A DNA stretch of 64,000 nucleotides, taken from NCBI GenBank assembly GCA_001189495.1, contig CP012068.1, forward strand, positions 62,001 to 126,000, given 5' to 3'. Source of the stretch: Eubacterium sulci ATCC 35585 (GTDB taxonomy: Bacteria > Bacillota > Clostridia > Peptostreptococcales > Anaerovoracaceae). Position 1 is the first letter of the stretch, and each line of letters begins with the position of its first letter. A program made the position numbers and the translations under genes. Under the pieces are notes generated by a model. It did not search any database, was not told the DNA's origin, and saw nothing but the letters and a program-made list of their open reading frames with translations. Below, in pieces: positions 1 through 64,000 of the stretch.

Positions 1-2
1 AA

Positions 3-374
3 TATATTGCATGTTTATGGATTGGGGATATTCTGGAATTCATATATAAGCATTGTTTCGTTTATATGTCAATACTTTATATGTTCATCTTATCAATGCA
101 TTTTATGTATCGCTACCGAAAATATAAAACTATGGAAAATATAAATACCTATATTTCTGCAAGGAAAACCTTGGTTATAACTTCTCTAATTGCGCTGGAT
201 TTAAATGTATTTACATTCGCATTCGTTGTATATGCCATGTATCACCCTGAACTCTCGCTTCCGATACCTTTTGACCCTGACATTTTGTTCATATCGTGTT
301 TTATCTCTATAATAGCCTGGGGCATTTCTTTAGTCATGGTTATATGCAGTTATTTTATAGTAAGGAGGAAATAG
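3..374 (+). CDS. Membrane protein, N-terminus outside the window
   Basis: The reading frame is open from the first complete codon at position 3 and shows no stop before the TAG at 372-374, so the gene probably begins upstream of the window; an internal ATG at 66 is a possible but poorly supported start. The visible ~123 residues hold about three hydrophobic stretches, at roughly residues 20-36, 57-79 and 95-118, separated by a basic segment (YRYRKYK), and end in a basic tail (VRRK). This is the look of a small integral membrane protein. No family is recognised. The downstream gene starts 3 bases after the stop, so the two are probably co-transcribed. Confidence 0.5.
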   Translation, partial: YIACLWIGDILEFIYKHCFVYMSILYMFILSMHFMYRYRKYKTMENINTYISARKTLVITSLIALDLNVFTFAFVVYAMYHPELSLPIPFDPDILFISCFISIIAWGISLVMVICSYFIVRRK

Positions 375-377
375 GTC

Positions 378-1202
378 ATGAGAAACAAAGCAAAGATATT
401 CTCTATAGCTTTAGTCCTTGTAATTGCAGCTATCTTAATCTTTGTCTTTTATAGCAAGCCTTCGAAGGCCAAAGTCGCAAACAATTTTCGCGAAGACTAC
501 CTCAAGATTTCTATGAAGGCAATTCAAACAAATCCTGAGCTTGTCACTGTCAGTAAGAAGGATAAAAATGGCGAATTTAAGGATATAACCGCTAAATTCT
601 ATATCGATTACATAACGGATATTCAGGAAGGTAAGTTTAACAAGGCTCTAAAACTACTTTCCGATGAGGATAATTATGATATCTACTTTGAAAGTGGGCA
701 CACTGACCTGAAGCCTCTTTTGGTAGAATTTCGCGATGGCTATGAAGAGGCGGGAATCGGGAGAATCTTTCAATATATCCGCGAGGCAAAGGAACAAAAT
801 CTAAAGCCGGTAAAGCTTAGTGAAGAGGAGGAAGCAATAAAAAATTTTGCTCATGTTGTTTTTAACTTTAACTACAAGGACAGATACACAAAGTACATAG
901 ATAATAAAGACAAATACTATGAGCAATTTAAAGATGTTGCAACGAAAAACTGCATAGAGATGATGAAGCTTGAGCATTTTCCTTATGAGATTGAGGAAAT
1001 ATACGGTGCAGATAAAAAATCCAGTGTATTCATCAAAGTTAAGCCAGGCCCAGGTGGTGACTACATCGCTATAAGCTACCAGTTGCGAGACGGTACGGTT
1101 TATAAAATGACTCAAATCTTCGAAGCAAAGTGTAAAAAGGTTAATGGTAAGATGCTTGTAGACGAATTCCACGAGCTTAGTACGGTTTGGAATGAGCTAT
1201 AA
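378..1202 (+). CDS. Membrane-anchored extracytoplasmic protein, unknown function
   Basis: The 274-residue product begins with a short basic N-terminus and one strong hydrophobic segment (about residues 7-26) without a lipobox cysteine, followed by a charged, lysine- and glutamate-rich body, so it is probably a signal-anchored protein facing outward. The body has no motif I can name; the pattern of mixed helices and strands recalls small extracytoplasmic domains such as DUF5105-type proteins, but that is only an impression. The start is fixed by AAGGAGG at 362-368. It sits 3 bases after the preceding membrane protein gene and is followed by a strong terminator. Confidence 0.6.
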   Translation: MRNKAKIFSIALVLVIAAILIFVFYSKPSKAKVANNFREDYLKISMKAIQTNPELVTVSKKDKNGEFKDITAKFYIDYITDIQEGKFNKALKLLSDEDNYDIYFESGHTDLKPLLVEFRDGYEEAGIGRIFQYIREAKEQNLKPVKLSEEEEAIKNFAHVVFNFNYKDRYTKYIDNKDKYYEQFKDVATKNCIEMMKLEHFPYEIEEIYGADKKSSVFIKVKPGPGGDYIAISYQLRDGTVYKMTQIFEAKCKKVNGKMLVDEFHELSTVWNEL

Positions 1203-1215
1203 AGCAAGAAACACG

Positions 1216-1242
1216 AAAAGGAGAGCAAACACTCTCCTTTTT
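1216..1242. terminator. Intrinsic terminator (bidirectional)
   Basis: AAAAGGAGAG and CTCTCCTTTT form a 10-bp stem around a short AACA loop, with A- and T-runs on both sides, so it can end transcription of the upstream plus-strand gene and of the minus-strand methyltransferase gene at 1315-2052. Confidence 0.85.
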
Positions 1243-1314
1243 GAGTACTATAAATTATTAGTTGCCGATGCATTCTTATGTCACTATACGCTAATATTGA
1301 ATAATAATGTGTCA

Positions 1315-2052
1315 TTAGGCTTGGGAAAGCACGAACAAGTAATCTGGTACATGCTTACATCTAGCCAGTGATTTATTCAATTCTATTACTTCATCTGAAA
1401 CTGTAGGCTCTTTTACTTGCACTATGTGGAATCCTGCTTTTACAAGAGCATTTATTATATCGCTAAATGTTCTATGATACTTTACAACATTTTCGACAAG
1501 CCAATATACATTTCTTTTTCCAGACTCTGGGTAATCCTCAACTACCATGCCCTTTACTACATTATCTATATCTGTTTGCCATGTAACGCCTTTTTTGGTA
1601 GCAGTAAAAATTGGATGCTCCTGGGAGAATAAGAAGATTCCATCCTTATTTAAAATTTTCTTTACATCTTTACATAGCTTTTCGAAGTCTTTTACGTAAT
1701 GAACTGCAAGAGAGCTTACAACAACATCAAAAGTTTCGTTTAGTTCATCAAGCTTTCCCATATCCAAAATACCAAACTCGATATTACTAAACTGTGAGCA
1801 TTCTGATTTTGCAACATCTAGCATCTTAGATGAAATATCTATTCCCTTAACATAGCTTGCTCCCATTTCTGAGTAAATTTTACACCACTCTCCATAACCA
1901 CATCCTAGGTCTAATACTTTTTTCCCTTTCAGATCTGGAAGAAGCGAAAGTAATTCTGGCTTTTCTTCTAGGTTATTTGCGCTATTGCTTTTATTTCTAA
2001 GCTCTTTGTATAGGTTAAAAAATTTTTCGTTATCGTATAGATTCTGACTCAT
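1315..2052 (-). CDS. Class I SAM-dependent methyltransferase
   Basis: The 245-residue protein has the Rossmann-fold methyltransferase core. Motif I is VLDLGCGYGEW at about residues 45-55, the acidic end of strand 2 is KGIDIS at about 69-74, motif II is FDVVVSSLAVHYV at about 107-120, and a Methyltransf_11-like C-terminus follows with a histidine- and aromatic-rich substrate region (EHPIFTATKKG, VKYHRTF). It resembles small-molecule methyltransferases rather than RNA or protein modifiers, but the substrate cannot be read. Its ATG overlaps the stop of the upstream trpF-like gene as ATGA, indicating translational coupling, and it is the last gene of the four-gene operon starting at 4764. Confidence 0.8.
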   Translation of the reverse strand: MSQNLYDNEKFFNLYKELRNKSNSANNLEEKPELLSLLPDLKGKKVLDLGCGYGEWCKIYSEMGASYVKGIDISSKMLDVAKSECSQFSNIEFGILDMGKLDELNETFDVVVSSLAVHYVKDFEKLCKDVKKILNKDGIFLFSQEHPIFTATKKGVTWQTDIDNVVKGMVVEDYPESGKRNVYWLVENVVKYHRTFSDIINALVKAGFHIVQVKEPTVSDEVIELNKSLARCKHVPDYLFVLSQA

Positions 2053-2705
2053 ATCTGTTCCTCTTCTGCTAACCTTGCATTTTCAATGTAAGCTTTAACT
2101 TTTTCATATGATTTGTATCCATCAATTTCGACACCGGAATTTGCATCAATTCCATACGGTCTAACCTTTTTTACGGCATCATATGAATTTTTGTCCGTTA
2201 TCCCTCCTGCAAGAATAACTGGCACTGATGATTTTTCAACGATTTCTCTACTTACATTCCAATCATGTGTAAGTCCCGTACCTCCGAGTCTTTCTTTTGT
2301 TCTCGAATCAAGTAGCAGGGCATCGCAACATCCTTCAAATAATTTTACCATATTCAAAGCTTCATCTCTATCTAGCACATGAATTGCTTTCAGTATCTTA
2401 CAGTAATAAAGCTTTTCTCTAACATACTTTACATCTTCAGGTGGTATATAATCATGAATTTGCACAGTGTCTACATGTAGATACTTAGCTAGCTCAACTA
2501 TTTCATCCTTATCTGTAAGGTGTGTTACTAAAACTGTTGATACAAAAGGTGGCAGCTTTTCGATTATATCACGGGCGTCCTCTTTACTGATTTTATCTTC
2601 TGCTAAGTGTGTAATCCCTACAAGAAATCCTACTGCATCTGCCCCTGCATTTATAGCTGTCATAGCATCTTGTAAATTTCTTATTCCGCAAACTTTAGTT
2701 CTCAT
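2049..2705 (-). CDS. trpF: Phosphoribosylanthranilate isomerase (TrpF-like)
   Basis: TrpF converts N-(5-phosphoribosyl)anthranilate to the CdRP intermediate of tryptophan synthesis. The 218-residue product shows the family's KVCGIR start with the catalytic cysteine, the strand motif LLLDSRT carrying the catalytic aspartate, GGTGLTHDW, VILAGGIT and a phosphate-binding DANSGVE near the end. A longer frame opens at 2777, but the ATG at 2703-2705 preceded by GGAGG at 2711-2715 is the natural start and removes overlap with the upstream gene. No other trp gene is nearby; it lies between a terpene-cyclase-fold gene and a methyltransferase. It may complete a split pathway or serve a different aldose isomerisation. 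Confidence 0.8.
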   Translation of the reverse strand: MRTKVCGIRNLQDAMTAINAGADAVGFLVGITHLAEDKISKEDARDIIEKLPPFVSTVLVTHLTDKDEIVELAKYLHVDTVQIHDYIPPEDVKYVREKLYYCKILKAIHVLDRDEALNMVKLFEGCCDALLLDSRTKERLGGTGLTHDWNVSREIVEKSSVPVILAGGITDKNSYDAVKKVRPYGIDANSGVEIDGYKSYEKVKAYIENARLAEEEQI

Positions 2706-2719
2706 AAGCGCCTCCATTC

Positions 2720-4174
2720 TTACAGCATCAGTTGATAGAATGCCAAAACAAATCCAGTAATAATACCATAAACCCATCCGATAGAATTTATCCAGCTTTC
2801 CATATCTTTATTAAACCGATTCTTAACATATACTACCCATGGAAGTCCAAGTACGAATGACATTAATATTAAATATGCGCCAGCAACTGCATTTGTAACT
2901 TTTTCTGGTGATTCCGAAAGCAAACTTGATATCCAGTTAATCCCATATGCTATCAATAGAAACATCTGCATACTAAAGACTAAACAGAACACAAGTCCCA
3001 TTGCGTTATTAAATGCAAAGGTTACATTCCTAACTGAAAACGAGAAGTTTGCCTCATTCTTCTTTAAATCCCACCATTCGACAATAATTGCAAGAAAATG
3101 ATTCGACTTAACTGTATCAAGTTCTTTACGAACCATATTTATAGTTACAATCGCATTGGTAGTTGACCATGTATAATTATCCGCATCAGCCGAACATCTC
3201 CATCCTCCAAAGTTATTATCTTGTAGACCAGCAAGATAATTAAAACCAAAGATGACTGACTCGTCATCAAATGTTGTGATTCCATTAACTAGTATTCCTC
3301 TTAACGCCCACGTGGTGCTGAAATGTCTAAATGTATATCTTCTTCCATCTCTAATTCCCACCTCTAAGAATAAGTCCCAGCTACCATCTTGCTTTTGTGT
3401 ATTTGACAAATATTTATATGCTCTCTTTATCACTCCAGTTTCAATGTTTTCTGGGCAATGATGAAGTGCAATCATCGCATATCCAGTACATGAAGGATTC
3501 GATTCTGTTTGGAATAGCAGGTCGGCATAAGTTAGATTTACTTTTTCTTGGTAAAGGTAATCGGCATCTCTTCTACGGATATTTCCCCATCCTCCGTCAG
3601 CATGCTGGCTTTCTATGAGCCAATCTACTGATTTTCTAATGGTGTCTTTGATCTTTGATTTCCTATCTGCGTCACCTTCGTATTTACAATATTCTAAGCT
3701 TAATGCCCATACAGCTAATGCTGTCCTTATAGTTCCTGACTTTTCCTCTGAATTGTCAGGATATCCCCCATCCTCATTTTGATTGTTCAAGAACCAGTCA
3801 ACGCATTCATCTATTGCAGTAGCTATTACGCCACTTCCTATTTTAGAGCATAGCATCTCGCAGGATTTTACTTTTTCTAATGCTAATAGTGCCCAGCTCC
3901 AGTCTATAGATAGAATTGCATTTTGTGATGGCCTTACTAACCATTTTTTAATGGATTCAATTATAGCTTCTTTTTCGTTTTCCTTTAGAAAATCAATTAG
4001 ATCTACTGAGGCACAAATCACTTCAGAGGTATTTTGTATATTAGGAGCAATAAGTGGTACCCAAGCCCAGCCACATTCGTCTTGATCTCTAATACTAATT
4101 AACCAGTCCAACGCTTTACGTATTTCTGGATCAAAAAAGGCATTTTCTCCCTTATTCATCTTTATCTTTTTCAC
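2720..4174 (-). CDS. Terpene-cyclase/prenyltransferase-repeat protein with C-terminal membrane tail
   Basis: The first ~330 of 484 residues carry prenyltransferase/squalene-oxidase (QW-like) repeats: NQNEDGGYPDN, SQHADGGWGN, NTQKQDGSWDLF and LQDNNFGGWRCS, each ending a helical repeat, which predicts an alpha/alpha toroid. No DxDD acid motif of squalene-hopene cyclases is visible, so cyclase activity is doubtful. The last ~110 residues hold three membrane helices (about residues 390-420, 427-450 and 462-484). There is no signal peptide. The start is a GTG at 4172-4174 just after the upstream stop; an in-frame ATG lies 15 bases further in. It may act as a membrane-tethered binding or scaffolding domain linked to the ECF-like protein upstream. 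Confidence 0.7.
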   Translation of the reverse strand: MKKIKMNKGENAFFDPEIRKALDWLISIRDQDECGWAWVPLIAPNIQNTSEVICASVDLIDFLKENEKEAIIESIKKWLVRPSQNAILSIDWSWALLALEKVKSCEMLCSKIGSGVIATAIDECVDWFLNNQNEDGGYPDNSEEKSGTIRTALAVWALSLEYCKYEGDADRKSKIKDTIRKSVDWLIESQHADGGWGNIRRRDADYLYQEKVNLTYADLLFQTESNPSCTGYAMIALHHCPENIETGVIKRAYKYLSNTQKQDGSWDLFLEVGIRDGRRYTFRHFSTTWALRGILVNGITTFDDESVIFGFNYLAGLQDNNFGGWRCSADADNYTWSTTNAIVTINMVRKELDTVKSNHFLAIIVEWWDLKKNEANFSFSVRNVTFAFNNAMGLVFCLVFSMQMFLLIAYGINWISSLLSESPEKVTNAVAGAYLILMSFVLGLPWVVYVKNRFNKDMESWINSIGWVYGIITGFVLAFYQLML

Positions 4175-4176
4175 GT

Positions 4177-4764
4177 TTACCCTCTCACCTTATATAAATC
4201 AACGCAATGTTTATCTGTAAGCAACTTATCTGGAGTAAATTTGATTGCAAAATATACTATTATTACAGAAACCAATACATCAATTGCTTTAATAATAGCC
4301 ACCGAAATGATAGTAGCAATTAAATGCGGGCAGCTATAACCCTGCGCAAGTGCATAAAGCTTTTCGCCCCAATAGTCTGCTGGAATTCCACCATCTAGCA
4401 AAAGAGAAAAGATTGATGCAGTTGGTACACTCACCAAAAAAATCAAAATACACATTGCTGTCCAGTAACGAAAATTTCTTTGTGGGTGTTTTTTAGAATA
4501 GTTTCCCACTACTAGTGCCACTAAATAGCTAACAAAATAGTACGACATGGAATTGTATCCGTAAAGAAAGCCTGAAAATACAACATTATTAACTAACCCA
4601 GTGCAAAAACCAAATGAGCTTCCCATTATTATAGATATATAAATGGTTCCTACTGTATCAAGCCACATAGGTAGCTTGAAAAAATAAACTAGTATAGATA
4701 GCATCGCATTCATCGAGCAAGCTATTAAAATCATATATATTGCACGTTTTCTACTTGTAAACAC
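4177..4764 (-). CDS. ECF transporter S-component-like membrane protein
   Basis: The 195-residue protein is almost wholly hydrophobic, with about six membrane segments, and carries the WLDTVGTIYISIIMGSSFGF stretch typical of ECF vitamin-transporter substrate-binding subunits and related proteins in which a small solute sits between helices. Start is a GTG at 4762-4764 with GGGAG five to ten bases upstream. No ECF ATPase or EcfT gene is in the window, so it would have to share a module encoded elsewhere. It heads an operon with a terpene-cyclase-fold protein, TrpF and a methyltransferase. Its ligand cannot be told from sequence. No cobalamin riboswitch precedes it. Confidence 0.6.
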   Translation of the reverse strand: MFTSRKRAIYMILIACSMNAMLSILVYFFKLPMWLDTVGTIYISIIMGSSFGFCTGLVNNVVFSGFLYGYNSMSYYFVSYLVALVVGNYSKKHPQRNFRYWTAMCILIFLVSVPTASIFSLLLDGGIPADYWGEKLYALAQGYSCPHLIATIISVAIIKAIDVLVSVIIVYFAIKFTPDKLLTDKHCVDLYKVRG

Positions 4765-4808
4765 CCTTTTCTCCCTTGAATAATTTACGATAAGACCGTT
4801 TATATTTC

Positions 4809-4829
4809 GTCACTACATTGTCACTACAT
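4809..4829. repeat. Tandem 10-bp direct repeat, possible operator
   Basis: GTCACTACAT occurs twice, at 4809-4818 and 4820-4829, an 11-bp period that is one helical turn. It lies 45-65 bases upstream of the start of the ECF-like operon, a sensible place for a regulator bound to one DNA face. No inverted symmetry is seen. Confidence 0.4.
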
Positions 4830-4854
4830 GCATTGAATTCTCAATTTGTATAAC

Positions 4855-5024
4855 GATTTTATCAACACTTTTTGTCCTAGAGACCTAATTATTCGCTCAA
4901 CCTGACGACTAGATAATTTAAGTTTATCTGCAATTTTTACTGCACTCAGTCTTGGATTATTATCCAGAAGATTCAAGATTCCCTCTTCCGTTTCTCCGAC
5001 ATTTTCTCCGACATTTCTCCGACA
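4855..5024 (-). pseudogene. Remnant of an AlbA_2/RecG-like protein C-terminal winged helix
   Basis: The minus strand still encodes a repeat of VGEN/VGET units followed by GILNLLDNNPRLSAVKIADK and a helix-turn-helix continuing LSSRQVERIIRSLG. This is the usual tail of Schlafen-AlbA_2 domain ATP-dependent helicase-like regulators. The first VGE repeat is out of frame by one base relative to the next, there is no N-terminal domain, and the normal GYW ending is lost. It is therefore a decayed gene tail stranded between the ECF-like operon and the amidohydrolase operon; nothing else is seen in this 364-bp gap besides promoter-type AT-rich DNA. Confidence 0.6.
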
Positions 5025-5102
5025 TCTACTGCATTCATTAGAATTAATTTGTTATAAATAGGATAATCTACAAATCCTCAATCACTTTAAATAGTATAAC
5101 AC

Positions 5103-5128
5103 AAAAGGAGAGCAATGCTCTCCTTTTT
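5103..5128. terminator. Intrinsic terminator after the amidohydrolase gene
   Basis: AAAAGGAGAGCA and TGCTCTCCTTTT pair directly after the amidohydrolase stop codon at 5129-5131. The stem shares the GGAGAG/CTCTCC arms with the terminator at 1216-1242, with an expanded head. Confidence 0.85.
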
Positions 5129-6769
5129 CTATCGCTTAAATACGATTTGACCTCCAACCATTGTCATGACTGGAAGAATATCCTTAATTTCATCAGGATT
5201 TACCGTGAAGATGTCCTTATCTAAAAGTACCATATCAGCTAGGTATCCTGGCTTTATGCGACCTTTGATGTCTTCCATAAATTCGCCGTAGGCACTCTCT
5301 ATGGTGTAGGCATCTATTGCCGTTTCTACATCAACGCACTCTGCTGGGTAGAATCCGCCCTCTGGCTTACCCTGTCTATCCTTTCTGGTCACAGCCATAT
5401 AGATATTAGGGAATGGATTGCAGTCCTCAACTGGGCAGTCTGTACCGTAGGACACGTGTGCACCCTTCTTTGCCAGACTACCGAAAGCATATGAGCTTGA
5501 AGCTAGCTCTCGCCCAACTAGATCATCTACGATTTTCATATCGTAATCTAGGAAGATTGGCTGTGCAAAGACGAGAATGTTCAGCTTTGCGATTCTGTCA
5601 ACTAGTTCTTTGCTCGTAACCTGACAGTGAATTAGGGCATGTCTCAGCTTGTTTTCACCGTCTACAAAGGCTTTCTCGTAGCTGTCGATTGTACGCTTTA
5701 CGGCCTCATCTCCGATTACGTGAGTAACCACCTGAAGCCCGTGCTCCTTTGCAATTTGGCAATATTCATCCATATCCTCAACACTTATCCACTCAAGTCC
5801 GTGGTCATCTGGATTTCCAACATAGCCGTTAGTCATCAAAGCGGTTCTGGCACCTAGGCTTCCATCCTTAAATAACTTAAGTGGTCCAAGTGTGAGCCAC
5901 GAATCCTTAGGATAATCACCCTTAGCATACTCTCCATTCTCAAGGTACTCCCTGAAGTCCTCAAGTCTATTGAAGCAAACCTGATGCCTATATCTGATCA
6001 AAGCCTCTCCCTTATCGTATATATCGTGGAAGAGCTTAAATGCTGCAGGTCCATCCATAAAGGTCGTGCCCACATCATTACTCTGAACGCTTGTAAGCCC
6101 ATGAGCAACCGCATATTCCATGGTCTCAATCAGGATTTTGCGTCTCTCCTCTAGCGAAAAGTCCGGAATAAGACGCTTTGCAATATTACAGCCGTTTCCT
6201 GTGAATATTCCGTTTGGCTTTCCGTCCTCACCTACAAGGTAGTCACCGTCCTTGAATAGCTCATTGTTCGCCTCAATATCGAGCATTTCTAAAAGCTTTG
6301 AGTTTGTTGAAATTATGTGACCGCAAACTCTCTCAAGAACTATAGGATATTCCGTGCTGATTTTGTCGAGATCGCTTCTATCTGGAATCCTGTCACCATC
6401 TGTGAAGTTATCCTGATTCCAACCAATAGCGTGAAGGCCCTCTTTGACATGATTTGGATGAGTGCTTGCAAACTCCCTGCATATCTCAACCATCTCATCT
6501 ATCGAAGTAACGCCTTCTATCATCGCCTGGTTTTGCGTCTCGCCAAACTGCATGAAGTGCAGGTGTGAATCGTTTAGTCCGGGTATCAAAGTTCTTCCTT
6601 CACAGTCAATCAGCTCTGCCAGGCCGCAAGTTTCGTCGCTCTTTGATGCTTCTGCTTTGATTTCCTCGTTAGATCCAACCGCTACAATTTTGTCATTCTC
6701 AATCAAAACGGCCTCTGCAAAGTTTCCTCTTTCAACATAAACCTTTGCATTGAATAAAATTTTACGCAT
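5129..6769 (-). CDS. YtcJ-like metal-dependent amidohydrolase
   Basis: This 546-residue protein belongs to the amidohydrolase-3 (YtcJ/NfdA-type) branch of the amidohydrolase superfamily, which hydrolyses amide or related bonds with one or two zinc ions. The metal-binding DSHLHF follows the strand TLIPGLN at about residues 65-75, the carboxylate-lysine region LGPLKLFKDGSLGA is at about 292-305, the conserved HVIGDEAV histidine is at about 347, and the GTDCPVED aspartate is near 447. The C-terminal small beta domain ends ADMVLLDKDIF. It overlaps the start of the APC permease by 8 bases, so the two form an operon in which the permease probably imports an amino-acid amide or N-substituted amino acid that this enzyme splits. 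Confidence 0.85.
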   Translation of the reverse strand: MRKILFNAKVYVERGNFAEAVLIENDKIVAVGSNEEIKAEASKSDETCGLAELIDCEGRTLIPGLNDSHLHFMQFGETQNQAMIEGVTSIDEMVEICREFASTHPNHVKEGLHAIGWNQDNFTDGDRIPDRSDLDKISTEYPIVLERVCGHIISTNSKLLEMLDIEANNELFKDGDYLVGEDGKPNGIFTGNGCNIAKRLIPDFSLEERRKILIETMEYAVAHGLTSVQSNDVGTTFMDGPAAFKLFHDIYDKGEALIRYRHQVCFNRLEDFREYLENGEYAKGDYPKDSWLTLGPLKLFKDGSLGARTALMTNGYVGNPDDHGLEWISVEDMDEYCQIAKEHGLQVVTHVIGDEAVKRTIDSYEKAFVDGENKLRHALIHCQVTSKELVDRIAKLNILVFAQPIFLDYDMKIVDDLVGRELASSSYAFGSLAKKGAHVSYGTDCPVEDCNPFPNIYMAVTRKDRQGKPEGGFYPAECVDVETAIDAYTIESAYGEFMEDIKGRIKPGYLADMVLLDKDIFTVNPDEIKDILPVMTMVGGQIVFKR

Positions 6770-8159
6770 TCTGCTTCACTTCTTTCTTAAGCTTCTGGTC
6801 AAATATAAAGTAAACAACTGCACCGATTGCTGGAACTACAAGTCCTAAAGCTCCATTAACCGGGTCCTCCATAACTCCCTGGACGAGAAGTCCGATGAAT
6901 ACCAAAGTAACAATAATTACTGAAACAGGGTAGAACCAAACCTTGTAAGGACGCTCGATATTAGGATACTTGTGTCTCAAAATAGGTAGTGCAATAATAA
7001 CCATAACGTTAAATACCATTCCACTGATTACAACTAGATTTGTTAGCTGATCTAGATTTCTCAATAAAACTAAGGCAACTGAGAGAAGGCACTGAACGAT
7101 GATTGGCACTGTTGGGACCTTATGCTTAGGATGTAGCTTCTTGAAGCTCTTGAAGAAATGTCCCTCTTCAGCCATCGCATAGTACATTCTTGGCTGAGCT
7201 AGAGTCATTCCGTTAAGCGTTCCAAACATAGCTAGAATCATACCGATAGAAACTATAACTCCACCTGCATTGCCTAGAAGAGTCTTAGCAACTGCTGTAC
7301 CTAGATAAAGATCTTCCTTTGCAATCATGTCTACGATTGTCTCGTGAGGTAAAACCTTCATGATTGCGAAATTAAACAGCGTGTATAGGAGCGTAACTCC
7401 ACCGATTCCGATGATTATTGCTAGTGGCATATTCTTCCTAGGATTTTTGATTTCCTCAGCAACCGTATTTAGGTTTGTCCATCCCTCATATGCCCAAAGT
7501 GCTGCAACAATTGCTATTGCCATCATTGAAACAACATGAGTATTGTTTTCAGCTGCGTATGTTGCTGCTGAACCTAGTGATAGGTCAGGGCTTACTTTGC
7601 CTACAAAAAGCGCTACACCCATTACAATTGCAATAGGTACAAGCTTGGCTACCATAGAAAGGCTCTGAACCACCGAAGCAATCTTTACCCCGATTAGGTT
7701 ATAGATGGTTGTTCCTATAATCAAAACGATGGCTGCTGCTTTGATACCAAAGTCACTTATATCAAAGAACGACTTAGCAACGTTCATCAAAGCGATTGAA
7801 ACGGCAGCGATAGAACCTGGTCCACCAATTAGCCAGTCTGTAAAGCCTGCCATAAAACCTACAACCGGGTGGAATGCCTCATTTAAGTAGATAACTCTAC
7901 CACCAGCCTTAGGCATCGCTGTTCCAAGTTCTGCATAGCAAAGACCTGCGACAAGTGAAATAACACCTGCAAGTAGCCAGCAAATTAGCGCTAGGCCACT
8001 ATTCATTCCCGTCCTCTGAAGAACGTATGACCCTAGATAGAATATTCCAGAGCCGATCATGATTCCGCCAATGATACTGATTCCACCAAATACGCCAATC
8101 TCTCTTTTGAATTCGGTTTTCTCAGATGTCAGCGAAGATAATTTCTTATCATCATGCAT
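6762..8159 (-). CDS. APC-family amino acid permease
   Basis: The 465-residue protein has about twelve membrane helices and the APC signature GGIMIGSGIFYLGSYV in helix 1 (about residues 29-45), the GxG substrate-site bend. WAYEGWTNLNTVAEEIKNP near residues 222-240 is the helix 6 and loop motif of the LAT/SteT-like amino acid exchangers, the closest group by eye. The start is backed by AAGGAGG eight bases upstream. A consensus promoter and a strong leader hairpin lie immediately upstream. It is translationally coupled to the amidohydrolase downstream. Confidence 0.88.
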   Translation of the reverse strand: MHDDKKLSSLTSEKTEFKREIGVFGGISIIGGIMIGSGIFYLGSYVLQRTGMNSGLALICWLLAGVISLVAGLCYAELGTAMPKAGGRVIYLNEAFHPVVGFMAGFTDWLIGGPGSIAAVSIALMNVAKSFFDISDFGIKAAAIVLIIGTTIYNLIGVKIASVVQSLSMVAKLVPIAIVMGVALFVGKVSPDLSLGSAATYAAENNTHVVSMMAIAIVAALWAYEGWTNLNTVAEEIKNPRKNMPLAIIIGIGGVTLLYTLFNFAIMKVLPHETIVDMIAKEDLYLGTAVAKTLLGNAGGVIVSIGMILAMFGTLNGMTLAQPRMYYAMAEEGHFFKSFKKLHPKHKVPTVPIIVQCLLSVALVLLRNLDQLTNLVVISGMVFNVMVIIALPILRHKYPNIERPYKVWFYPVSVIIVTLVFIGLLVQGVMEDPVNGALGLVVPAIGAVVYFIFDQKLKKEVKQNA

Positions 8160-8188
8160 AAAAATTCCTCCTTAATCTACATACTTAT

Positions 8189-8222
8189 AAAATTAAAAGT
8201 GCCTTAGATAACCAAAGCACTT
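8189..8222 (-). promoter_or_regulatory. Leader hairpin with U-tract, possible attenuator
   Basis: In the RNA, AAGTGCUUUGG and CUAAGGCACUU form an 11-bp stem (two GU pairs) with a UUAU loop, followed by UUUUAAUUUUAU. It lies between the promoter at 8239-8267 and the permease ribosome site, so it could prematurely end transcription or stabilise the messenger. Confidence 0.5.
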
Positions 8223-8238
8223 CAAACTACTTTTCGTG

Positions 8239-8267
8239 AGTATAACCCATTTTTTGTGGCATGTCAA
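8239..8267 (-). promoter_or_regulatory. Sigma-A-type promoter for the permease-amidohydrolase operon
   Basis: On the minus strand TTGACA (8262-8267) and TATACT (8239-8244) are separated by exactly 17 bases, a near-consensus housekeeping promoter. The gap from 8268 to 8380 holds only AT-rich DNA. Confidence 0.75.
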
Positions 8268-8380
8268 ACAATAGTTAAGCTCGAAAATTAAGAGTTTTTT
8301 ATTCAATAAGCAGTATTAATTAAGATTTTTAATTATATTTATGCATTGCGCCATTTAATTTTGTATTTCCTTGGTTTGAC

Positions 8381-9199
8381 CTAAACCGATATAACCCTGC
8401 TCGCTCTTATAAGCTCCTTTATTACCTCGTTTTCGCTTTCCCAAAGCCTTCTGGTTTCGTCGTAAAACTCTAGCTTGCCCTCGCTCAAAACCATGGTTTT
8501 TTCGGCCATCATGCCTATTGCGTTCAAATCGTGCGATATGAAGATAAGCGTCATGCCGTTCTTATCGACCATTTTCTTTAAAGTCTTCATAACCTCAAGC
8601 TGAACTGGAATATCTAGCGCTGATATTATCTCATCAGCAATCAGTACCTTAGGCTCTGTTAGCATCGCTCTGCAAATAGCCATTCTCTGTAGCTGTCCTC
8701 CCGATAGCTGCTCTGGATAGCGCTTCAGCAAATCAGGATCAAGCTCACACTGAAGGAGAAGCTTTTCAATTTTTTCTTTAACTGTTTCTTTGATAGGCTT
8801 CAACGAACATGACTTATCAGTCGACTCCTTTGCACTTTTCCTAAATTCCTTCTCATGCCTTAAAGCGACTTCATTAAGTGACTTTTCAAGAGTCTGCCTT
8901 GGATTAAAGGCTGCCTTTGAGTTTTGAAAAACCATCTGTATGGGAAACCTTGCTGTATCTCTTCTTCCTTTTTTGATTAAGGGCAGTGCTTCTTCTCTAA
9001 AAAGCACCTCTCCGCTATCAGCCTCCATGATTCCTACTAAAATCTTGGACAAGGTTGATTTTCCGCTTCCTGATGCACCTGCTATACCCAGTGTTTCACC
9101 CTCGTTTAGGCTAAAGCTAATATTGCCTAGAACCTTGTGCTGGTCAAAGCTCTTATCTATGTTTCTTGCTTCGATTATCTTCTTATCTTGCTTACTCAT
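8381..9199 (-). CDS. Peptide/nickel-type ABC importer ATPase (DppF/NikE-like)
   Basis: The 272-residue ATPase has Walker A GASGSGKST at about residues 44-52, the Q-loop MVFQNSKAAFNP, signature LSGGQLQRMAICRAM and Walker B VLIADEIISALD. The Walker B reads DE-I where most relatives have DEP. An insertion rich in charged residues (about 112-145) lies between the Q-loop and the signature. A longer frame starts at 9244, but the ATG at 9197-9199, overlapping the upstream stop by 8 bases, fits family length better. It is the last gene of the five-gene importer operon under the cobalamin riboswitch at 13487-13642. The cargo is inferred to be cobalt, a cobalt chelate or a corrinoid, not proven. Confidence 0.8.
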   Translation of the reverse strand: MSKQDKKIIEARNIDKSFDQHKVLGNISFSLNEGETLGIAGASGSGKSTLSKILVGIMEADSGEVLFREEALPLIKKGRRDTARFPIQMVFQNSKAAFNPRQTLEKSLNEVALRHEKEFRKSAKESTDKSCSLKPIKETVKEKIEKLLLQCELDPDLLKRYPEQLSGGQLQRMAICRAMLTEPKVLIADEIISALDIPVQLEVMKTLKKMVDKNGMTLIFISHDLNAIGMMAEKTMVLSEGKLEFYDETRRLWESENEVIKELIRASRVISV

Positions 9200-10058
9200 T
9201 GCCTTTATATTCTCCTCGCGATACGAGTTCCTTTGACGCCTCAAGCAGCCTTAAACCTTCATCGCTTTTAGGCGATGTAAAGAAGTTTTCAACGCTTTCA
9301 AGCTCTACAAGCTCACCCTTGCTCACTATAGCTATATTGTCGCACAGCTTCTTAATCATGCCAGGACTGTGGCTTACATAGATCATCGTTAGGTCATGAT
9401 TTTCAGCTAGTGTCTGCAAGATTTCCAAGGTGTTCAGCTGATTTATTACATCAAGGGCAGACGAAGGCTCATCAGCTATCAAAAGCTTAGGATTCTTCAC
9501 CATTGCCATTACAAAAACTGCTCTCTGCCTCATTCCCCCAGAAAACTCCGCAGGCAAAAGGTTGAGCTTTGATCTGTCACTTCCTAGACCAAGCTTTTCT
9601 AGCCATTCTATGGCAAGCTCCTCGCACTCACTACCTTTGATGCCCCTAGTAAACTCTATTTCCCTGCAAATTTGATCCAATACGCCAACGTAGGGGTTCA
9701 GTGCGTTTATTGAATCCTGCGGGATGTAGCTTATGTACTTCTTGAGAACCTCCCTGCGTTCGGCTTCGTTGAGCTTGTTTAGGTCGTATTCACCCAAGAC
9801 CTTGCACTCACCGACTATTTCCCAATTTTCTCTAGGAAGGCTTCCTAGGATTCCCTTTATCAAAAGGCTTTTGCCGCCTCCCGAACTTCCCGTAATACCA
9901 AGCCTATTGCCGCGGTATAGATCAAAGCTCACATTTGAGAGTTTGTAGTCCTTGCTCAGCTCTTCATCCTTTGCTGACCTTCCAAAGCCTTTGCTCTTCG
10001 ACTTATTTCTATGTATTATTCCAAAATTTTTCAGAGAAAGTATCTTTTCATCCATCAA
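9192..10058 (-). CDS. Peptide/nickel-type ABC importer ATPase (DppD/NikD-like)
   Basis: The 288-residue protein carries Walker A GSSGGGKSL (the usual serine/threonine after GK is present), Q-loop YIPQDSINALNP, signature FSGGMRQRAVFVMAM and Walker B KLLIADEPSSALD with the switch histidine in YVSHSPG. It lacks the cysteine-rich oligopeptide tail common in OppD. Start is GTG/ATG around 10055-10058. It overlaps the next ATPase gene by 8 bases and is separated from the permease gene by 60 bases. Together with its partner it would energise the two permeases encoded upstream. Confidence 0.85.
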   Translation of the reverse strand: MMDEKILSLKNFGIIHRNKSKSKGFGRSAKDEELSKDYKLSNVSFDLYRGNRLGITGSSGGGKSLLIKGILGSLPRENWEIVGECKVLGEYDLNKLNEAERREVLKKYISYIPQDSINALNPYVGVLDQICREIEFTRGIKGSECEELAIEWLEKLGLGSDRSKLNLLPAEFSGGMRQRAVFVMAMVKNPKLLIADEPSSALDVINQLNTLEILQTLAENHDLTMIYVSHSPGMIKKLCDNIAIVSKGELVELESVENFFTSPKSDEGLRLLEASKELVSRGEYKGNE

Positions 10059-10118
10059 AACTTAATCATCCTTTTCTAGTCACCTAGCTTTGTCCCAAAA
10101 TCGCTATTATCCTTGTTA

Positions 10119-10898
10119 TTAGCTATATTTTTTGTCCTTCCAATCATCGAACATGTAATACATAAACAGAGATAATGACAAAATTCCTAAAGTCGGCCAA
10201 AGTATCAAAATAGGCTTTTCAACTATATAAAATCTGTACTGATAAAGCATGCTGCCCCAGTCTGGAGTCGTTATATCAGAGCCAAGACCGATAAAGGTCA
10301 GTGACGCATATGCGAGTATTATATTTCCGCCCTGGCTTGCTAGAACTGCCATTATAGGCGGCAAGTTATTCCTCAAAATATGACTAAACAGTATTTTATG
10401 CGTTGGCGTTCCTAAAAGCTTTTCAGCAATTATAAACTCCTCGTCAAGCATCTTTCTCGTCAGGTTCTCGCTTTGATAGGCGAAAGTTCCAATTCCGTAA
10501 ATTCCTAGCGCCATACCTACGGCAAATGGCGAATTTCCAACCGTCATTATCACAATGAGTGCAACGATCAAAGAAGGAACTACCATGGATATATCGGCAA
10601 AAATTCTAACCAAAATCCTTATATTCCCACCAAAGTAACCGCTAATGGTGCCTATTGTGCATCCGACTACAACAGAGGTAAGACAGGCTGAAATGAGCAC
10701 CGTTATCGTTCTATTAAAGCCAACGACCATGAGAGCAAAAATGTCTCTACCAAGATCGTCAGTTCCGAGGAGATGAGCACTGCTCATAGGCAGAAATTTG
10801 TGGTCAATGTTTACCATCTTAGGGTTTTGTGTTGGAAGTAGCGAGCAGATGATTACTAATGCCATCAAGATGCTTCCACCAATTATGAACTTTTTCAT
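10119..10898 (-). CDS. Peptide/nickel-type ABC importer permease (DppC/NikC-like)
   Basis: The 259-residue protein has an N-terminal membrane helix, the periplasm-facing HLLGTDDLGRDIFALMVVG motif typical of DppC/NikC proteins, four further helices and the EAA-type loop EFIIAEKLLGTPTHKILFSHI at about residues 156-176 that contacts the ATPase. Its start overlaps the dppB-like stop as ATGA. It would form the translocation pore with the neighbouring permease. Confidence 0.88.
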   Translation of the reverse strand: MKKFIIGGSILMALVIICSLLPTQNPKMVNIDHKFLPMSSAHLLGTDDLGRDIFALMVVGFNRTITVLISACLTSVVVGCTIGTISGYFGGNIRILVRIFADISMVVPSLIVALIVIMTVGNSPFAVGMALGIYGIGTFAYQSENLTRKMLDEEFIIAEKLLGTPTHKILFSHILRNNLPPIMAVLASQGGNIILAYASLTFIGLGSDITTPDWGSMLYQYRFYIVEKPILILWPTLGILSLSLFMYYMFDDWKDKKYS

Positions 10899-11821
10899 GA
10901 TGACACCTCCCTCTTAAGAATCCTACCCATGATAAACTCAAAAACTATGTTAACTAGGAACATCCAAATGACCAAAATCATTATATAGCTTTGAACCATG
11001 GGGTAGTCTCTTCTCGATATGCTATCTATCAAAAAGGTGCTGAGTCCCGGAAGCGCCATTGCAAATTCAACTACTGTTGCTCCACCTAGTACCGATGAGA
11101 ATTTTGATATAGCTATTGAAAAAAGTCCATATAGCGCTGGCCTGCTTCCATATTTAAGCAAGGCCTTCTTGCTATCGTAACCCCTTATTGTGTAGTACTG
11201 CATGAACATGCTTTCAGCCGTCTCCTTAAAATGCACCCTCACCGCTCTTGACATAGGTCCAATCATTGGAAAGGCAACAAAAATAATAGCGACAATAATG
11301 CCTGCAGGCGTTACATTTGTGAAGAACTTCATTATTTGAAGCTTTACGCCAAGGAAATATATTGTAATCAAAATCAGAAGGAACACTGGCACCGTCTGAC
11401 TCATCAAAGTAAGAGCCCTAGAAATATAATTATATTTTCCCTTATCATCTAGTGATGCCTTATATCCTATCCAAAAGCTCAAAAGCATAGCGAGAAGTAT
11501 TCCGCCCATTCCAAGGCCAAAGGAAAGAGGAAGTCTTGAAATTATCTCAGACTTAAGCGAGCTTTGAGTCAAATATGACTTTCCCCATTCTCCTGACAAA
11601 AAGTCCTTCATCCAGCTAAAATACTGCTGAACTAGGGGCTCATCAAAATGATATTGCTTCTCTATAACTTTGATGTTCTCCGCTGTCCTCGGAAGTCCAA
11701 GCCGAGTCAAGGTTATGTCCACTGGAGAACCTGGAGTTATTCGCACAATGGCAAATGCTACAATGCTAGTTGCGAAAAACACAAGTATCCACTTTAAAAT
11801 TAACTTTACATATTTATTCAT
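10895..11821 (-). CDS. Peptide/nickel-type ABC importer permease (DppB/NikB-like)
   Basis: The 308-residue protein shows the DppB/NikB N-terminal helix followed by the family motif RITPGSPVDITLTRLGLPRT, the region QYFSWMKDFLSGEWGKSY, and six membrane helices. The cytoplasmic loop with FMQYYTIRGYDSKKALLKYG at about residues 205-224 is the ATPase-coupling loop. It is the second gene of the operon, after the binding protein, with a stable hairpin between them. Confidence 0.88.
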   Translation of the reverse strand: MNKYVKLILKWILVFFATSIVAFAIVRITPGSPVDITLTRLGLPRTAENIKVIEKQYHFDEPLVQQYFSWMKDFLSGEWGKSYLTQSSLKSEIISRLPLSFGLGMGGILLAMLLSFWIGYKASLDDKGKYNYISRALTLMSQTVPVFLLILITIYFLGVKLQIMKFFTNVTPAGIIVAIIFVAFPMIGPMSRAVRVHFKETAESMFMQYYTIRGYDSKKALLKYGSRPALYGLFSIAISKFSSVLGGATVVEFAMALPGLSTFLIDSISRRDYPMVQSYIMILVIWMFLVNIVFEFIMGRILKREVSS

Positions 11822-11844
11822 ATGTTTTATGTCACCCTTTAAAT

Positions 11845-11876
11845 AAGGGGATGTAACACAAAATGCACACCCCCTT
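11845..11876 (-). promoter_or_regulatory. Intercistronic hairpin between binding-protein and permease genes
   Basis: AAGGGG and CCCCTT arms, extended by partial pairing, form a stem-loop in the 61-bp gap. Such hairpins commonly protect the upstream message or partly terminate it so that the binding protein is made in excess over the membrane parts; that role is inferred. Confidence 0.5.
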
Positions 11877-11882
11877 GTTTTA

Positions 11883-13373
11883 CTATTTAACCTTTAGAGT
11901 TGAGTTTACAATGTAGTAATCTCCATTCCAAAGCTTATAATCCTTTAGCTTGTCAGATACAGCTGCGTGCCACTTAGGATCCATTGTCATCAAAACCGGT
12001 CTGTCCTTTAGAATTTGCTCCTGTGCTTCTATTGCAAGCTTATCAATGTTCTCAGGATTTGTTTCACTACCCATCTTGTCAAGAATCTCATCTGTTGTAG
12101 CTGAGCTATATGACATGAAGTTGTTAGGTCCACCTGTTCTGAAGAACTGGTTCAAGAAGTATACTGGGCTTCCTGCTGGGGATGGATGCTGTGCATATAC
12201 CAAGATATCAAAGTTCCTAGCCTTTGTAACCTTTGATATATCGTCTACAACCTCTACAGTTACCTTGATTCCAAGCTTTTCTAGCTCTGAAGCTATTGTC
12301 TGGCTAACCTTTGGAAGATCTGGCTTTGAGCTATATGTCTTAATTGAAAGTGCAAGCTCCTTGCCGTCCTTTGTTCTGTACTTTGCGCCGTCTTCAAGCT
12401 TCCATCCAGAGTTGTCTAAAAGAGCCTTTGCTTCGTTTACGTTATATGTAGGTGCTGTCTTTGCATCAAAGCTGTTATATCCTGCAAATAGTCCTGTTGG
12501 AATTGTTCCGCCATCTAGAGTCTTCTTGATAGCCTCTCTATCAATACCCTTATCGATAGCTTCTCTTACAGCCGGATCTTTAAGAATATCATTTTCTAGA
12601 TTTAGGAATGTATAGTACTGATATGCAGCATCAAAGTCTATTACATTCTTCTTTTTGTCCTTTAGCTCCTTTGCGATTTCGCCTGTCAAACCGAAGGCTA
12701 GGTCAACCTCTCCTGACTCGTAAGCTAGCTTAAGAGAATTGACATCCTTGAAAGCCTTGATCTTTACAGTTGCAGGTCTCTCGCTTGCATCTGGATAGTT
12801 TTCGTTAGGCTCTAGAGTAACTTCACTCTGTGCCTTTAGCTCTTTAATCTTGAATGGGCCTGTAAATACATACTTATCGACAACCTTCTTATATACAACA
12901 TTAGTCCACTCACCTAGAATTGACTTTAGGTCAGTTGTTGCTCTTTCTGTCTTCGCAGTCAAAGTGTAATCCCCTGTTGCCTCAAACTTGATTACGCCAG
13001 CTGAAGCATTTGAAAGTTTATTCTTTTCCTGAATCTCATTTAGACAATCAGCTAGCGCCTTAGCATCAACCTTGCTTCCATCGGCAAATTTTGCGTCCTT
13101 TTTCATTGTGATTACCCACTCTGTGTCGCTCTTTGCCTCTAGCTTGTCCACGAATCTTGACTCCATGCTTCCGTCTTCCTTCTGCATGAATACGTACTCA
13201 GAAATTCCGTGGCTTGTGATCGACCATGCATTTCCGCCATCAAGTGGATTATCATCTGTAATTACCCATGTCTGACCGACAGTTATAGCATTGTCGCTAG
13301 CTCCCTGTCCGCATGCAGTTACAATGAAAACCATTGCAAACATCATGAAAACAGCCAAAAACCTTTTCTTCAT
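11883..13373 (-). CDS. Family 5 solute-binding lipoprotein under cobalamin control
   Basis: The 496-residue protein has a lipoprotein signal ending in IVTACGQG, with the lipobox cysteine at about residue 21, and the SBP_bac_5 fold: GQTWVITDDNPLDGGNAWS at the first strand, the KFADGSKVDAKALADCLN region, VREAIDKGIDREAIKKTL and the C-terminal NFMSYSSATTDEILDKMG. Family members bind peptides, nickel, cobalt or metal chelates. It is the first gene of a five-gene importer operon whose leader holds a cobalamin riboswitch, so expression should fall when adenosylcobalamin is abundant. This argues for cobalt, a cobaltophore complex or a corrinoid as cargo, rather than ordinary peptides. Confidence 0.85.
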   Translation of the reverse strand: MKKRFLAVFMMFAMVFIVTACGQGASDNAITVGQTWVITDDNPLDGGNAWSITSHGISEYVFMQKEDGSMESRFVDKLEAKSDTEWVITMKKDAKFADGSKVDAKALADCLNEIQEKNKLSNASAGVIKFEATGDYTLTAKTERATTDLKSILGEWTNVVYKKVVDKYVFTGPFKIKELKAQSEVTLEPNENYPDASERPATVKIKAFKDVNSLKLAYESGEVDLAFGLTGEIAKELKDKKKNVIDFDAAYQYYTFLNLENDILKDPAVREAIDKGIDREAIKKTLDGGTIPTGLFAGYNSFDAKTAPTYNVNEAKALLDNSGWKLEDGAKYRTKDGKELALSIKTYSSKPDLPKVSQTIASELEKLGIKVTVEVVDDISKVTKARNFDILVYAQHPSPAGSPVYFLNQFFRTGGPNNFMSYSSATTDEILDKMGSETNPENIDKLAIEAQEQILKDRPVLMTMDPKWHAAVSDKLKDYKLWNGDYYIVNSTLKVK

Positions 13374-13420
13374 AAATTCCTCTCTTTCCTAGCACGCGAT
13401 AGCGTGTCCATTTGCCGAAT

Positions 13421-13445
13421 AAAAAAACCCGCTCAAAGGCAGGCG
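13421..13445 (-). terminator. Riboswitch expression-platform terminator
   Basis: In the RNA, CCUGC and GCGGG (one GU pair) form a stem followed by seven U. Overlapping GGCAG...CUGCC upstream (about 13437-13456) can form an alternative hairpin that would consume the terminator's 5' arm, giving a classic on/off choice. Confidence 0.7.
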
Positions 13446-13486
13446 AATACTGCCCTTCCTTTATCCTCGTAAAATCCGGCGATATC

Positions 13487-13642
13487 GCAACGAAGCAGGT
13501 CTTCTGACTTAGGCATCTACACCCTTTACCTTCCCAGATTTATATCCAGTGGATTACAAAGAGCTAAACCATCACAGCGACGGGATCGCGTAAGAATTAC
13601 ACTTACTTCCCTTTTAATCATAGTAATATGAACTCGCGTTGC
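13487..13642 (-). promoter_or_regulatory. Cobalamin riboswitch aptamer (importer operon 8381-13373)
   Basis: Reading the minus strand, the element has closing arms GCAACG/CGTTGC, then AAAAGGGAAGTAAGTG, the B12-box core segments GATCCCGTCGCTGTGA, CTGGGAAGG, and GATGCCTAAGTCAGAAGACC. These are the conserved blocks of the adenosylcobalamin riboswitch in the right order and spacing. It sits 114 bases upstream of the binding-protein gene with a terminator in between. Confidence 0.95.
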
Positions 13643-13681
13643 TTGAATTATTCTTTTTTACAAACTTGGTTTGTTATCTGT

Positions 13682-13710
13682 ATTATATACAAAGGCGAAA
13701 GTTTAATCAA
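13682..13710 (-). promoter_or_regulatory. Promoter of the first riboswitch operon
   Basis: TTGATT (13705-13710) and TATAAT (13682-13687) are spaced by 17 bases on the minus strand. An inverted repeat ACAAAC-TTG-GTTTGT at 13660-13674 lies at the predicted transcription start and could be an operator. The DNA from 13711 to 13858 shows no gene. Confidence 0.7.
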
Positions 13711-13858
13711 TATATTTCATTATCTGTGTGAGGTGCTTGGGTATTAGGTTTGTCGATATTCAGCTTTTTGCATAAATATATCGAGATTTTCAATATATTA
13801 TTTAGCAAATTCAGTGTTTATGATATAATCGCATTAATAGTTTACAAAATATTTTGTA

Positions 13859-13975
13859 ATGTGTAGGAATCAAGATGTTCATGTAGAGATATTAACCAAA
13901 ATTTATCTAGCTCTCCAATGTGATTTTGATGAAATCATGGAAATAATCCCAAAAAATAACGGAAAGGTGCGATAG
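13859..13975 (+). pseudogene. C-terminal remnant of a Cro/C1-type HTH regulator
   Basis: A 38-codon frame from the ATG at 13859 to the TAG at 13973-13975 encodes MCRNQDVHVEILTKIYLALQ and continues CDFDEIMEII. This matches the last two helices of small XRE regulators that usually run ...VTTDVLLKICEALDCDIGDIMEI. The recognition helix and N-terminus are missing, with an in-frame stop six codons upstream of the ATG. It ends 4 bases before hsdR and supplies its upstream ribosome-site region (GGAAAGG), so it may be a decayed controller of the restriction cassette, or still matter as a translated leader. Confidence 0.6.
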
Positions 13976-13979
13976 TAAA

Positions 13980-16322
13980 ATGGATCTTATATTTAAGAAA
14001 AAAGAAATGACAGAAGAAGACATCAAATTCCATTATATTAGTCCTGCTATTGTCTCTAAATGGGATAAGAATAAAATCACTATGGAGACAAAAATCACAG
14101 ATGGTAAAATTAACCTTCGTGGAAATTTGATTTCTAGAGAAAGGCCTAAAAAGGCAGATTATATATTATATTTGAATTCAAATAAACCTATAGCTGTTGT
14201 GGAAGCAAAAGATAATAAACATAGTGTTTCTCATGGGTTACAACAAGCGATGACCTACGCAAAAATGCTCGATGTTCCTTTTGCCTATAGCTCCAATGGA
14301 GACGGCTTTTTTGAGCATGATTTTTTAACAGGTAAAGAACGAGAATTTTCTATGGATGAATTTCCATCAGAAAAAGAACTAATAGAAAGATTTAGGACAG
14401 AGTTCAATCAAGGCGAAGGATTAAGTTCACTAGAAGAAAAAATCATTGAACAGCCATATTTTTCAAGTCAAAACTCTTACCCTCCTAGATACTATCAAAG
14501 AGTTGCAGTAAACAGAACGGTTGAAGAAATTGCTAAAGGAAAAGATAGACTTCTTCTTGTTATGGCAACAGGTACAGGAAAGACTTATACCGCTTTCCAA
14601 ATTGTTTATAGACTTTTACAAAGTGGGCTTAAAAGAAAGATTCTTTATTTAGCCGATAGAAATATCTTGGTTGATCAGTCCATTCAACAGGATTTCGCAC
14701 CACTTGAAAAAGTTATCCATAAAATCAATGTAGCAAAAGATGACCCAAGTACTATAACTTCACATCAAGTATATTTTTCGCTTTATCAACAACTTGTTGG
14801 AGATGATGATGCGGAACATTTTTCAAAACTTTTTAAACCGGACTTTTTTGACCTTATCATTGTAGACGAGTGTCATAGAGGTTCTGCAAAAGAAGAATCT
14901 AGATGGAGAAAAATTCTAGAATACTTTTCTTCTGCAACCCAAATCGGTATGACAGCAACACCAAAAGAAACAAAATATGTATCAAACATCAATTATTTTG
15001 GTGACCCAATCTATACTTATTCTCTAAAAGAAGGAATTGAAGATGGCTTTTTAGCTCCATTTAAAGTTATTAATATTACCACTGATATTGGGGATGGTTG
15101 GCGTCCTATTAAGGGGCAAAAAGACAAATTCGGCAACCCTATCGAAGATAGACTTTATAACAATACAGACTATGACTACAATATCATAATAGAGGACAGA
15201 ACCCATCAGGTAGCTAGTGAAATCACAAAATATTTGAAAGCAACTGACCGTATGGCAAAAACCATTGTCTTTTGTCCAACAGAAGAAGCAGCAGAAAGAA
15301 TGCGAATAGCTTTAGTCAATCTCAATTCAGATATGGTTAAAGAACATCCTGATTATTGTGTTCGCATAACAGGAAGTGATGATTACGGAAAGAGCAAGCT
15401 CGACTATTTCATTTCCGTATCTGCAAAATACCCTGTTATAGCCACAACATCCAAGCTTCTATCCACAGGCGCTGACTGCAAGATGACAAAGCTAATTGTC
15501 CTTGATGAGATGATAGGCTCAATGACTGAGTTCAAACAAATTATAGGTCGTGGTACAAGACTACGTGAAAAAGAAGGTAAGACACATTTTGTTGTTATGG
15601 ACTTTAGAAATGTTTCAAGGCTTTTCACTGATCCAGATTGGGATGGACCTATTGAAATAGACAGTAATTTTAATTCCGATAAAAAAACAATTTCTCCTAA
15701 ACCAGGTAGCGGTGAAGATGACACCCCACCACTTGATCCTGCTATTAAACCTGTTATAGATAAAAACGGATGTAGGGTTGAAATTATCCATAAAACTGTA
15801 TCCGTCTACGACACAAATGGTAAACTTTTGAGGCAGGAAAGTATTGTGGACTATACAAAAGAAAATATCAAAGGCGAGTTTGCCTCTCTAGATGCCTTTA
15901 TTCGTGAATGGAGAAATGATCCTAAAAAAGATAAAATACGAAAACTTCTTCTAGAACATGGCATTGATATAGAAAAACTCAAAGCAGAACAAAATATGGC
16001 AGAGGTTGATGACTTTGACTTCATTTGTCATATTGCTTTTAACCAAAAACCTCTTACTAGAAAAGAGCGGGCAGAAAATGTCAAAGAACAAGATTTCTTT
16101 AGTAAATATAACGGAGTTGCCAAAGAAGTTTTAGAGGCATTGCTTGATAAGTATATGAACCAAGGAATCACAGAAATTACAAGCACAGAAGTACTAAGAC
16201 TAGATCCTTTTATGAAACTGGGAAAACCATCTAAAATCGCAAGTTATTTTGGTGGAAAAGAAGGATATATTAACGCTGTGGCTGAACTACAAGATGCAAT
16301 CTATAACTATGGAAGGGTATAA
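13980..16322 (+). CDS. hsdR: Type I restriction enzyme, motor/nuclease subunit HsdR
   Basis: HsdR translocates DNA by ATP hydrolysis and cuts it when the complex meets unmethylated sites. The 780-residue protein has an N-terminal PD-(D/E)xK nuclease with D60 and E75-A-K77 (VVEAKD), then superfamily 2 helicase motifs: ATGTGKT at 196-202, DECH at 296-299, GMTATPK, STGADCKM and QIIGRGTR. The C-terminal part would contact HsdM. It is shorter than the ~1000-residue EcoKI type, as in several other families. It is followed after 2 bases by hsdM. Codon use is AT-rich and lysine AAA-heavy compared with flanking genes, suggesting acquisition. Confidence 0.93.
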   Translation: MDLIFKKKEMTEEDIKFHYISPAIVSKWDKNKITMETKITDGKINLRGNLISRERPKKADYILYLNSNKPIAVVEAKDNKHSVSHGLQQAMTYAKMLDVPFAYSSNGDGFFEHDFLTGKEREFSMDEFPSEKELIERFRTEFNQGEGLSSLEEKIIEQPYFSSQNSYPPRYYQRVAVNRTVEEIAKGKDRLLLVMATGTGKTYTAFQIVYRLLQSGLKRKILYLADRNILVDQSIQQDFAPLEKVIHKINVAKDDPSTITSHQVYFSLYQQLVGDDDAEHFSKLFKPDFFDLIIVDECHRGSAKEESRWRKILEYFSSATQIGMTATPKETKYVSNINYFGDPIYTYSLKEGIEDGFLAPFKVINITTDIGDGWRPIKGQKDKFGNPIEDRLYNNTDYDYNIIIEDRTHQVASEITKYLKATDRMAKTIVFCPTEEAAERMRIALVNLNSDMVKEHPDYCVRITGSDDYGKSKLDYFISVSAKYPVIATTSKLLSTGADCKMTKLIVLDEMIGSMTEFKQIIGRGTRLREKEGKTHFVVMDFRNVSRLFTDPDWDGPIEIDSNFNSDKKTISPKPGSGEDDTPPLDPAIKPVIDKNGCRVEIIHKTVSVYDTNGKLLRQESIVDYTKENIKGEFASLDAFIREWRNDPKKDKIRKLLLEHGIDIEKLKAEQNMAEVDDFDFICHIAFNQKPLTRKERAENVKEQDFFSKYNGVAKEVLEALLDKYMNQGITEITSTEVLRLDPFMKLGKPSKIASYFGGKEGYINAVAELQDAIYNYGRV

Positions 16323-16324
16323 CA

Positions 16325-17803
16325 ATGAGTAATCTATCAGGATTTGTAAAAAGATTAAGGGATATCATGCGAAACGATGCTGGTATCAATGGTGACGCAC
16401 AAAGAATTGAACAAATCACATGGATGCTTTTTCTAAAAGTCTATGACGCAAAGGAAAGCGACTGGGAAATGAATGAAGATGACTATACATCTATCATTCC
16501 TGATGAATGCAGATGGACTAACTGGGCGTACGATGATAAGAGTGGTGTCGCTCTAACAGGTGACGACTTGCTTAACTTCGTGAACAACACCCTTTTCCCT
16601 ACACTAAAAAGTTTGCCTGTAACTCGTGAGACACCGATTAAGAAAGCCATTGTTCAAACTACCTTCCAAGATGCCAACAACTACATGAAAGACGGTGTCC
16701 TTCTAAGACAAGTACTAAATATTATTGATGATATTGACTTTGGTGACTACAACGAAAGCCATGCGTTTGGAGAAATCTATGAAACTATTCTAAAAGAATT
16801 ACAAAGTGCAGGTTCAAGTGGCGAGTTTTATACTCCTCGTGCTGTAACCGATTTTATGGCAAAAATGATAAAGCCAAACATTGGTGAAACTATGGCAGAT
16901 TTAGCTTGTGGAACAGGTGGCTTTATTACAAGTTGGCTAAAAGAACTTCATAAAAAAGTAGAGACAGTCGCTGATGAAGAAGCTTATTCTTCATCCATCT
17001 ATGGTATTGAGAAAAAGCAATTTCCGTATATGCTAGCCATCACCAATATGCTACTACATGATTTAGATGTACCACAAATCTTTCATGACAATACATTACT
17101 TAGAGATGTACTAGACTATACAGATGATGACAAGTTTGATGTTATCCTTATGAATCCTCCTTATGGTGGGGCAGAAAAGTCAGATGTCAAAAGTCATTTT
17201 CCTGCTGATTTAGCAAGTTCTGAAACAGCAGATCTTTTCATGTCCGTTATTATGTATCGTCTAAAAGAAAATGGACGAGCAGCTGTCATTTTGCCAGACG
17301 GATTTTTATTTGGTACCGATAATGCCAAGATTAATATCAAAAAGAAACTTCTTAAAGAATTTAATCTACATACCATTATCCGAATGCCATCAAGTGTATT
17401 TAGTCCATATACTCCGATTACCACAAACATTCTTTTCTTTGATAATACGGGAGAAACGAAGGAAACCTGGGTTTATAGACTAGATATGCCAGAAGGATAC
17501 AAGAACTTCTCTAAAACTAAGCCAATGAAGTTAGATCATTTTGAGCCTGTTATCACTTGGTGGGAAAACAGAGAAGAAATAATAGAAAATAGTTTTGACA
17601 AAGCTAAGAAATATTCAAGAGAAGAGCTAGAGGAGAAGTACAATTATAATCTCGATCTATGTGGCTACCCGCATGAAGAAGAAATTATTCTTCCTCCTCA
17701 TGATTTAATTCAGCAGTACCAAGAGGAACGAGCAAGTCTAAATGCTGAGATAGATAGAGTTCTAAAAGAAATAGAAAATCTACTTGGAGGTAAAATAGAA
17801 TGA
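16325..17803 (+). CDS. hsdM: Type I DNA methyltransferase subunit HsdM
   Basis: The 492-residue protein is an N6-adenine methyltransferase: an N-terminal helical HsdM_N domain, SAM motif DLACGTGGF at 192-200, and the catalytic NPPY at 277-280, followed by the usual NTNILFFD strand. It pairs with HsdS to methylate, and with HsdR to restrict. The start has GAAGGG upstream, inside the end of hsdR. Its last codons overlap hsdS as ATGA. All key residues look intact, so the enzyme is probably active. Confidence 0.94.
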   Translation: MSNLSGFVKRLRDIMRNDAGINGDAQRIEQITWMLFLKVYDAKESDWEMNEDDYTSIIPDECRWTNWAYDDKSGVALTGDDLLNFVNNTLFPTLKSLPVTRETPIKKAIVQTTFQDANNYMKDGVLLRQVLNIIDDIDFGDYNESHAFGEIYETILKELQSAGSSGEFYTPRAVTDFMAKMIKPNIGETMADLACGTGGFITSWLKELHKKVETVADEEAYSSSIYGIEKKQFPYMLAITNMLLHDLDVPQIFHDNTLLRDVLDYTDDDKFDVILMNPPYGGAEKSDVKSHFPADLASSETADLFMSVIMYRLKENGRAAVILPDGFLFGTDNAKINIKKKLLKEFNLHTIIRMPSSVFSPYTPITTNILFFDNTGETKETWVYRLDMPEGYKNFSKTKPMKLDHFEPVITWWENREEIIENSFDKAKKYSREELEEKYNYNLDLCGYPHEEEIILPPHDLIQQYQEERASLNAEIDRVLKEIENLLGGKIE

Positions 17804-19248
17804 CACCAGAACAGCTTAAAAATTCTATCCTCCAACTTGCTATCCAAGGAAAACTAGTCAAGCAAAGAAAAGAAGAAGGAACTGGCGAAGAACTTTTTAA
17901 AGAAATACAAAAGGAAAAACAAAAGCTCATAGAAGAAGGAAAGCTTAAAAAACAAAAAGCACTCTCGGAAATCACAGAAGATGAAATCCCATTTGATATA
18001 CCGGAGACTTGGAAATGGGTAAGATTGGGGGAAATTGGAGATTGGGGTTCAGGCGCAACTCCTTCAAGAACTAATGCAGATTTCTATGGAGGAAATATTC
18101 CGTGGTTAAAAACAGGAGACTTAACAGATAGTTATATTTATGATGTCCCTGAATGTATTACAAAAATTGCACTAGAAAAAACATCTGTAAGATTAAACCC
18201 AAAAGGTTCGATTTTGATAGCGATGTACGGAGCCACTATAGGGAAATTAGGAATTTTAACCAAGGCTATGACAACTAATCAAGCTTGTTGTGCATGCATA
18301 GTTTTCCCTAGTGTTTATAACTTATATTTATTCTATTTTCTTTTAGCAAATAGAACTAGCTTTGTAAAGCAAGGAGAAGGTGGAGCACAGCCCAACATTT
18401 CAAAGGACAAAATTATAAATACACTTATACCCCTTCCACCACTTGCTGAGCAAACGCGTATTGTAGAGAAAATCGAAGAGCTTTTGCCACTTGTTGATAG
18501 CTATGAAAAGGCGTGGAAAAGATTAGAAGAACTAAACAAAAAATTTCCTCTTGATATGCAAAAATCAATCCTACAAGAAGCGATCCAAGGAAAACTAGTC
18601 AAGCAAAGAAAAGAAGAAGGAACTGGCGAAGAACTTTTTAAAGAAATACAAGAAGAAAAGCAAAAGCTAATCGCAGAAGGAAAGCTAAAAAAGCAAAAAA
18701 ACCTACCTGAAATCACAGAAGATGAAATCCCATTTGATATACCGGAGACTTGGAAATGGGTGAGATTGAGGGATATAGGATTTACTCAAACTGGAAATAC
18801 TCCATCAAAAACTCATAGTGAATATTTTGGTTCATATATACCATTTATAGGACCAGGAGATATAGATAACTCTATTATAAATTACTTAAATAAAGGATTA
18901 TCTAGCGAAGGATTGAAATTCGGAAGAATGGCTACAAAAAATTCTATATTGCAGGTATGTATCGGAGGAAGTATTGGTAAATGTTGTTTGATTGACAGAG
19001 ATGTTTGTTTCAATCAACAAATTAATGCCATTTATCCATCTATATCAGATAAGAAATTTGTTTTTCACCTATTAAATAGTCCTTATTTTAAAAACTTTAT
19101 GATTGATAATGCTGGAGGAACTGCTACACCTATAATTAATCGTACTGTCTGGGATTCAATCATTATCCCTCTCCCGCCACTTGCTGAGCAAAAGCGTATT
19201 GTAAAAAAAATCGAGGAACTTTTGCCTCTGTGTGAAAGACTTAAATAA
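17800..19248 (+). CDS. hsdS: Type I specificity subunit HsdS with two target-recognition domains
   Basis: The 482-residue protein reads DNA sequence for the restriction complex. It has two TRDs, each entered by IPETWKWVRL and left by IPLPPLAEQ(T/K)RIV, with coiled-coil spacers ELLPLVDSYEKAWKRL and, truncated, ELLPLCERLK at the end. Each TRD is preceded by a nearly identical ~60-residue segment (QGKLVKQRKEEGTGEELFKE...). The C-terminal spacer is short. There is no second hsdS or recombinase gene in the window, so phase-variable shuffling is possible only within this gene or with a copy elsewhere. Confidence 0.92.
   Translation: MTPEQLKNSILQLAIQGKLVKQRKEEGTGEELFKEIQKEKQKLIEEGKLKKQKALSEITEDEIPFDIPETWKWVRLGEIGDWGSGATPSRTNADFYGGNIPWLKTGDLTDSYIYDVPECITKIALEKTSVRLNPKGSILIAMYGATIGKLGILTKAMTTNQACCACIVFPSVYNLYLFYFLLANRTSFVKQGEGGAQPNISKDKIINTLIPLPPLAEQTRIVEKIEELLPLVDSYEKAWKRLEELNKKFPLDMQKSILQEAIQGKLVKQRKEEGTGEELFKEIQEEKQKLIAEGKLKKQKNLPEITEDEIPFDIPETWKWVRLRDIGFTQTGNTPSKTHSEYFGSYIPFIGPGDIDNSIINYLNKGLSSEGLKFGRMATKNSILQVCIGGSIGKCCLIDRDVCFNQQINAIYPSISDKKFVFHLLNSPYFKNFMIDNAGGTATPIINRTVWDSIIIPLPPLAEQKRIVKKIEELLPLCERLK
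17842..18020. repeat. hsdS internal direct repeat, copy 1 (copy 2 at 18583-18761)
   Basis: Two 179-bp segments 741 bases apart are nearly identical, including a perfectly conserved run of about 69 bases at the 5' end and about 50 at the 3' end; differences cluster in the middle third. Recombination between them would delete the first TRD in frame and leave a half-size specificity subunit. Confidence 0.85.
18583..18761. repeat. hsdS internal direct repeat, copy 2
   Basis: Second copy of the 179-bp repeat described at 17842-18020, encoding the segment ahead of TRD2. The equal length and in-frame spacing of both copies keep recombination products in frame. Confidence 0.85.
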
Positions 19249-19266
19249 CCTATGCAAAATAAATAT

Positions 19267-19307
19267 CGGCATAACTAGTACTTCTACTAATTATGCCGTT
19301 TTATTTA
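19267..19307 (+). terminator. Terminator of the hsd cassette
   Basis: CGGCATAA and TTATGCCG pair, extended by TAGT/ACTA, followed by TTTTATTT. It lies 19 bases after the hsdS stop. The copy at 20118-20149 has CGGTATAA/TTATACCG. Confidence 0.8.
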
Positions 19308-19369
19308 TAACAAATTAATTCCTTAAGTGAGACCTCTAATAAGGACTTTCTGTTTTAAGTTTATCCTTA

Positions 19370-19505
19370 CTAGTCGCGTGGCACAACTAGTATTCTTATT
19401 GCATTTAGCACTGCCAAAATCAAAACGCCTACATCGGCAAAGATTGCAAACCACATATTTGCTATTCCTAAAGCTCCAAGTATTAGGCATGCCACTTTGA
19501 TGCCA
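19370..19505 (-). pseudogene. Duplicated 3' end of a heavy-metal P-type ATPase gene
   Basis: The minus strand encodes the last ~40 residues of the ATPase (ILGALGIANMWFAIFADVGV... ending VVPRD) with an intact TAG stop. It differs from the full gene at 20222-22102 by a V-to-L change in that stretch, then breaks off after 19505, so it is a fragment without a start. It marks an ancient junction, probably left when DNA was inserted or exchanged next to the ATPase gene. Confidence 0.88.
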
Positions 19506-19799
19506 AAGCCTAAAAATGATATAATTAAACCGAAAAGAAGTGTCATCCACTTAGGGAAAAAAGAAAATATATCAAATTATGAGTTTACGAAGACTGCTCC
19601 AGCGCAAGATAAGCATGTAGTTGGCACAAATTCGTATAAAAACTTATCAGAGACAAAAGCATATCCTCCTTCATATTTGACGATCCCACAGCACAAAGTA
19701 CCAGAGCTAGTAACTAAATATGCAGGAAAGGGTGTTCATATAGTGCCGGATTATATTAAAAAGAAAAAAGGTATACGATATGGTGATAAAAGATTTTGA
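19497..19799 (+). pseudogene. Orphan polymorphic-toxin C-terminal domain remnant (Ntox50-like)
   Basis: A 100-codon frame whose first codons run through the antisense of the duplicated ATPase fragment has no ribosome site at its ATG. From about codon 35 it reads APAQDKHVVGTNSYKN, then SYLTIPQHKVPELVTKYAGK and GVHIVPDY. This resembles the C-terminal toxin-type domain (Ntox50) found at the ends of SPP1 gp7-like phage head proteins and polymorphic toxins, but it lacks the rest of the protein and ends early. I read it as a toxin tip left by an exchange. The Sm-like gene overlapping its end would be its natural partner. Confidence 0.5.
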
Positions 19800-20004
19800 A
19801 AAATATATTGATAAAAAGGTTTTGATTATGCTCGCTGACGGTAGGGAATTTGTTGGTGAACTTGATTCAATTGCTCCTGATTACGATACAGAGTCTGGGA
19901 AAGATGAGCTTGAATTATTTATTGAGGGGGCATATATGACAGTTCCTATCGACGAAGTAAAAAGTATTGATGCTCTTCATTGCTTTAATATCTCAAAAAT
20001 ATAG
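19780..20004 (+). CDS. Sm/LSm-fold small protein, possible immunity protein
   Basis: The 74-residue product reads as an Sm1-like strand set: KKVLIMLADGREFVGELDSI at about residues 12-31 gives the bent strands of the LSm fold with the conserved DGR-x-x-x-G-x-L turn, then LELFIEGAYMTVPIDEVKSI the remaining strands. The AAGG eight bases before the ATG supports translation. It overlaps the toxin-domain remnant by 20 bases. Small Sm-like proteins follow toxin-tipped genes in other Firmicutes as probable immunity factors (from memory, not checked), but an RNA-binding role is also possible. Confidence 0.55.
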   Translation: MVIKDFEKYIDKKVLIMLADGREFVGELDSIAPDYDTESGKDELELFIEGAYMTVPIDEVKSIDALHCFNISKI

Positions 20005-20103
20005 CGTTATTATAACATGAAATTGTGAAATTTTCTATCTCCCGTAACCAGCTATTATTCTATTGGCAGACTGTTTTAAAATTATACTAGTGTAGTCTAC
20101 ACA

Positions 20104-20357
20104 CAAAAAATAAACATCGGTATAACTAGTACTTCTACTAATTATACCGATTGATTTATAATGATTTAATTCCCCAAGCTAAACCTTTAATCAGTACCTT
20201 CTTATTTTAAGTTTATCCTTATCAGTCGCGTGGCACAACAAGTATCCTTATTGCATTTAGCACTGCCAAAATCAAAACGCCTACATCGGCAAAGATTGCA
20301 AACCACATATTTGCTATTCCTACAGCTCCAAGGATTAGGCAGGCTACTTTGATGCCT
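20104..20357. repeat. ~250-bp imperfect duplication, copy 2
   Basis: This copy contains the hairpin at 20118-20149 and the true 3' end of the ATPase gene. The gap 20005-20103 is AT-rich with no gene. Confidence 0.9.
20118..20149. terminator. Hairpin downstream of the metal ATPase gene
   Basis: CGGTATAA and TTATACCG pair as in the copy at 19267, but with both bases of one pair changed (C-G to T-A). The plus-strand T-run is weak (ATTGATTTA); on the minus strand it is followed by a short TTTTTTG-type run, so it may end the ATPase transcript. Confidence 0.6.
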
Positions 20358-22102
20358 ATGGCGAAAACTATGTTTTGCCTTACAATGCTCATGCACTTCT
20401 TTGATATTTTGATAGCTTTGGAAACCTTCCTTGGGTCGTCATCCATAAGTACAACGTCTGCTGCTTCAACGGCTGCATCTGACCCCATGGCTCCCATGGC
20501 GATTCCTATATCTGCACGTGATAGAACAGGTGCATCGTTTATTCCGTCTCCAACAAAGGCAACCGCATCCTTGCTTGATGACCTAGAAGCCATAAGCTCC
20601 TCTATCTTATCAACCTTGTCTCCCGGAAGAAGCTCACTATATACCTCGTCGATTCCAATGCTCTTTGCCACTTCATTTGCAGTGGTTCTATTGTCTCCTG
20701 TGAGCATTACAGTTTTTCTGATGCCTTCAGCTTTTAGCTTTGATATAGCATCAATTGTTTCTTCTTTTACTAGGTCAGAAACCACGATATATCCTGCATA
20801 TTTACCATCTATTGCAACATGAATTACTGTTCCTGGCTCAGTAACATCGTCGCATTCAAGCGATATGCTCTTCATCAGCTTTGCATTACCTGCGTAAACA
20901 TCAAATCCGTTAATTTTTGTTCTAATGCCATGTCCTGCAAGCTCCTCTGAATCCGAAACCTGACAGTCATCCTCTATATTCGCTGCATTTCTGAGGGCTA
21001 GCGCTACCGGATGCTTAGAGTACATTTCAGCGTGAGCTGCATAGTGAAGCAGTTCCTCTTCGCTCATGTCCTTTGCTACAACCTTTGATACTGCGAAGAC
21101 TCCCTTTGTTAGAGTTCCTGTCTTATCGAATACGACAGTCTTAATGTCCGCAAGCATCTCCATATAGTTTGAGCCTTTGATCAAAATTCCCTGCGAGCTA
21201 GCGGCTCCGATTCCACCGAAGAAGCTCAAAGGAATGCTGATAACTAGAGCACATGGACAGCTTATTACAAGGAATGTAAGTGCTCTATAAACCCAGACGC
21301 TCCATGCTGCTGGACTTCCCATCATCATCAAAACCACAGGTGGTAAAATTGCAAGCACTATGGCACTGAAAACTACTGCTGGAGTGTAGACTCTAGCAAA
21401 CTTAGTTATGAAGTTCTCAGATCTAGATTTTCTTGAGCTTGCATCCTCAACTAGCTCCATAATTCTTGCTACAGTTGAGTCACTGAACTCCTTAGTCGTC
21501 TTTATCTTAAGAACGCCGCTGGTATTGATACAACCGCTGATTACCTGATCACCAGCGCAGACATCCTGAAGCATGCTTTCGCCTGTCAGAGCACTAGTAT
21601 TTAGGCTTGATTCGCCTTCTACAACCACACCGTCGATAGGAACCTTCTCACCGGCTAAAACTGTTATCACCGTGCCGACCTCTACGTCCTCAGGGTCGAC
21701 CTGCTCGAGTGTATTGCCCACCTCTATATTTGCATACTCAGGCATGATATCTATCAAATCGCTGATGTTTCTACGGCTTTTGCCAACGGCATAGCTTTGG
21801 AAAAACTCACCAATCTGGTAAAACAGCATTACGGAAATCGCCTCGAGGTAGTCATCCCCATCGATGAATGCGATGATGAATGCTCCTATTGTCGCGATGG
21901 TCATCAAAAGATTCTCATCAAATGGCTGCCTGTTAATTACACCTTTGAAGGCCTTGATAACTACGTCATAGCTGACAATAATGTATGGCACCACATAGAG
22001 AACTAGCTTTATAATTCCACTTGCTGGAATAAAGTAGGCCGCTACGGTGAGCACTATCGATACTAAAATTCTTATCAAATTTTTCTTCTGTTTCTGATTC
22101 AT
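20222..22102 (-). CDS. Heavy-metal-translocating P1B-type ATPase (ZntA/CadA-like)
   Basis: The 626-residue protein pumps soft divalent metals out using ATP. Visible motifs are the actuator TGES at 173-176, membrane SCPCAL with the metal-binding CPC at 282-284, phosphorylation site DKTGT at 326-330, the nucleotide-domain GHGI, TGDN and GDGINDAP. The CPC with a late aspartate (IFADVGVLI) is the Zn/Cd/Pb/Co (P1B-2) pattern. It has no N-terminal HMA domain; a separate HMA gene lies 36 bases upstream. A divergent ArsR-type gene suggests metal induction. Confidence 0.92.
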   Translation of the reverse strand: MNQKQKKNLIRILVSIVLTVAAYFIPASGIIKLVLYVVPYIIVSYDVVIKAFKGVINRQPFDENLLMTIATIGAFIIAFIDGDDYLEAISVMLFYQIGEFFQSYAVGKSRRNISDLIDIMPEYANIEVGNTLEQVDPEDVEVGTVITVLAGEKVPIDGVVVEGESSLNTSALTGESMLQDVCAGDQVISGCINTSGVLKIKTTKEFSDSTVARIMELVEDASSRKSRSENFITKFARVYTPAVVFSAIVLAILPPVVLMMMGSPAAWSVWVYRALTFLVISCPCALVISIPLSFFGGIGAASSQGILIKGSNYMEMLADIKTVVFDKTGTLTKGVFAVSKVVAKDMSEEELLHYAAHAEMYSKHPVALALRNAANIEDDCQVSDSEELAGHGIRTKINGFDVYAGNAKLMKSISLECDDVTEPGTVIHVAIDGKYAGYIVVSDLVKEETIDAISKLKAEGIRKTVMLTGDNRTTANEVAKSIGIDEVYSELLPGDKVDKIEELMASRSSSKDAVAFVGDGINDAPVLSRADIGIAMGAMGSDAAVEAADVVLMDDDPRKVSKAIKISKKCMSIVRQNIVFAIGIKVACLILGAVGIANMWFAIFADVGVLILAVLNAIRILVVPRD

Positions 22103-22137
22103 AATTGGCCCTTTAGAATAATCTAATACTATCTGAT

Positions 22138-22356
22138 TTAAATGTAAACTTCGCAGTCACTCTCTACTTTTTTGCAGCTCTTTCTAACTTCTTGCATTAC
22201 AGCACTTTCGTCTGCACCATCTTCAAACTCAACCTTCATCTTTTGCATCATAAAGTTGATGTTTGCATCCTTAACTCCAGTTGTATTCTTAGTAACTTCT
22301 TCCATTTTGCTTGCACAGTTTGCACAATCCACTTCGATTTTGTATGTCTTTTTCAT
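22138..22356 (-). CDS. Heavy-metal-associated (HMA) domain protein
   Basis: This 72-residue protein is a single ferredoxin-like HMA domain with the metal-binding DCANCASKM (CxxC at residues 10 and 13) and ends in two further cysteines (SCKK, SDCEVY). It probably carries metal to the ATPase encoded just downstream, which lacks its own HMA domain. The ATG follows AAGGAGA. It is the first gene of the minus-strand operon. Confidence 0.9.
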   Translation of the reverse strand: MKKTYKIEVDCANCASKMEEVTKNTTGVKDANINFMMQKMKVEFEDGADESAVMQEVRKSCKKVESDCEVYI

Positions 22357-22450
22357 GGTATTTCTCCTTGTTTTATTAAGAGTTTATTTAATCATCATAT
22401 CTATTGTACCCAAGTTTTGTCTAATTTAACAGAGGAAATTTGATTTTTGC

Positions 22451-22479
22451 TTGAAAATTTTGTTCCATCTCTCTATACT
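22451..22479 (+). promoter_or_regulatory. Promoter of the ArsR-type regulator gene
   Basis: TTGAAA (22451-22456) and TATACT (22474-22479) are spaced by exactly 17 bases, 32 bases before the regulator's ATG. I could not identify a convincing inverted-repeat operator in the 155-bp divergent gap. Confidence 0.7.
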
Positions 22480-22511
22480 CATATTAACACCCTTAATTTA
22501 AGGAGGAAATC

Positions 22512-22925
22512 ATGAAACACGATGAAATCAAAATACCACACGACCACGGTCAGGATTACGAAAAGCTCCTAGAGCAAATGCCTGATTCAGATACAATCAA
22601 ATCCGTTTCTGATTTATTAAAGCAGCTCTGCGATCCAACAAGGCTTCGTATTTTCTGGCTTCTATGTCACTGTGAGGAGTGCGTTATAAATATCGCAGCC
22701 TTCATGGATATGAGTAGTCCCGCGGTTTCACACCATCTAAGACTTCTCAAGACAAGTGGGCTAATTGAGTCTAGACGAGATGGTAAAGAGATGTACTACA
22801 GCGCTGCAAAGACTGACGCAGCAAAATCTCTTCATCGCATAATCGAAAAGATTGCTCACTTAACCTGCCCTGGCTGTGAATTTCAGGAGCATCACGAGCA
22901 TCACGAAGATCACGAGGATTTATAG
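22512..22925 (+). CDS. ArsR/SmtB-family metal-responsive repressor (CadC/CmtR-like)
   Basis: The 137-residue protein has the winged-helix DPTRLRIFWLLCHCEECVIN, with cysteines in the alpha-3 position used by CadC/ArsR proteins to sense soft metals, recognition helix MSSPAVSHHLRLLKTSGLIE, wing RRDGKEMYYS, and a C-terminal CPGC plus a histidine-rich tail (HHEHHEDHED). It probably represses the divergent HMA-ATPase operon until zinc, cadmium or lead binds. AAGGAGG precedes the ATG. Confidence 0.9.
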   Translation: MKHDEIKIPHDHGQDYEKLLEQMPDSDTIKSVSDLLKQLCDPTRLRIFWLLCHCEECVINIAAFMDMSSPAVSHHLRLLKTSGLIESRRDGKEMYYSAAKTDAAKSLHRIIEKIAHLTCPGCEFQEHHEHHEDHEDL

Positions 22926-22987
22926 AGATTAGCGCTACGCCTTGATAATTCCTAGGCTTTGCGTGCGTAAATATAGTGAATATCAAA

Positions 22988-23024
22988 ACCGCTGACTACT
23001 TCTTGCATTCAGCGGCTTTTTATT
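22988..23024 (+). terminator. Terminator of the ArsR-type gene
   Basis: CCGCTGA and TCAGCGG pair around a 14-base loop and are followed by CTTTTTATTT. Confidence 0.85.
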
Positions 23025-23057
23025 TGTCTCATCGCCAAATGCCTAGCATCTGGTACT

Positions 23058-23546
23058 TTATATATTAATTTTTATCTCTCTGCCTGTGGATTTGTGCTCT
23101 ATGCACTTAACGCCTGAAGCCTTGAACATCAGCTTTGATGCCTTTGTTGCAGACTCATCTGCATACTTGTCGCTACCGTAGACAACGGTCTTGATTCCTG
23201 CCTGAATTATTGCCTTTGCGCACTCGTTACAAGGGAAGAGCGTAACGTATAGCTTTGCTCCCTCTAGACTTCCGCCTCTGTAGTTAAGTATCGCATTTAG
23301 CTCTGCGTGTGTCACATAGAGATATTTGATTCCAAGAGCATCATCTGAGCTTCTATCCCATGGAAACTCATCGTCTGAACAGCCCTTAGGAAAGCCGTTA
23401 TATCCCATAGATAGAATTTTATTGTCTTCGCTGACTATACACGCACCTACCTGAGTATTTGGATCCTTGCTCCTCATACCCGAAAGCGCTGCGACTCCCA
23501 TGAAATATTCATCCCAAGTTATGTAATCTGTTCTTTTCATCTTCAA
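23058..23546 (-). CDS. Deoxycytidylate (dCMP) deaminase
   Basis: The 162-residue enzyme converts dCMP to dUMP for dTTP synthesis. It has the cytidine-deaminase zinc site HAE (in [11 protein letters not shown], about residues 79-81) and PCNEC (about 107-111), and the [14 protein letters not shown] segment of dCMP deaminases including ComEB. Start has an SD-like AGGGAGA. It lies 78 bases after cbiK in the same direction, probably an independent housekeeping gene or operon end. Confidence 0.9.
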
Positions 23547-23623
23547 TCTCCCTTATCAAAATCAATTCCTTTGATAAACTTTAATATGAACGCTGAGGAT
23601 TTTCAAGTGGAAATAGTAAAAAA

Positions 23624-24406
23624 CTATATATCAAAGGTTTCATCAGCTCTTCTCAGCAAAATATCTATTATCTGCTGATACTCGCCGAGTCCCTTGAGTA
23701 TGCACTCCACATCAAAGCCTGCATCTCTAATCATAATCTTGCAGGAATCCTCATCATCGCCACCGATATCGTTTAGCGCATGGTCTCCTGAAACGAATAG
23801 GAGAGGTACTAGCCAAACCTTGCGTGGCTTTAGTTCGCCAAGCTTTGATATTGCACGCTCGATGTCAAGTTCTCCCTCAATAGTTCCTACTATGAAGTTC
23901 TTGTGGCCGATGGAGCCTAGCTGATTTTCTAGCTTCAAATAAACGTCGTCGACCTCGTGGTCACTTCCATGTCCCATCAAAACAAGTGCATCTTCATCCT
24001 CAACAAAAGAGAAGATATCTGCAAGAGCAGCTCCTACCTCGACTAGTGAAGCCTCATCGTGAAGTAGAGCGTGACCTAGCTTTATGCTTGAGAAGTCATC
24101 CTTGCCAGCCTCTAACTGAGCTACGATTTTAGCATACTCTATACCTTCTAGGATATGTGATGGCTGTACTAGGATTTCATCAAAGCCGTCAGCCTTTATA
24201 GCTTCGAGCGCTTCGCTGACATTGTTTACCTTCATGTCATCACGTTTTAGGATTTTTCTCATAATCATTCCGCTAGTCCATGCTCTGTAAACAGGCGCAT
24301 TATCAAAGTGTTCTCCTAGAGTTTTCTCAAATCTTTCGATTGTTAGCTTGCGAGTTTCCTCATAAGAGGTTCCGAAGCTCACCGCCATGATTGCTCTTTT
24401 TGACAT
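23624..24406 (-). CDS. cbiK: Anaerobic sirohydrochlorin cobaltochelatase CbiK
   Basis: CbiK inserts Co(II) into sirohydrochlorin, the first committed step of the oxygen-independent B12 pathway. The 260-residue protein begins MSKRAIMAVSFGTSYEETRK as in the family, with metal-binding histidines in VLMGHGSDHEVDDVYLKLE and in PLLFVSGDHALNDIGGDDED. No signal peptide is present, so it acts in the cytoplasm. A longer frame starts at 24436, but the ATG at 24404-24406 follows GGAAG and avoids overlap. It comes after an ABC-2 exporter pair, whose link to cobalt is unclear. Confidence 0.92.
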   Translation of the reverse strand: MSKRAIMAVSFGTSYEETRKLTIERFEKTLGEHFDNAPVYRAWTSGMIMRKILKRDDMKVNNVSEALEAIKADGFDEILVQPSHILEGIEYAKIVAQLEAGKDDFSSIKLGHALLHDEASLVEVGAALADIFSFVEDEDALVLMGHGSDHEVDDVYLKLENQLGSIGHKNFIVGTIEGELDIERAISKLGELKPRKVWLVPLLFVSGDHALNDIGGDDEDSCKIMIRDAGFDVECILKGLGEYQQIIDILLRRADETFDI

Positions 24407-24435
24407 AATACTTCCTTTCTCTTGGGCAGTGCCCA

Positions 24436-25167
24436 CTATAGATTTTTCTTCTTATATATAAAGTTCATTGAAATAAGCGAGAATACGACAAGATATATCA
24501 CTAAAATTACCATTCCCCATGCATCAAAGCCTTCTCCGCGCGAGATAGACCTCAGCATTTCGCTCGCCTTAGAAAGTGGTAAAACTGAGACGAATTGTCT
24601 AAAGCCATTAGGCATATTATCGGTTGAAAAGAATGTGTTACAGAGGAATGACATCGGCACTATTATAAACGATGTATATCTTGGTGCATCTGTATAGCTC
24701 TTTGCCATAAATGAAAGCGTAAGTGCGATTGTGGCAAACACGGTTCCGTTTAAGAACATGACTAGAAGAGACCAGCCGTTCCAAACAAGTCCCGTTTTGA
24801 GTGGGAAGGTGAGAAGCAGAATCATTGCTGCCGAGTAGATACCGCGCAGACTTCCGCCAATTATCTGCCCCGTGATGAACTGCCAAAGCGGGGTAGGTGA
24901 GACCATTATTTGGTCAAGAGCCTTTTCGTAGAGCCTTTGGACGCTCATGTTTTGGGCAACAGCACCAAAACTTCCCGTCATCGTCGACATAGCCACAAGT
25001 CCTGGAATGAGGAAGTTAATGTAGGGCTCTCCATGTGAGGTGGTCTTTATTCCCATTCCAAAGACAATCAAATATAGAAGAGGGGAGATCATAGCTGAAA
25101 GCGTTATCTTATAGAAATCCCTCTTAAATTCTGCCCATTTTTCCCAAAGAACGGTAACTATACCCAT
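24436..25167 (-). CDS. ABC-2-type transporter permease
   Basis: The 243-residue protein has six membrane segments and the ABC-2 region QRLYEKALDQIMVSPTPLWQ at about residues 96-115, which contacts the ATPase, plus a final PLSKASEMLRSISRGEG element typical of the NodJ/DrrB-like family. It is co-oriented with the ATPase gene 35 bases upstream and cbiK 29 bases downstream. The exported compound is unknown. Confidence 0.85.
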   Translation of the reverse strand: MGIVTVLWEKWAEFKRDFYKITLSAMISPLLYLIVFGMGIKTTSHGEPYINFLIPGLVAMSTMTGSFGAVAQNMSVQRLYEKALDQIMVSPTPLWQFITGQIIGGSLRGIYSAAMILLLTFPLKTGLVWNGWSLLVMFLNGTVFATIALTLSFMAKSYTDAPRYTSFIIVPMSFLCNTFFSTDNMPNGFRQFVSVLPLSKASEMLRSISRGEGFDAWGMVILVIYLVVFSLISMNFIYKKKNL

Positions 25168-25202
25168 TTAAATCTCCATATCTCGATATCCGAGTTTGCA
25201 TC

Positions 25203-26045
25203 TTACTTTCTTCCGAGTCCTCTTCCGATTCTCTCGATAAATACATCTTCTAGCGTCGTTTCCCTCATGCTAGCCTTAGTGTCCGTACGGCTTAGATACT
25301 CAATTGCTCCGCTCTTTTCGGCAAAGTAACGACTTTTGATTTCCTCGTTAATTATCTCATCGATTGCATAGTTTCCAAGCTCGTCAATCAATGCCTGAGG
25401 CGTATCCACGGTGTCTAGTCTTCCCTTGTTTATCAAAGCGATTCTATCGCAGAGAGACTGCGCTTCCTCTATGTAGTGCGTCGTTAAGATGATGGTCATT
25501 TTGTTGCTGTTTATCTTTCTAAGCAAGTTCCACATCTGCCTTCTGGAAAAGGCATCCATGCCCGCAGTCGGCTCATCGAGCAAAAGAATCTCAGGCTCAA
25601 CCATCAAAGCCCTGCATATCATGAGTTTGCGCTTCATTCCGCCCGAAAGATGTCTTACAATCTTGTGCCTATACTCGAGAAGTCCTGTAAACTCAAGGAG
25701 CTCCTCCGTCTTTTGACGAATGAGCTTCCTAGGCATATAGTAGAGCCTGCCCTGATATTCCATGACCTCATCCATGGTCATGTCCTGCCTCATAGAATAT
25801 TCCTGAGTGATTACACTGAGTCTGCGCTTTTGCGCTAGATTGCGTCTTGTAAGTTCCTCTCCGTCTATGAGAATCTTGCCATCACTAGGCAAAAGAACAG
25901 TTGAAATCATACTAATGGTCGTGGTTTTACCTGCACCGTTAGGCCCAAGCAGTCCAAAGAACTCCCCTGTCTCTATCCTGAGATTGAGATTATCTACAGC
26001 TATATGATCGCCGAAGCGCTTTGTTAGATTACAAAGTTCTATCAT
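25203..26045 (-). CDS. ABC transporter ATPase (DrrA-like, for ABC-2 permease)
   Basis: The 280-residue ATPase has Walker A GPNGAGKTT at about residues 34-42, Q-loop VITQEYSMRQDMT, signature HLSGGMKRKLMICRAL, Walker B ILLLDEPTAGMD and switch TTHYIEEA. The C-terminus TTLEDVFIERIGRGLG is the DrrA/CcmA-type ending. GGAG lies 8 bases before its ATG. It would power the neighbouring permease as an exporter. Confidence 0.9.
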   Translation of the reverse strand: MIELCNLTKRFGDHIAVDNLNLRIETGEFFGLLGPNGAGKTTTISMISTVLLPSDGKILIDGEELTRRNLAQKRRLSVITQEYSMRQDMTMDEVMEYQGRLYYMPRKLIRQKTEELLEFTGLLEYRHKIVRHLSGGMKRKLMICRALMVEPEILLLDEPTAGMDAFSRRQMWNLLRKINSNKMTIILTTHYIEEAQSLCDRIALINKGRLDTVDTPQALIDELGNYAIDEIINEEIKSRYFAEKSGAIEYLSRTDTKASMRETTLEDVFIERIGRGLGRK

Positions 26046-26047
26046 AT

Positions 26048-26078
26048 TTGCATCTCCAAAAGTCTTTTATGATATAAT
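26048..26078 (+). promoter_or_regulatory. Promoter giving a near-leaderless transcript
   Basis: TATAAT at 26073-26078 with TTGCAT at 26048-26053 (19-base spacer) puts the expected transcription start at or next to the ATG at 26085. No Shine-Dalgarno sequence precedes that ATG. Confidence 0.45.
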
Positions 26079-26084
26079 CATCAT

Positions 26085-26792
26085 ATGAAAAAGATAAATT
26101 TATTAAAAACAAAAATATTTTGCCTGCTAACAATCTGCTTCCTGCTCATTCCGAGCAGTACTTTCGCCCTTGGCGATTACGATGAAGTAGAGGCAGAGTC
26201 CGCCCTGAAATACGGCATGACCCCGATTTCAGCATCCGAAGTGAAAAACGGTAGCTTTGATATTATGGTATTATCTAGCTCAAGATTTTTCAAGCTAGAG
26301 CTATCTAGCATCACATCAAAGGATGGCGAGCTTACAGCGCTTGTAAACATCAAAAGCAAAAGCTACAAATACGTATATCTTGGAACTGCCGAAGAAGCCT
26401 CAAAGGCCGATGAGTCTAAGCTCATTCCTGTGACCATAGACGGGGAACACTCACATTTTGAGATTCCGCTAAAGAACCTTAACTCCGATGTTCCATGCGC
26501 GGCCTTCAGTATCAAAAGGCAAAAATGGTATAACAGAAATATAGTTTTCGATGCTTCAAGCCTTCCTGATAAGGCGCTAAACTTCAAAACGCCTAACTAC
26601 GATTTAATTGAAAAATCAACGAAAGAATACATTAAGAAGCATAATCTCAGCAAGGATGTCCTCGGCGAAAAGCCTAAGCAAATCGAAATAACTGAGGACC
26701 AAAACACAGTCAAAAAGATACTCGCTGTCGCATTTGCGGTGATGATTATCGGCGGTGTTTTGAACCACTTTGTGAAGCGCAGGCGCAGGTAG
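26085..26792 (+). CDS. Secreted protein with C-terminal membrane anchor, unknown function
   Basis: The 235-residue product has a signal peptide (about residues 1-28, ending STFALG) and a C-terminal hydrophobic helix (KILAVAFAVMIIGGVLNHF) followed by basic KRRRR, so it is exported and held by a tail anchor. The middle part is about 170 residues of mixed strands with no family I recognise; there is no LPxTG-like motif. It is divergent from the ABC exporter with a 39-base gap and may be co-regulated. The end of the gene runs into a GC-rich repeat. Confidence 0.65.
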   Translation: MKKINLLKTKIFCLLTICFLLIPSSTFALGDYDEVEAESALKYGMTPISASEVKNGSFDIMVLSSSRFFKLELSSITSKDGELTALVNIKSKSYKYVYLGTAEEASKADESKLIPVTIDGEHSHFEIPLKNLNSDVPCAAFSIKRQKWYNRNIVFDASSLPDKALNFKTPNYDLIEKSTKEYIKKHNLSKDVLGEKPKQIEITEDQNTVKKILAVAFAVMIIGGVLNHFVKRRRR

Positions 26793-26877
26793 AGGCCGCT
26801 GCGCGAGGGCCGCGCATCAAAGTCTTTTAACAAGCTAAGCGCGAGCCTGTCCATGGGCGCAGGTAGAGGCCGCTGCG
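26782..26877. repeat. Pair of 22-bp GC-rich direct repeats
   Basis: GGCGCAGGTAGAGGCCGCTG plus CG occurs exactly at 26782-26803, overlapping the stop codon of the upstream gene, and at 26856-26877. The 74-bp unit between copy starts is much richer in GC than its surroundings. No open frame or RNA family is recognised. Confidence 0.7.
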
Positions 26878-26891
26878 TACAAGGCCTCTGA

Positions 26892-26920
26892 AATATAGCC
26901 GGGACCGGCTATATTTTTTA
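26892..26920. terminator. Bidirectional terminator, end of the corrin operon
   Basis: AATATAGCCGG and CCGGCTATATT form an 11-bp stem with a short loop, flanked by T-rich DNA in both directions. It overlaps the cbiL stop codon by three bases. Confidence 0.85.
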
Positions 26921-27610
26921 TTTTTCCTTGTTTTCTTTTGCGATTATCAGGGAAAAATATCCTGCGCCGTCAGGAATCTCCTCTACGCTGTAATATTTGT
27001 TTTCATTTGGAAGACCGCAGTTTTCCACCATATTTACCTTGCGTCCACTTGCTTTAAGGATTTCCTTAACCTTAGGCATCTGCCTTCCGCTTTTCATCAG
27101 AACATAGCTTCCATCTAAAGCAAGTTTATCATCAAGCTGATGTACAGCAGGAATAACATGAAGCGGCTCCTGCCACTCGGTTAGCGGAATACCTAGGCTT
27201 GCTGCAGCAGCGCAGAAGGAAGTTATTCCACTGACATACACAGTCTCAAAACCATGGTTCTTAACTATTTTCTCAAGATAGGAGAATGTCGAGTAAACCG
27301 TTGTATCTCCAAGTGTTATAAAGCCAACGCTCTTGCCCTCTGCAAGAACCTTTTCTATAGTCTCTGCTCCGCTCTTATGAGCTTTTAGGAGCAGCTCCTT
27401 ATCCATGGTCATCGGCATGTCGATAGGAAGCATCTCCTTTTGCTCGATTTCTGGAACCGCTTGAACAGCGATTCTGTATGCTAGCGTTTCCTTCACATCA
27501 GTTCCAGGTGCCGCAATAACATCGACTTCCTTCATCATTCTAACTGCCTTAAGCGTAATATGCTCTGGATCTCCAGGCCCTATACCTATTCCGTAGAAAA
27601 TACCCTTCAT
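26918..27610 (-). CDS. cbiL: Precorrin-2/cobalt-factor II C20-methyltransferase
   Basis: The 230-residue SAM-dependent enzyme methylates C20 of the corrin precursor. It has the tetrapyrrole-methylase P-loop GIGIGPGDPEHITLKA at residues 6-21, VGFITLGDTTVYSTFSYL at about 97-114, the VSGITSFCAAAASLGIPLTE segment and a C-terminal EEIPDGAGYFSLIIAKE typical of CbiL/CobI. The ATG at 27608-27610 follows GGAGGG; a longer frame to 27628 has no ribosome site. With a CbiK present, the cobalt-factor II form is the likely substrate. Confidence 0.9.
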   Translation of the reverse strand: MKGIFYGIGIGPGDPEHITLKAVRMMKEVDVIAAPGTDVKETLAYRIAVQAVPEIEQKEMLPIDMPMTMDKELLLKAHKSGAETIEKVLAEGKSVGFITLGDTTVYSTFSYLEKIVKNHGFETVYVSGITSFCAAAASLGIPLTEWQEPLHVIPAVHQLDDKLALDGSYVLMKSGRQMPKVKEILKASGRKVNMVENCGLPNENKYYSVEEIPDGAGYFSLIIAKENKEK

Positions 27611-27636
27611 TTTCCCTCCAATTCGCATTGCGAAAT

Positions 27637-29076
27637 CTATTTATTCAGCTCGCAGATAAGCCTTCCAATCCCTTGGACAGAATGCTCCTTAGCTACTGAA
27701 AACTCTCTGTCAGTTCTATTTTTGAGCTCTCTTGCGGTGATATCACCTATGCAGATAATCTCTGCATTAGGAAGCTTCTGACTTTCAAAAAAGGCCCTTA
27801 CCCCTGCAGCACTTGCAAACACTAGATAGTGGCAGTCCTCAAACTTCTTAATATCAAAATCTGAGCCTGTCTGTACCGTGTCATAAATCTTTCTATCATC
27901 AAAGCTTACACCTTTTTCCTCGAGCTTTTCGTTAAGCTCAGGTGATCCACCTAGTGCTCTGAGAATCAAGATTTTTTCTCCAGCGCATTTCTCAGCTAGA
28001 AGCTCCCCAAGGCTTGCAGCTGTATATTTTTCGGGCATTAAGTCTGCTATGATGCCGTGTTCTCTTAGCTTTGATGCGGTACCGGTACCTATGCAGGCAA
28101 ATTTCAGATGCCCTAGACACCTTATATCCATTCCCCTTGCTTTGATTTCATCAAAGAAAATATCTATTCCATTTGCACTAGTGAAAACGATCCATCCGTA
28201 GTCACTAAAGTCTTCAGGAATTTCACTAGCATTTGGCGCAAGCTCAAGGCAAACCATACTTTCTACAAAAGCTCCAAGCTCTTCTAAATGCTCAGTGAGC
28301 CTAGAAGTAAAGGATCTAGTTCCCGTTATAGCTACGCGCTTTCCGTCAAGCGGCCCCTTACCCTTGCTTTCCATATGAAAACCTGCAACCTCGCCGACCA
28401 CAAGAATTCCCGGTGATTCAGCAAGCTTAGCCTTCTCTGCGATATCGCCTAGACATCCGTCGATTCTCTTTTCTCTTCCCGAAAAACCTCTGCAAACTAT
28501 GGATGCAGGAAGATCTGGTGATTTTCCATTTTTGATAAGATTTTCGCTTATCTCAGCTATCGAGTTGATGCCCATGAGAAAGATCAAGGTTCCATTTAGC
28601 TTTGCAAGTGCTTCGTAGCTTTCAGTCTTACTACTTGCACTGTGCCCCGTTATGACCGTAAAGGACTGCGCAATTCCGCGATGTGTTACAGGAATTCCAA
28701 GGCTTTCTGGTACTGCTATACAGGAACTGATTCCCGGGATTAGCTCACAGTCTATGCCCTCAGCCTCAAGCGCAAGATATTCCTCACCACCGCGACCGAA
28801 TACAAAGCTGTCTCCACCCTTAAGCCTTGCAACTAGCTGTCCCTTTTTTGCTTCCTCTATCAAAATTTCGTTTATATCAGGCTGGGTTTTGCTGTGCTTA
28901 GCAAAGCGCTTCCCCACATAAATCCTCTTACAATCATCCCTGACCTCGCCTAGGAGTTTGTCGTCTATCAAGTCATCGTAAACGAGGACATCCGCCTTTT
29001 TCAGTGCCTTTAGAGCCTTAACTGAAATTAAACCTCTGCCACATCCAGCACCTATAAGCTGTACTTTACCTCTCAT
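27637..29076 (-). CDS. cobA-hemD: Uroporphyrinogen-III methyltransferase/synthase fusion (CobA-HemD)
   Basis: The 479-residue protein fuses two enzymes. Residues 1-240 are SUMT/CobA: VQLIGAGCGRGLISVKALK, VYDDLID, LKGGDSFVFGRGGEE and GIPVTHRGIAQSFTVITGH, which makes precorrin-2 from uroporphyrinogen III. Residues 245-479 are HemD: GKRVAITGTRSF, WIVFTSANGIDIFF, ACIGTGTASKL and the HYLVFASAAGVRAFF ending, which closes hydroxymethylbilane to uroporphyrinogen III. This fusion is common in Clostridia. Its ATG overlaps the hemC stop as TAATG. Intermediates could be passed along the operon products. Confidence 0.93.
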   Translation of the reverse strand: MRGKVQLIGAGCGRGLISVKALKALKKADVLVYDDLIDDKLLGEVRDDCKRIYVGKRFAKHSKTQPDINEILIEEAKKGQLVARLKGGDSFVFGRGGEEYLALEAEGIDCELIPGISSCIAVPESLGIPVTHRGIAQSFTVITGHSASSKTESYEALAKLNGTLIFLMGINSIAEISENLIKNGKSPDLPASIVCRGFSGREKRIDGCLGDIAEKAKLAESPGILVVGEVAGFHMESKGKGPLDGKRVAITGTRSFTSRLTEHLEELGAFVESMVCLELAPNASEIPEDFSDYGWIVFTSANGIDIFFDEIKARGMDIRCLGHLKFACIGTGTASKLREHGIIADLMPEKYTAASLGELLAEKCAGEKILILRALGGSPELNEKLEEKGVSFDDRKIYDTVQTGSDFDIKKFEDCHYLVFASAAGVRAFFESQKLPNAEIICIGDITARELKNRTDREFSVAKEHSVQGIGRLICELNK

Positions 29077-29954
29077 TAAATCTCCTCCGTAAGCATAGAC
29101 AAAACTAGCTGGCTAAGCTCCTGCCTATCCTCAAAGCTTCCATCTACGCAAACCTTTCTCTCATCCTTAAGTGCCATCAAAGTGACACTGTCTCCCTCAA
29201 TTTTTGCATGAACACCAAGAGCAGACTTGCAGTCAGCCTTGAGCTTGCAGAACACACTTCTCTCTAAATCAAAGCGTCTTTTCGTATCAAAGTCTGAAAC
29301 CTCTCCTAGTAGCCTTACTATTTCCTTATCCTCACTACGGCATTCTATCGCAATGATTCCCTGACATGCAGCAGGAATCATCTCCTCACTCGAAAACTCG
29401 TAAACATCATAAGGACTAAGGTCTATATTGAGCCTATCAAGAGCAGCTCTAGCAAGAATTATTGAATCATACTCGCCAGACTCAAGCTTCCCAAGCCTTG
29501 TATCAATGTTTCCCCTAAGGCTCTTAAACTCGACATTTTCGTCGATGGCAAGATACTCGCAAATTCTTCGCGGGCTTCCCGTTCCAATTACCTTCTTTGC
29601 ACTATTTTCGGCTGTGCAGGTCCCATCGCTCTTAAGCGATATGAGACAATCTGCAGATGATGCTGCCTTCGGAACACCTGCAATTACAAGGCCTTCCGCA
29701 AGTTCATAGGGAAGATCCTTTGCTGAGTGAACAGCAATGTTCGCGCTCTTGTTGAGCAAAGCCTTTTCGATTTCACGCACAAAAAGACCATCTCCGCCTA
29801 TTTCATGAATTGGACGGTTTTGGTCCTTGTCACCCTTTGTTTTTACAATGAGAAGCTCGCACTCAAAGCCCTTTGCTTCTATCAATGCCTTGACCTGCTC
29901 AGCCTGAGTCAGGGCAAGTTTACTTCCTCTTGTCGCTAAAACTATTTTTCGCAT
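29076..29954 (-). CDS. hemC: Porphobilinogen deaminase (hydroxymethylbilane synthase)
   Basis: HemC joins four porphobilinogens into hydroxymethylbilane. The 292-residue protein has the family's LATRGSKLALTQAEQVKALI start, KTKGDKDQNRPI, GLFVREIEKALL, VHSAKDLP, GTGSPRR and LRGNIDTRLGKLESGEYDSI. The cofactor-binding cysteine is in KLKADCKSALGVHAKI near residue 235. The ATG at 29952-29954 follows a weak GAAGAG and overlaps the upstream gene by 35 bases, indicating coupling. Confidence 0.93.
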   Translation of the reverse strand: MRKIVLATRGSKLALTQAEQVKALIEAKGFECELLIVKTKGDKDQNRPIHEIGGDGLFVREIEKALLNKSANIAVHSAKDLPYELAEGLVIAGVPKAASSADCLISLKSDGTCTAENSAKKVIGTGSPRRICEYLAIDENVEFKSLRGNIDTRLGKLESGEYDSIILARAALDRLNIDLSPYDVYEFSSEEMIPAACQGIIAIECRSEDKEIVRLLGEVSDFDTKRRFDLERSVFCKLKADCKSALGVHAKIEGDSVTLMALKDERKVCVDGSFEDRQELSQLVLSMLTEEI

Positions 29955-30558
29955 CACAATACTCTTCTATTATCTTATCTACATTAGCTTCATCTAAATC
30001 ATCCATGCTCAAAAGCTTTGACATAACATAATTATAGATTTTACTGCGCTCCTCCTGTGAATCCACCTTTGATGGTAGGCTCTTTCGAAGCTCGCCCATG
30101 ATGTCCAGCACCTTCTCGATATTGTCTGGGATAATATCCTCAATCTGCTCTCTCAAATGCCTTGAGTAAGCAGGGCTTTTTCCCGAGGTGGAAACACTGA
30201 CAACAAGATCTCCCCTTTTGATTATACCTGGAAGAAAGAAATCGCATTCCTCCCTGTCATCTGCCGCGTTTACGGGTATTCCTCTAGATTTACATGCTGC
30301 CACTATGCCCTCATCCTGCTCTCTGCTTCCCGTTGCAGTAATTACAAAATCAAAGCCCTCTAGGTCTTTCTCATCAAAGCACTTATTAACGACCTTAAAG
30401 CCTTCGCGAGCTAAGCCTTCGGCCCCTTCCTTTGATATAACTGTAATATTGCTCGTGAATTCGCTTATCGCCTTAAGCTTTCTTTTCGCAATCCTACCAT
30501 AGCCTACAATCAAAAAGCGTTTGTCCTCGAGATTTATACAAAGTGGAAATCTGTTCAT
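29920..30558 (-). CDS. Precorrin-2 dehydrogenase (Met8/CysG N-terminal domain type)
   Basis: The 212-residue protein oxidises precorrin-2 to sirohydrochlorin with NAD. It has an N-terminal Rossmann site RFLIVGYGRIAKRKLKAISE at residues 14-33 (a glycine-rich loop with Y-G-R where many have G-G-G), VITATGSREQDE, PVNAADDREECDFFLPG with the catalytic aspartate region, and the SVSTSGKSPAYSRHLREQIE motif. It lacks the methylase half of full CysG, which the CobA-HemD fusion supplies. Its sirohydrochlorin would feed CbiK. Confidence 0.9.
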   Translation of the reverse strand: MNRFPLCINLEDKRFLIVGYGRIAKRKLKAISEFTSNITVISKEGAEGLAREGFKVVNKCFDEKDLEGFDFVITATGSREQDEGIVAACKSRGIPVNAADDREECDFFLPGIIKRGDLVVSVSTSGKSPAYSRHLREQIEDIIPDNIEKVLDIMGELRKSLPSKVDSQEERSKIYNYVMSKLLSMDDLDEANVDKIIEEYCDAKNSFSDKRK

Positions 30559-30573
30559 ATCCTTACTCCATCA

Positions 30574-31167
30574 CTAGCTTTGCATCTTGCGCATAATAGG
30601 TACAAGTCTGTAAGCCAAAACCGCTGCAAGCATGCAAATTACGGTATCTGGAATAACTGTACTTAGGAACCATACGCTAAATAGCTGAGCTATACCGATA
30701 CCCTCAGTTCCTGAAATCACAAAGTTAAACATTATGAAGTAGTAGATTAGTCCGCAAGCATAGTAAGCCATCTCGCCTATGAACGCAGCAATTGCAAGCT
30801 TTGGAAGGCTTGGCTTTCCATCTCTGCTAGAAAGCATCCCTGTAAACAGCGCCGCAAAAGCAAATCCAATCAGGAAGCCGAATGTAGGTCTAAGCAGATA
30901 TCCTAGTCCTCCTCCGTGAGCAAATACAGGAATTCCTATAAGTCCTATAATCAAATATGTTAGAACCGACACAAATCCGTTTCTTGCTCCAAGCAAAAAT
31001 CCCGCAAGCAGTGCAAAGAACACCTGTAGTGATATTGTTACCTCAAAAACTCCTAGTGGCAGTGTAATTTTAATAAACGCTCCAACTGCCATAAGCGCTG
31101 TGAAGAGACCGCAGTAAATAACATCCTGTGTTCTAAAGCCTCTTCTATTCTTCTCTACATTACTCAT
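30574..31167 (-). CDS. bioY: Biotin ECF transporter S component BioY
   Basis: The 197-residue membrane protein has six predicted helices and BioY hallmarks: ALMAVGAFIKITLPLG, a LQVFFALLAGFLLGARNG stretch, and GIPVFAHGGGLGYLLRPTFG with the glycine-rich loop that forms part of the biotin site. It needs the shared EcfA/EcfT module encoded elsewhere, or may work alone. Its placement within a corrin/haem operon is unusual; no biotin operator (BirA box) was noticed upstream. A different vitamin ligand is conceivable but the motifs favour biotin. Confidence 0.85.
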   Translation of the reverse strand: MSNVEKNRRGFRTQDVIYCGLFTALMAVGAFIKITLPLGVFEVTISLQVFFALLAGFLLGARNGFVSVLTYLIIGLIGIPVFAHGGGLGYLLRPTFGFLIGFAFAALFTGMLSSRDGKPSLPKLAIAAFIGEMAYYACGLIYYFIMFNFVISGTEGIGIAQLFSVWFLSTVIPDTVICMLAAVLAYRLVPIMRKMQS

Positions 31168-31201
31168 TTAAAAAACTTTCTCCTATAACCCTTTCTGTTA
31201 A

Positions 31202-31723
31202 CTAGCGTTCTATACCATCGCGAGCCTTAACCCCGCTGGAATAGTAGTGCCTTGTCTCCTGAATCTCAGACACTAAATCCGCCTTCTCAATTATATAATC
31301 AGGCGCATACCTTCCCGTCAAAACAAGCTCCGTCCCTTCAGGCTTCGCTTCCATCAAAGCCAAAACCTCAGACTCAGCCAGAAGCTTAAAATAGCAGCAA
31401 ATCGTAATCTCATCCAAAATCACAAGATCGTAGCTGCCATCGCGGAGAGCCTCCCTCGCCCTCGCAAGCCCATCCTCAGCACTCCTATAATCGTTCTCAC
31501 TCGGCACACCGCTCATCATACAGCCGTCAATGCCGTAGAGCTCCACTGTGATTTCAGGAAAGCGCTCCTTTATTAGCTTGATTTCGTTATATTCTATACT
31601 CTTAACAAACTGGCCGATGTAAACCCTGAGCCCCGCACCTGCTGCTCTCACCGCAAGTCCAATCGCTGCCGTAGTCTTACCTTTGCCGTTTCCTGTGTAC
31701 ACTTGAATATACCCTTTTTCCAC
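31202..31723 (-). CDS. Cob(I)alamin/cob(I)yrinic acid a,c-diamide adenosyltransferase (CobA/BtuR type)
   Basis: The 173-residue enzyme attaches the adenosyl group of ATP to Co(I) corrinoids. The P-loop GNGKGKTTAAIGLAVRAAG is at residues 11-29, then IGQFVK, YDLVILDEI and the ELVLTGRYAPDYIIEKADLV segment with a trailing tyrosine-rich YYSSGVKARDGIE ending, all typical of CobA/CobO. It heads the corrin operon and works on scavenged as well as newly made corrinoids. Symbol left empty to avoid confusion with the methyltransferase also called cobA. Confidence 0.93.
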   Translation of the reverse strand: MEKGYIQVYTGNGKGKTTAAIGLAVRAAGAGLRVYIGQFVKSIEYNEIKLIKERFPEITVELYGIDGCMMSGVPSENDYRSAEDGLARAREALRDGSYDLVILDEITICCYFKLLAESEVLALMEAKPEGTELVLTGRYAPDYIIEKADLVSEIQETRHYYSSGVKARDGIER

Positions 31724-31749
31724 AAATTTTACTCCTTCATCGATGTAAA

Positions 31750-31792
31750 ATAAAAAGCCCAGTTCTACTGAGTTCTAGTAGTACAGGGCTTG
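31750..31792 (-). terminator. Terminator after tRNA-Arg
   Basis: AAGCCC and GGGCTT, with internal TACTAGAACTCAGTA pairing, form a stem followed by TTTTTATTT on the minus strand, immediately 3' of the tRNA. Confidence 0.75.
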
Positions 31793-31795
31793 ATT

Positions 31796-31871
31796 TGGTG
31801 TCCCAGAGGCGATTCGAACACCCGACGCACGGTTTAGGAAACCGACGCTCTATCCACTGAGCTACTGAGAC
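31796..31871 (-). tRNA. tRNA-Arg (anticodon CCT)
   Basis: On the minus strand GTCTCAG pairs with CTGGGAC as the acceptor stem (two G-U pairs), the D arm is GCTC...GAGC, the anticodon arm CGGT-TTCCTAA-ACCG gives anticodon CCT (31836-31838) reading AGG, and the T arm has GTTCGAATC. Discriminator A and an encoded CCA end the gene. No integrase or attachment-site duplication is seen beside it. Confidence 0.95.
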
Positions 31872-31884
31872 ATATTGCTTACAT

Positions 31885-31913
31885 ATAATACCACGATAGA
31901 AGGCTTCTTTCAA
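31885..31913 (-). promoter_or_regulatory. Promoter of tRNA-Arg
   Basis: TTGAAA (31908-31913) and TATTAT (31885-31890) with a 17-base spacer on the minus strand, 13 bases from the tRNA 5' end. Confidence 0.75.
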
Positions 31914-31964
31914 CTCTAATATTGCTGTTAAAAGGCCTACAAAGCACGTCGGATTATAAAGCAC

Positions 31965-32008
31965 AAATTCACTGTAGCCATTGATTTCCAATAGCTACAG
32001 TGAATTTT
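31965..32008. terminator. Strong hairpin ending the second importer operon
   Basis: AAATTCACTGTAGC and GCTACAGTGAATTT form a 14-bp stem around a 15-base loop. It lies 70 bases after the binding-protein stop. The U-run on the minus strand is weak (TTTGTGCTTTAT). Confidence 0.7.
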
Positions 32009-32077
32009 ATCAACACCCTATGTATTTATATTATCTTGTCTTACCCCTTTTTTAGAGATTTTCTCCATAGCCTTAGA

Positions 32078-33639
32078 CTACTTGATTTTAATTGTGTTCC
32101 AGATAACATCCTGATACACTGTTGCAGCGAGCTTTAGCTCTCCAAGTCTCTTGTTGTATGTTATCATTCTGTTTGGATAGTATAGAGGAATTGTAATCGC
32201 TTCATCGTTCATGTACTTGAAGATAGCGTCATACTTTGCTGGTCTCTCATCTTCCTTGTATGTAGCAAGTACATCGTTAATCATCTCTGTTAGCTTATCG
32301 TCGCTCCAGAAAATACCCTTTGACTGGTCACTATTGCGGAATACGCTCTTTAGGAAGCCGTGTGGGTTCCATGAATCCTCGTAAGAACGGTAGATGATTA
32401 GGTCGTAGTTTCTATTCTTCCAAATTACATCGTAATATGCGCTGACTTCCTTCTCCTCGAGCTGAATATCAACACCAATCTTCTTGTACTCTGACTTTAG
32501 GTACTGGCAAATTGTCTTCCAGTTTGCATACTCTCCTGTCTGGAAAACTAGCTTAAGTGACAAAGCCTTGCCGTCCTTTTCTAGGATTCCATCTTTAGAA
32601 GCTCCTTTGCCTTTTTGATATCATAAGCATATCCAGGGCTGTTCTCCTCGCTTACATAAGGAACCTTGTTTGAGAAAACGCCTTTTGCTGGAACTCCTTC
32701 GTTATTTATAAGCTCTTTAACCAGTGAATCTTTGTTTGTAGCATAGTTTAGAGCCTGTCTTACTTTGACATCTTGAAGAGCAGGGTTATCATAGTTGATT
32801 CCTAGGAAGAATGACTGTGTTGACTCCTCCTTAAGAGTTGCTAGTTCCTTATCCTCTTCAATTTTCTTCATATCCTCTGAAGGAATGTCAGCAAGGCTCA
32901 AATCAGCCTCTCTGCTCTGAAGCGCCATTGTTCTTGCCTGTCCGTCCTTTACTTCCTTGATGACTAGCTTTTCAAAAGATGGCTTTTCTCCCCAGTAATT
33001 AGGATTTGGTACTAGCGTTACTTCTGAACCTGACTTATAGTCTTTGACCATCCACTGACCTGTTCCGATAGGCTCTTTGAACTTGCCATCAGAATCAATA
33101 CTTGCCTTAGCTAGCATTCTGTAAGGTCTTGGGTATGTGAATTCAATTATGATAGGATATGCTGCCTTCTCAAAAGTAAACTGAACTGTGTAATCGTCAA
33201 TTTTCTTAACATCTAGAAGCTTTGCTGAGAAATTTGAGCGTATCTTATCATCCCAGCGGTCTGTATTGAATAGAACGCTATCAGCGTTGAAATCTTCCCC
33301 ATTGCTGAACTTAACGCCCTTTCTAAGATGGAATGTGTAAACTGTACCATCATCGCTAATCTCATATGATTCAGCTAGGGCTGGTTCAATTTTTCCATCC
33401 TTACCATATCTTACTAGTGGATCATAGACAAGCTCGTAGAACTTAATTACTGTTGCACTAGTATCAACAGTATCTGCTGCTTCTGGCTTTATATCACCAG
33501 ACATCATAGCTGTAACAGTCTTACTGTCTGCACTTGTTTTCTTTGTCTCCTTGTTGTCCTTACAACCCATCAAACCAAATGCCATTGCGCAAATAATCGC
33601 CATCACTGTAGTAACTTTTAAAAGTCTTTTCTTTCTCAT
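32078..33639 (-). pseudogene. Family 5 solute-binding lipoprotein, interrupted by one frameshift
   Basis: Two frames together make one SBP_bac_5 protein. The N-terminal part (32581-33639) has a lipoprotein signal ending AFGLMGCKD and runs to ...[12 protein letters not shown]; the C-terminal part (32078-32563) resumes at ALSLKLVFQTGEYANWK. Adding a single A to the AAA at 32594-32596 restores a continuous reading ([18 protein letters not shown]) and a full protein of about 520 residues. The start chosen is the ATG at 33637-33639. It belongs to the riboswitch operon with the methyltransferase and four transporter genes. The shift is either a true mutation, slippage or a sequencing error. Confidence 0.85.
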
Positions 33640-33656
33640 TTTCTCTTTGTCTCCTT

Positions 33657-34604
33657 TCAACGATTAAACTTATTACAAGCGATAAAATTGTTATCTTCAA
33701 ATTCCCTTAGAATAGGTCTATTACAGTCACAAATCGCCTCACGCTGGGTGCAGCGATTTCTGTATACGCACCCTTCAAAAACCTCTTCAACGTAATCATA
33801 TTCCTTCGCAGACTCATTGATAAAACTTCTCTTTCGAGGATCTGCACAAGGGATTGACTTAAACAAATCAATAGAATATGGATGCTTAACAATTTTCTCT
33901 AAATCTGTTTTGACGAAGTCGAGCTCAACTATATTGCCCCTATACATGATTGCAACCTTTTGACATAGGTCCTTCACATTCGACAGGTCGTGAGTAATCA
34001 AAAGATAGGTTATGTCCGTTGTCTTCCTTATCTCCTGTAGCAATTCGAGAATCTGATGGCGAATAGCATAGTCTAAGCTCGCAACAGGCTCATCGCATAT
34101 CAAAAGCTTTGGCTTTAGTATCAAAGACCTTGCTATATTTGCTCTCTGACATTGTCCACCTGAAAGCTGAGATACATACTTCTTCTGAAAGCTATTTGGA
34201 AGCTTAACTACCTCAAATATCTCATCTAAACGCTTTTGACACTCTTTGTGACTGAGCTTCTCGTGTGCAAGCAGTACTTCTCTTATGCTATCGCCGATTG
34301 TATAGTTCGGATTAAAAACCGACTTGCTGTACTGAAATATCATCTGTACATCTTTTCTCAGTGGTCTTAGCTCTCTCTCCTTCATCTTTGCTATGTTACT
34401 ACCATTAAAGATAATATCTCCCTTTGTTGGCTTCTCTATGCCCATGATTAGCTTTGCCAGTGTAGTTTTTCCACATCCACTTTCACCAATTAGGGCTAGT
34501 GAGCTATTTTTAGTTATTTCTAAAGAAATGTCACAAACTGCTGGAAGTTTATCTTTTTTGCTATAAAACTTTGTTAAATTTCTTATTTCCAATAGTGGTT
34601 TCAT
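33657..34604 (-). CDS. Peptide/nickel-type ABC importer ATPase (DppF-like)
   Basis: The 315-residue ATPase has Walker [10 protein letters not shown] at about residues 39-47, Q-loop [13 protein letters not shown], signature [16 protein letters not shown] and Walker [13 protein letters not shown]. The C-terminal cysteine-rich tail ([16 protein letters not shown]) is the oligopeptide-permease extension that in relatives may hold an iron-sulfur cluster. It overlaps nothing but lies 17 bases from the binding-protein start. Part of the operon beginning at 37968. Confidence 0.9.
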
Positions 34605-34614
34605 CTTTTGATAC

Positions 34615-35403
34615 CTAAATATTTCCTGCTATGAGATGTTTTGTGTATTCATTCTTTGGATTATCAAAGACCCCAAATACATCTCCCTCTTCAACAAGTT
34701 CTCCATCCTTCATTACATAGACGTAATCTGCGATTTCCGCTACCGTTGCAATATCATGTGTTATAAAGAGAACGCCTATGTTTTTCTCCCTGCTCAGCCT
34801 ATGTAGCTGTATCAAAATCTGCTTTTGTATGGTTACATCAAGTGCTGTTGTCGGCTCGTCTGCTATTAGGTATTCGACATTCTGAATCAGCACACTAGCT
34901 ATCATAACCCTTTGACACATGCCACCACTAAGTTCATGTGGGTATTTATTCAATATCTCTTTCGGAGCCTGAAAGTTCATGCTTCTAAGCCCTTCACAAA
35001 TTATCTCTATACCTTCCGACTTGCTGATTTTTCGGTGCTTTCTCAAGCCCTCCATCATCTGCGTCTCTATTGTAAACAGTGGATCTAAGGCTTCTACTGG
35101 CTCCTGGAATATCATTCCAAAGAGTCTTCCATTACAGCTCTGCCTCTGCTTTTCAGACATTTGATGTATAGCCTCTCCATTGCAGAATATTTCTCCACTA
35201 ATTTTCGCACTTCCCTTAAGCAGGTTCATTACTGCAAGACTAGTTACCGTCTTTCCGCATCCAGACTCACCAACCAGTGCAACTATTTTGCCTTTTGGCA
35301 AGGTCAAGTTTAGTCCCTTAACAGCTTGAGTTTCTCTCTTCGCATAATCACTAAACGCTATTCTTAGGTTCCTAAGCTCAAGGCTATTTTTCTGATAATC
35401 CAT
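34615..35403 (-). CDS. Peptide/nickel-type ABC importer ATPase (DppD-like)
   Basis: The 262-residue ATPase has Walker [10 protein letters not shown] at about residues 44-52, Q-loop MIFQEPVEALDP, signature ELSGGMCQRVMIASVL, Walker B YLIADEPTTALD and switch FITHDIA. It lacks the cysteine-rich tail of its partner. The start is backed by AAGGAG and overlaps the dppC-like gene by 20 bases. Confidence 0.92.
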   Translation of the reverse strand: MDYQKNSLELRNLRIAFSDYAKRETQAVKGLNLTLPKGKIVALVGESGCGKTVTSLAVMNLLKGSAKISGEIFCNGEAIHQMSEKQRQSCNGRLFGMIFQEPVEALDPLFTIETQMMEGLRKHRKISKSEGIEIICEGLRSMNFQAPKEILNKYPHELSGGMCQRVMIASVLIQNVEYLIADEPTTALDVTIQKQILIQLHRLSREKNIGVLFITHDIATVAEIADYVYVMKDGELVEEGDVFGVFDNPKNEYTKHLIAGNI

Positions 35404-36250
35404 CTTGAACTCCTTCCCCTAACATATTTACTCCAAAGACTATGAGCATTATGGTTAGACCTGGATACATCATCAGCTGTGGAAAAGTCTGAATGAACGG
35501 CTTGCTCTCGCTCAGCATGATTCCCCATTCTGGATTAGGTGCCTGCACTCCAAGTCCTATAAATGAGTATCCCGCAATCGACAGTATTATACTTCCGATT
35601 TCTACTGTAGCTAGCGCAATGATAGAAGGCATAATATTTCTAAGTACATGCTTGAATATAATTCTTACATTGCTAAGTCCTCCGGCTTTGAGAGCCTGAA
35701 AATAACTTTCTCCTTTTATTTTGAGCGTCAATGCCCTACTAACTCTTGCGTAATTTGCCCAATATGACATCGACATAGCAAGAATTAGGTTTCTCCCACT
35801 GGTTCCAAAACTTCCCGCAATCGCAAGTACAATGATAAAAGAAGGCATAGCAAGGAATATATCTATAACTCGCATTATCGCCGTATCCCATTTCCCACCG
35901 ACATAACCTGCAATCATTCCAACAGGAAGACCGACTATCAAAGTTATTGCTAGCACTGTAAAGCTGTAAAACAGAGAATACCTACTTCCGCATACTATCC
36001 TTGAAAACACACATCTTCCCAGCTGATCGGTTCCAAATGGATATTTAAGACTAGGGTTTTGTAATTTTACTGTGACATCTACTAGAGTCGGATTGTTTGG
36101 CGCAATCAGTGGCGCAAATATGGCAACTAAAATGAACAGGATTGCGATAGCTAGACCTATCTGGGTCTTTCTTTGACGCATGATTCGGTTTAGCGACAGA
36201 TTCCCGTTTTGCTCTAGTAGAGTTTCAGCTTTCTTTTTTCTGCGAAACAT
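35384..36250 (-). CDS. Peptide/nickel-type ABC importer permease (DppC-like)
   Basis: The 288-residue protein has an N-terminal cytoplasmic stretch, a first helix, the LKYPFGTDQLGRCVFSRIVCG motif of DppC/NikC proteins, and the coupling loop ESYFQALKAGGLSNVRIIFKH at about residues 186-206. Five further helices are visible. It lies 9 bases after the dppB-like gene. Confidence 0.9.
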   Translation of the reverse strand: MFRRKKKAETLLEQNGNLSLNRIMRQRKTQIGLAIAILFILVAIFAPLIAPNNPTLVDVTVKLQNPSLKYPFGTDQLGRCVFSRIVCGSRYSLFYSFTVLAITLIVGLPVGMIAGYVGGKWDTAIMRVIDIFLAMPSFIIVLAIAGSFGTSGRNLILAMSMSYWANYARVSRALTLKIKGESYFQALKAGGLSNVRIIFKHVLRNIMPSIIALATVEIGSIILSIAGYSFIGLGVQAPNPEWGIMLSESKPFIQTFPQLMMYPGLTIMLIVFGVNMLGEGVQDGLSEK

Positions 36251-36259
36251 ATTAACCCC

Positions 36260-37192
36260 CTACTGCAATTTTATTCTCTTATCCAAAGCGGAATATGAGA
36301 TATCTATCGCTAGATTTATGAATATAACTATAAGTGAAGCAACTATTATGTAGCACTGGATTACAGGTAGGTCCTTCAGAGATACAGCATTTAAAGCTAG
36401 GTATCCAACGCCCTTTATCGAGAATATTGTCTCCACAACTGCAGATCCTGTTACTAAATGCAAGATTATTGAAGTTGATCTTGTTATGACCGGAATCAAT
36501 GCGTTCTTTAGACCATGTACAAATAGTATTCTTGTAGTACCAAGGCCCTTAGCACGGCACGCCCTTATGAAATCCTTATTCATTACATCAATAAGATTTG
36601 CTCTAATAAGTCTGATCAAGACACCAAAAAATCCAAAATCCAAAACAAATGCTGCAATTATCGTAACTCCTTCTGTATCTGATCCTATTACCGATATTAT
36701 TCCAAGCTTTACTCCAAAGACATAAAGACAGAGAAGTCCCAGCCAAAAGTTCGGCATGGATACGCTTATATACGAGAAGAGCTTGACTATTTTATCAATA
36801 AGCCGGTTCTCATAGACGACGGAAAATACACCCAGCGGAACCGAAACCAAAATTAATAGTATGAAACCCATTAATCCAAGCTTTAATGTAGGTTTAAAAT
36901 GTGTCATCAATTCTTCAATTGCTGGTCTTCCTGTATCTATTGATTTTCCAAAATCCCCTTTTACGACCTTTTTGAGCCATCTACCATACTGAATGTGTAG
37001 AGGTTGGTCTAGTCCTTCTTCGTGTCTAATTTCCTCTATTTGTTCCATTGTCGGGAAATTATATACTTTTTCTGCTAGTATTCTTGCCGTGTCCCCAGCC
37101 GAGAACGAGGTCAAAACAAAGGTGATGACCGTAATCGCTAAAATGACCGGAATCACAAGAATTAGCCTCTTGCCAATATACTTAATCAACAC
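36260..37192 (-). CDS. Peptide/nickel-type ABC importer permease (DppB-like)
   Basis: The 310-residue permease starts with a GTG at 37190-37192 preceded by AAGGAAG; an ATG two bases upstream is out of frame. It has LTSFSAGDTARILAEKVYN, LDQPLHIQYGRWLKKVVKGD and the coupling loop DFIRACRAKGLGTTRILFVH at about residues 205-224, with six helices. It follows the methyltransferase gene by 35 bases. Confidence 0.9.
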   Translation of the reverse strand: MLIKYIGKRLILVIPVILAITVITFVLTSFSAGDTARILAEKVYNFPTMEQIEEIRHEEGLDQPLHIQYGRWLKKVVKGDFGKSIDTGRPAIEELMTHFKPTLKLGLMGFILLILVSVPLGVFSVVYENRLIDKIVKLFSYISVSMPNFWLGLLCLYVFGVKLGIISVIGSDTEGVTIIAAFVLDFGFFGVLIRLIRANLIDVMNKDFIRACRAKGLGTTRILFVHGLKNALIPVITRSTSIILHLVTGSAVVETIFSIKGVGYLALNAVSLKDLPVIQCYIIVASLIVIFINLAIDISYSALDKRIKLQ

Positions 37193-37227
37193 ATACTTCC
37201 TTAATTTCTCTATAATTATTTCTTAAA

Positions 37228-37968
37228 TTACTTCTTAGCGACTATCATAAACTGAGGCGTTGGACCATTTACTTCTTTGTTCATCTCATCCCAAACGAGC
37301 TCAGTTATATCAACATCTGCCATAACTTCCTTGAAGCCTAGGTCGATTAAATTCACTAGGTCCCAGCCAGGTCTTCTCTTATCGCTCATGAAAAGTTCCT
37401 CGCCAAGTCTCTTCTCATCATCTGGATTGGTATGCTGATGAATTCTTCTGCCGTACTTTTCCTTGACTCTCTTCTCATTTTCTCTATAGATTTTCTCTAG
37501 GTCCTTGTCGTAGTTCCATAGATACCAGCAAGCATCAAAGATAATAAGAGATCCGCCCGGCTTAAGAACCCTCATCCACTCCTTATAAGCATCCTTAGGA
37601 TTCTCAAGCGTCCATGTAACATTTCTATTTACGATTACATCAAAGCTATTATCCTCAAACTCAAGATTGTGAGTATCCATTGTCAAAAGTGTAGCCTCAA
37701 CACCGCAATTCTCTGCATTGTGCTTAGCCCACTTTATCATGTTTTCTGTAACATCAATTCCAGTTACATCGTGACCTTCCTGAGCAAGAAGAACAGGGAA
37801 GAATCCCGGTCCAGTTCCAATATCCAAAACCTTAAGTCTATCTGCCTTAGGGGAATTATCTAAAATAAGTTTTTTCCACTGCGGAGCAAACTTTCCCTTT
37901 AGCTCTTCCTTTATTGCCTCATCGTAAATCTGTGCTTCGCCTTCCCAAAAATCCTTTATCTTTATCAT
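37228..37968 (-). CDS. Class I SAM-dependent methyltransferase in a B12-regulated importer operon
   Basis: The 246-residue protein has motif I LKVLDIGTGPGFFPVLL at about residues 42-58, the acidic VTGIDVTENMI, FDVIVNRNVTWTLENP and a Methyltransf_11/25-type GGSLIIFDACWYLWNY. It is the first gene after the cobalamin riboswitch and precedes a complete peptide/nickel-type importer. Similar methyltransferase-plus-importer operons suggest modification of a metal chelate or corrinoid after uptake, or of a chelator. A substrate cannot be assigned. AAGGA precedes the ATG. Confidence 0.85.
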   Translation of the reverse strand: MIKIKDFWEGEAQIYDEAIKEELKGKFAPQWKKLILDNSPKADRLKVLDIGTGPGFFPVLLAQEGHDVTGIDVTENMIKWAKHNAENCGVEATLLTMDTHNLEFEDNSFDVIVNRNVTWTLENPKDAYKEWMRVLKPGGSLIIFDACWYLWNYDKDLEKIYRENEKRVKEKYGRRIHQHTNPDDEKRLGEELFMSDKRRPGWDLVNLIDLGFKEVMADVDITELVWDEMNKEVNGPTPQFMIVAKK

Positions 37969-37990
37969 TTTCTTATCCTTTCTTAAACAA

Positions 37991-38024
37991 CAAAAAAGAA
38001 GCTACATAAATCAATGCAACTTCT
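37991..38024 (-). terminator. Riboswitch expression-platform terminator, with visible antiterminator
   Basis: In the RNA, AGAAGUUGCAU (38014-38024) pairs with AUGUAGCUUCU (37997-38007), followed by UUUUUU. The same AUGUAGCUUCU occurs just 3' of the aptamer at 38083-38093, so the middle strand can pair with either copy. This gives mutually exclusive antiterminator and terminator forms. Confidence 0.85.
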
Positions 38025-38097
38025 TATAAAGTACGAAAAAACAATGTAACAAAGTAATCTGCCTACAATGAATCGCTCTCCCAGAAGCTACATTGAA

Positions 38098-38262
38098 ATT
38101 CTCAGCAGGTTTCCTGACTTGCAGATCATCATTCCTCTTCTCCTTCTCATGCTAATGCACAATGGATCCCGAAAAGGAACTCCTTGCTTACAGTGACCGG
38201 ATCGCTCAGGATTCTCACCTGATTCCCTTTTAACTTTAAATATGCGGTAAATATTCTCGCAC
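38098..38262 (-). promoter_or_regulatory. Cobalamin riboswitch aptamer (operon 32078-37968)
   Basis: The minus strand carries AAAAGGGAATCAGGTGAGAA, the B12-box GATCCGGTCACTGTAAGC, GGAGAAGAGGAATGATGATC in place of the usual GGGAAG segment, and GCAAGTCAGGAAACCTGCT. These are the conserved blocks in order. It precedes the methyltransferase and importer genes by about 130 bases. Confidence 0.93.
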
Positions 38263-38287
38263 ACTAAAGCACTGAAAACTTTTCTCA

Positions 38288-38317
38288 AATATATCATTAA
38301 GCACCTTTCCTTGTCAA
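38288..38317 (-). promoter_or_regulatory. Promoter of the second riboswitch operon
   Basis: Consensus TTGACA (38312-38317) and TATATT (38288-38293) with an 18-base spacer on the minus strand. Confidence 0.7.
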
Positions 38318-38544
38318 TATTACTAGAAGATGTGATATTATTCTGTGATAATTGACTCTATTGGCTAAAAGGCGAATATTCCTTTGTCCTGGCGATTCTT
38401 TTGCTATACCTTTCCTCTTAGCTATACTAATCATTAAAAATATTTATAATGACATGTTTTCATTAAAATCATTACTATATATTGTTAAAAGGCTTGCATG
38501 TATACAAATTATATAGTAAAATTCTATTACGATTGTTAAATAAT

Positions 38545-38569
38545 AATCAATTTCTTCGGTTAATTGATT
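38545..38569 (+). promoter_or_regulatory. Hairpin upstream of the CoA-transferase gene
   Basis: AATCAATT and AATTGATT form an 8-bp stem with a TTCGG-containing loop, 45 bases before the ribosome site. No clear promoter was placed in the AT-rich DNA from 38318 to 38544. It may be a messenger-stabilising leader hairpin. Confidence 0.4.
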
Positions 38570-38626
38570 CTCTTACATTTGAGACTGCGATTAACACAGC
38601 ATAACTTATTTATGGAGGTAATTTCT

Positions 38627-39985
38627 ATGTGTTCAGTAAGCGATGTTCATAAGCAGTATCAGGATAAGCTTATTACTGCCGATCAAGCAGCGGCAAAAAT
38701 AGAAAACAATTTTAGAGTACATTTCGGTACCGGACTTGGCTCAGTCGTTGATATCGACGAAGCTCTATCTAAGAGAGCAAACGAGCTAAAGGGCGTTACA
38801 ATAATAACAAACGTAGCTATCAGAAGGGAAGCATTCAAGACTTACCAGGCAACAAGCTCAAACGAGAACGTAAGATTCCACTCTTCACACTTCACAGGTG
38901 CAGATAGAGCAATGAGCAAAACAGGACGTCAGTGGTACATCCCAATGCTATTCCGTGAGCTTCCAAGCTACTGGGATCAGAACGATAACCAGTTCGACAT
39001 GGCATGTTTTCAGGTTACACCAATGGATGAGCACGGAAACTTCAACATCGGACCTCAGGTTGCTGAAATGCTTGGAATCATCAAGGCTTCTAAGCAGATT
39101 ATTGTAGAAGTCAACGAAAATATGCCTTTTGCAAACGGTGAAACAGCTATTCTTAATATTGCAGATGTTGACTTCATTGTAGAAGGTTCTAACTCAATTC
39201 CAGCTGAAATTCCATCAAAGGCACCAAATGAAGTCGAAACTCAGATTGCTCACCACGTAGTTAATTTGATGACTGATCACTGTACACTTCAGCTAGGAAT
39301 CGGTGCTCTTCCATGCTGCATCGGAAGCATGCTTGCAGAGTCAGATTTCAAGGACATAAGCTGTCATACAGAAATGCTCGTTGACTCATATGTTGACCTC
39401 TTCAATGCTGGCAAGCTATCAGCAGGAAAGGGTCCTGACGACAAGAAGGCGGTTTACGCATTTGCGGGCGGAACAAAGAAACTTTATGACTTTATCCACA
39501 ATAACCCACTTTGCTATATCGCTCCAGTTGACTATGTTAACGATATTCACGTAATCAGAAGTATAGATAACTTCTATTCCGTTAACAGCTGTATCCAGCT
39601 AGACCTCTATGGACAGGTTTGCTCAGAAAGTGCCGGCTACCAGCATGTCAGCGGTACAGGTGGACAGCTTGACTTCGTTATGGGTGCTTACCTATCAAAG
39701 GGAGGAAAGAGCTTTATCTGCACACCTTCAACAAGACAGCTAAAATCAGGTGAGCTTGAGACACTGATCAAACCAGGACTAACACCAGGTTCAATCGTAA
39801 CGACTCCTAGAATGTCAACTCACTACATCGTAACTGAGTACGGTGCTGCAAACCTTAAGGGAAAGAGCACATGGGAACGTGCTGAGAAACTAATCAACAT
39901 CGCTCACCCTCAGTTCAGAGATGAGCTAATCAAAGAAGCTGAGAAGATGGGAATCTGGACTAAGACAAGCAAGATTTCTCTATAG
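38627..39985 (+). CDS. Acetyl-CoA hydrolase/transferase family CoA-transferase (butyryl- or 4-hydroxybutyryl-CoA:acetate type)
   Basis: The 452-residue enzyme moves CoA between acyl groups through a glutamyl-CoA intermediate. It has an N-terminal VHFGTGLGSVVDIDEAL, QIIVEVNENMPFA, QLGIGALPCCIGSML, LGQ-like LDLYGQVCSES and VSGTGGQLDFVMGAYLSKGG near residue 350, as in the butyryl-CoA:acetate and 4-hydroxybutyrate CoA-transferases. Length matches. The ATG at 38627 follows GGAGG by 8 bases; a frame opening at 38564 has no such site. Strongly biased codons suggest high expression, consistent with a central step of butyrate or amino-acid fermentation. Confidence 0.88.
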   Translation: MCSVSDVHKQYQDKLITADQAAAKIENNFRVHFGTGLGSVVDIDEALSKRANELKGVTIITNVAIRREAFKTYQATSSNENVRFHSSHFTGADRAMSKTGRQWYIPMLFRELPSYWDQNDNQFDMACFQVTPMDEHGNFNIGPQVAEMLGIIKASKQIIVEVNENMPFANGETAILNIADVDFIVEGSNSIPAEIPSKAPNEVETQIAHHVVNLMTDHCTLQLGIGALPCCIGSMLAESDFKDISCHTEMLVDSYVDLFNAGKLSAGKGPDDKKAVYAFAGGTKKLYDFIHNNPLCYIAPVDYVNDIHVIRSIDNFYSVNSCIQLDLYGQVCSESAGYQHVSGTGGQLDFVMGAYLSKGGKSFICTPSTRQLKSGELETLIKPGLTPGSIVTTPRMSTHYIVTEYGAANLKGKSTWERAEKLINIAHPQFRDELIKEAEKMGIWTKTSKISL

Positions 39986-40044
39986 CCCTCTCGGCAACAA
40001 ATCACCTTTAACAAAAATAAAAAGTGTAGTATAATACACCTAGC

Positions 40045-40077
40045 ATACCGATGTGGCATAGCTGCATCGGTATTTTT
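40045..40077 (+). terminator. Terminator after the CoA-transferase gene
   Basis: ATACCGATG and CATCGGTAT form a 9-bp stem followed by TTTTTG. It lies 60 bases after the stop and 12 bases before the YitT-family start, so it may also attenuate that gene; TATAAT-like TATAATAC at 40030 precedes it. Confidence 0.75.
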
Positions 40078-40089
40078 GAGGGGGAATGT

Positions 40090-40950
40090 ATGAACAAATT
40101 TTTAGATAGCAAAACAGGAAATATCATCATGGTGCTAGTGGGAATAGCTTGTGACGCATTCAGCTTTGCAGCATTTGTGCTCCCACACAAGTTTATCGCA
40201 GGAGGCGTAACTGGCATCGGTCGAGTTTTCTCGCACTACTTTGGATTTGAGGTTTCAATAGTTGTCGCCATCATAAGCATATCGCTTTTGGTACTCGGAT
40301 TTCTTTTGCTCGGAAAGCTATTTGCACTCAGCATAGTTGCAGGTTCAGTACTATTTCCACTGTTCCTAAATGTATTTAACAGATTTGATGCTCTTAAACA
40401 GCTAACAGATCAGCCAATGCTTGCAGCCATCATCGGAGGCGTACTCATGGGATTTGGGCTAGGTCTAATAATCCGCGCAGGTGCATCATCTGGCGGAAGT
40501 GATGTAATTCCAATCATCCTAAACCGTAAGCTCGGAATCCCAGTAGCTCCACTCATCTACATTGCGGACTTCACAATAATGATTCTGCAGTTACCTTTTG
40601 CAAATACAAACGATGTCCTATTTGGTATTATCGTAGCAATGCTATGCACCATCACGCTCAACAAGGTCGTACTCTTTGGCTCAAGCAATGTTCAGTTCAC
40701 GATAATAAGCCATAAGTACAAAGAGATTAACGAAGCTCTCCAGAACGACCTAGACGTAGGTTCCACTCTTACACATGGTGTCACAGGTCACTGCAATGAT
40801 CCGCTAGATGTTATCATCTGTGTAGTAAGTCACGAGAGCGTACACCGTGTAAGGACAACTGTCCTCGATATAGACGAGGAGGCTTTCATGACCATGGTCG
40901 ATGTAAGCGGAGTAAACGGACGCGGCTTTACAATGGCAAGAAAATATTAG
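40090..40950 (+). CDS. YitT-family membrane protein (DUF161/DUF2179)
   Basis: The 286-residue protein has about five to six membrane helices with the YitT motifs FVLPHKFIAGGVTGIGRVFS, GLGLIIRAGASSGGSDVIPI and LYIADF-type PLIYIADFTIM, and a soluble C-terminal DUF2179 domain (LTHGVTGHC, VDVSGVNGRGF). Its function is unknown; the C-terminal fold is PII-like and suggests a small-ligand sensor. The start at 40090 has GAGGGG upstream; the earlier in-frame ATG at 40051 lies inside the terminator hairpin. Confidence 0.88.
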   Translation: MNKFLDSKTGNIIMVLVGIACDAFSFAAFVLPHKFIAGGVTGIGRVFSHYFGFEVSIVVAIISISLLVLGFLLLGKLFALSIVAGSVLFPLFLNVFNRFDALKQLTDQPMLAAIIGGVLMGFGLGLIIRAGASSGGSDVIPIILNRKLGIPVAPLIYIADFTIMILQLPFANTNDVLFGIIVAMLCTITLNKVVLFGSSNVQFTIISHKYKEINEALQNDLDVGSTLTHGVTGHCNDPLDVIICVVSHESVHRVRTTVLDIDEEAFMTMVDVSGVNGRGFTMARKY

Positions 40951-40959
40951 TTTATATAC

Positions 40960-40990
40960 CGGTATAATCACTTGATTATGCCGATTTTTA
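40960..40990 (+). terminator. Terminator after the YitT-family gene
   Basis: CGGTATAATC and GATTATGCCG pair (one GU) around ACTT, followed by ATTTTTATT. Confidence 0.85.
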
Positions 40991-41048
40991 TTGCGTGAAT
41001 ACAAGAATACTGCCCTTGAAATTGGTTTACAAGAGAGCTTGGATAATT

Positions 41049-41077
41049 GACATTTGCCCTATTTTTTAGTATCATTA
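41049..41077 (+). promoter_or_regulatory. Promoter of the third riboswitch transcript
   Basis: Consensus TTGACA (41049-41054) and TATCAT (41072-41077) with a 17-base spacer, placing the transcript start just before the aptamer. Confidence 0.75.
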
Positions 41078-41099
41078 TTGTTAACTGAATAATATGTGT

Positions 41100-41250
41100 T
41101 CTTTTAATTGAAAGCGAAGATGGAAACAGGTTAAAGTCCTGTGCGGTACCGCCACCGTAAGCGTGTAGTTTCTCTATATATCACTGAGAGATTGGGAAGA
41201 TTGAGAAATGTAAATACGTAAGCCGGGAGACATGCACAAAAATTATCTTG
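41100..41250 (+). promoter_or_regulatory. Cobalamin riboswitch aptamer (surface protein gene)
   Basis: The plus strand reads GATGGAAACAGGTTAAAGTC, the B12-box GCGGTACCGCCACCGTAAGC, ATTGGGAAGATTGAGAAATG and AAGCCGGGAGACATGCAC. The blocks and order match the adenosylcobalamin class; the B12 box has CACCG where CACTG is commoner. TTGAGAAAT (41201-41209) inside it is perfectly complementary to ATTTCTCAA (41262-41270) just beyond the aptamer, a likely switching helix. Confidence 0.92.
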
Positions 41251-41296
41251 TATTTGAGCGGATTTCTCAAAAGATGACATGATATTGTAATTCTGG

Positions 41297-41321
41297 AGCA
41301 CACATTTTTTGTGTGCTTTTT
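41297..41321 (+). terminator. Riboswitch expression-platform terminator
   Basis: AGCACAC and GTGTGCT pair around ATTTTTT, followed by TTTTT, 41 bases before the gene start. Confidence 0.85.
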
Positions 41322-41361
41322 CCATTCCTGCTTTTATTTAAGAGAGAAAACGGGAGGAAAC

Positions 41362-44300
41362 ATGAAAACCTTATTGACTAAATCTAAGCTTTACGCTCTG
41401 ATTTTGGCATTTTTCTTGGTATTATCTACCATGCCAATGGCAGCTCAGAACGTATTTGCAGACACAACACTTGGCGTAGATAGTGACGGCTATTTGCTCA
41501 TCACAAGCGAAGACGAACTAGTCGAGCATCTGATGAGTGCTAACAAAGCATATAAGCCCGAGTTATCCAAGAATTTTAGGTTAACAAAGGACCTAGATTT
41601 ATCAAAGTATACCAAGCTAAGAAACATCGGCAGAAGTGGAAACTATGAAAGCAATCCACTCTTTAAGGGAAACTTTGATGGAAACGGTCATACAATCAGA
41701 AATGCTAATCTTAACGAAGGCGGTATATTCAGCAATATCGACACTAATGCGAGCGTAAGAAATCTAACCATTGAAAACGCAAGCGTAAGTGCAAAGAGCA
41801 CCGAATATCCAGGCATACTCGCTAGCAAAAACCTAGGTACAATTGAAAACTGCAGGGTAATAAACTCAAATATTAACTCAAGTCAGAGCGGTACAGGTGG
41901 TTTTGTTGGCCAGAATTCTGGCACCATATCAAAAAGTGCTGTAATCAATACTAATGTAAATGCTGAAAAATCCATGCAGGTAGGCGGTTTTGCTGGATTT
42001 AATGGTTACGCAGGTAAAGTTGGAACTATAGACCAGTGCTTTGCCGATGCAAATGTTTCTGGAAAAATGAATGTTGGTGGCTTTGTTGGAAAAGCAGAGA
42101 AAGGAAACATCTCAAACTCCTATGCCCTTGGAAGCGTAAAAGCTAACTCAAATGAAAAGATAGGTGGCTTTGCTGGTGTACTAGCAAGCCCATCACAGCT
42201 AAAAAATATATATGTAAGTTCTGATGTAAATGCAAACTCAGGTGGTGCAGTCGCTGGTTGGAAGGGTTCTAGCTTTGCTAGCCCTGGCGAAATAGTCAAC
42301 AGCTACTATAACAGTGAAAAAGCAAAGCCAGCTACAGAAATGCAGGAGTACGGCGGAGTAAGCGGAAAAACTTCAGCTGAAATGGTATCACCTAGATTTC
42401 TTGGAGAGATAGCAGGTAGCACAAGCGGAGTTTGGGCACAGGATGCAAACCATAACAATGGAATGCCTTATCTTGCAGCAGTGCCTACACCAGAGACGGC
42501 ACCTGCAGTTCCACCTAAGGATCCGGTTAAGTTTGTAATTTGTAACTATAACAAGGATACAAATACCTTTAAGAAGCTCAAAGAATTCACGGTTCAGCCA
42601 GAGAAAGAAGACAATGTGGTTTTGGATCTAATGAAGAGGGCTAGAGATGAAAATAAGTTCAGCTTCACAAGCGAAGAAAGCAGCTGGGGCGAATTTGTAA
42701 CAAGCATAGACGATATCCAGGCTCCAAAGCCTGATGGATGGATGTTTAATGTAAACGACGTGCAGTCGCCAGTAGGTGTAAGCACAGCAAGCTTTGATGG
42801 CGGAGAAACCATACTTTGGTTCTACGGCTGCGACCAGAACCACTACAAGGCACCTCCACTAACAGAGATTGAAAATCCAGCAGAAGAGTTTGTCGAGATA
42901 AACTCTAAGGAAGACCTTATGAAGCTTTCAGGAACAACTGATGACCAGCTTCTAAGCAAGAACTACAAGCTAAACAAGGACATAGACCTAGAGGGCGTAA
43001 AGTTTGAGCCTATCGGAAGTCTAGAGCATCCTTTCACTGGTAAGTTCTACGGTGAAAAGCATAGCATCAAGAACCTCACCATAGAAAAAGACAAGAATTC
43101 AAAGGGAGTTGGATTCTTTGGGGCAATCAAAGGCTCTGTAGTAAAGGATCTAAACATTGAAAATGCAAATGTTAAGGGTGGTGCAGTAATAGGAGTTTTG
43201 GTCGGCGAAGCTCAGGTAGATGCAGCTGCAGGCAAGAACAACCTAATCGCTCACTGCAAGGTTTCAGGTACAGTCGAAGCAAAGGGCGAAAGAGTTATAA
43301 AGGTTGCAGATGCTGGCGGACTCGTTGGTGCAGCTCAGGAAAAGACAGATCCTAACACCTACGATTATGCGACAACAACCATCTTTGATGCACATGCAGA
43401 CGTAAAAGTCACAGCAGACACGGGTGCAAACGACAAGGCAATCTCAGGCCACGTAGGCGGACTCGTAGGACATAATAAGGGTAAGATCATCGATTCTACA
43501 TCAAAAGGAGACATCCTCGGCGGAAACACCACAGGTGGACTCGTAGGATATAACGATGGTTCAGTAAGAGGATCAAGTGCTACAGGAAATGTAAAGGGTG
43601 CATTTAATGTCGGCGGTTTCCTCGGTGGCTCAGGTCCTTATAGCGCAACAAAGGACAGCTACTCAACAGGTGATGTAAAGCCAGTCGAAGGCTCCAAGGC
43701 TGAGTTTATCGGAGGCTTTGCAGGAACAGTTTCTGGCAAGGTTGAAAACTGTGTAAGCACAGGAACAGTAACACCAGGCTGGTCTTGGAACGGAGGCTTT
43801 GCAGGAAAGATAGACGGCCCTATCACAGGTCCAAATGCTGCAGTCAAGGATTGCTACGGAAACTGCAATGATTTCAACAATGAAACTCTAAAGGCATTCG
43901 GAAGCTACTTGCCAAATCCATCAGACACAGCACTTACAGAAGCAGCTGAGAAGATGCAGGTAGACAAGAAGACAGCTGAAGACCTTGCAAACGACAAGTT
44001 TGGAGCAAACATCAACCACGAAGAAACTCAGAGCAAGCTAGACATCGAAAGAGTCGAATCAAAGATAGTAGTTCCAAATCCTGTTTTGTTAGACAGTGAA
44101 GATGTTCTAAACAGCTCAAGAGCTGCAGTTGATAGCCTAACAAAAGAGCAGCAGAAGAAGCTCAATAAGGACAAGCTAGAGGCTCTAGAGAAAGCCGAAA
44201 AGACTCTAAACAAGATTAAGACAGAGCCTACACTAGACTTCCTTGATTCTAAATCACTAAACAGCGGATTCAATGTAGAGTTTGACGGAAGCTTTGGAAA

Positions 44301-44754
44301 GGTAAAATTCGAAGAAGCCAAGGCAGAAGGTCTAAAGCTCAGAGTTGATTCAGACTATAGGTACTTTGCAGACGCGAGCGGAAATCTCCATCCAAATGCA
44401 AAGGTAAGCATCAATATAGACGGTGTAGAAAAGACACTTGTTTACGGTACAGACTATACTTCCGAAGAAGGTAGTACAATTATAAGCTTTGCACCTACTT
44501 TCCTGAAATCTCTAAAGCCAGGAAGCTATGTAGGAAGAATCCAGACAAATGCTGGATTTGCAGAGTTCTCTCTATCCGTTCAAAGCAAGCGAGCTGTAAT
44601 TGCTCAAACTACTGGAACTGGAGCTACAAGCAAAGCTAGACTTGGCAGAATAAACACAGGTGATAGCACAAATACAATGGCATTTGTAATCTTCCCTGCC
44701 GCTATATTGGCTGCAATAGGTATTGCATTAGGAAGAAGAAAATTCCACAAATAA
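41362..44754 (+). CDS. Cobalamin-regulated wall-anchored protein with GLUG repeats and DUF4430 domain
   Basis: The 1130-residue protein has a signal peptide (about residues 1-33, ending NVFADT). GLUG-type repeats (GGFVGQNSGTISKS and similar) fill about 80-340, a DUF4430 transcobalamin C-terminal-like domain about 387-495 (DGWMFNVNDVQSP...SFDGGETILWFYG), and a second GLUG block about 509-840. A helical stretch is at 870-953, and an Ig-like domain at 956-1076. The tail RINTGD, a hydrophobic helix and RRKFHK form a variant sorting signal. The ATG at 41362 follows GGGAGG. The cobalamin riboswitch upstream implies repression by B12. I infer a cell-wall corrinoid- or cobalt-ligand-binding protein. 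An adhesin role for the GLUG parts is the alternative. Confidence 0.85.
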   Translation: MKTLLTKSKLYALILAFFLVLSTMPMAAQNVFADTTLGVDSDGYLLITSEDELVEHLMSANKAYKPELSKNFRLTKDLDLSKYTKLRNIGRSGNYESNPLFKGNFDGNGHTIRNANLNEGGIFSNIDTNASVRNLTIENASVSAKSTEYPGILASKNLGTIENCRVINSNINSSQSGTGGFVGQNSGTISKSAVINTNVNAEKSMQVGGFAGFNGYAGKVGTIDQCFADANVSGKMNVGGFVGKAEKGNISNSYALGSVKANSNEKIGGFAGVLASPSQLKNIYVSSDVNANSGGAVAGWKGSSFASPGEIVNSYYNSEKAKPATEMQEYGGVSGKTSAEMVSPRFLGEIAGSTSGVWAQDANHNNGMPYLAAVPTPETAPAVPPKDPVKFVICNYNKDTNTFKKLKEFTVQPEKEDNVVLDLMKRARDENKFSFTSEESSWGEFVTSIDDIQAPKPDGWMFNVNDVQSPVGVSTASFDGGETILWFYGCDQNHYKAPPLTEIENPAEEFVEINSKEDLMKLSGTTDDQLLSKNYKLNKDIDLEGVKFEPIGSLEHPFTGKFYGEKHSIKNLTIEKDKNSKGVGFFGAIKGSVVKDLNIENANVKGGAVIGVLVGEAQVDAAAGKNNLIAHCKVSGTVEAKGERVIKVADAGGLVGAAQEKTDPNTYDYATTTIFDAHADVKVTADTGANDKAISGHVGGLVGHNKGKIIDSTSKGDILGGNTTGGLVGYNDGSVRGSSATGNVKGAFNVGGFLGGSGPYSATKDSYSTGDVKPVEGSKAEFIGGFAGTVSGKVENCVSTGTVTPGWSWNGGFAGKIDGPITGPNAAVKDCYGNCNDFNNETLKAFGSYLPNPSDTALTEAAEKMQVDKKTAEDLANDKFGANINHEETQSKLDIERVESKIVVPNPVLLDSEDVLNSSRAAVDSLTKEQQKKLNKDKLEALEKAEKTLNKIKTEPTLDFLDSKSLNSGFNVEFDGSFGKVKFEEAKAEGLKLRVDSDYRYFADASGNLHPNAKVSINIDGVEKTLVYGTDYTSEEGSTIISFAPTFLKSLKPGSYVGRIQTNAGFAEFSLSVQSKRAVIAQTTGTGATSKARLGRINTGDSTNTMAFVIFPAAILAAIGIALGRRKFHK

Positions 44755-44784
44755 GTTAACCCCAAGCTAAATATCCATTTAGAC

Positions 44785-44826
44785 AAAACTGCCCATGCTT
44801 TTAACAGCGTGGGCAGTTTTATATTT
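44785..44826. terminator. Bidirectional terminator between convergent genes
   Basis: AAAACTGCCCATGC and GCGTGGGCAGTTTT form a strong stem followed by ATATTTTG; A/T runs flank it on both sides. Confidence 0.85.
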
Positions 44827-44847
44827 TGCTATTTAGTTTGTATCATA

Positions 44848-47316
44848 TTAGCTGATATCATTTCTTGCAAGTATTGCTGCTGGGGTCTTACGAAGTGTTG
44901 TAAACACAGGGAATAGTCCTGCTAGCATATTGAATCCTAAAACAATTAAGAAGCTTATTCCAAATACAATCGGATTCATCCTATACATATTATTGAATAA
45001 CTCAATGCTTGTCATAGCGTTTATAAAGTAAGCCATGAGACCCATTCCAGGAATTGCGGTTACTAGTGTAATTGCCAGAACCTCACCTGTAAACATTCTG
45101 TAGATATCTCCCTTTTTGAGGCCGATGGCTCTGAGAACACCTACCTCCTTTATTCTCGATAGGAAGGATGCTCTGAGCATCAAATAGATCTCAATAAGTG
45201 ATACGAAAACTATTACGCCTGAAACAGCGATGGTCTTCCACATACCCTTGCTTATGCTGTTTACATAGTTCTCCTTGTTTTCCTTGTAAACATCGATAAC
45301 CCTAACATCTGATCCCTGAAGACTGTCAATAAAAGCAGCCTTATCCTTAGGAGCTATGGTCAAAGTCTTATACTTAGATATCGCGTTAATAAAATTGGTA
45401 TTATCTGAGACATATAGTCCACCAGCCTTGCGATCATCGTGGTAATATCCGCAAACGATTAGATAATTTCCATTTATCTTTACATTGATAGGCTTGCCAA
45501 TGGCTACCTCTTCCTTTAGTGATTCTGGAACAAGTACCTCAAAATCCTTTGATGGCACTTCACCCTTTACAATATGGATGTTTCCAGCATTTGCATACTC
45601 GCTATAAGGCAAGATAGCATCAGTTTCAGTTGCGTATTGTGGGTTAACCACAGCTTCAACTGCATTTTGTCCAGGGTCATGCAAGATTAGAGGAATCATT
45701 TTTGACCTTTCAACATAGATGCTAGGTGACTGTTTATTAGTTATTCCGACAATCTTAATGTCTGGCATGTTTGGCTGCTTCAGGGTTCTTTCGAGGACGT
45801 CTTTACCAGTCTTTATGCCAAGCTCTCTAGCGTTAGCATTCTTTATCATGTTCTTAACGACCATCTCGTCAACGACTACCTCATTTGGATTTTCAGGCAG
45901 TCTTCCGGCCGTAATATCTGATTTCTTAAGCTTTGCTACATCTGATAGCGACCCACTAACCAAAAGTCCTTGCGCCTGATAGTATTCCTCAAAGGTCATA
46001 GCAAAGTTTACTATAGAGTTTCCTGGCAATGCGTAGTCGACATTTTCCATTGTCGCGTACTTATGATAGGTTTCTCCCGAAAGCTTACCAGTCTTTACGC
46101 TTACATAGTTCTTATCCATGGTTGTAAATCTATCGTCAGTATAGTGAGTTATTCCCGCTACATTGCTGACAGCATATATAACAAACATCGAAGCAAGTAC
46201 GAAGCCGAGCAATAGTATTTTCTTGATTTTCGAATATCTACGGATTTTCCTAAAGCCCGATCCAAAAGATGAGAACGGTCCATAGATACTGCAGTATTTC
46301 ATCTTGGTAGGCTTACCGCTCTTTGATAGGCCTTCCTTTTCCTCTGCATGATCAAAGTAATCGCTGTAGTCAAAGTTATACTTCTCGTATATCTCCTTGG
46401 TCATTGCCTGATAGTGGTCGTCTATGATTTCAACACCATCTGCACCCATGGAGAGATTGTCATCAGTCTTGATATATATGTTGTTGTTCTTGACTACGAT
46501 TTCTATCTTCGGTAGCTTTTGATTGCTATCGCTGTAGAAGTTTACATCAAAGGGACCCTCTGAAAACTCCTTCTGTATAGGCATATCCTTAAGGAAAATC
46601 TTGCTATCCATACGGTAATCAAGCTTTCCATCATGTGAGTTTTCCCTATCATCAACTATCTTACCGTCAACGATTTCGATTATTCTATCAGAATAAAATT
46701 CTGCAATATCCCTCTCATGTGTTACGAGAATTACAAGCTTCTGCTTTGATATAGCCTTGATGATGTTCATTACATCTATGGTGTTGCTACTGTCAAGATT
46801 TCCCGTAGGCTCATCGGCTATGATAATCTGTGGGTTTTTAACAAGGGCACGAGCGATGCCAACTCTCTGACGCTCACCACCAGAAAGCATGTTTGCCGGA
46901 CGGTTACGATACTTTGCTATGCCAACCTTGTCTAGTATGTACATAACTCTTCGTTCTATAGCATCCTTATCCTTAAAGCCAATCATCTTTAGAACTAGTG
47001 CAACGTTTTCGAACACAGTCGCATCCTCGATTAGATTATAGTTCTGGAAGATATAGCCTATTCTAAGGTTTCTAATTTCATCTAGCTTATTGCTAAGTCT
47101 ACGAGTTATTCTCTGGTCATCAATGAAAATTTGACCCTTGTCCACGCGATCAAGTCCACCTATGGCATTTAGAAGTGTAGTCTTACCACATCCCGAGTTT
47201 CCTAGGAAGGTCACAAGGCCGGAATCTGCTAGCTCGATGCTTGTATTATCTATTGCACGAATCTCATTTGATTTATGCTTGTTAAATGATTTTTTTACAT
47301 TTAATAATCTAATCAT
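44848..47316 (-). CDS. MacB-like fused ABC ATPase-FtsX permease (partner 2)
   Basis: The 822-residue protein fuses an N-terminal ATPase (Walker A GNSGCGKTT about residues 37-45, signature MLSGGERQRVGIARAL, Walker [13 protein letters not shown]) to a MacB-type permease. A charged linker of ~120 residues is followed by helix 1 at about 370-392, a large extracytoplasmic domain (about 395-690) and three C-terminal helices with the FtsX motif RIKEVGVLRAIGLKKGDIYR. It begins 3 bases after its partner's stop. Such pairs work as mechanotransmission or lipoprotein/peptide export systems. No regulator or two-component genes lie beside it. Confidence 0.88.
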   Translation of the reverse strand: MIRLLNVKKSFNKHKSNEIRAIDNTSIELADSGLVTFLGNSGCGKTTLLNAIGGLDRVDKGQIFIDDQRITRRLSNKLDEIRNLRIGYIFQNYNLIEDATVFENVALVLKMIGFKDKDAIERRVMYILDKVGIAKYRNRPANMLSGGERQRVGIARALVKNPQIIIADEPTGNLDSSNTIDVMNIIKAISKQKLVILVTHERDIAEFYSDRIIEIVDGKIVDDRENSHDGKLDYRMDSKIFLKDMPIQKEFSEGPFDVNFYSDSNQKLPKIEIVVKNNNIYIKTDDNLSMGADGVEIIDDHYQAMTKEIYEKYNFDYSDYFDHAEEKEGLSKSGKPTKMKYCSIYGPFSSFGSGFRKIRRYSKIKKILLLGFVLASMFVIYAVSNVAGITHYTDDRFTTMDKNYVSVKTGKLSGETYHKYATMENVDYALPGNSIVNFAMTFEEYYQAQGLLVSGSLSDVAKLKKSDITAGRLPENPNEVVVDEMVVKNMIKNANARELGIKTGKDVLERTLKQPNMPDIKIVGITNKQSPSIYVERSKMIPLILHDPGQNAVEAVVNPQYATETDAILPYSEYANAGNIHIVKGEVPSKDFEVLVPESLKEEVAIGKPINVKINGNYLIVCGYYHDDRKAGGLYVSDNTNFINAISKYKTLTIAPKDKAAFIDSLQGSDVRVIDVYKENKENYVNSISKGMWKTIAVSGVIVFVSLIEIYLMLRASFLSRIKEVGVLRAIGLKKGDIYRMFTGEVLAITLVTAIPGMGLMAYFINAMTSIELFNNMYRMNPIVFGISFLIVLGFNMLAGLFPVFTTLRKTPAAILARNDIS

Positions 47317-47319
47317 CGT

Positions 47320-49728
47320 CTACACCTCCTCCTTGTATGCATTCATAGCTGTTTTGCTGAACATCTGGCTTGAGTATCTGAGTGCCAGGAACAAAGTCAT
47401 GACCAAAATGATTACATAAAGAATCAAAATGTCTCTCGGTTCAATATAGAGGAAGTTCCTATTTAGGAACTCAAATGAATTTATCGTTCCATCCTTAACC
47501 TTGATTATCAGTCCTGCAACGGCAGCAAAGGCTATATGAAATACCAAAAGCATCTCTGTGAGTATCATGCCCGAGCAGGCGAAGCTGCTTCCTCCAAGCA
47601 TTCTAACGGTCGAGAAGTAAACATTTCTCGATTTGAATATTAGCTTGATTATGAAATAGCTTATGAAGAATAGCACTGCTAGGAAGATTGCTAGGAGTAC
47701 CTTTCTGATTCCACTTAGAACTATGGTGATAGGATTTCCAGCTTCGCTAGATGTGTCGTTCAAGTACAAAACCTTATACCCCTGCTTTTCCAAAGTGGAA
47801 ATAGTTTCCTTAGCATACTTGTTTTCTTTTATATTTACTGTAACCTGGAAGTTGCTACCATCCTCATATAGCCTTCTTATATCTTCCCCGTTCATATATA
47901 TTGCTTCGCTGTTTATATCGTCGATAGACTTTCCAAGAAGCGAATTAACATTGTTCTTATTATATACAGAAGCTATGGAAAGGGTTAAACTTCTTTGCCC
48001 ATTTCTATTTAGTGTAAGATCAAGAGTCTTACCAGATGTATTTCCATATGGGAACTCCTGTGCAAGTGATTCAGGAATATACGCCTTACCCTCTTCAACC
48101 AAAGGTGATGCAACTATAGGGTGTGCTGCAGTTGGGAACACCTGCATCGTGCTCTTATTTATTCTAAGTTCAAGGTCTGTCTTTCCAGCTGTTATCAAAG
48201 ACTGCATATGCGCTAAAGTTGAGTCTGAGCAGCATACGATTCCCTCATAAAACTGTCCGTTGAACTGCCTTGCATGCTCCTCTTCCTCTGTCAAATATCC
48301 ATAGCCAACGATGGTTAAAGAATCGTAGATACCATCTGCGTAATTAACAGGTTCTCCCTTCTTGTTCATTAGTTTTCCATAAGGGAACTCACACCTATAG
48401 AACATTGGGATTTCTGGATTATTTCCTAGCGAAGATAGAATATAGTCGTCTTCTTTACCAACCATCAAAATAACTTCGTTTGGCTTTTCTGGAAGCCTAC
48501 CTGAAACTAGGCGTTTCTCATAGCCTTTGATCGACTTTGCCTTTAGCTGAAGATATGTCTGATTGTCAGCATTTCCATCATCACTAATCGCATCAAAAGG
48601 AACATTGCTAAAGCCTACAAGAAAATCTGTTAAAAGTCCGTACTTTTCAATTTCTTTTACATTGCTAAGCTTTGATATAGCTGCGTAATCCTCTTCAGTG
48701 AATGCACTCTTATCCTGCTTTGTTACAACTAAACGTTTGGAGCTTGCATCTGGGAAAACAGAATTGAAGACCGTATCATTTACTGAAAGTCTCATATTCT
48801 GCATAGTTCCATACGATGCGGCAGTTCCCGTACACATGAAGATAAACACAAAGAGTAAAAGGACTAGCTTTGCTGGTAAGCTGAAGGTATTTCTCACTCC
48901 AAGTCTAAGCGTATTTCCAAATCTAAGTCCATCGTGCTTTGCGAGCTCAACCCTGTCGTTTCCATTGCCCGTATCTTTCTGTTTTTTGCTTGGGGAAGCC
49001 TCGATTTCGCTTAGTCCCGCCATCTTTTCTTGAGCCTCAAGCAGCATAGGACTAGCAAAACGCTTGTCTTCGCTGAGCTTTCCATCTCTCATCGTAATCT
49101 TTCTCGTAGCATACATCTCGACCTGCTCATAGTTGTGAGTTACGATGATGACAAGTTTATCCTTTGAAAGGCTAGCAAGGAGCTCAATTATTCCCTCTGC
49201 AGACTTCTTATCTAGGTTTCCTGTCGGCTCGTCTGCGACGATTATTGGAGTTTCCTTAGCAAGAGCACGAGCTATAGCTACACGCTGCTTCTGTCCTCCA
49301 CTGAGCTTTGACGCCTTAGTGTTTCTGTAATCCTTTAGTCCTACACGCTCAATAAGCTCATCAACTCTGCCTTTTACCTCGCTCTTTTTATAGCCACTCA
49401 AAAGTAAAACGAGCTCTATGTTCTGATAAACTGTGTAGTTATTTATTAGGTTAAAGGTTTGAAATATGTTTCCGATATACTTCTTGCGGTAGGCCTCCAT
49501 TTCTTCTTTGCCGTATCCGCTTGTTGGCTGATCAAAAATGTACATCTCGCCTTCTTCGTAAGAATCCAGTCCTGAGATTACATTTAACAGCGTTGATTTA
49601 CCGCTTCCGCTTTCTCCAGTAATAGCCACAAACTCTCCTATATCAAAGTTTAGGCTTATTTTACTGAATCCAGAAGTAACGACGCCGCCAGCCGAATAAA
49701 ATTTTGATACCTTATCCAGTTTTAGCAT
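47320..49728 (-). CDS. MacB-like fused ABC ATPase-FtsX permease (partner 1)
   Basis: The 802-residue protein has ATPase motifs GESGSGKST (about residues 39-47), [16 protein letters not shown] and [14 protein letters not shown] polar linker with [10 protein letters not shown] is followed by helix 1 at about 280-302, an extracytoplasmic domain, and three C-terminal helices starting near 655. The FtsX-type [19 protein letters not shown] marks the coupling helix. It differs enough from the downstream partner to suggest a heterodimer. The ATG at 49726-49728 follows GAGGAG. Confidence 0.88.
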
Positions 49729-49939
49729 ATTTTTCTCCTCAAAAATTTCACAAAAATTGCTTCTATGGCTCAGATTTTACCAACAAAAATATCCAGTGTC
49801 TATACGATAGCAAAAGCCTTAAATTATTATCGAACAAATTTAAGAAGATCGTGTTTTTTTGTTAAGAATTGTAATAAATTTCACATAGCGACTGAGTGAA
49901 TTTCCTTATTTTTAAAGCCTCTTCAAGCCCTCTGAAATG

Positions 49940-49968
49940 TTGAACTAAAGAGCTAATGGTGATATAAT
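49940..49968 (+). promoter_or_regulatory. Promoter of the purB-purA-alr genes
   Basis: TTGAAC (49940-49945) and TATAAT (49963-49968) with a 17-base spacer, 42 bases before the purB start. No purine riboswitch or PurBox was recognised. Confidence 0.75.
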
Positions 49969-50010
49969 TCTAAGGTAAAAGTGATTTATTAGCTTTCATA
50001 GGAGGAAATC

Positions 50011-51444
50011 ATGCAGGAGACCAATTACACGAGTCCATTATCCGAACGTTATCCAAGTAATGAGATGAAATATCTCTTTTCACCTGAGATGAAATTCCGC
50101 ACATGGCGCAAGCTTTGGGTTGCACTAGCGGAAGCTGAGATGGAGCTCGGCCTTGATATAACACAGTCTCAGATTGATGAGTTGAAATCGCAAATAAACG
50201 ATATTAACTACGATGTCGCTAAAGAGCGTGAGAAAATAGTTCGTCATGACGTTATGAGCCATGTATATGCTTACGGACTTCAGTGCCCTAATGCAAAAGG
50301 AATTATTCACCTTGGTGCTACATCATGTTATGTAGGCGACAACACCGATATGATTATCATGTCAGAAGGTCTTAAGCTAATCCGAAAGAAGCTTATCAAT
50401 ACTATAGCAAAGCTTGCAGAGTTTGCAGATGAATATAAGGCAATGCCTACACTAGGTTTTACACACTATCAGGCTGCTCAGCCAACTACTGTAGGAAAGC
50501 GCGCAAGCCTCTGGCTAAACGATTTAGTTCTAGACCTCGAGGACCTAGATTATGTGCTTGGTTCACTTAAGCTTCTCGGATCTAAGGGTACAACAGGTAC
50601 TCAGGCGTCCTTCCTAGAACTTTTCTCTGGAGACCACGAGAAGTGCAAGAAGCTAGACCAGCTCATCGCTGAGAAGATGGGATTTTCATCCTGCTATCCA
50701 GTGTCTGGTCAGACCTATTCACGTAAGGTTGATAGCCGCGTGCTAAATGTCCTTGCAGGTATCGCGCAGTCTGCACACAAGTTTTCAAACGACATCCGTC
50801 TTCTTCAGCACATGAAGGAAGTAGAAGAACCGTTTGAGAAGAACCAAATAGGCTCATCAGCTATGGCCTACAAGCGTAACCCTATGCGTTCAGAGCGTAT
50901 GGCTTCCCTTGCTAACTATGTAATGAGCACATCCATGAATCCTCAGATAACTGCTGCAACTCAGTGGTTTGAGCGTACGCTTGACGATTCAGCTAACAAG
51001 AGGATCTCTGTAAGCGAGGCCTTCCTTGCAACAGACAGCATCCTTGAACTATATATCAACATTTCAGACGGACTAGTTGTCTATCCACAGGTTATCAAAT
51101 CGCATTTGATGGCAGAGCTACCTTTCATGGCATCAGAGAATATCATGATGGATGCTGTTAAAGCTGGTGGAGACAGACAGGAACTTCACGAGAGAATTAG
51201 GGTTCACTCCATGGCAGCTGCTAAGGTTGTCAAGGAGGAAGGCAAACCTAACGATTTGTTAGATAGAATTGCCGCTGATCCTTTATTCAATATAACCAAA
51301 GAGGCTTTACAGAAGGTTTTGAAACCCGAAAATTATATCGGTAGGGCAGATGTCCAGACCGAAGAGTTTCTGGACGGGGTCATAAAGCCAATTCTTAGCG
51401 CAAATGCTGACATCATCGGCATGGAGGCTAAAATTAACATTTAA
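50011..51444 (+). CDS. purB: Adenylosuccinate lyase
   Basis: The 477-residue enzyme splits fumarate from SAICAR and adenylosuccinate in purine synthesis. It shows RHDVMSHVYAYG, GATSCYVGDNTD, the histidine-bearing TLGFTHYQAAQPTTVGKR, and the signature QIGSSAMAYKRNPMRSER at about residues 284-301 with the flexible catalytic loop serines. Length and C-terminus fit the longer PurB form. AGGAGG precedes the ATG. Confidence 0.95.
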   Translation: MQETNYTSPLSERYPSNEMKYLFSPEMKFRTWRKLWVALAEAEMELGLDITQSQIDELKSQINDINYDVAKEREKIVRHDVMSHVYAYGLQCPNAKGIIHLGATSCYVGDNTDMIIMSEGLKLIRKKLINTIAKLAEFADEYKAMPTLGFTHYQAAQPTTVGKRASLWLNDLVLDLEDLDYVLGSLKLLGSKGTTGTQASFLELFSGDHEKCKKLDQLIAEKMGFSSCYPVSGQTYSRKVDSRVLNVLAGIAQSAHKFSNDIRLLQHMKEVEEPFEKNQIGSSAMAYKRNPMRSERMASLANYVMSTSMNPQITAATQWFERTLDDSANKRISVSEAFLATDSILELYINISDGLVVYPQVIKSHLMAELPFMASENIMMDAVKAGGDRQELHERIRVHSMAAAKVVKEEGKPNDLLDRIAADPLFNITKEALQKVLKPENYIGRADVQTEEFLDGVIKPILSANADIIGMEAKINI

Positions 51445-51467
51445 TGCTATTAAGCATGGAGGTATTT

Positions 51468-52757
51468 ATGATTAAAGCTATTGTTGGTGCTAACTGGGGT
51501 GACGAAGGTAAGGGCAAGATCACAGATCTACTCGCGGCCGAAAGCGATATCGTAATTCGTTTTCAAGGTGGAAGCAACGCTGGCCACACTATCAAAAACG
51601 ATTATGGAAAGTTCGCACTCCACATGCTACCGTCCGGGGTCTTCTATGACCACATTACAAATGTAATTGGAAATGGTGTAGCCCTTAACATTCCTAAGCT
51701 CATCGAGGAGATTAAGGGTCTCACAGATCAGGGCGTTCCAGCCCCTAAGCTCCTTGTTTCCGATAGAGCGCAGATAGTTATGTCCTATCACATTTTGCTC
51801 GACACATACGAGGAGGAGAGGCTCGGAGGAAAGTCCTTCGGCTCAACCAAATCCGGTATCGCGCCTTGCTACTCAGACAAGTATTCTAAGATAGGATTTC
51901 AGGTTAATGAGCTTTTCAATGACAAGGAATTTTTGATTGAGAAGCTCGAGAATATCTGTACTATTAAGAATGTGCTTCTTAAAAACCTATATGGTAAGCC
52001 GGAGCTTAAGGTAGAAGAACTTTATGAAGAACTCATAGAGTACAGAGATATGATTAAGCCTTATGTACGCAACACTGAGAGCTTCCTGCACCGCAGTCTA
52101 GCAGAGGGCAAGCAACTACTTCTCGAAGGACAGCTTGGAGCTATGAAGGACCCAGACCACGGAATCTATCCTATGGTAACTTCATCATCTACACTTGCAG
52201 GCTTTGGAAGCATAGGCGCTGGCGTTCCACCTTACGAGATTAAAAGCGTAGTTACAGTTTGTAAGGCTTACTCATCCGCAGTTGGCGCAGGTGCTTTTGT
52301 CAGCGAAATCTTCGGTGACGAAGCAGACGAGCTAAGACGTCGCGGAGGCGATGGGGGTGAGTTTGGTGCTACAACAGGAAGACCAAGGCGCGTTGGCTGG
52401 TTTGATGCTGTGGCAACTAGATACGGCTGTATGATGCAGGGCACAACAGAAGTTGCTTTGACGGTTCTAGACCCACTAGGCTATCTTGACGAAATACCAG
52501 TGTGCATAGGATATGAAATCGACGGTGTTAAGCACGATGACTTCCCAAATACAACCGATTTGAACAAGGCAAAGCCTATATTTAAGACTCTTCCTGGCTG
52601 GAAGTGCGACATTACCGGAATCCGTTGCTTTGAGGATCTACCTAAGGCAGCTCAGAACTATGTAAACGAGCTAGAAGTTTTGATTGGATATCCAATAACC
52701 ATAGTTACAAACGGTCCAAACCGTAATGATTTTATAAAGAGAAGACCAAACATATAA
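51468..52757 (+). CDS. purA: Adenylosuccinate synthetase
   Basis: The 429-residue GTP-dependent enzyme joins aspartate to IMP. The N-terminal GANWGDEGKGKITDLLA at residues 6-22 holds the catalytic aspartate and P-loop, then QGGSNAGHTI, GIAPCYSDK, EGQLGAMKDPDHGIYPMV, and TTGRPRRVGWFDA. The ATG at 51468 has GGAGG five bases upstream; the longer frame from 51444 lacks one. It follows purB by 23 bases and together they convert IMP to AMP. Confidence 0.95.
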   Translation: MIKAIVGANWGDEGKGKITDLLAAESDIVIRFQGGSNAGHTIKNDYGKFALHMLPSGVFYDHITNVIGNGVALNIPKLIEEIKGLTDQGVPAPKLLVSDRAQIVMSYHILLDTYEEERLGGKSFGSTKSGIAPCYSDKYSKIGFQVNELFNDKEFLIEKLENICTIKNVLLKNLYGKPELKVEELYEELIEYRDMIKPYVRNTESFLHRSLAEGKQLLLEGQLGAMKDPDHGIYPMVTSSSTLAGFGSIGAGVPPYEIKSVVTVCKAYSSAVGAGAFVSEIFGDEADELRRRGGDGGEFGATTGRPRRVGWFDAVATRYGCMMQGTTEVALTVLDPLGYLDEIPVCIGYEIDGVKHDDFPNTTDLNKAKPIFKTLPGWKCDITGIRCFEDLPKAAQNYVNELEVLIGYPITIVTNGPNRNDFIKRRPNI

Positions 52758-52782
52758 ACTTACGAGGAGAAAGGAAAAACAA

Positions 52783-53919
52783 ATGTACAAAGAAGCTATT
52801 AGACCTGCATGGGTTGAGGTTAATCTAAGCAACCTAGACTACAATATCAAGCAGATCAAAGAGAAGGCAAATGGTAGAGAGCTAATCGGCGTTATCAAGG
52901 CTGATGCTTATGGACACGGTTCTGTAAAGTGTGCTGAGGTTCTTAGAAAGAACGGAGTTAAGACTTTTGCAATCGCAACACTTCAGGAAGCTATAACGCT
53001 TAGAGAGGCTGGAGCAAAAGAGGAAATCATCTGCCTAGGACTTACACCTGATATGTATGCTGATGTAATCGTAGAGCACGACCTAACACCTGTAGTATGC
53101 GACTCATCAAACGCTAAGGCTATCAGTGATGCAGCAGTTGCAGCAGGAAAGATTGTATCAGGACTTATCGCAGTTGACACAGGAATGGGAAGAATAGGAT
53201 ACCTCGCTGATGACACAGATTTCGCAGTTGAAGATGTTCGTAAGATTGCAGCACTTCCAGGATTCAAGATCAAAGGTATGTTCTCACACATGTCTACAGC
53301 TGATGCAGCAGACAAGACATACTCACACGAGCAGGAAGCTAAGTACAACGCATTCTACGAGGCTCTAACAAAGGCTAACATCAAGATTCCTTTCCGCACA
53401 CTAGCAAACAGTGCTTCAATCATGGAGCTTCCAGAGATTTACTTTGATGCCGTAAGACCAGGAATCATTCTATACGGATGCTACCCATCAGATGAGGTTG
53501 AACGCGCACAGCTTTCAATCAAGCCTGTAATGTCAGTAAAGGCAAACATAGTTCACCTAAAGGATGTTCCAGCGAACTTCTCAGTAGGTTATGGACGTAA
53601 GTACATTTCAACAAAACCTGCAAGAATCGCAACTCTTGCTCTAGGATACGCAGATGGATATCCAAGACCATTCTCAGCAAATGCTAAGGTTATCGTAAAC
53701 GGAGTTGTTTGCCCAATCGCCGGAAACATCTGCATGGACCAGTGCATGGTAGACGTTTCAGCAGTACCTAATGTAAAGGTTGGAGACGAAGTAATCGTTA
53801 TGGGTTCAGACGGCGTAAACTCAGTTACAGCTGACGACATCGCAAACGCAACAGGAACAATTAACTACGAAATCTGCTGTGCTTTCGGACAGAGACTTCC
53901 AAAGGTGTACGTTGACTAA
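52783..53919 (+). CDS. alr: Alanine racemase
   Basis: The 378-residue PLP enzyme makes D-alanine for peptidoglycan. The PLP lysine is in IKADAYGHG at about residues 38-46, the active-site GTGxxxxG-like DTGMGRIGYL, SNSAS-type LANSASIMEL, RPGIILYGCYPSD, GYGRKYIS and the catalytic-tyrosine region LGYADGYPR. Its codon use is strikingly uniform (many TCA, GCA, AAC), as in highly expressed genes. It lies 25 bases after purA with its own AGGAG site, probably in the same transcript. Confidence 0.94.
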   Translation: MYKEAIRPAWVEVNLSNLDYNIKQIKEKANGRELIGVIKADAYGHGSVKCAEVLRKNGVKTFAIATLQEAITLREAGAKEEIICLGLTPDMYADVIVEHDLTPVVCDSSNAKAISDAAVAAGKIVSGLIAVDTGMGRIGYLADDTDFAVEDVRKIAALPGFKIKGMFSHMSTADAADKTYSHEQEAKYNAFYEALTKANIKIPFRTLANSASIMELPEIYFDAVRPGIILYGCYPSDEVERAQLSIKPVMSVKANIVHLKDVPANFSVGYGRKYISTKPARIATLALGYADGYPRPFSANAKVIVNGVVCPIAGNICMDQCMVDVSAVPNVKVGDEVIVMGSDGVNSVTADDIANATGTINYEICCAFGQRLPKVYVD

Positions 53920-54004
53920 TATCAAGATATCAAAGCTTGAAAACCTGTATATAACTAAGTAATCGTCTAATTGCGATTCACATATTTAGGATAATTTACA
54001 AACA

Positions 54005-54046
54005 AAAACAGCGAAATTTGGTTCTCCAAGCTTCGCTGTTTTTTAA
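54005..54046. terminator. Terminator after alr
   Basis: AACAGCGAA and TTCGCTGTT pair, with additional inner pairing TTTGG/CCAAG, followed by TTTTAATT; A-runs on the other side let it serve the convergent gene too. Confidence 0.85.
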
Positions 54047-54067
54047 TTCGCTTTGATATCGCAGATT

Positions 54068-54658
54068 CTACTGTAGCAATGAGCGCAGTTTATTCGCATT
54101 CTCAGACTGCAAATTTTCTATTATAGGTTCGCACAAAAGAAGAACCTTATACGAATAGTAGTAGAAACTGTAGAACAAATCATCTGGGAAAGGATTTTCC
54201 TCATATCTAAGTTCATCCTCTTCCTCATCGTACTCCTCTGACCACAGATACTCCTCTTTGAGCATGTCGGCAAAATGAGGAAATTCATCTGCGTGATCGC
54301 ATTGGAAGGCATCACTTATAGCCTCAGCTATATACATGAAGAGTTCAAGCAGTTCATCAAAAAGCCTTCTTGCAATATCATTTGTATCCCTTTGTTCATA
54401 TGCCTTTTTAAAAATCCTTAGAAGAAATACCATAGCAAATGGCGTCGCATGTAGCAAAGTGCCCTGATGCTCTATATTCATAGCTATATCCTCGCCGCAT
54501 TGCATTATATCATCCATGCTATCCATTTTAGATAAAGTCTCTAGATACCTAGGAAAATCAGTCGCCCTGCCGTATATCGTTGGCAGTCTATTCCAAGGGA
54601 CATCGCTGATTTTTAAATTCTCTATATAGTTTCTTGTCTCTTTATCAATAGTTTTCAT
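54068..54658 (-). CDS. Conserved hypothetical acidic helical protein
   Basis: The 196-residue cytoplasmic protein is acidic and mainly helical, with VPWNRLPTIYGRATDFPRYL near the N-terminus, CGEDIAMNIEHQGTLLHATP and an acidic block EEYLWSEEYDEEEDELRYEE around 145-165 followed by FYSFYYYSYKVLLLCE. It has no signal peptide. The motif set recalls a family of short proteins found near secreted toxins and interpreted as immunity proteins, but I cannot name it. The ATG at 54656-54658 follows GGAG by 8 bases. No toxin gene adjoins it. Confidence 0.6.
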   Translation of the reverse strand: MKTIDKETRNYIENLKISDVPWNRLPTIYGRATDFPRYLETLSKMDSMDDIMQCGEDIAMNIEHQGTLLHATPFAMVFLLRIFKKAYEQRDTNDIARRLFDELLELFMYIAEAISDAFQCDHADEFPHFADMLKEEYLWSEEYDEEEDELRYEENPFPDDLFYSFYYYSYKVLLLCEPIIENLQSENANKLRSLLQ

Positions 54659-54693
54659 TCCATCATCTCCTAAAATTATCAAGTTAGACGAAA

Positions 54694-54731
54694 AAAGAGA
54701 GCCTATAGAATGAATACTCTAGACTCTCTGA
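54694..54731 (-). terminator. Terminator of the rpsF-ssb-rpsR operon
   Basis: On the minus strand AGAGAGTCTAGAGTA and TTCTATAGGCTCTCT pair around a 4-base loop with one internal mismatch zone, followed by TTTTTTCG. It starts 8 bases after the rpsR stop. Confidence 0.8.
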
Positions 54732-54741
54732 TTTACTTAGA

Positions 54742-54975
54742 TTAGTCAGCTACGTATGGAAGAAGAGCTACAATTCTTGCTCTCTTAACTGCAACTGTAA
54801 TGTCTCTCTGATGTAGTGCGCAAGTTCCTGTCACTCTTCTTGGAAGAATCTTGCCTCTCTCAGAAATATACTTTCTTAGCTTATCTACATCCTTGTAATC
54901 GATTTTTTCTGCTTTATCTGCACAGAACTGGCATACTTTTTTTCTTCTCATGCCACCATGTCTTCTCTCTGCCAT
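54742..54975 (-). CDS. rpsR: Ribosomal protein S18
   Basis: The 77-residue basic protein has the S18 core [20 protein letters not shown] and [24 protein letters not shown] at residues 15-18 plus the later cysteine and histidine suggests the zinc-binding form. Third gene of the conserved S6-SSB-S18 operon. Binds S6 in the small subunit platform. Confidence 0.96.
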
Positions 54976-54990
54976 GTTTATCTCCTCTCT

Positions 54991-55431
54991 TTAGAACGGT
55001 ACATCTTCGTCAATTGCCTGAAATGAATCCGGCATCTCGTCATCAAAGCCGCCGCTTACGCTTGCTGGCTCAGATACGTGTGTTTGCTGTGGTCTTGCTG
55101 CGCTGCCCTGTGGTCTATCTCCCCATTCTAGGAATTCGACACGATCGGCAACAACATCAGTGGTGTAAACTGTAGCTCCGTCCTTATTGGTATAGCTTCC
55201 TGTCTGAAGTCTTCCCTGGACAGCTGCCATACGGCCTTTAGCAAGATACTTCTCGCAGTTTTCTGCCTGCTTGCCAAATACAGTTACGCGCGGAAAGTCT
55301 GTTTCTCTCTCCTTGCCTGCACGAACAGGTCTGTCAATAGCCAAGCTAAATGTTGCTACAGCCATCTGAGATGTGGTGTATCTAAGTTCAGGATCCCTTG
55401 TGAGTCTTCCTATTAGTACTACACTATTCAC
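54991..55431 (-). CDS. ssb: Single-stranded DNA-binding protein
   Basis: The 146-residue protein has an OB-fold with MNSVVLIGRLTRDPELRYTT at the start, FSLAIDRPV, VTVFGKQAENCEKYLAKGRM and GRLQTGSYTNKDG. A glutamine- and serine-rich linker leads to the acidic tip EDVPF, the partner-binding tail. It is the essential replicative SSB by operon context, between rpsF and rpsR. Confidence 0.95.
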   Translation of the reverse strand: MNSVVLIGRLTRDPELRYTTSQMAVATFSLAIDRPVRAGKERETDFPRVTVFGKQAENCEKYLAKGRMAAVQGRLQTGSYTNKDGATVYTTDVVADRVEFLEWGDRPQGSAARPQQTHVSEPASVSGGFDDEMPDSFQAIDEDVPF

Positions 55432-55447
55432 TATCTACACCTCTTTC

Positions 55448-55735
55448 TTATTCAGCGTCCTTATTAACGATGATATGTCTCATGAAATCTTCTGAAATCC
55501 TGAGTCTTCTATCGAGCTCTGCTGGCAATGTAGGTTCTGCCTTGAAGTCGATGACAACATAGTAGCCCTCGTTCTTCTTCTGGATTGGGTAAGCTAACTT
55601 TCTTAGGCCCCAAACATCAACATTTCCTACTTCTCCTTCAGCTGCGATTACGCTTTTAACTCTCTCAACAGCTGCGTCCTTCTTCTCATCTTCCAATGCT
55701 GGATCGATGATGAACATTACCTCGTAGTTAATCAT
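55448..55735 (-). CDS. rpsF: Ribosomal protein S6
   Basis: The 95-residue protein has the S6 fold: NYEVMFIIDPALEDEKKDAA, DVWGLRKLAYPIQKKNEGYY and FKAEPTLPAELDRRLRISED. The ATG at 55733-55735 follows GGAGG by 8 bases; an in-frame GTG three codons earlier overlaps that spacing and is unlikely. First gene of the operon, with a promoter about 80 bases upstream. Confidence 0.95.
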   Translation of the reverse strand: MINYEVMFIIDPALEDEKKDAAVERVKSVIAAEGEVGNVDVWGLRKLAYPIQKKNEGYYVVIDFKAEPTLPAELDRRLRISEDFMRHIIVNKDAE

Positions 55736-55763
55736 TTGTTTCACCTCCCTGTGGTCTTAAATG

Positions 55764-55781
55764 GCGCTATTCCTATAGCGC
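55764..55781 (-). promoter_or_regulatory. Hairpin in the rpsF leader
   Basis: GCGCTAT and ATAGCGC form a 7-bp stem with a 4-base loop, 29 bases before the rpsF start. S6-S18 operons often have a leader that binds the S6:S18 complex; the usual bulged CCG is not evident here, so the autoregulatory role is uncertain. Confidence 0.45.
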
Positions 55782-55812
55782 AGAGATTGTATGCATAGTT
55801 ACATACCCTAAT

Positions 55813-55840
55813 ATTATATACTAATCTGCTAAAAAATCAA
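55813..55840 (-). promoter_or_regulatory. Promoter of the rpsF operon
   Basis: TTGATT (55835-55840) and TATAAT (55813-55818) spaced by 16 bases on the minus strand. Confidence 0.65.
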
Positions 55841-55871
55841 GACAATTAGTTTGATTTCGTGTGCAACCAGT

Positions 55872-58800
55872 CTATTTTTTGGAGCACTTGTAGGAAGCCA
55901 GTATTAAGGCTGCAGCTGATATCATAATCGCTATGTATATTACCTGGCTATTTGTATCACCTGTATTAGGTTTATTATTTGCCTTTGCTGTTTTGCTAAG
56001 AGGAATTTTTTCCCATACTGCTGTTAGGACTGTATCCGTTTTTACATCCCCTGTTGCAAATTTATCGCCTGGCTTATATACTTTTCCACTCTCATCTTTC
56101 CAGCCTACTAATTGGTAACCTGATTTCTTAAGTGTGCCCGCATTCATCACTGTAACCTTATCTGTATCTTCTGAAGCACTAGGATAGTATTTTTTCGAAT
56201 CAACCGGAGCATTGCCACTTACATTTGACTCATCGTTTTTGTATATTACATTTGAATATACAAAAACTCTTAATTCGCCTGTAACCGTATCCCCTAATGT
56301 ATTGCTAGTCTTCATCTGCAAGTGTTCTACAGCACCAGTTTTCTTTGGTGTAACAAATCCATCTGTATCTATATCCATTGCTGGATTAGTTAATGCTGTA
56401 AATACGATTGCTGGATTCATATTATCAGGGTTATCGCTTATTGCTTTAACATCAAGCTTTTGACGTCCATCTGTGACATGTACAAACTGATCGTCAGTAG
56501 GAAGCTTAGGTAAATTTATAATTCCTGCTGATATGTTATTTGCCGTTCCTGATACATCAAAACCACTAAAGGCTTGTGTTGTTAAAGTGTTCCTATCAAA
56601 ATCTGAATCCGTACCAGAGCTTGTTGGATCTGTAGTTCCAGTGTTCTTTGTTACCTTTAGTCCGTCTGGCAGCTGCAAGGAAACCGTATAGTTTGAATCG
56701 AGATGATTTGTTCTTATAGAAAATGTACCATCTTCATTTATTTTTCCGATTTCCGGATTTGCTGTAGTTCCAATTTCGTTACCACTAGAGTCTTTCAATT
56801 TTACAACGATACCACTATCTGCAGCTACTGGAGAGTTTTCATCGAAGACTCCATCCTCATTCTTGTCCTTCCATAGTGTTCCATTTACCGTGTATGCTTT
56901 AAAATCAAATTCTGCTGTTGAACACTTTGAATTTGTTGTCTCAGATCCGGCCTTAAAATGGTAGTCACCTGTAACATAGGCATGGAGGTCCTCATTCTTC
57001 GCAGCCTCTTCATTTGCCTCTACAGGTATGCGAACCTCTATGTTTACATCGTTTCCAGGAGTAGCCTGATGTGTGAAACTTAATTTAACATATCTGTAAT
57101 TTTTTAGGTCATCTGTCGATGTTATCGCACTTTCAGGTACGAATGTAGTACCATCCATACTATACGAATATGTCAGAGTATCTCCAGCAGAATTTCCTGA
57201 AATTTGATGGGTTACCGCTTTATCTTTAAGATTGATTGTGTATTCGTTTGTCTTTGTATCGTTTGTTACGTGTCCCTCCGAATCATATCTTGAAACAGAA
57301 ACCGTTTCACCTTTCTCTGGCATCTTTATGATAACGTCTGCATTTGTTGTCGTACCTGGAATATTGATTTGTTCACTAACAAGCAAAGAATTTTTCTCAT
57401 GCGAGAAGAACGAAGTAGGCTTTTGCCTGTCAACAATATTGTTTTTTCCAGGATATAGCTGTACTCCGTTGAAAACATGTTGCAAAACATTGACTGTAAA
57501 GCCATTCATGTTTCCTACTTCGAAAAGTGTTGGAGTTGTCGTATCACCTGTTCCTCTAATATTGTCTACGTCTGGAACTGCACCATTAAATGTGTATTTG
57601 ATATTGCCTGATGCAGCTGAACCATCATACTTTGTTTGCAAATTTGATATATCATAATAAACCTTGCCTAGTGGATGATGCGCTCCAAGTGTTGCTCCAT
57701 TCCATGCTTGAAGCTTTATCTTTGCTAGTGAGTACTCCGCTAAAGATTTATAGTTAGATATGCCCAAATCGTTAAAGTGTCCTAGATTATTTCCACTAGA
57801 AACCTTTAGGTATCTCTTTCCATTTACATTTATTACAGACACCTCATTATCCTTTATTGGATGCTGGAAACGCTGTATATCTGCAGCAAAATCAGCTGCT
57901 TGAACTGATGCAACATCAAATTCAGGGTCGGTGATTTCTATATATACTGCTTCTGGAGCATCAAGTTTAGCCGACGAATTGGCCATTGACTCTCCACTAT
58001 TTACATCATCACGTCTGAATTCAAATTCACCATTGAAAGCACCGCCGTTTTCACCGAACATACCAAACGAATCATAAAGCTCGCTTTGTTCTGCTGTTAC
58101 AGTACTTCCTTGATAAGTTGTAACGGTTCTGTTGTCAGATTTGAAGCCTCTGTGCTTAACTACCCAGCTCTGTCCCTTGTTTGCAAACATAAGTTGTATG
58201 CCGTTATTATTCAAAGCACTAGCCTTAGTACCGTCAGGATTTGTATATACAGTGCCTGGGCATGGATTATCATACTTTAAGAATGCATCTACATCAATTT
58301 GTCCACGTCCAAGTGCCCCACCAGGAATTGTTATGTCTTGGTTACTGTACAAAGAGTGATCTCTTTCTATATCAATAAGAACATAGAAAAGTTTAAATAC
58401 CATTTTATCAGAATCTATAAAGTCTGAGTCCTTTATATAATCTAGCGTCATGGTTCCATCTAGCTTAAACTTAACAGATGTAAAGTACTCGTCATCTGAG
58501 AGTCCCATGTCCTTTTTAGTAATCCTTTGAAAATTATCGCTGAAATCTGGTACTATATATTCCTGGTTTGCTTTGCTAACACCTGTTGTTTTGTTATAGC
58601 TTGAATAGACAATCTTCCATCCAACCATTCTCTTGTATACGCTGAACCCACCTATAAAGCTTATAGGCTCTTCCATTCCATTTATGTTGCTAGAGCTTGC
58701 TTTGAGAGTTATTGTAGGGTTCTTATATACAGACTTATATGCTTCTTTATCTCCACGCAGCATCACTCCACCTGCATACGGGTAACGGAAGAAGTCATTA

Positions 58801-61388
58801 TCTGTCTTATAGCCGAGTGTATAGATATCTTTTGTTCCTATCTGTCCTTGTGCTATAAATTCATTGCACTTTTCTTCACCGACCTTTACGTAAAGGTAAT
58901 CTGTATCTGAATTTGTGCTATATGTATACGAGCTTCCATCTTTTTTCTGATGCTCTGCCTCATATCCTATTTTGATTAATTGATCCTTTACAAGTGGGCT
59001 TCCATCTTCATGATCACGGCTAACCATATAATCAAATGTAATCGGATCATCTGATGAACTTGCTGAGTGTTTAAATTTGCTCCATTCAATTCTTATATCT
59101 GTAATTCGATCACCAGACTCCATATAATCTGTGAGTGAAATTTTACTAGCATACTCTCTGAGTTCCGTTTCTGGCATGTCCTTATTAACAATACTTCCGT
59201 CAGCCTTTTTTATCGTCAGAGCCATTTTAGCAATCGCTCTATCATAGCTTGATACGTTTGTCTGACGATAGAATACTGTTGGGCGTATTTCATATGGAAA
59301 ATGATATGTTTCCGTAAACGCACCATCTGACATAAAGAGATCTCCATTAGCATCATGGTTTTGTGAGTAAATCTCGTTAAATACGTCGATAAACTTCTGT
59401 TTGGATACAAGGCGGCCCGGCAAAACGGTCTTTATATTTGCAGCGTCTTTTTTATATTGAGGTCTAGGAGTTACTTTGAATCTGTCATCATACACCCCCT
59501 TAGTTGTCCTCATTTTTGTTCCAGTTGCTGTTTTTGTGATTTCTTCACCTTTTTCTGTCTCGAATGTGACCTCAGTATCTGCTGCCTCAAATAGGGTATT
59601 AGGAGTAAGGAATTCCCCCTCCTTAAACTTCCACATTGCCCATATTGAAGTCTGATTTAACTTATTGTATTCCGTATCAAAGCGTGGATCTATTGTCTCA
59701 TTAGGGTTGTATTTGTATTCATAAATGTCATACGTTCCCTTGCTGTCAGTTAAGGCGTTAACATTCGTCCTTTTTATTTCCTTATTAGTATAGCTTGAAT
59801 ATATCCTTACTGAATCAGCTTGGCATTTATCTTCAAGTCCTGCCGGACGGTAAACCTTAACCCTTTTTATACGAATAAGTTTGTTATTTCCCTTATCTAT
59901 CTCAGGAATATTAAGATTCACTAATGGGTATAGGTTTCTCTCAAAATTATTCCTCATAAATACTGAATTATTTATGTCTGAGGATATCGTTATACTTGCA
60001 ATATTAGTTGCGAAGTTACTGCTAATATTAACTGTGGCAGTTTTACCAGTTTTTGGCCTTACAGTATAATATTTATTTTCACCCATTAGGCCACCATTGC
60101 TGTCTAGTAGCTTGAAACTAATAGTTGTTTTCTTAGGTCCATTAACAATAATGTCATTTAAATCGGCTCTTGACAAATACTTTACACCTGTATGGTATGC
60201 AAGTGCAGTCGCTAAATCTGACATGGCTTCAGGATTTCTTTTGAATGTAGCAACAACATAGCCTGGGTTTTTATCATCATATTCAACACTGAGAACCTCG
60301 TCTTTTGATTTTAGGTTATCAAGGCTTATCTTATCAAAACCCATTCCAGGTGGAAGTGTAACTGCTAGGCGAGCCTCTGTTACACGGAATGCCTCTTTAG
60401 GGAGCACTAAATTAAACACTCCATCCTTGCCTGGATTTATTGGAAAATCATAGACTCCGTCACTGTCTTTTGATTGGGCATTAATCAATGGGCTGTCAAC
60501 TGGAATATTGAGCCCTGTGATTGCAGGAGCTGTTGTTGGTCCTAGCACTCCAAGGAAAAACGGACTGAATGACTTAGACTCAAAATGGAGTACTCCGCTT
60601 TCGTCTACGGTAAATTCAACTGGCTCAAGGTTTTTACCATTTAGGTGAAGCAGCTGGTACTGCTCATCCGCCTTGAGCTTTATTCCATCTTTTCTTTTTA
60701 TTGAAATTCTTACTGAGTTGTCGTTTTCAGGCTGTATCGGTTCTCTCAAAAAGCGTTTTTGGAATGAAATCTCCATACCTACGATTTTACGTACCGAAAA
60801 TTCACTTTCGTCTTTACCTGAAAGCTCAAGCATCTTTTTCTTTGCAGCATCTATATTAGCTTCATTCATGTATGAAGAAGTGCTTAACTCTGTGCCCCAA
60901 GGAAATGTATTATCACCATACTCTGCTTTGAAATCAAATAAACCGCTGATTTCGCTATCAAAACTTCCGGCTTGCATATACCTTGTATTTGCACTTGCAC
61001 TTCTATCCAATCCTATTCCCACCTGTGATTTTGGTAGTTTTGATATCGGTTTTGATATAGCTTGCTTGTCAGATCCAGATTCTTTAGCGGGCTGTGAACT
61101 GCTCAAATCTTTGGATTCAGCTATATCTTGTGATGGGGCTGCGTCCTGAGTTTTCTCAGCTTCCTGTTGCTTAGCAGGTTCTGAAGCTTTTTCTGACTCC
61201 TGTGGATTAGCGCTTTCACCAGGTGTATTCTGTGCTGGTGCATCCTCTTTTTGCTCTGTTCCAGCCGCTTGATTCGATTCCAAATCTCCGGCATATGCCA
61301 GCGTAATACTCTGTCCAATTAGAAGAATTGAAACAAAAATTGCAAGAATAACCATACTTGTTTTGCGCTTGCCTTGTCTTCCAATCAT
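55872..61388 (-). CDS. Giant wall-anchored surface protein with SdrD-B-like and InlB-type repeats
   Basis: The ~1838-residue protein has a signal peptide (ending LAYAGD), and a low-complexity Pro/Glu/Gln/Ser-rich stalk (about residues 36-125). A long series of beta-rich adhesin modules follows, then a SdrD B-like domain at about 1499-1610 (NGTLWKDKNEDGVFDENSPV) and an InlB/Listeria-Bacteroides-type module (YQLVGWKDESGKVYKPGDKF...TAVWEK) near 1735-1795. The tail KPNTGD, a hydrophobic helix and SYKCSKK is a variant sorting signal. Two ATGs compete: 61397 abuts the AAAGG, while 61388 lies 9 bases after it and is preferred. Probably a host- or partner-binding adhesin. It is monocistronic with a structured leader. 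Confidence 0.85.
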   Translation of the reverse strand: MIGRQGKRKTSMVILAIFVSILLIGQSITLAYAGDLESNQAAGTEQKEDAPAQNTPGESANPQESEKASEPAKQQEAEKTQDAAPSQDIAESKDLSSSQPAKESGSDKQAISKPISKLPKSQVGIGLDRSASANTRYMQAGSFDSEISGLFDFKAEYGDNTFPWGTELSTSSYMNEANIDAAKKKMLELSGKDESEFSVRKIVGMEISFQKRFLREPIQPENDNSVRISIKRKDGIKLKADEQYQLLHLNGKNLEPVEFTVDESGVLHFESKSFSPFFLGVLGPTTAPAITGLNIPVDSPLINAQSKDSDGVYDFPINPGKDGVFNLVLPKEAFRVTEARLAVTLPPGMGFDKISLDNLKSKDEVLSVEYDDKNPGYVVATFKRNPEAMSDLATALAYHTGVKYLSRADLNDIIVNGPKKTTISFKLLDSNGGLMGENKYYTVRPKTGKTATVNISSNFATNIASITISSDINNSVFMRNNFERNLYPLVNLNIPEIDKGNNKLIRIKRVKVYRPAGLEDKCQADSVRIYSSYTNKEIKRTNVNALTDSKGTYDIYEYKYNPNETIDPRFDTEYNKLNQTSIWAMWKFKEGEFLTPNTLFEAADTEVTFETEKGEEITKTATGTKMRTTKGVYDDRFKVTPRPQYKKDAANIKTVLPGRLVSKQKFIDVFNEIYSQNHDANGDLFMSDGAFTETYHFPYEIRPTVFYRQTNVSSYDRAIAKMALTIKKADGSIVNKDMPETELREYASKISLTDYMESGDRITDIRIEWSKFKHSASSSDDPITFDYMVSRDHEDGSPLVKDQLIKIGYEAEHQKKDGSSYTYSTNSDTDYLYVKVGEEKCNEFIAQGQIGTKDIYTLGYKTDNDFFRYPYAGGVMLRGDKEAYKSVYKNPTITLKASSSNINGMEEPISFIGGFSVYKRMVGWKIVYSSYNKTTGVSKANQEYIVPDFSDNFQRITKKDMGLSDDEYFTSVKFKLDGTMTLDYIKDSDFIDSDKMVFKLFYVLIDIERDHSLYSNQDITIPGGALGRGQIDVDAFLKYDNPCPGTVYTNPDGTKASALNNNGIQLMFANKGQSWVVKHRGFKSDNRTVTTYQGSTVTAEQSELYDSFGMFGENGGAFNGEFEFRRDDVNSGESMANSSAKLDAPEAVYIEITDPEFDVASVQAADFAADIQRFQHPIKDNEVSVINVNGKRYLKVSSGNNLGHFNDLGISNYKSLAEYSLAKIKLQAWNGATLGAHHPLGKVYYDISNLQTKYDGSAASGNIKYTFNGAVPDVDNIRGTGDTTTPTLFEVGNMNGFTVNVLQHVFNGVQLYPGKNNIVDRQKPTSFFSHEKNSLLVSEQINIPGTTTNADVIIKMPEKGETVSVSRYDSEGHVTNDTKTNEYTINLKDKAVTHQISGNSAGDTLTYSYSMDGTTFVPESAITSTDDLKNYRYVKLSFTHQATPGNDVNIEVRIPVEANEEAAKNEDLHAYVTGDYHFKAGSETTNSKCSTAEFDFKAYTVNGTLWKDKNEDGVFDENSPVAADSGIVVKLKDSSGNEIGTTANPEIGKINEDGTFSIRTNHLDSNYTVSLQLPDGLKVTKNTGTTDPTSSGTDSDFDRNTLTTQAFSGFDVSGTANNISAGIINLPKLPTDDQFVHVTDGRQKLDVKAISDNPDNMNPAIVFTALTNPAMDIDTDGFVTPKKTGAVEHLQMKTSNTLGDTVTGELRVFVYSNVIYKNDESNVSGNAPVDSKKYYPSASEDTDKVTVMNAGTLKKSGYQLVGWKDESGKVYKPGDKFATGDVKTDTVLTAVWEKIPLSKTAKANNKPNTGDTNSQVIYIAIMISAAALILASYKCSKK

Positions 61389-61442
61389 AGATTTCATCCT
61401 TTCTCTTTATAAATACTCGTCATTAAAGATTTGCAAAAAAGT

Positions 61443-61505
61443 AAAAAAGCAGGCAAAACAACATGCCTTAATACATCAAAAAGGCGTATTGCTTTCACCT
61501 GCCCA
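61443..61505 (-). terminator. Leader terminator ahead of the surface protein gene
   Basis: In the RNA, GGCAGG...CCTGCT closes a two-part hairpin with inner GCAATACGCC/GGCATGTTGT pairing, followed by UUUUUUACUUUUUUU. It lies about 55 bases before the gene, inside the transcript from the promoter at 61619-61647, so it must be bypassed for expression. Confidence 0.65.
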
Positions 61506-61618
61506 ATAAACCTAGATAAGAAAGACTACATCTATCCGTCTCTTTTGTCTATCTTATGAAATTTGTTACTTTACCTCTAAGTCCGCCAATCTCCAATATA
61601 ATTGTACATGTTACTGTA

Positions 61619-61647
61619 ATTATACTCAAAGTTTCTATAAATTACAA
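61619..61647 (-). promoter_or_regulatory. Promoter of the giant surface protein
   Basis: TTGTAA (61642-61647) and TATAAT (61619-61624) with a 17-base spacer on the minus strand, giving a leader of about 220 bases. The rest of the gap to 61854 is AT-rich with nothing else recognised. Confidence 0.55.
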
Positions 61648-61854
61648 TTTTAAATTGCACTCAAGCATTTAGTTATACAATTTAGTCAACATGTTCATTT
61701 TTAGCGATTTATCATCTATACTAGGTAAAACGATTTATCTTATCAAAATATTTAATACTGCTCTAAATTAATGATTTGCTAGTTCCTAATATTATTTATC
61801 ATAGAATCACTGATGCATAGTTAAGCCACTTTCTTACTAATTACTTCTACTCTC

Positions 61855-62796
61855 TTATCTCCATAATATTTCTGGATAAAGGCCTTTGTCCTTCATTGAG
61901 CGCAGTGCGTTGACAACGCCCTGCTTGTCCTCTTTATATGTTACACCATACCATTTGTCCTGCGAGGTCAAAACCTTAACCGTAGCTTTATCCTCAGATA
62001 AAAGCTCGGAAACTACGCCTGGAAGGAAGTATTCTGCCTTCAGTGGGTTTTCAACCACGCTAGTCTCAAAGAATCTTGGGAAATTATTTTCTAATTCGCT
62101 CATCATAGATTTTGTAAAGCCCCAGAAGTTCATGGAAACTATAGTGTCGCCTGCAACCTCTGTCCAAGTTTCTCCGTCATCTTCGGTAAATGCAACTGCA
62201 TCGCCTCTTCTCATAATCTTTGTTCGCTCGACAACTGATACTAGCTCGTGCTTTTCATCAACTGTGCAAATACCTCTTGCCACATGACCATTTTCTGTCA
62301 AAGTCTTATCTAGCCTGTAGCCAACCATGGAATATCTATATTTGTCATCATCCTTTGCATTCTCAAGAAAATCGTACATGGTCTGGAATGCTCCAGCGCC
62401 GTAGTAGTCATCTGCATTTATTACAGCAAAAGGTGCATCTATTAGCTTGCGCGCTGCAAGTACCGCATGGCCTGTTCCCCAAGGTTTTTCACGTCCCTCA
62501 GGAATTTCACATCCTTCAGGTATGTCAGCTATATCCTGGAATGCGTAGTGAATATTTAGGTGCTTTCCGCTTCTTTCATCTATCAAAGCCCTAAAGTCTT
62601 GCTCGTTTTCCTTCTTAATTATGAAAACAATCTCCTCAAAGCCTGCCATCATCGCATCATAAAGAGAGAAGTCTAAAATTATTTCTCCCTGATCGCTTAT
62701 CGGATCTATCTGCTTTAGTCCTCCATACCTGCTTCCCATGCCTGCTGCCATTACTATAAGAGCAGGCTTATCTATCTTCTTTGTGGAAATACTCAT
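61855..62796 (-). CDS. Sugar-phosphate nucleotidyltransferase family protein
   Basis: The 313-residue protein has the NTP-transferase signature ALIVMAAGMGSRYGGLKQID at residues 12-31, where the GxGxRxxxxxxK loop binds the nucleotide. EKPWGTGHAVLAARKLI and FAVINADDYYG (metal-binding aspartates) follow, with the later SMNFWGFTKSMM. It probably activates a sugar phosphate for capsule or wall polymer synthesis; the sugar is unknown and no partner glycosyl gene is adjacent. GAGGAGAGG precedes the ATG. Confidence 0.85.
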   Translation of the reverse strand: MSISTKKIDKPALIVMAAGMGSRYGGLKQIDPISDQGEIILDFSLYDAMMAGFEEIVFIIKKENEQDFRALIDERSGKHLNIHYAFQDIADIPEGCEIPEGREKPWGTGHAVLAARKLIDAPFAVINADDYYGAGAFQTMYDFLENAKDDDKYRYSMVGYRLDKTLTENGHVARGICTVDEKHELVSVVERTKIMRRGDAVAFTEDDGETWTEVAGDTIVSMNFWGFTKSMMSELENNFPRFFETSVVENPLKAEYFLPGVVSELLSEDKATVKVLTSQDKWYGVTYKEDKQGVVNALRSMKDKGLYPEILWR

Positions 62797-62835
62797 AATT
62801 TACCTCTCCTCTTGATTCAAACAATAGTATTTAAA

Positions 62836-62853
62836 TTATATCATATGATATAA
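62836..62853. promoter_or_regulatory. Perfect 18-bp palindrome in a divergent promoter
   Basis: TTATATCATATGATATAA is fully self-complementary and sits midway between two divergent genes. It supplies TATAAT-like -10 boxes in both directions, so it is either a shared promoter core or an operator for a dimeric regulator. Confidence 0.5.
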
Positions 62854-62877
62854 TAATCTCAAAGGAGACTAAGATTT

Positions 62878-63426
62878 ATGATTAAAAATATGAAAGACGC
62901 CGAAAGGGAAGCAGCTTTCAGAGTCGCTGATGCTATGTGCGCTGCTGCTCACACTGCCCCAAAGGCAAATGGACTAGACAAGATTAGAACCCTGATAGTT
63001 TCAGGTGAGGATATAGAGCCTTTAGCAAAAGAAATGGAAGTGGCTGGCAAGGAATACGGCCTCGAGTTCTTTTGCCGCGACGCAGACAACATTAGAAACA
63101 GCCACTGCGTCGTTCTAATTGCCGCTATGGGAACAGCCAGCGGCGTTCCACATTGCGCTATGTGCGGTTTTGAGAACTGCGCTGAAATGAGCAAGGCTGA
63201 CGCCTGTTGCTCATTCAGTGCGACGGACCTCGGTATCGCCATCGGTTCGGCCGTCGCACTCGCGGCCGATAACCGCATCGACAACCGCGTCATGTACTCC
63301 ATCGGCCGCTCAGCGCTCAGGCTCAAGCTCTTCGCCGACAATGTTAAGCTTTGCTATGGAATACCTCTGTCCACAGGGGCGAAGAGCAACTACTTCGACA
63401 GAGCACCAGGCTCCGTACTGCTGTAG
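62878..63426 (+). CDS. DUF2148 ferredoxin-domain protein
   Basis: The 182-residue protein matches the DUF2148 family of small anaerobe proteins: N-terminal DAEREAAFRVADAMCAAAHTAPKANGLD, a cysteine set VPHCAMCGFENCAEM plus ADACC that could hold an iron-sulfur cluster, and a GTASGVPHC/DLGIAIGSAVALAADNRIDNRVMYS-type core. Function unknown; redox role inferred. AAGGAG precedes the ATG. The 3' half is unusually GC-rich compared with the 5' half. Confidence 0.88.
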   Translation: MIKNMKDAEREAAFRVADAMCAAAHTAPKANGLDKIRTLIVSGEDIEPLAKEMEVAGKEYGLEFFCRDADNIRNSHCVVLIAAMGTASGVPHCAMCGFENCAEMSKADACCSFSATDLGIAIGSAVALAADNRIDNRVMYSIGRSALRLKLFADNVKLCYGIPLSTGAKSNYFDRAPGSVLL

Positions 63427-63517
63427 CTTTTGCTCTGTCACAGCTTTGCCCGCAGGGCAAAACAAACTCTAATCTGAGGCAAATCTCTAAGGATTTGCTC
63501 ATTACTACTCAAGAAAT

Positions 63518-63570
63518 AAAAACTCCGCAGACCTCACTGCAAAAGCAGCGAAGTCCGCGGAGTTTTATTT
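63518..63570. terminator. Terminator after the DUF2148 gene
   Basis: AAAACTCCGC(A)GAC and GTCCGCGGAGTTTT pair around inner CTGC/GCAG, then TATTT. Smaller hairpins (TTTGCCCGCAGGGCAAA at 63447 and GCAAATC...GATTTGC at 63479) lie between it and the gene. Confidence 0.8.
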
Positions 63571-63596
63571 ACTGTTTATCTTGCTTGGCTTAAGAT

Positions 63597-63755
63597 TTAT
63601 TTCTCTTCGAAAACGTCTTTGCCCATGCCGCAGATAGGACATGTCCAATCTTCTGGAAGATCCTCAAATGCTGTTCCTGGCTGGATTCCGTTATCTGGAT
63701 CACCTACTGCTGGATCATACTCATAGCCACATGCGCCGCATACATATACTTTCAT
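63597..63755 (-). CDS. Rubredoxin
   Basis: This 52-residue electron carrier holds one iron between [10 protein letters not shown] (CxxC at residues 6 and 9) and [12 protein letters not shown] (CxxC near 39 and 42), with the family's [12 protein letters not shown] spacing. The ATG at 63753-63755 follows GGAG; the longer frame to 63800 has no support. It serves as a redox partner in anaerobes, for example in oxidative-stress reduction. Confidence 0.96.
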
Positions 63756-63799
63756 CTCTTTTCTCCTTTTGTTCTTAACTTTATTCTTTATATTTATCA

Positions 63800-64000
63800 T
63801 TAACTATAACGATTTAACAAATAAATTTTTATCGCTGTGGTCAGATTTGTAAAGAAATCTGCCTCCGTTGCGACCGGATCCAGCTTCTCCTGGATCTTAT
63901 TTATCCTATACCTGATGGTATTCTTATGGCAAAACAGCTTATTTGCTGCTTGATTAGCATCACCACCGGCGAAGACATAAGCTATGCCTGTTTGCAGAAG
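63800..64000 (-). CDS. C-terminus of a PucR/CdaR-type transcriptional regulator (5' end outside)
   Basis: The last 67 codons of a minus-strand gene run to the TAA at 63800-63802. They encode [20 protein letters not shown] and [12 protein letters not shown], the helix-turn-helix_30 domain that ends PucR/CdaR-type activators of purine, sugar-diacid or amino-acid use, followed by a short helical tail. The sensory part lies beyond the window, so the inducer cannot be inferred. The gap to the rubredoxin start is 44 bases. Confidence 0.85.

Follow-up and report, generated by a model that had tools for sequence, protein, structure and literature searches.

Cobalamin riboswitches precede surface proteins in Eubacterium sulci, one of them a candidate corrinoid-capture protein with a transcobalamin-beta-like domain

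The window analyzed here is a stretch of 64,000 nucleotides of Eubacterium sulci ATCC 35585 (contig CP012068.1, positions 62,001 to 126,000). It contains the gene of a surface protein, P0001, with its leader, as well as two other cobalamin riboswitches and a group of B12 genes, located as follows.

41047..41075, + strand: sigma-70-like promoter TTGACA-17-TATCAT (11 of 12 letters), both hexamers kept in the sister species G005
41079..41253, + strand: cobalamin riboswitch aptamer (RF00174; 83.4 bits against a cut-off of 31.5, E 4.6e-19)
~41297..41321, + strand: terminator-like hairpin followed by a run of T, the expression platform in the predicted fold
41352..41357, + strand: ribosome-binding site GGGAGG, by eye from the sequence
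41362..44754, + strand: open reading frame of P0001, secreted surface protein of 1130 residues
41974..42138, + strand: first block of GLUG repeats (matches at E<=0.001)
42616..42828, + strand: transcobalamin-beta-like DUF4430 domain, at residues 419-489 by Pfam and 385-507 in the structural model
43444..43773, + strand: second block of GLUG repeats (matches at E<=0.001)
44044..44631, + strand: C-terminal region, residues 895-1090, common to other surface proteins of the genome and of G005 (blastp)
44653..44754, + strand: anchor-like tail with NTGD, a hydrophobic stretch and RRKFHK, by eye
38087..38291, - strand: second cobalamin riboswitch, upstream of a methyltransferase and nik/opp-type operon (37968 down to 32078)
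13478..13652, - strand: third cobalamin riboswitch, upstream of the gene (11883-13373) of a NikA-like substrate-binding protein
23624..31723, - strand: B12 and uroporphyrinogen genes (CbiK-like, CbiL, CobA-HemD, HemC, CysG N-terminal, CobA adenosyltransferase)

The first-pass annotation had claimed a promoter, a cobalamin aptamer and a terminator in front of this gene, and the analysis recovered all three. Three promoter-like sites were found against 1.8 expected, so the sequence match by itself is weak; the call is credible because the site lies immediately 5' of the aptamer and is conserved in G005. The aptamer match spans the full RF00174 model (positions 1-189) above the gathering cut-off, and its G005 counterpart scores 84.8 bits. 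The hairpin followed by a T run is present in the minimum-energy fold and the centroid fold alike; it is not on the list returned by a pattern scan for terminators. From these predicted folds we infer that the riboswitch probably works as a transcription-terminating off switch responding to B12.

P0001 and its G005 ortholog share 87% identity over the full length (dN 0.073, dS 1.17, dN/dS 0.063), and the promoter boxes, the aptamer, the terminator region and the full-length protein are all kept in that species. A full-length ortholog was found in just one of 12 same-genus relatives. Two other RF00174 matches of the regulon, at 346390 with 26.5 bits and at 376441 with 25.2 bits, fall under the cut-off, as might be expected if the aptamer before P0001 were a functionless relic or a chance match. 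However, this aptamer scores far over the cut-off, it is kept together with the promoter and terminator region at a dS of 1.17, and the aptamer-DUF4430 arrangement recurs in other families. Since the unit is conserved in G005 and the link recurs, we rank this explanation last and give it hardly any credence.

As for the protein, the secreted 1130-residue layout proposed earlier stands, with two GLUG blocks (PF07581, 80.5 bits against a cut-off of 20.5, E 4.4e-23, six stretches) and, between them, a single DUF4430 domain (PF14478, 38.7 bits against 23.8, E 1.4e-9). The proposed wall-sorting tail is anchor-like and departs from the canonical form, with NTGD where LPXTG is expected; the genome has two sortase matches over the cut-off. 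Apart from GLUG and DUF4430, Pfam searched up to E 1 gave one weak phage-tail match and nothing else; the alpha domain found in animal B12 carriers has no match in P0001.

The structure of residues 385-507 was predicted (model pLDDT 74.8, two loops under 50) and compared with solved structures. At E<=0.001 the PDB gave 19 fold matches, each of them either an animal B12 carrier or the bacterial DUF4430-like domain 3u7z, and the beta domains of the animal carriers top both fold searches (Foldseek ranks 1-15, VIA-align ranks 1-14). Z scores against the predicted domain are 12.5 for haptocorrin, 12.0-12.2 for intrinsic factor, 10.9-11.7 for transcobalamin and 10.6 for 3u7z, while the first unrelated fold scores 8.3. 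As modelled, DUF4430 of P0001 thus has the beta-domain fold of the transcobalamin, intrinsic factor and haptocorrin family, in agreement with the likeness to the transcobalamin C-terminal domain claimed at first pass. The relation is visible only through the fold search and a weak single-sequence search, the latter placing a lectin (E 0.014) ahead of haptocorrin (E 0.022). A profile of 45 DUF4430 rows searched against the PDB found no sequence link to transcobalamin. In some relatives, an alpha/alpha-toroid occurs together with DUF4430, and these pairs are laid out like the animal B12 carriers. For the toroids of loci L184 and L180, no sequence relation to transcobalamin was found; their weak matches are to geranylgeranyl transferase or squalene-hopene cyclase.

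P0001 belongs to a regulon of surface proteins under cobalamin riboswitches. The first-pass annotation mentioned neither this regulon outside the window nor the two other cobalamin riboswitches within it. Based on complete RF00174 listings for both genomes, large surface proteins follow five of the ten above-cut-off riboswitches of the home genome (G000) and nine of 13 in G005, where the P0001 ortholog is conserved. By type, the co-regulated proteins resemble adhesins (GLUG, BspA-type LRR, SHIRT, CWB2), and no convincing DUF4430 was detected in those of 1794, 886 and 1569 residues. They could be B12-regulated adhesins, the riboswitch reporting the niche, the surface proteins binding host or partner cells at low B12 and DUF4430 being just one of many accessory folds. 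Two GLUG-related proteins of relative G020 are likewise under cobalamin riboswitches, with DUF4430 not detected. This stays a real rival because DUF4430 went undetected in several surface proteins of the regulon, but we judge it unlikely, given the strong tie of DUF4430 to cobalamin riboswitches and B12-type ECF importers described below and the predicted B12-carrier fold. Adhesin-like architectures under B12 control would also suit surface proteins that bind host B12 carriers (e.g. haptocorrin) and not free corrinoid. Such piracy appears very improbable, since the likeness of DUF4430 is to the carrier and not to a receptor for it, and since DUF4430 lies with ECF genes as well in loci whose titles name Bacillus, Paenibacillus and Lysinibacillus, where host carriers are less likely.

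The organism carries its own B12-synthesis genes; the frame at L015:14816-15709 is presumably CbiK. A NEAT-like protein adjoins the cbi genes (PF05031 at E 1.7e-4, below the cut-off; PDB NEAT chains at E 1.9e-4), and a 252-residue protein looks NEAT-like by eye. At locus L023, a riboswitch leads a substrate-binding protein, a FecCD permease and an ATPase of the Fec/Btu class, and the protein preceding this importer looks NEAT-like by eye, with no Pfam NEAT match.

The co-occurrence of homologues with cobalamin riboswitches, a point raised at first pass, was examined across 61 relatives, with 87 DUF4430 matches, six of them under the Pfam cut-off, and proved frequent. At least 23 of 76 DUF4430 frames lie directly under RF00174 (same strand, and no farther from the match than the length of the open frame plus 400 bases), a lower bound since the best 150 RF00174 matches of these genomes were used (68.7 bits and up). 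About 0.24 would be expected by chance, an estimate built on rounded genome sizes and the listed riboswitches only. As a control, none of the 76 frames lies directly under a TPP riboswitch, judged from 14 listed sites, 11 of them on contigs with a DUF4430 match, no others being noticed on such contigs. The four cases of TPP within 15 kb occur in G044 and G055, where the TPP site precedes a cobalamin cluster. Among 34 GLUG frames, merged by hand from Pfam matches, at least four are under RF00174, and two of these are P0001 and its ortholog. Listed RF00174 matches on the same strand downstream of DUF4430 number four in the direct range and 12 within 15 kb, the former count being raised where riboswitches cluster or follow the gene; on the opposite strand there are zero and two upstream, and none downstream in either range. 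Among the matches listed, 40 of the 76 frames have no riboswitch within 15 kb upstream.

DUF4430 is also found beside importers. In the home genome, a second DUF4430 protein adjoins ECF importer genes including an S component; among solved structures, the best relative of this S component is 6fnp (E 3.7e-7). 6fnp is given as ECF-CbrT, a cobalamin and cobinamide transporter, and the S component itself is termed its substrate-binding protein (PMC5997447). A search of L018:1-8400 taken as far as E 10 found no cobalamin riboswitch for this home operon. In several other families, riboswitch-led clusters combine DUF4430 surface proteins with ECF importers. Of 80 public DUF4430 loci, 69 have a same-strand ECF T component within 8 kb and 60 an S component, counts that stand without a random-gene baseline and include many incomplete contigs. 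Eighteen of these loci (L104, L084 and 16 with isolate titles) were scanned for RNA; a cobalamin riboswitch lies upstream on the same strand in eight and anywhere in the locus in 11. Judged from gene order, the adjacency of DUF4430 to B12-type ECF importers fits a hand-over to the importer.

DUF4430 might instead bind another ligand of the B12 economy, either haem or another tetrapyrrole, or cobalt or nickel. This would suit the NEAT-like protein beside the cbi genes, the Fec/Btu class of the L023 importer, which serves haem and siderophores too, the nik-type operons of the same regulon and the title of 3u7z, putative metal binding. We hold it to be improbable, as the DUF4430-linked S component matches CbrT first and the fold matches are B12 carriers.

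We consider it reasonably probable that P0001 is a wall-displayed, B12-repressed corrinoid-capture protein that feeds CbrT-like ECF and BtuFCD/Fec-type importers. Intracellular B12 would turn P0001 off through the transcription-terminating riboswitch; when B12 is scarce, the protein would be made along with several other surface proteins. The DUF4430 domain, held between the two GLUG blocks, would grip the corrinoid, which would pass to DUF4430 or NEAT-like proteins anchored in the membrane and then reach the two kinds of importer. What was computed comprises the riboswitch, the domain and fold matches, the conservation of the unit, the DUF4430-riboswitch statistics and the ECF adjacency; off-switch action, wall display, corrinoid binding and hand-over are what we infer. 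Counted against the proposal were the absent alpha domain, the null profile search, the riboswitch-less home ECF operon, the co-regulated proteins lacking DUF4430, the single ortholog among 12 relatives, the organism's own B12 synthesis and the 40 of 76 frames without a listed riboswitch.

A wider reading, more tentative and with slightly less than an even chance in our estimation, is a Gram-positive Isd counterpart for B12, in which riboswitch-derepressed transcobalamin-beta wall proteins, NEAT-like proteins and, in relatives, alpha/alpha-toroid and DUF4430 pairs would relay corrinoids to CbrT-like ECF and BtuFCD/Fec-type importers. If so, the pair of domains seen in animal B12 carriers would seem to have been in use already on the surfaces of bacteria. 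The capture proposal, if true, offers a testable surface protein and riboswitch regulon for Gram-positive B12 capture, a role for bacterial DUF4430 and a bacterial parallel to human B12 carriers; it also gives B12-type ECF importers a binding partner outside the cell and bears on microbial competition for B12. Extracellular B12 capture by Gram-positive bacteria is little described in the literature searched: nothing useful on their surface B12 proteins was found in the open literature, nor any link between bacterial DUF4430 and B12 in the open papers searched.

Several known systems can be compared with this locus. Surface B12-binding lipoproteins, BtuG and BtuH, belong to the outer-membrane Gram-negative system of Bacteroidetes; the likeness is surface capture of B12 before import, as proposed for P0001. 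Isd-type systems are haem relays of Gram-positive walls, controlled by starvation, in which wall proteins hand a tetrapyrrole to an importer. The relay idea and a NEAT-like protein in the regulon recall Isd, whereas control here would be by cobalamin riboswitches and the capture fold would be DUF4430. The L023 importer has the gene content of the BtuFCD and BtuFCD/Fec-class ABC importers, but is preceded by the NEAT-like-looking protein, and corrinoid is its putative ligand. Among solved structures, ECF-CbrT (6FNP) comes closest to the S component encoded next to the second DUF4430 protein; unlike ECF-CbrT, the importer genes here are accompanied by an extracytoplasmic DUF4430 protein. The bacterial domain matched, 3u7z, is RUMGNA_00854 of Ruminococcus gnavus, a crystallized domain of 97 residues. 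Finally, the animal B12 carriers (transcobalamin, intrinsic factor and haptocorrin) have the beta-domain fold predicted for residues 385-507, whereas P0001, with no alpha-domain match, is a putative bacterial wall protein with GLUG blocks and predicted riboswitch control.

The riboswitch-led unit proposed by the first-pass annotation for P0001, a 1130-residue protein with GLUG and DUF4430 domains, is real, and its control elements were located as follows.

Window, just 5' of the aptamer start, + strand: promoter TTGACA-17-TATCAT, found by promoter pattern scan
Window 41079-41253, + strand: full-length cobalamin riboswitch aptamer (RF00174), 83.4 bits against a cut-off of 31.5
Window 41362, + strand: start ATG of P0001 with a ribosome site 5' of it; the product has 1130 residues

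The terminator claimed for this unit appears as a terminator-like hairpin 3' of the aptamer in the predicted fold, but is absent from the pattern scanner's output. Pfam placed GLUG repeats in two blocks (E 4.4e-23) and a DUF4430 domain across residues 419-489 (E 1.4e-9); judged by eye, the N terminus resembles a signal peptide. As for the claimed wall-sorting tail, the C terminus is anchor-like (NTGD, a hydrophobic stretch and RRKFHK) and the genome holds two sortase matches above cut-off, but the tail carries no textbook LPXTG motif. The near-complete sister-species genome G005 encodes a full-length ortholog with 87% identity (dS 1.17, dN 0.073, ratio 0.063; ratio 0.087 for the DUF4430 region), and keeps the promoter boxes, aptamer and terminator region. 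A full-length ortholog was found in only one of 12 same-genus relatives, many of the remaining assemblies being incomplete.

Twelve RF00174 matches, 10 of them above cut-off, were found in the 1.74 Mb home genome, and large secreted proteins follow five of these ten.

3' of above-cut-off matches:
P0001, 1130 aa: GLUG and DUF4430
1794-aa protein: CWB2, Big_3 and a PQQ-type propeller match
886-aa protein: BspA-type LRRs
847-aa protein: SHIRT and Big_2
1569-aa protein: CWB2
cbi/cob operon, first genes CbiK-like (by eye) and NEAT-like (these two at L015:14130-15709, - strand; kept in G005)
252-aa NEAT-like-looking protein with a BtuFCD/Fec-type importer
Methyltransferase with a nik/opp-type operon
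NikA-like protein gene, under a separate match
L017:2672-3885 (L164 in G005): 267-aa gene, role unclear, with a strong match (106 bits) upstream
3' of the below-cut-off matches:
1529-aa large secreted protein: CWB2
646-aa large secreted protein

By eye, the CbiK-like protein carries a lipoprotein-type signal, and helicase- and ligase-like genes come next after the 267-aa gene in both species. The NEAT-like secreted protein of the cbi/cob operon matched PF05031 at E 1.7e-4, under its cut-off, and Pfam gave no NEAT match in the 252-aa protein. In the nik operon under a riboswitch, the gene for the NikA-like protein (window 32078-33660, - strand) is split over two frames, as is its G005 counterpart (L165:5090-6696), at a different break point. 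Riboswitches before three surface proteins (L011, L012 and L014; G000:C1:255605, 465340 and 376441) are short (about 125-144 nt, most others being 175-212 nt) and comparatively weak (25-45 bits), and may be a variant class with a different ligand preference. At window 55872-61397 (- strand) lies a surface-type protein of 1841 aa whose tail reads NTGD; it matched nothing in NCBIfam, nor in Pfam at E values up to 1, and there is no RF00174 match next to it.

In G005, large surface proteins follow nine of 13 above-cut-off riboswitches, and five of the nine are orthologs of the home five (77-87% identity). With a custom profile, DUF4430 was detected at residues 80-186 of the 847-aa protein (18.9 bits; ortholog 23.0 bits); in G005, L176 and L178 exceed the Pfam cut-off of 23.8 bits and L171 (20.7 bits) falls under it. 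Neither Pfam nor the custom profile gave a convincing match in the 1794-, 886- and 1569-aa proteins. We keep a B12-regulated adhesion programme as a rival explanation because such adhesin-like co-regulated proteins lack detectable DUF4430, as do two very large GLUG-related proteins under cobalamin riboswitches in another genus (G020; L198, L199). Together, the co-regulated proteins and this G020 pair are the strongest counter-evidence to capture.

The expected association of DUF4430 homologues with cobalamin riboswitches was borne out in 61 relatives, where 87 matches correspond to 76 open frames. At least 23 of the 76 lie directly 3' of a same-strand RF00174 match (about 0.24 expected from density alone) and at least 36 within 15 kb (about 1.1 expected); among the matches listed, 40 have none upstream inside 15 kb. 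The controls, for RF00174 also among the matches listed, gave 4 direct and 12 within 15 kb for same strand downstream, 0 and 2 for opposite strand upstream, 0 and 0 for opposite strand downstream, and 0 and 4 of the 76 frames for TPP riboswitches. GLUG frames were direct in 4/34 cases among the matches listed, two being P0001 and its ortholog. By length, again among the matches listed, 13/32 DUF4430 frames of at least 700 aa and 10/44 shorter ones were direct. In three relatives (L190:915-2487; L191:4651-6226, - strand; L193:828-1729), a small DUF4430 gene (132-355 aa) under a cobalamin riboswitch is followed by a membrane-type protein of 169-181 aa; the one scanned matched nothing in Pfam at E values up to 0.001.

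Riboswitch-led stretches, spanning families other than the home family, combine DUF4430 with ECF T, A and S components in G044 (L188), G055 (L189), G046 (L184) and G051 (L183), and with T and A in G052 (L180), G057 (L181), G040 (L182), G024 (L186) and G058 (L196), several of the latter being clipped by stretch boundaries. All nine except G058 encode a large DUF4430 protein. At least four other genes separate riboswitch from DUF4430 in G040 and G051. Another DUF4430-rich stretch (G052:C17, L197) has no cobalamin riboswitch among the matches listed. Six of eight large proteins scanned carry SLH-type domains (L184, L186, L187, L185, L181, L180), with Cu_amine_oxidN1 in their place in L188 and L189. 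Of 80 public-genome DUF4430 loci, most titled as Bacillota groups, 69 have same-strand ECF T inside 8 kb and 60 have S, counts that carry no random-gene control; 8 of 18 such loci scanned for RNA have a same-strand upstream cobalamin riboswitch. The home S component adjoining a second DUF4430 protein has 6fnp as top solved relative (E 3.7e-7), an ECF-CbrT for which the relevant part of PMC5997447 reports cobalamin and cobinamide transport.

The first-pass comparison of the P0001 domain with transcobalamin is upheld at the level of predicted fold. Residues 385-507 were modelled together with 44 public-genome DUF4430 domains; the mean pLDDT was 74.8, and two loops fell below 50. All 19 PDB matches at E<=0.001 were haptocorrin, intrinsic factor, transcobalamin (including 5np4, the beta domain with cyanocobalamin) or the Ruminococcus gnavus protein 3u7z, whose title calls it putative metal binding. 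In VIA-align the highest Z score, 12.5, went to haptocorrin (99 residues, 2.4 A), followed by intrinsic factor (12.0-12.2), transcobalamin (10.9-11.7) and 3u7z (10.6); the best unrelated fold scored 8.3. Among its 8 rows, a single-sequence search ranked a lectin (E 0.014) above the B12 carriers, with haptocorrin at E 0.022 and transcobalamin-2 chains at E 0.59 to 1.7, and a 45-row DUF4430 profile found no B12 carriers by sequence. A predicted common fold is no proof of corrinoid binding.

Our search of the open-access literature found no paper in which DUF4430 of bacteria, or a wall protein of a Gram-positive, is tied to the capture of B12. The relevant section of PMC4350170 describes short fish sequences as DUF4430 domain only, and that of PMC11477304, a C. 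difficile review, names nothing beyond B12 synthesis, import of cobalt and a BtuCDF-like importer under the three cobalamin riboswitches of this species. The component parts are of known kinds and their combination appears new.

Our best reading is B12-switched wall capture of corrinoids by P0001 and other DUF4430 proteins, relayed to importers. Regulation, fold and context being computed, we infer wall display, binding and transfer as follows. At low intracellular B12, transcription would read through the terminator 5' of P0001, and P0001 and its partners would be displayed on the wall, where DUF4430 domains would hold corrinoids. Membrane-anchored proteins of the DUF4430 or NEAT-like type could then take these over and deliver them to ECF and BtuFCD/Fec-type importers. 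Since B12-synthesis genes are present in the organism as well, capture would add to its own production or salvage precursors and other cobamides. Among the large DUF4430 proteins, L184 adds an alpha/alpha toroid above the Pfam cut-off, with weaker toroid-type matches in L180, L186 and L189; sequence search shows no relation of the toroid to transcobalamin. An alpha/alpha toroid with a DUF4430-like domain is the kind of pair present in animal B12 carriers, and L184 has a like kind of domain pair.
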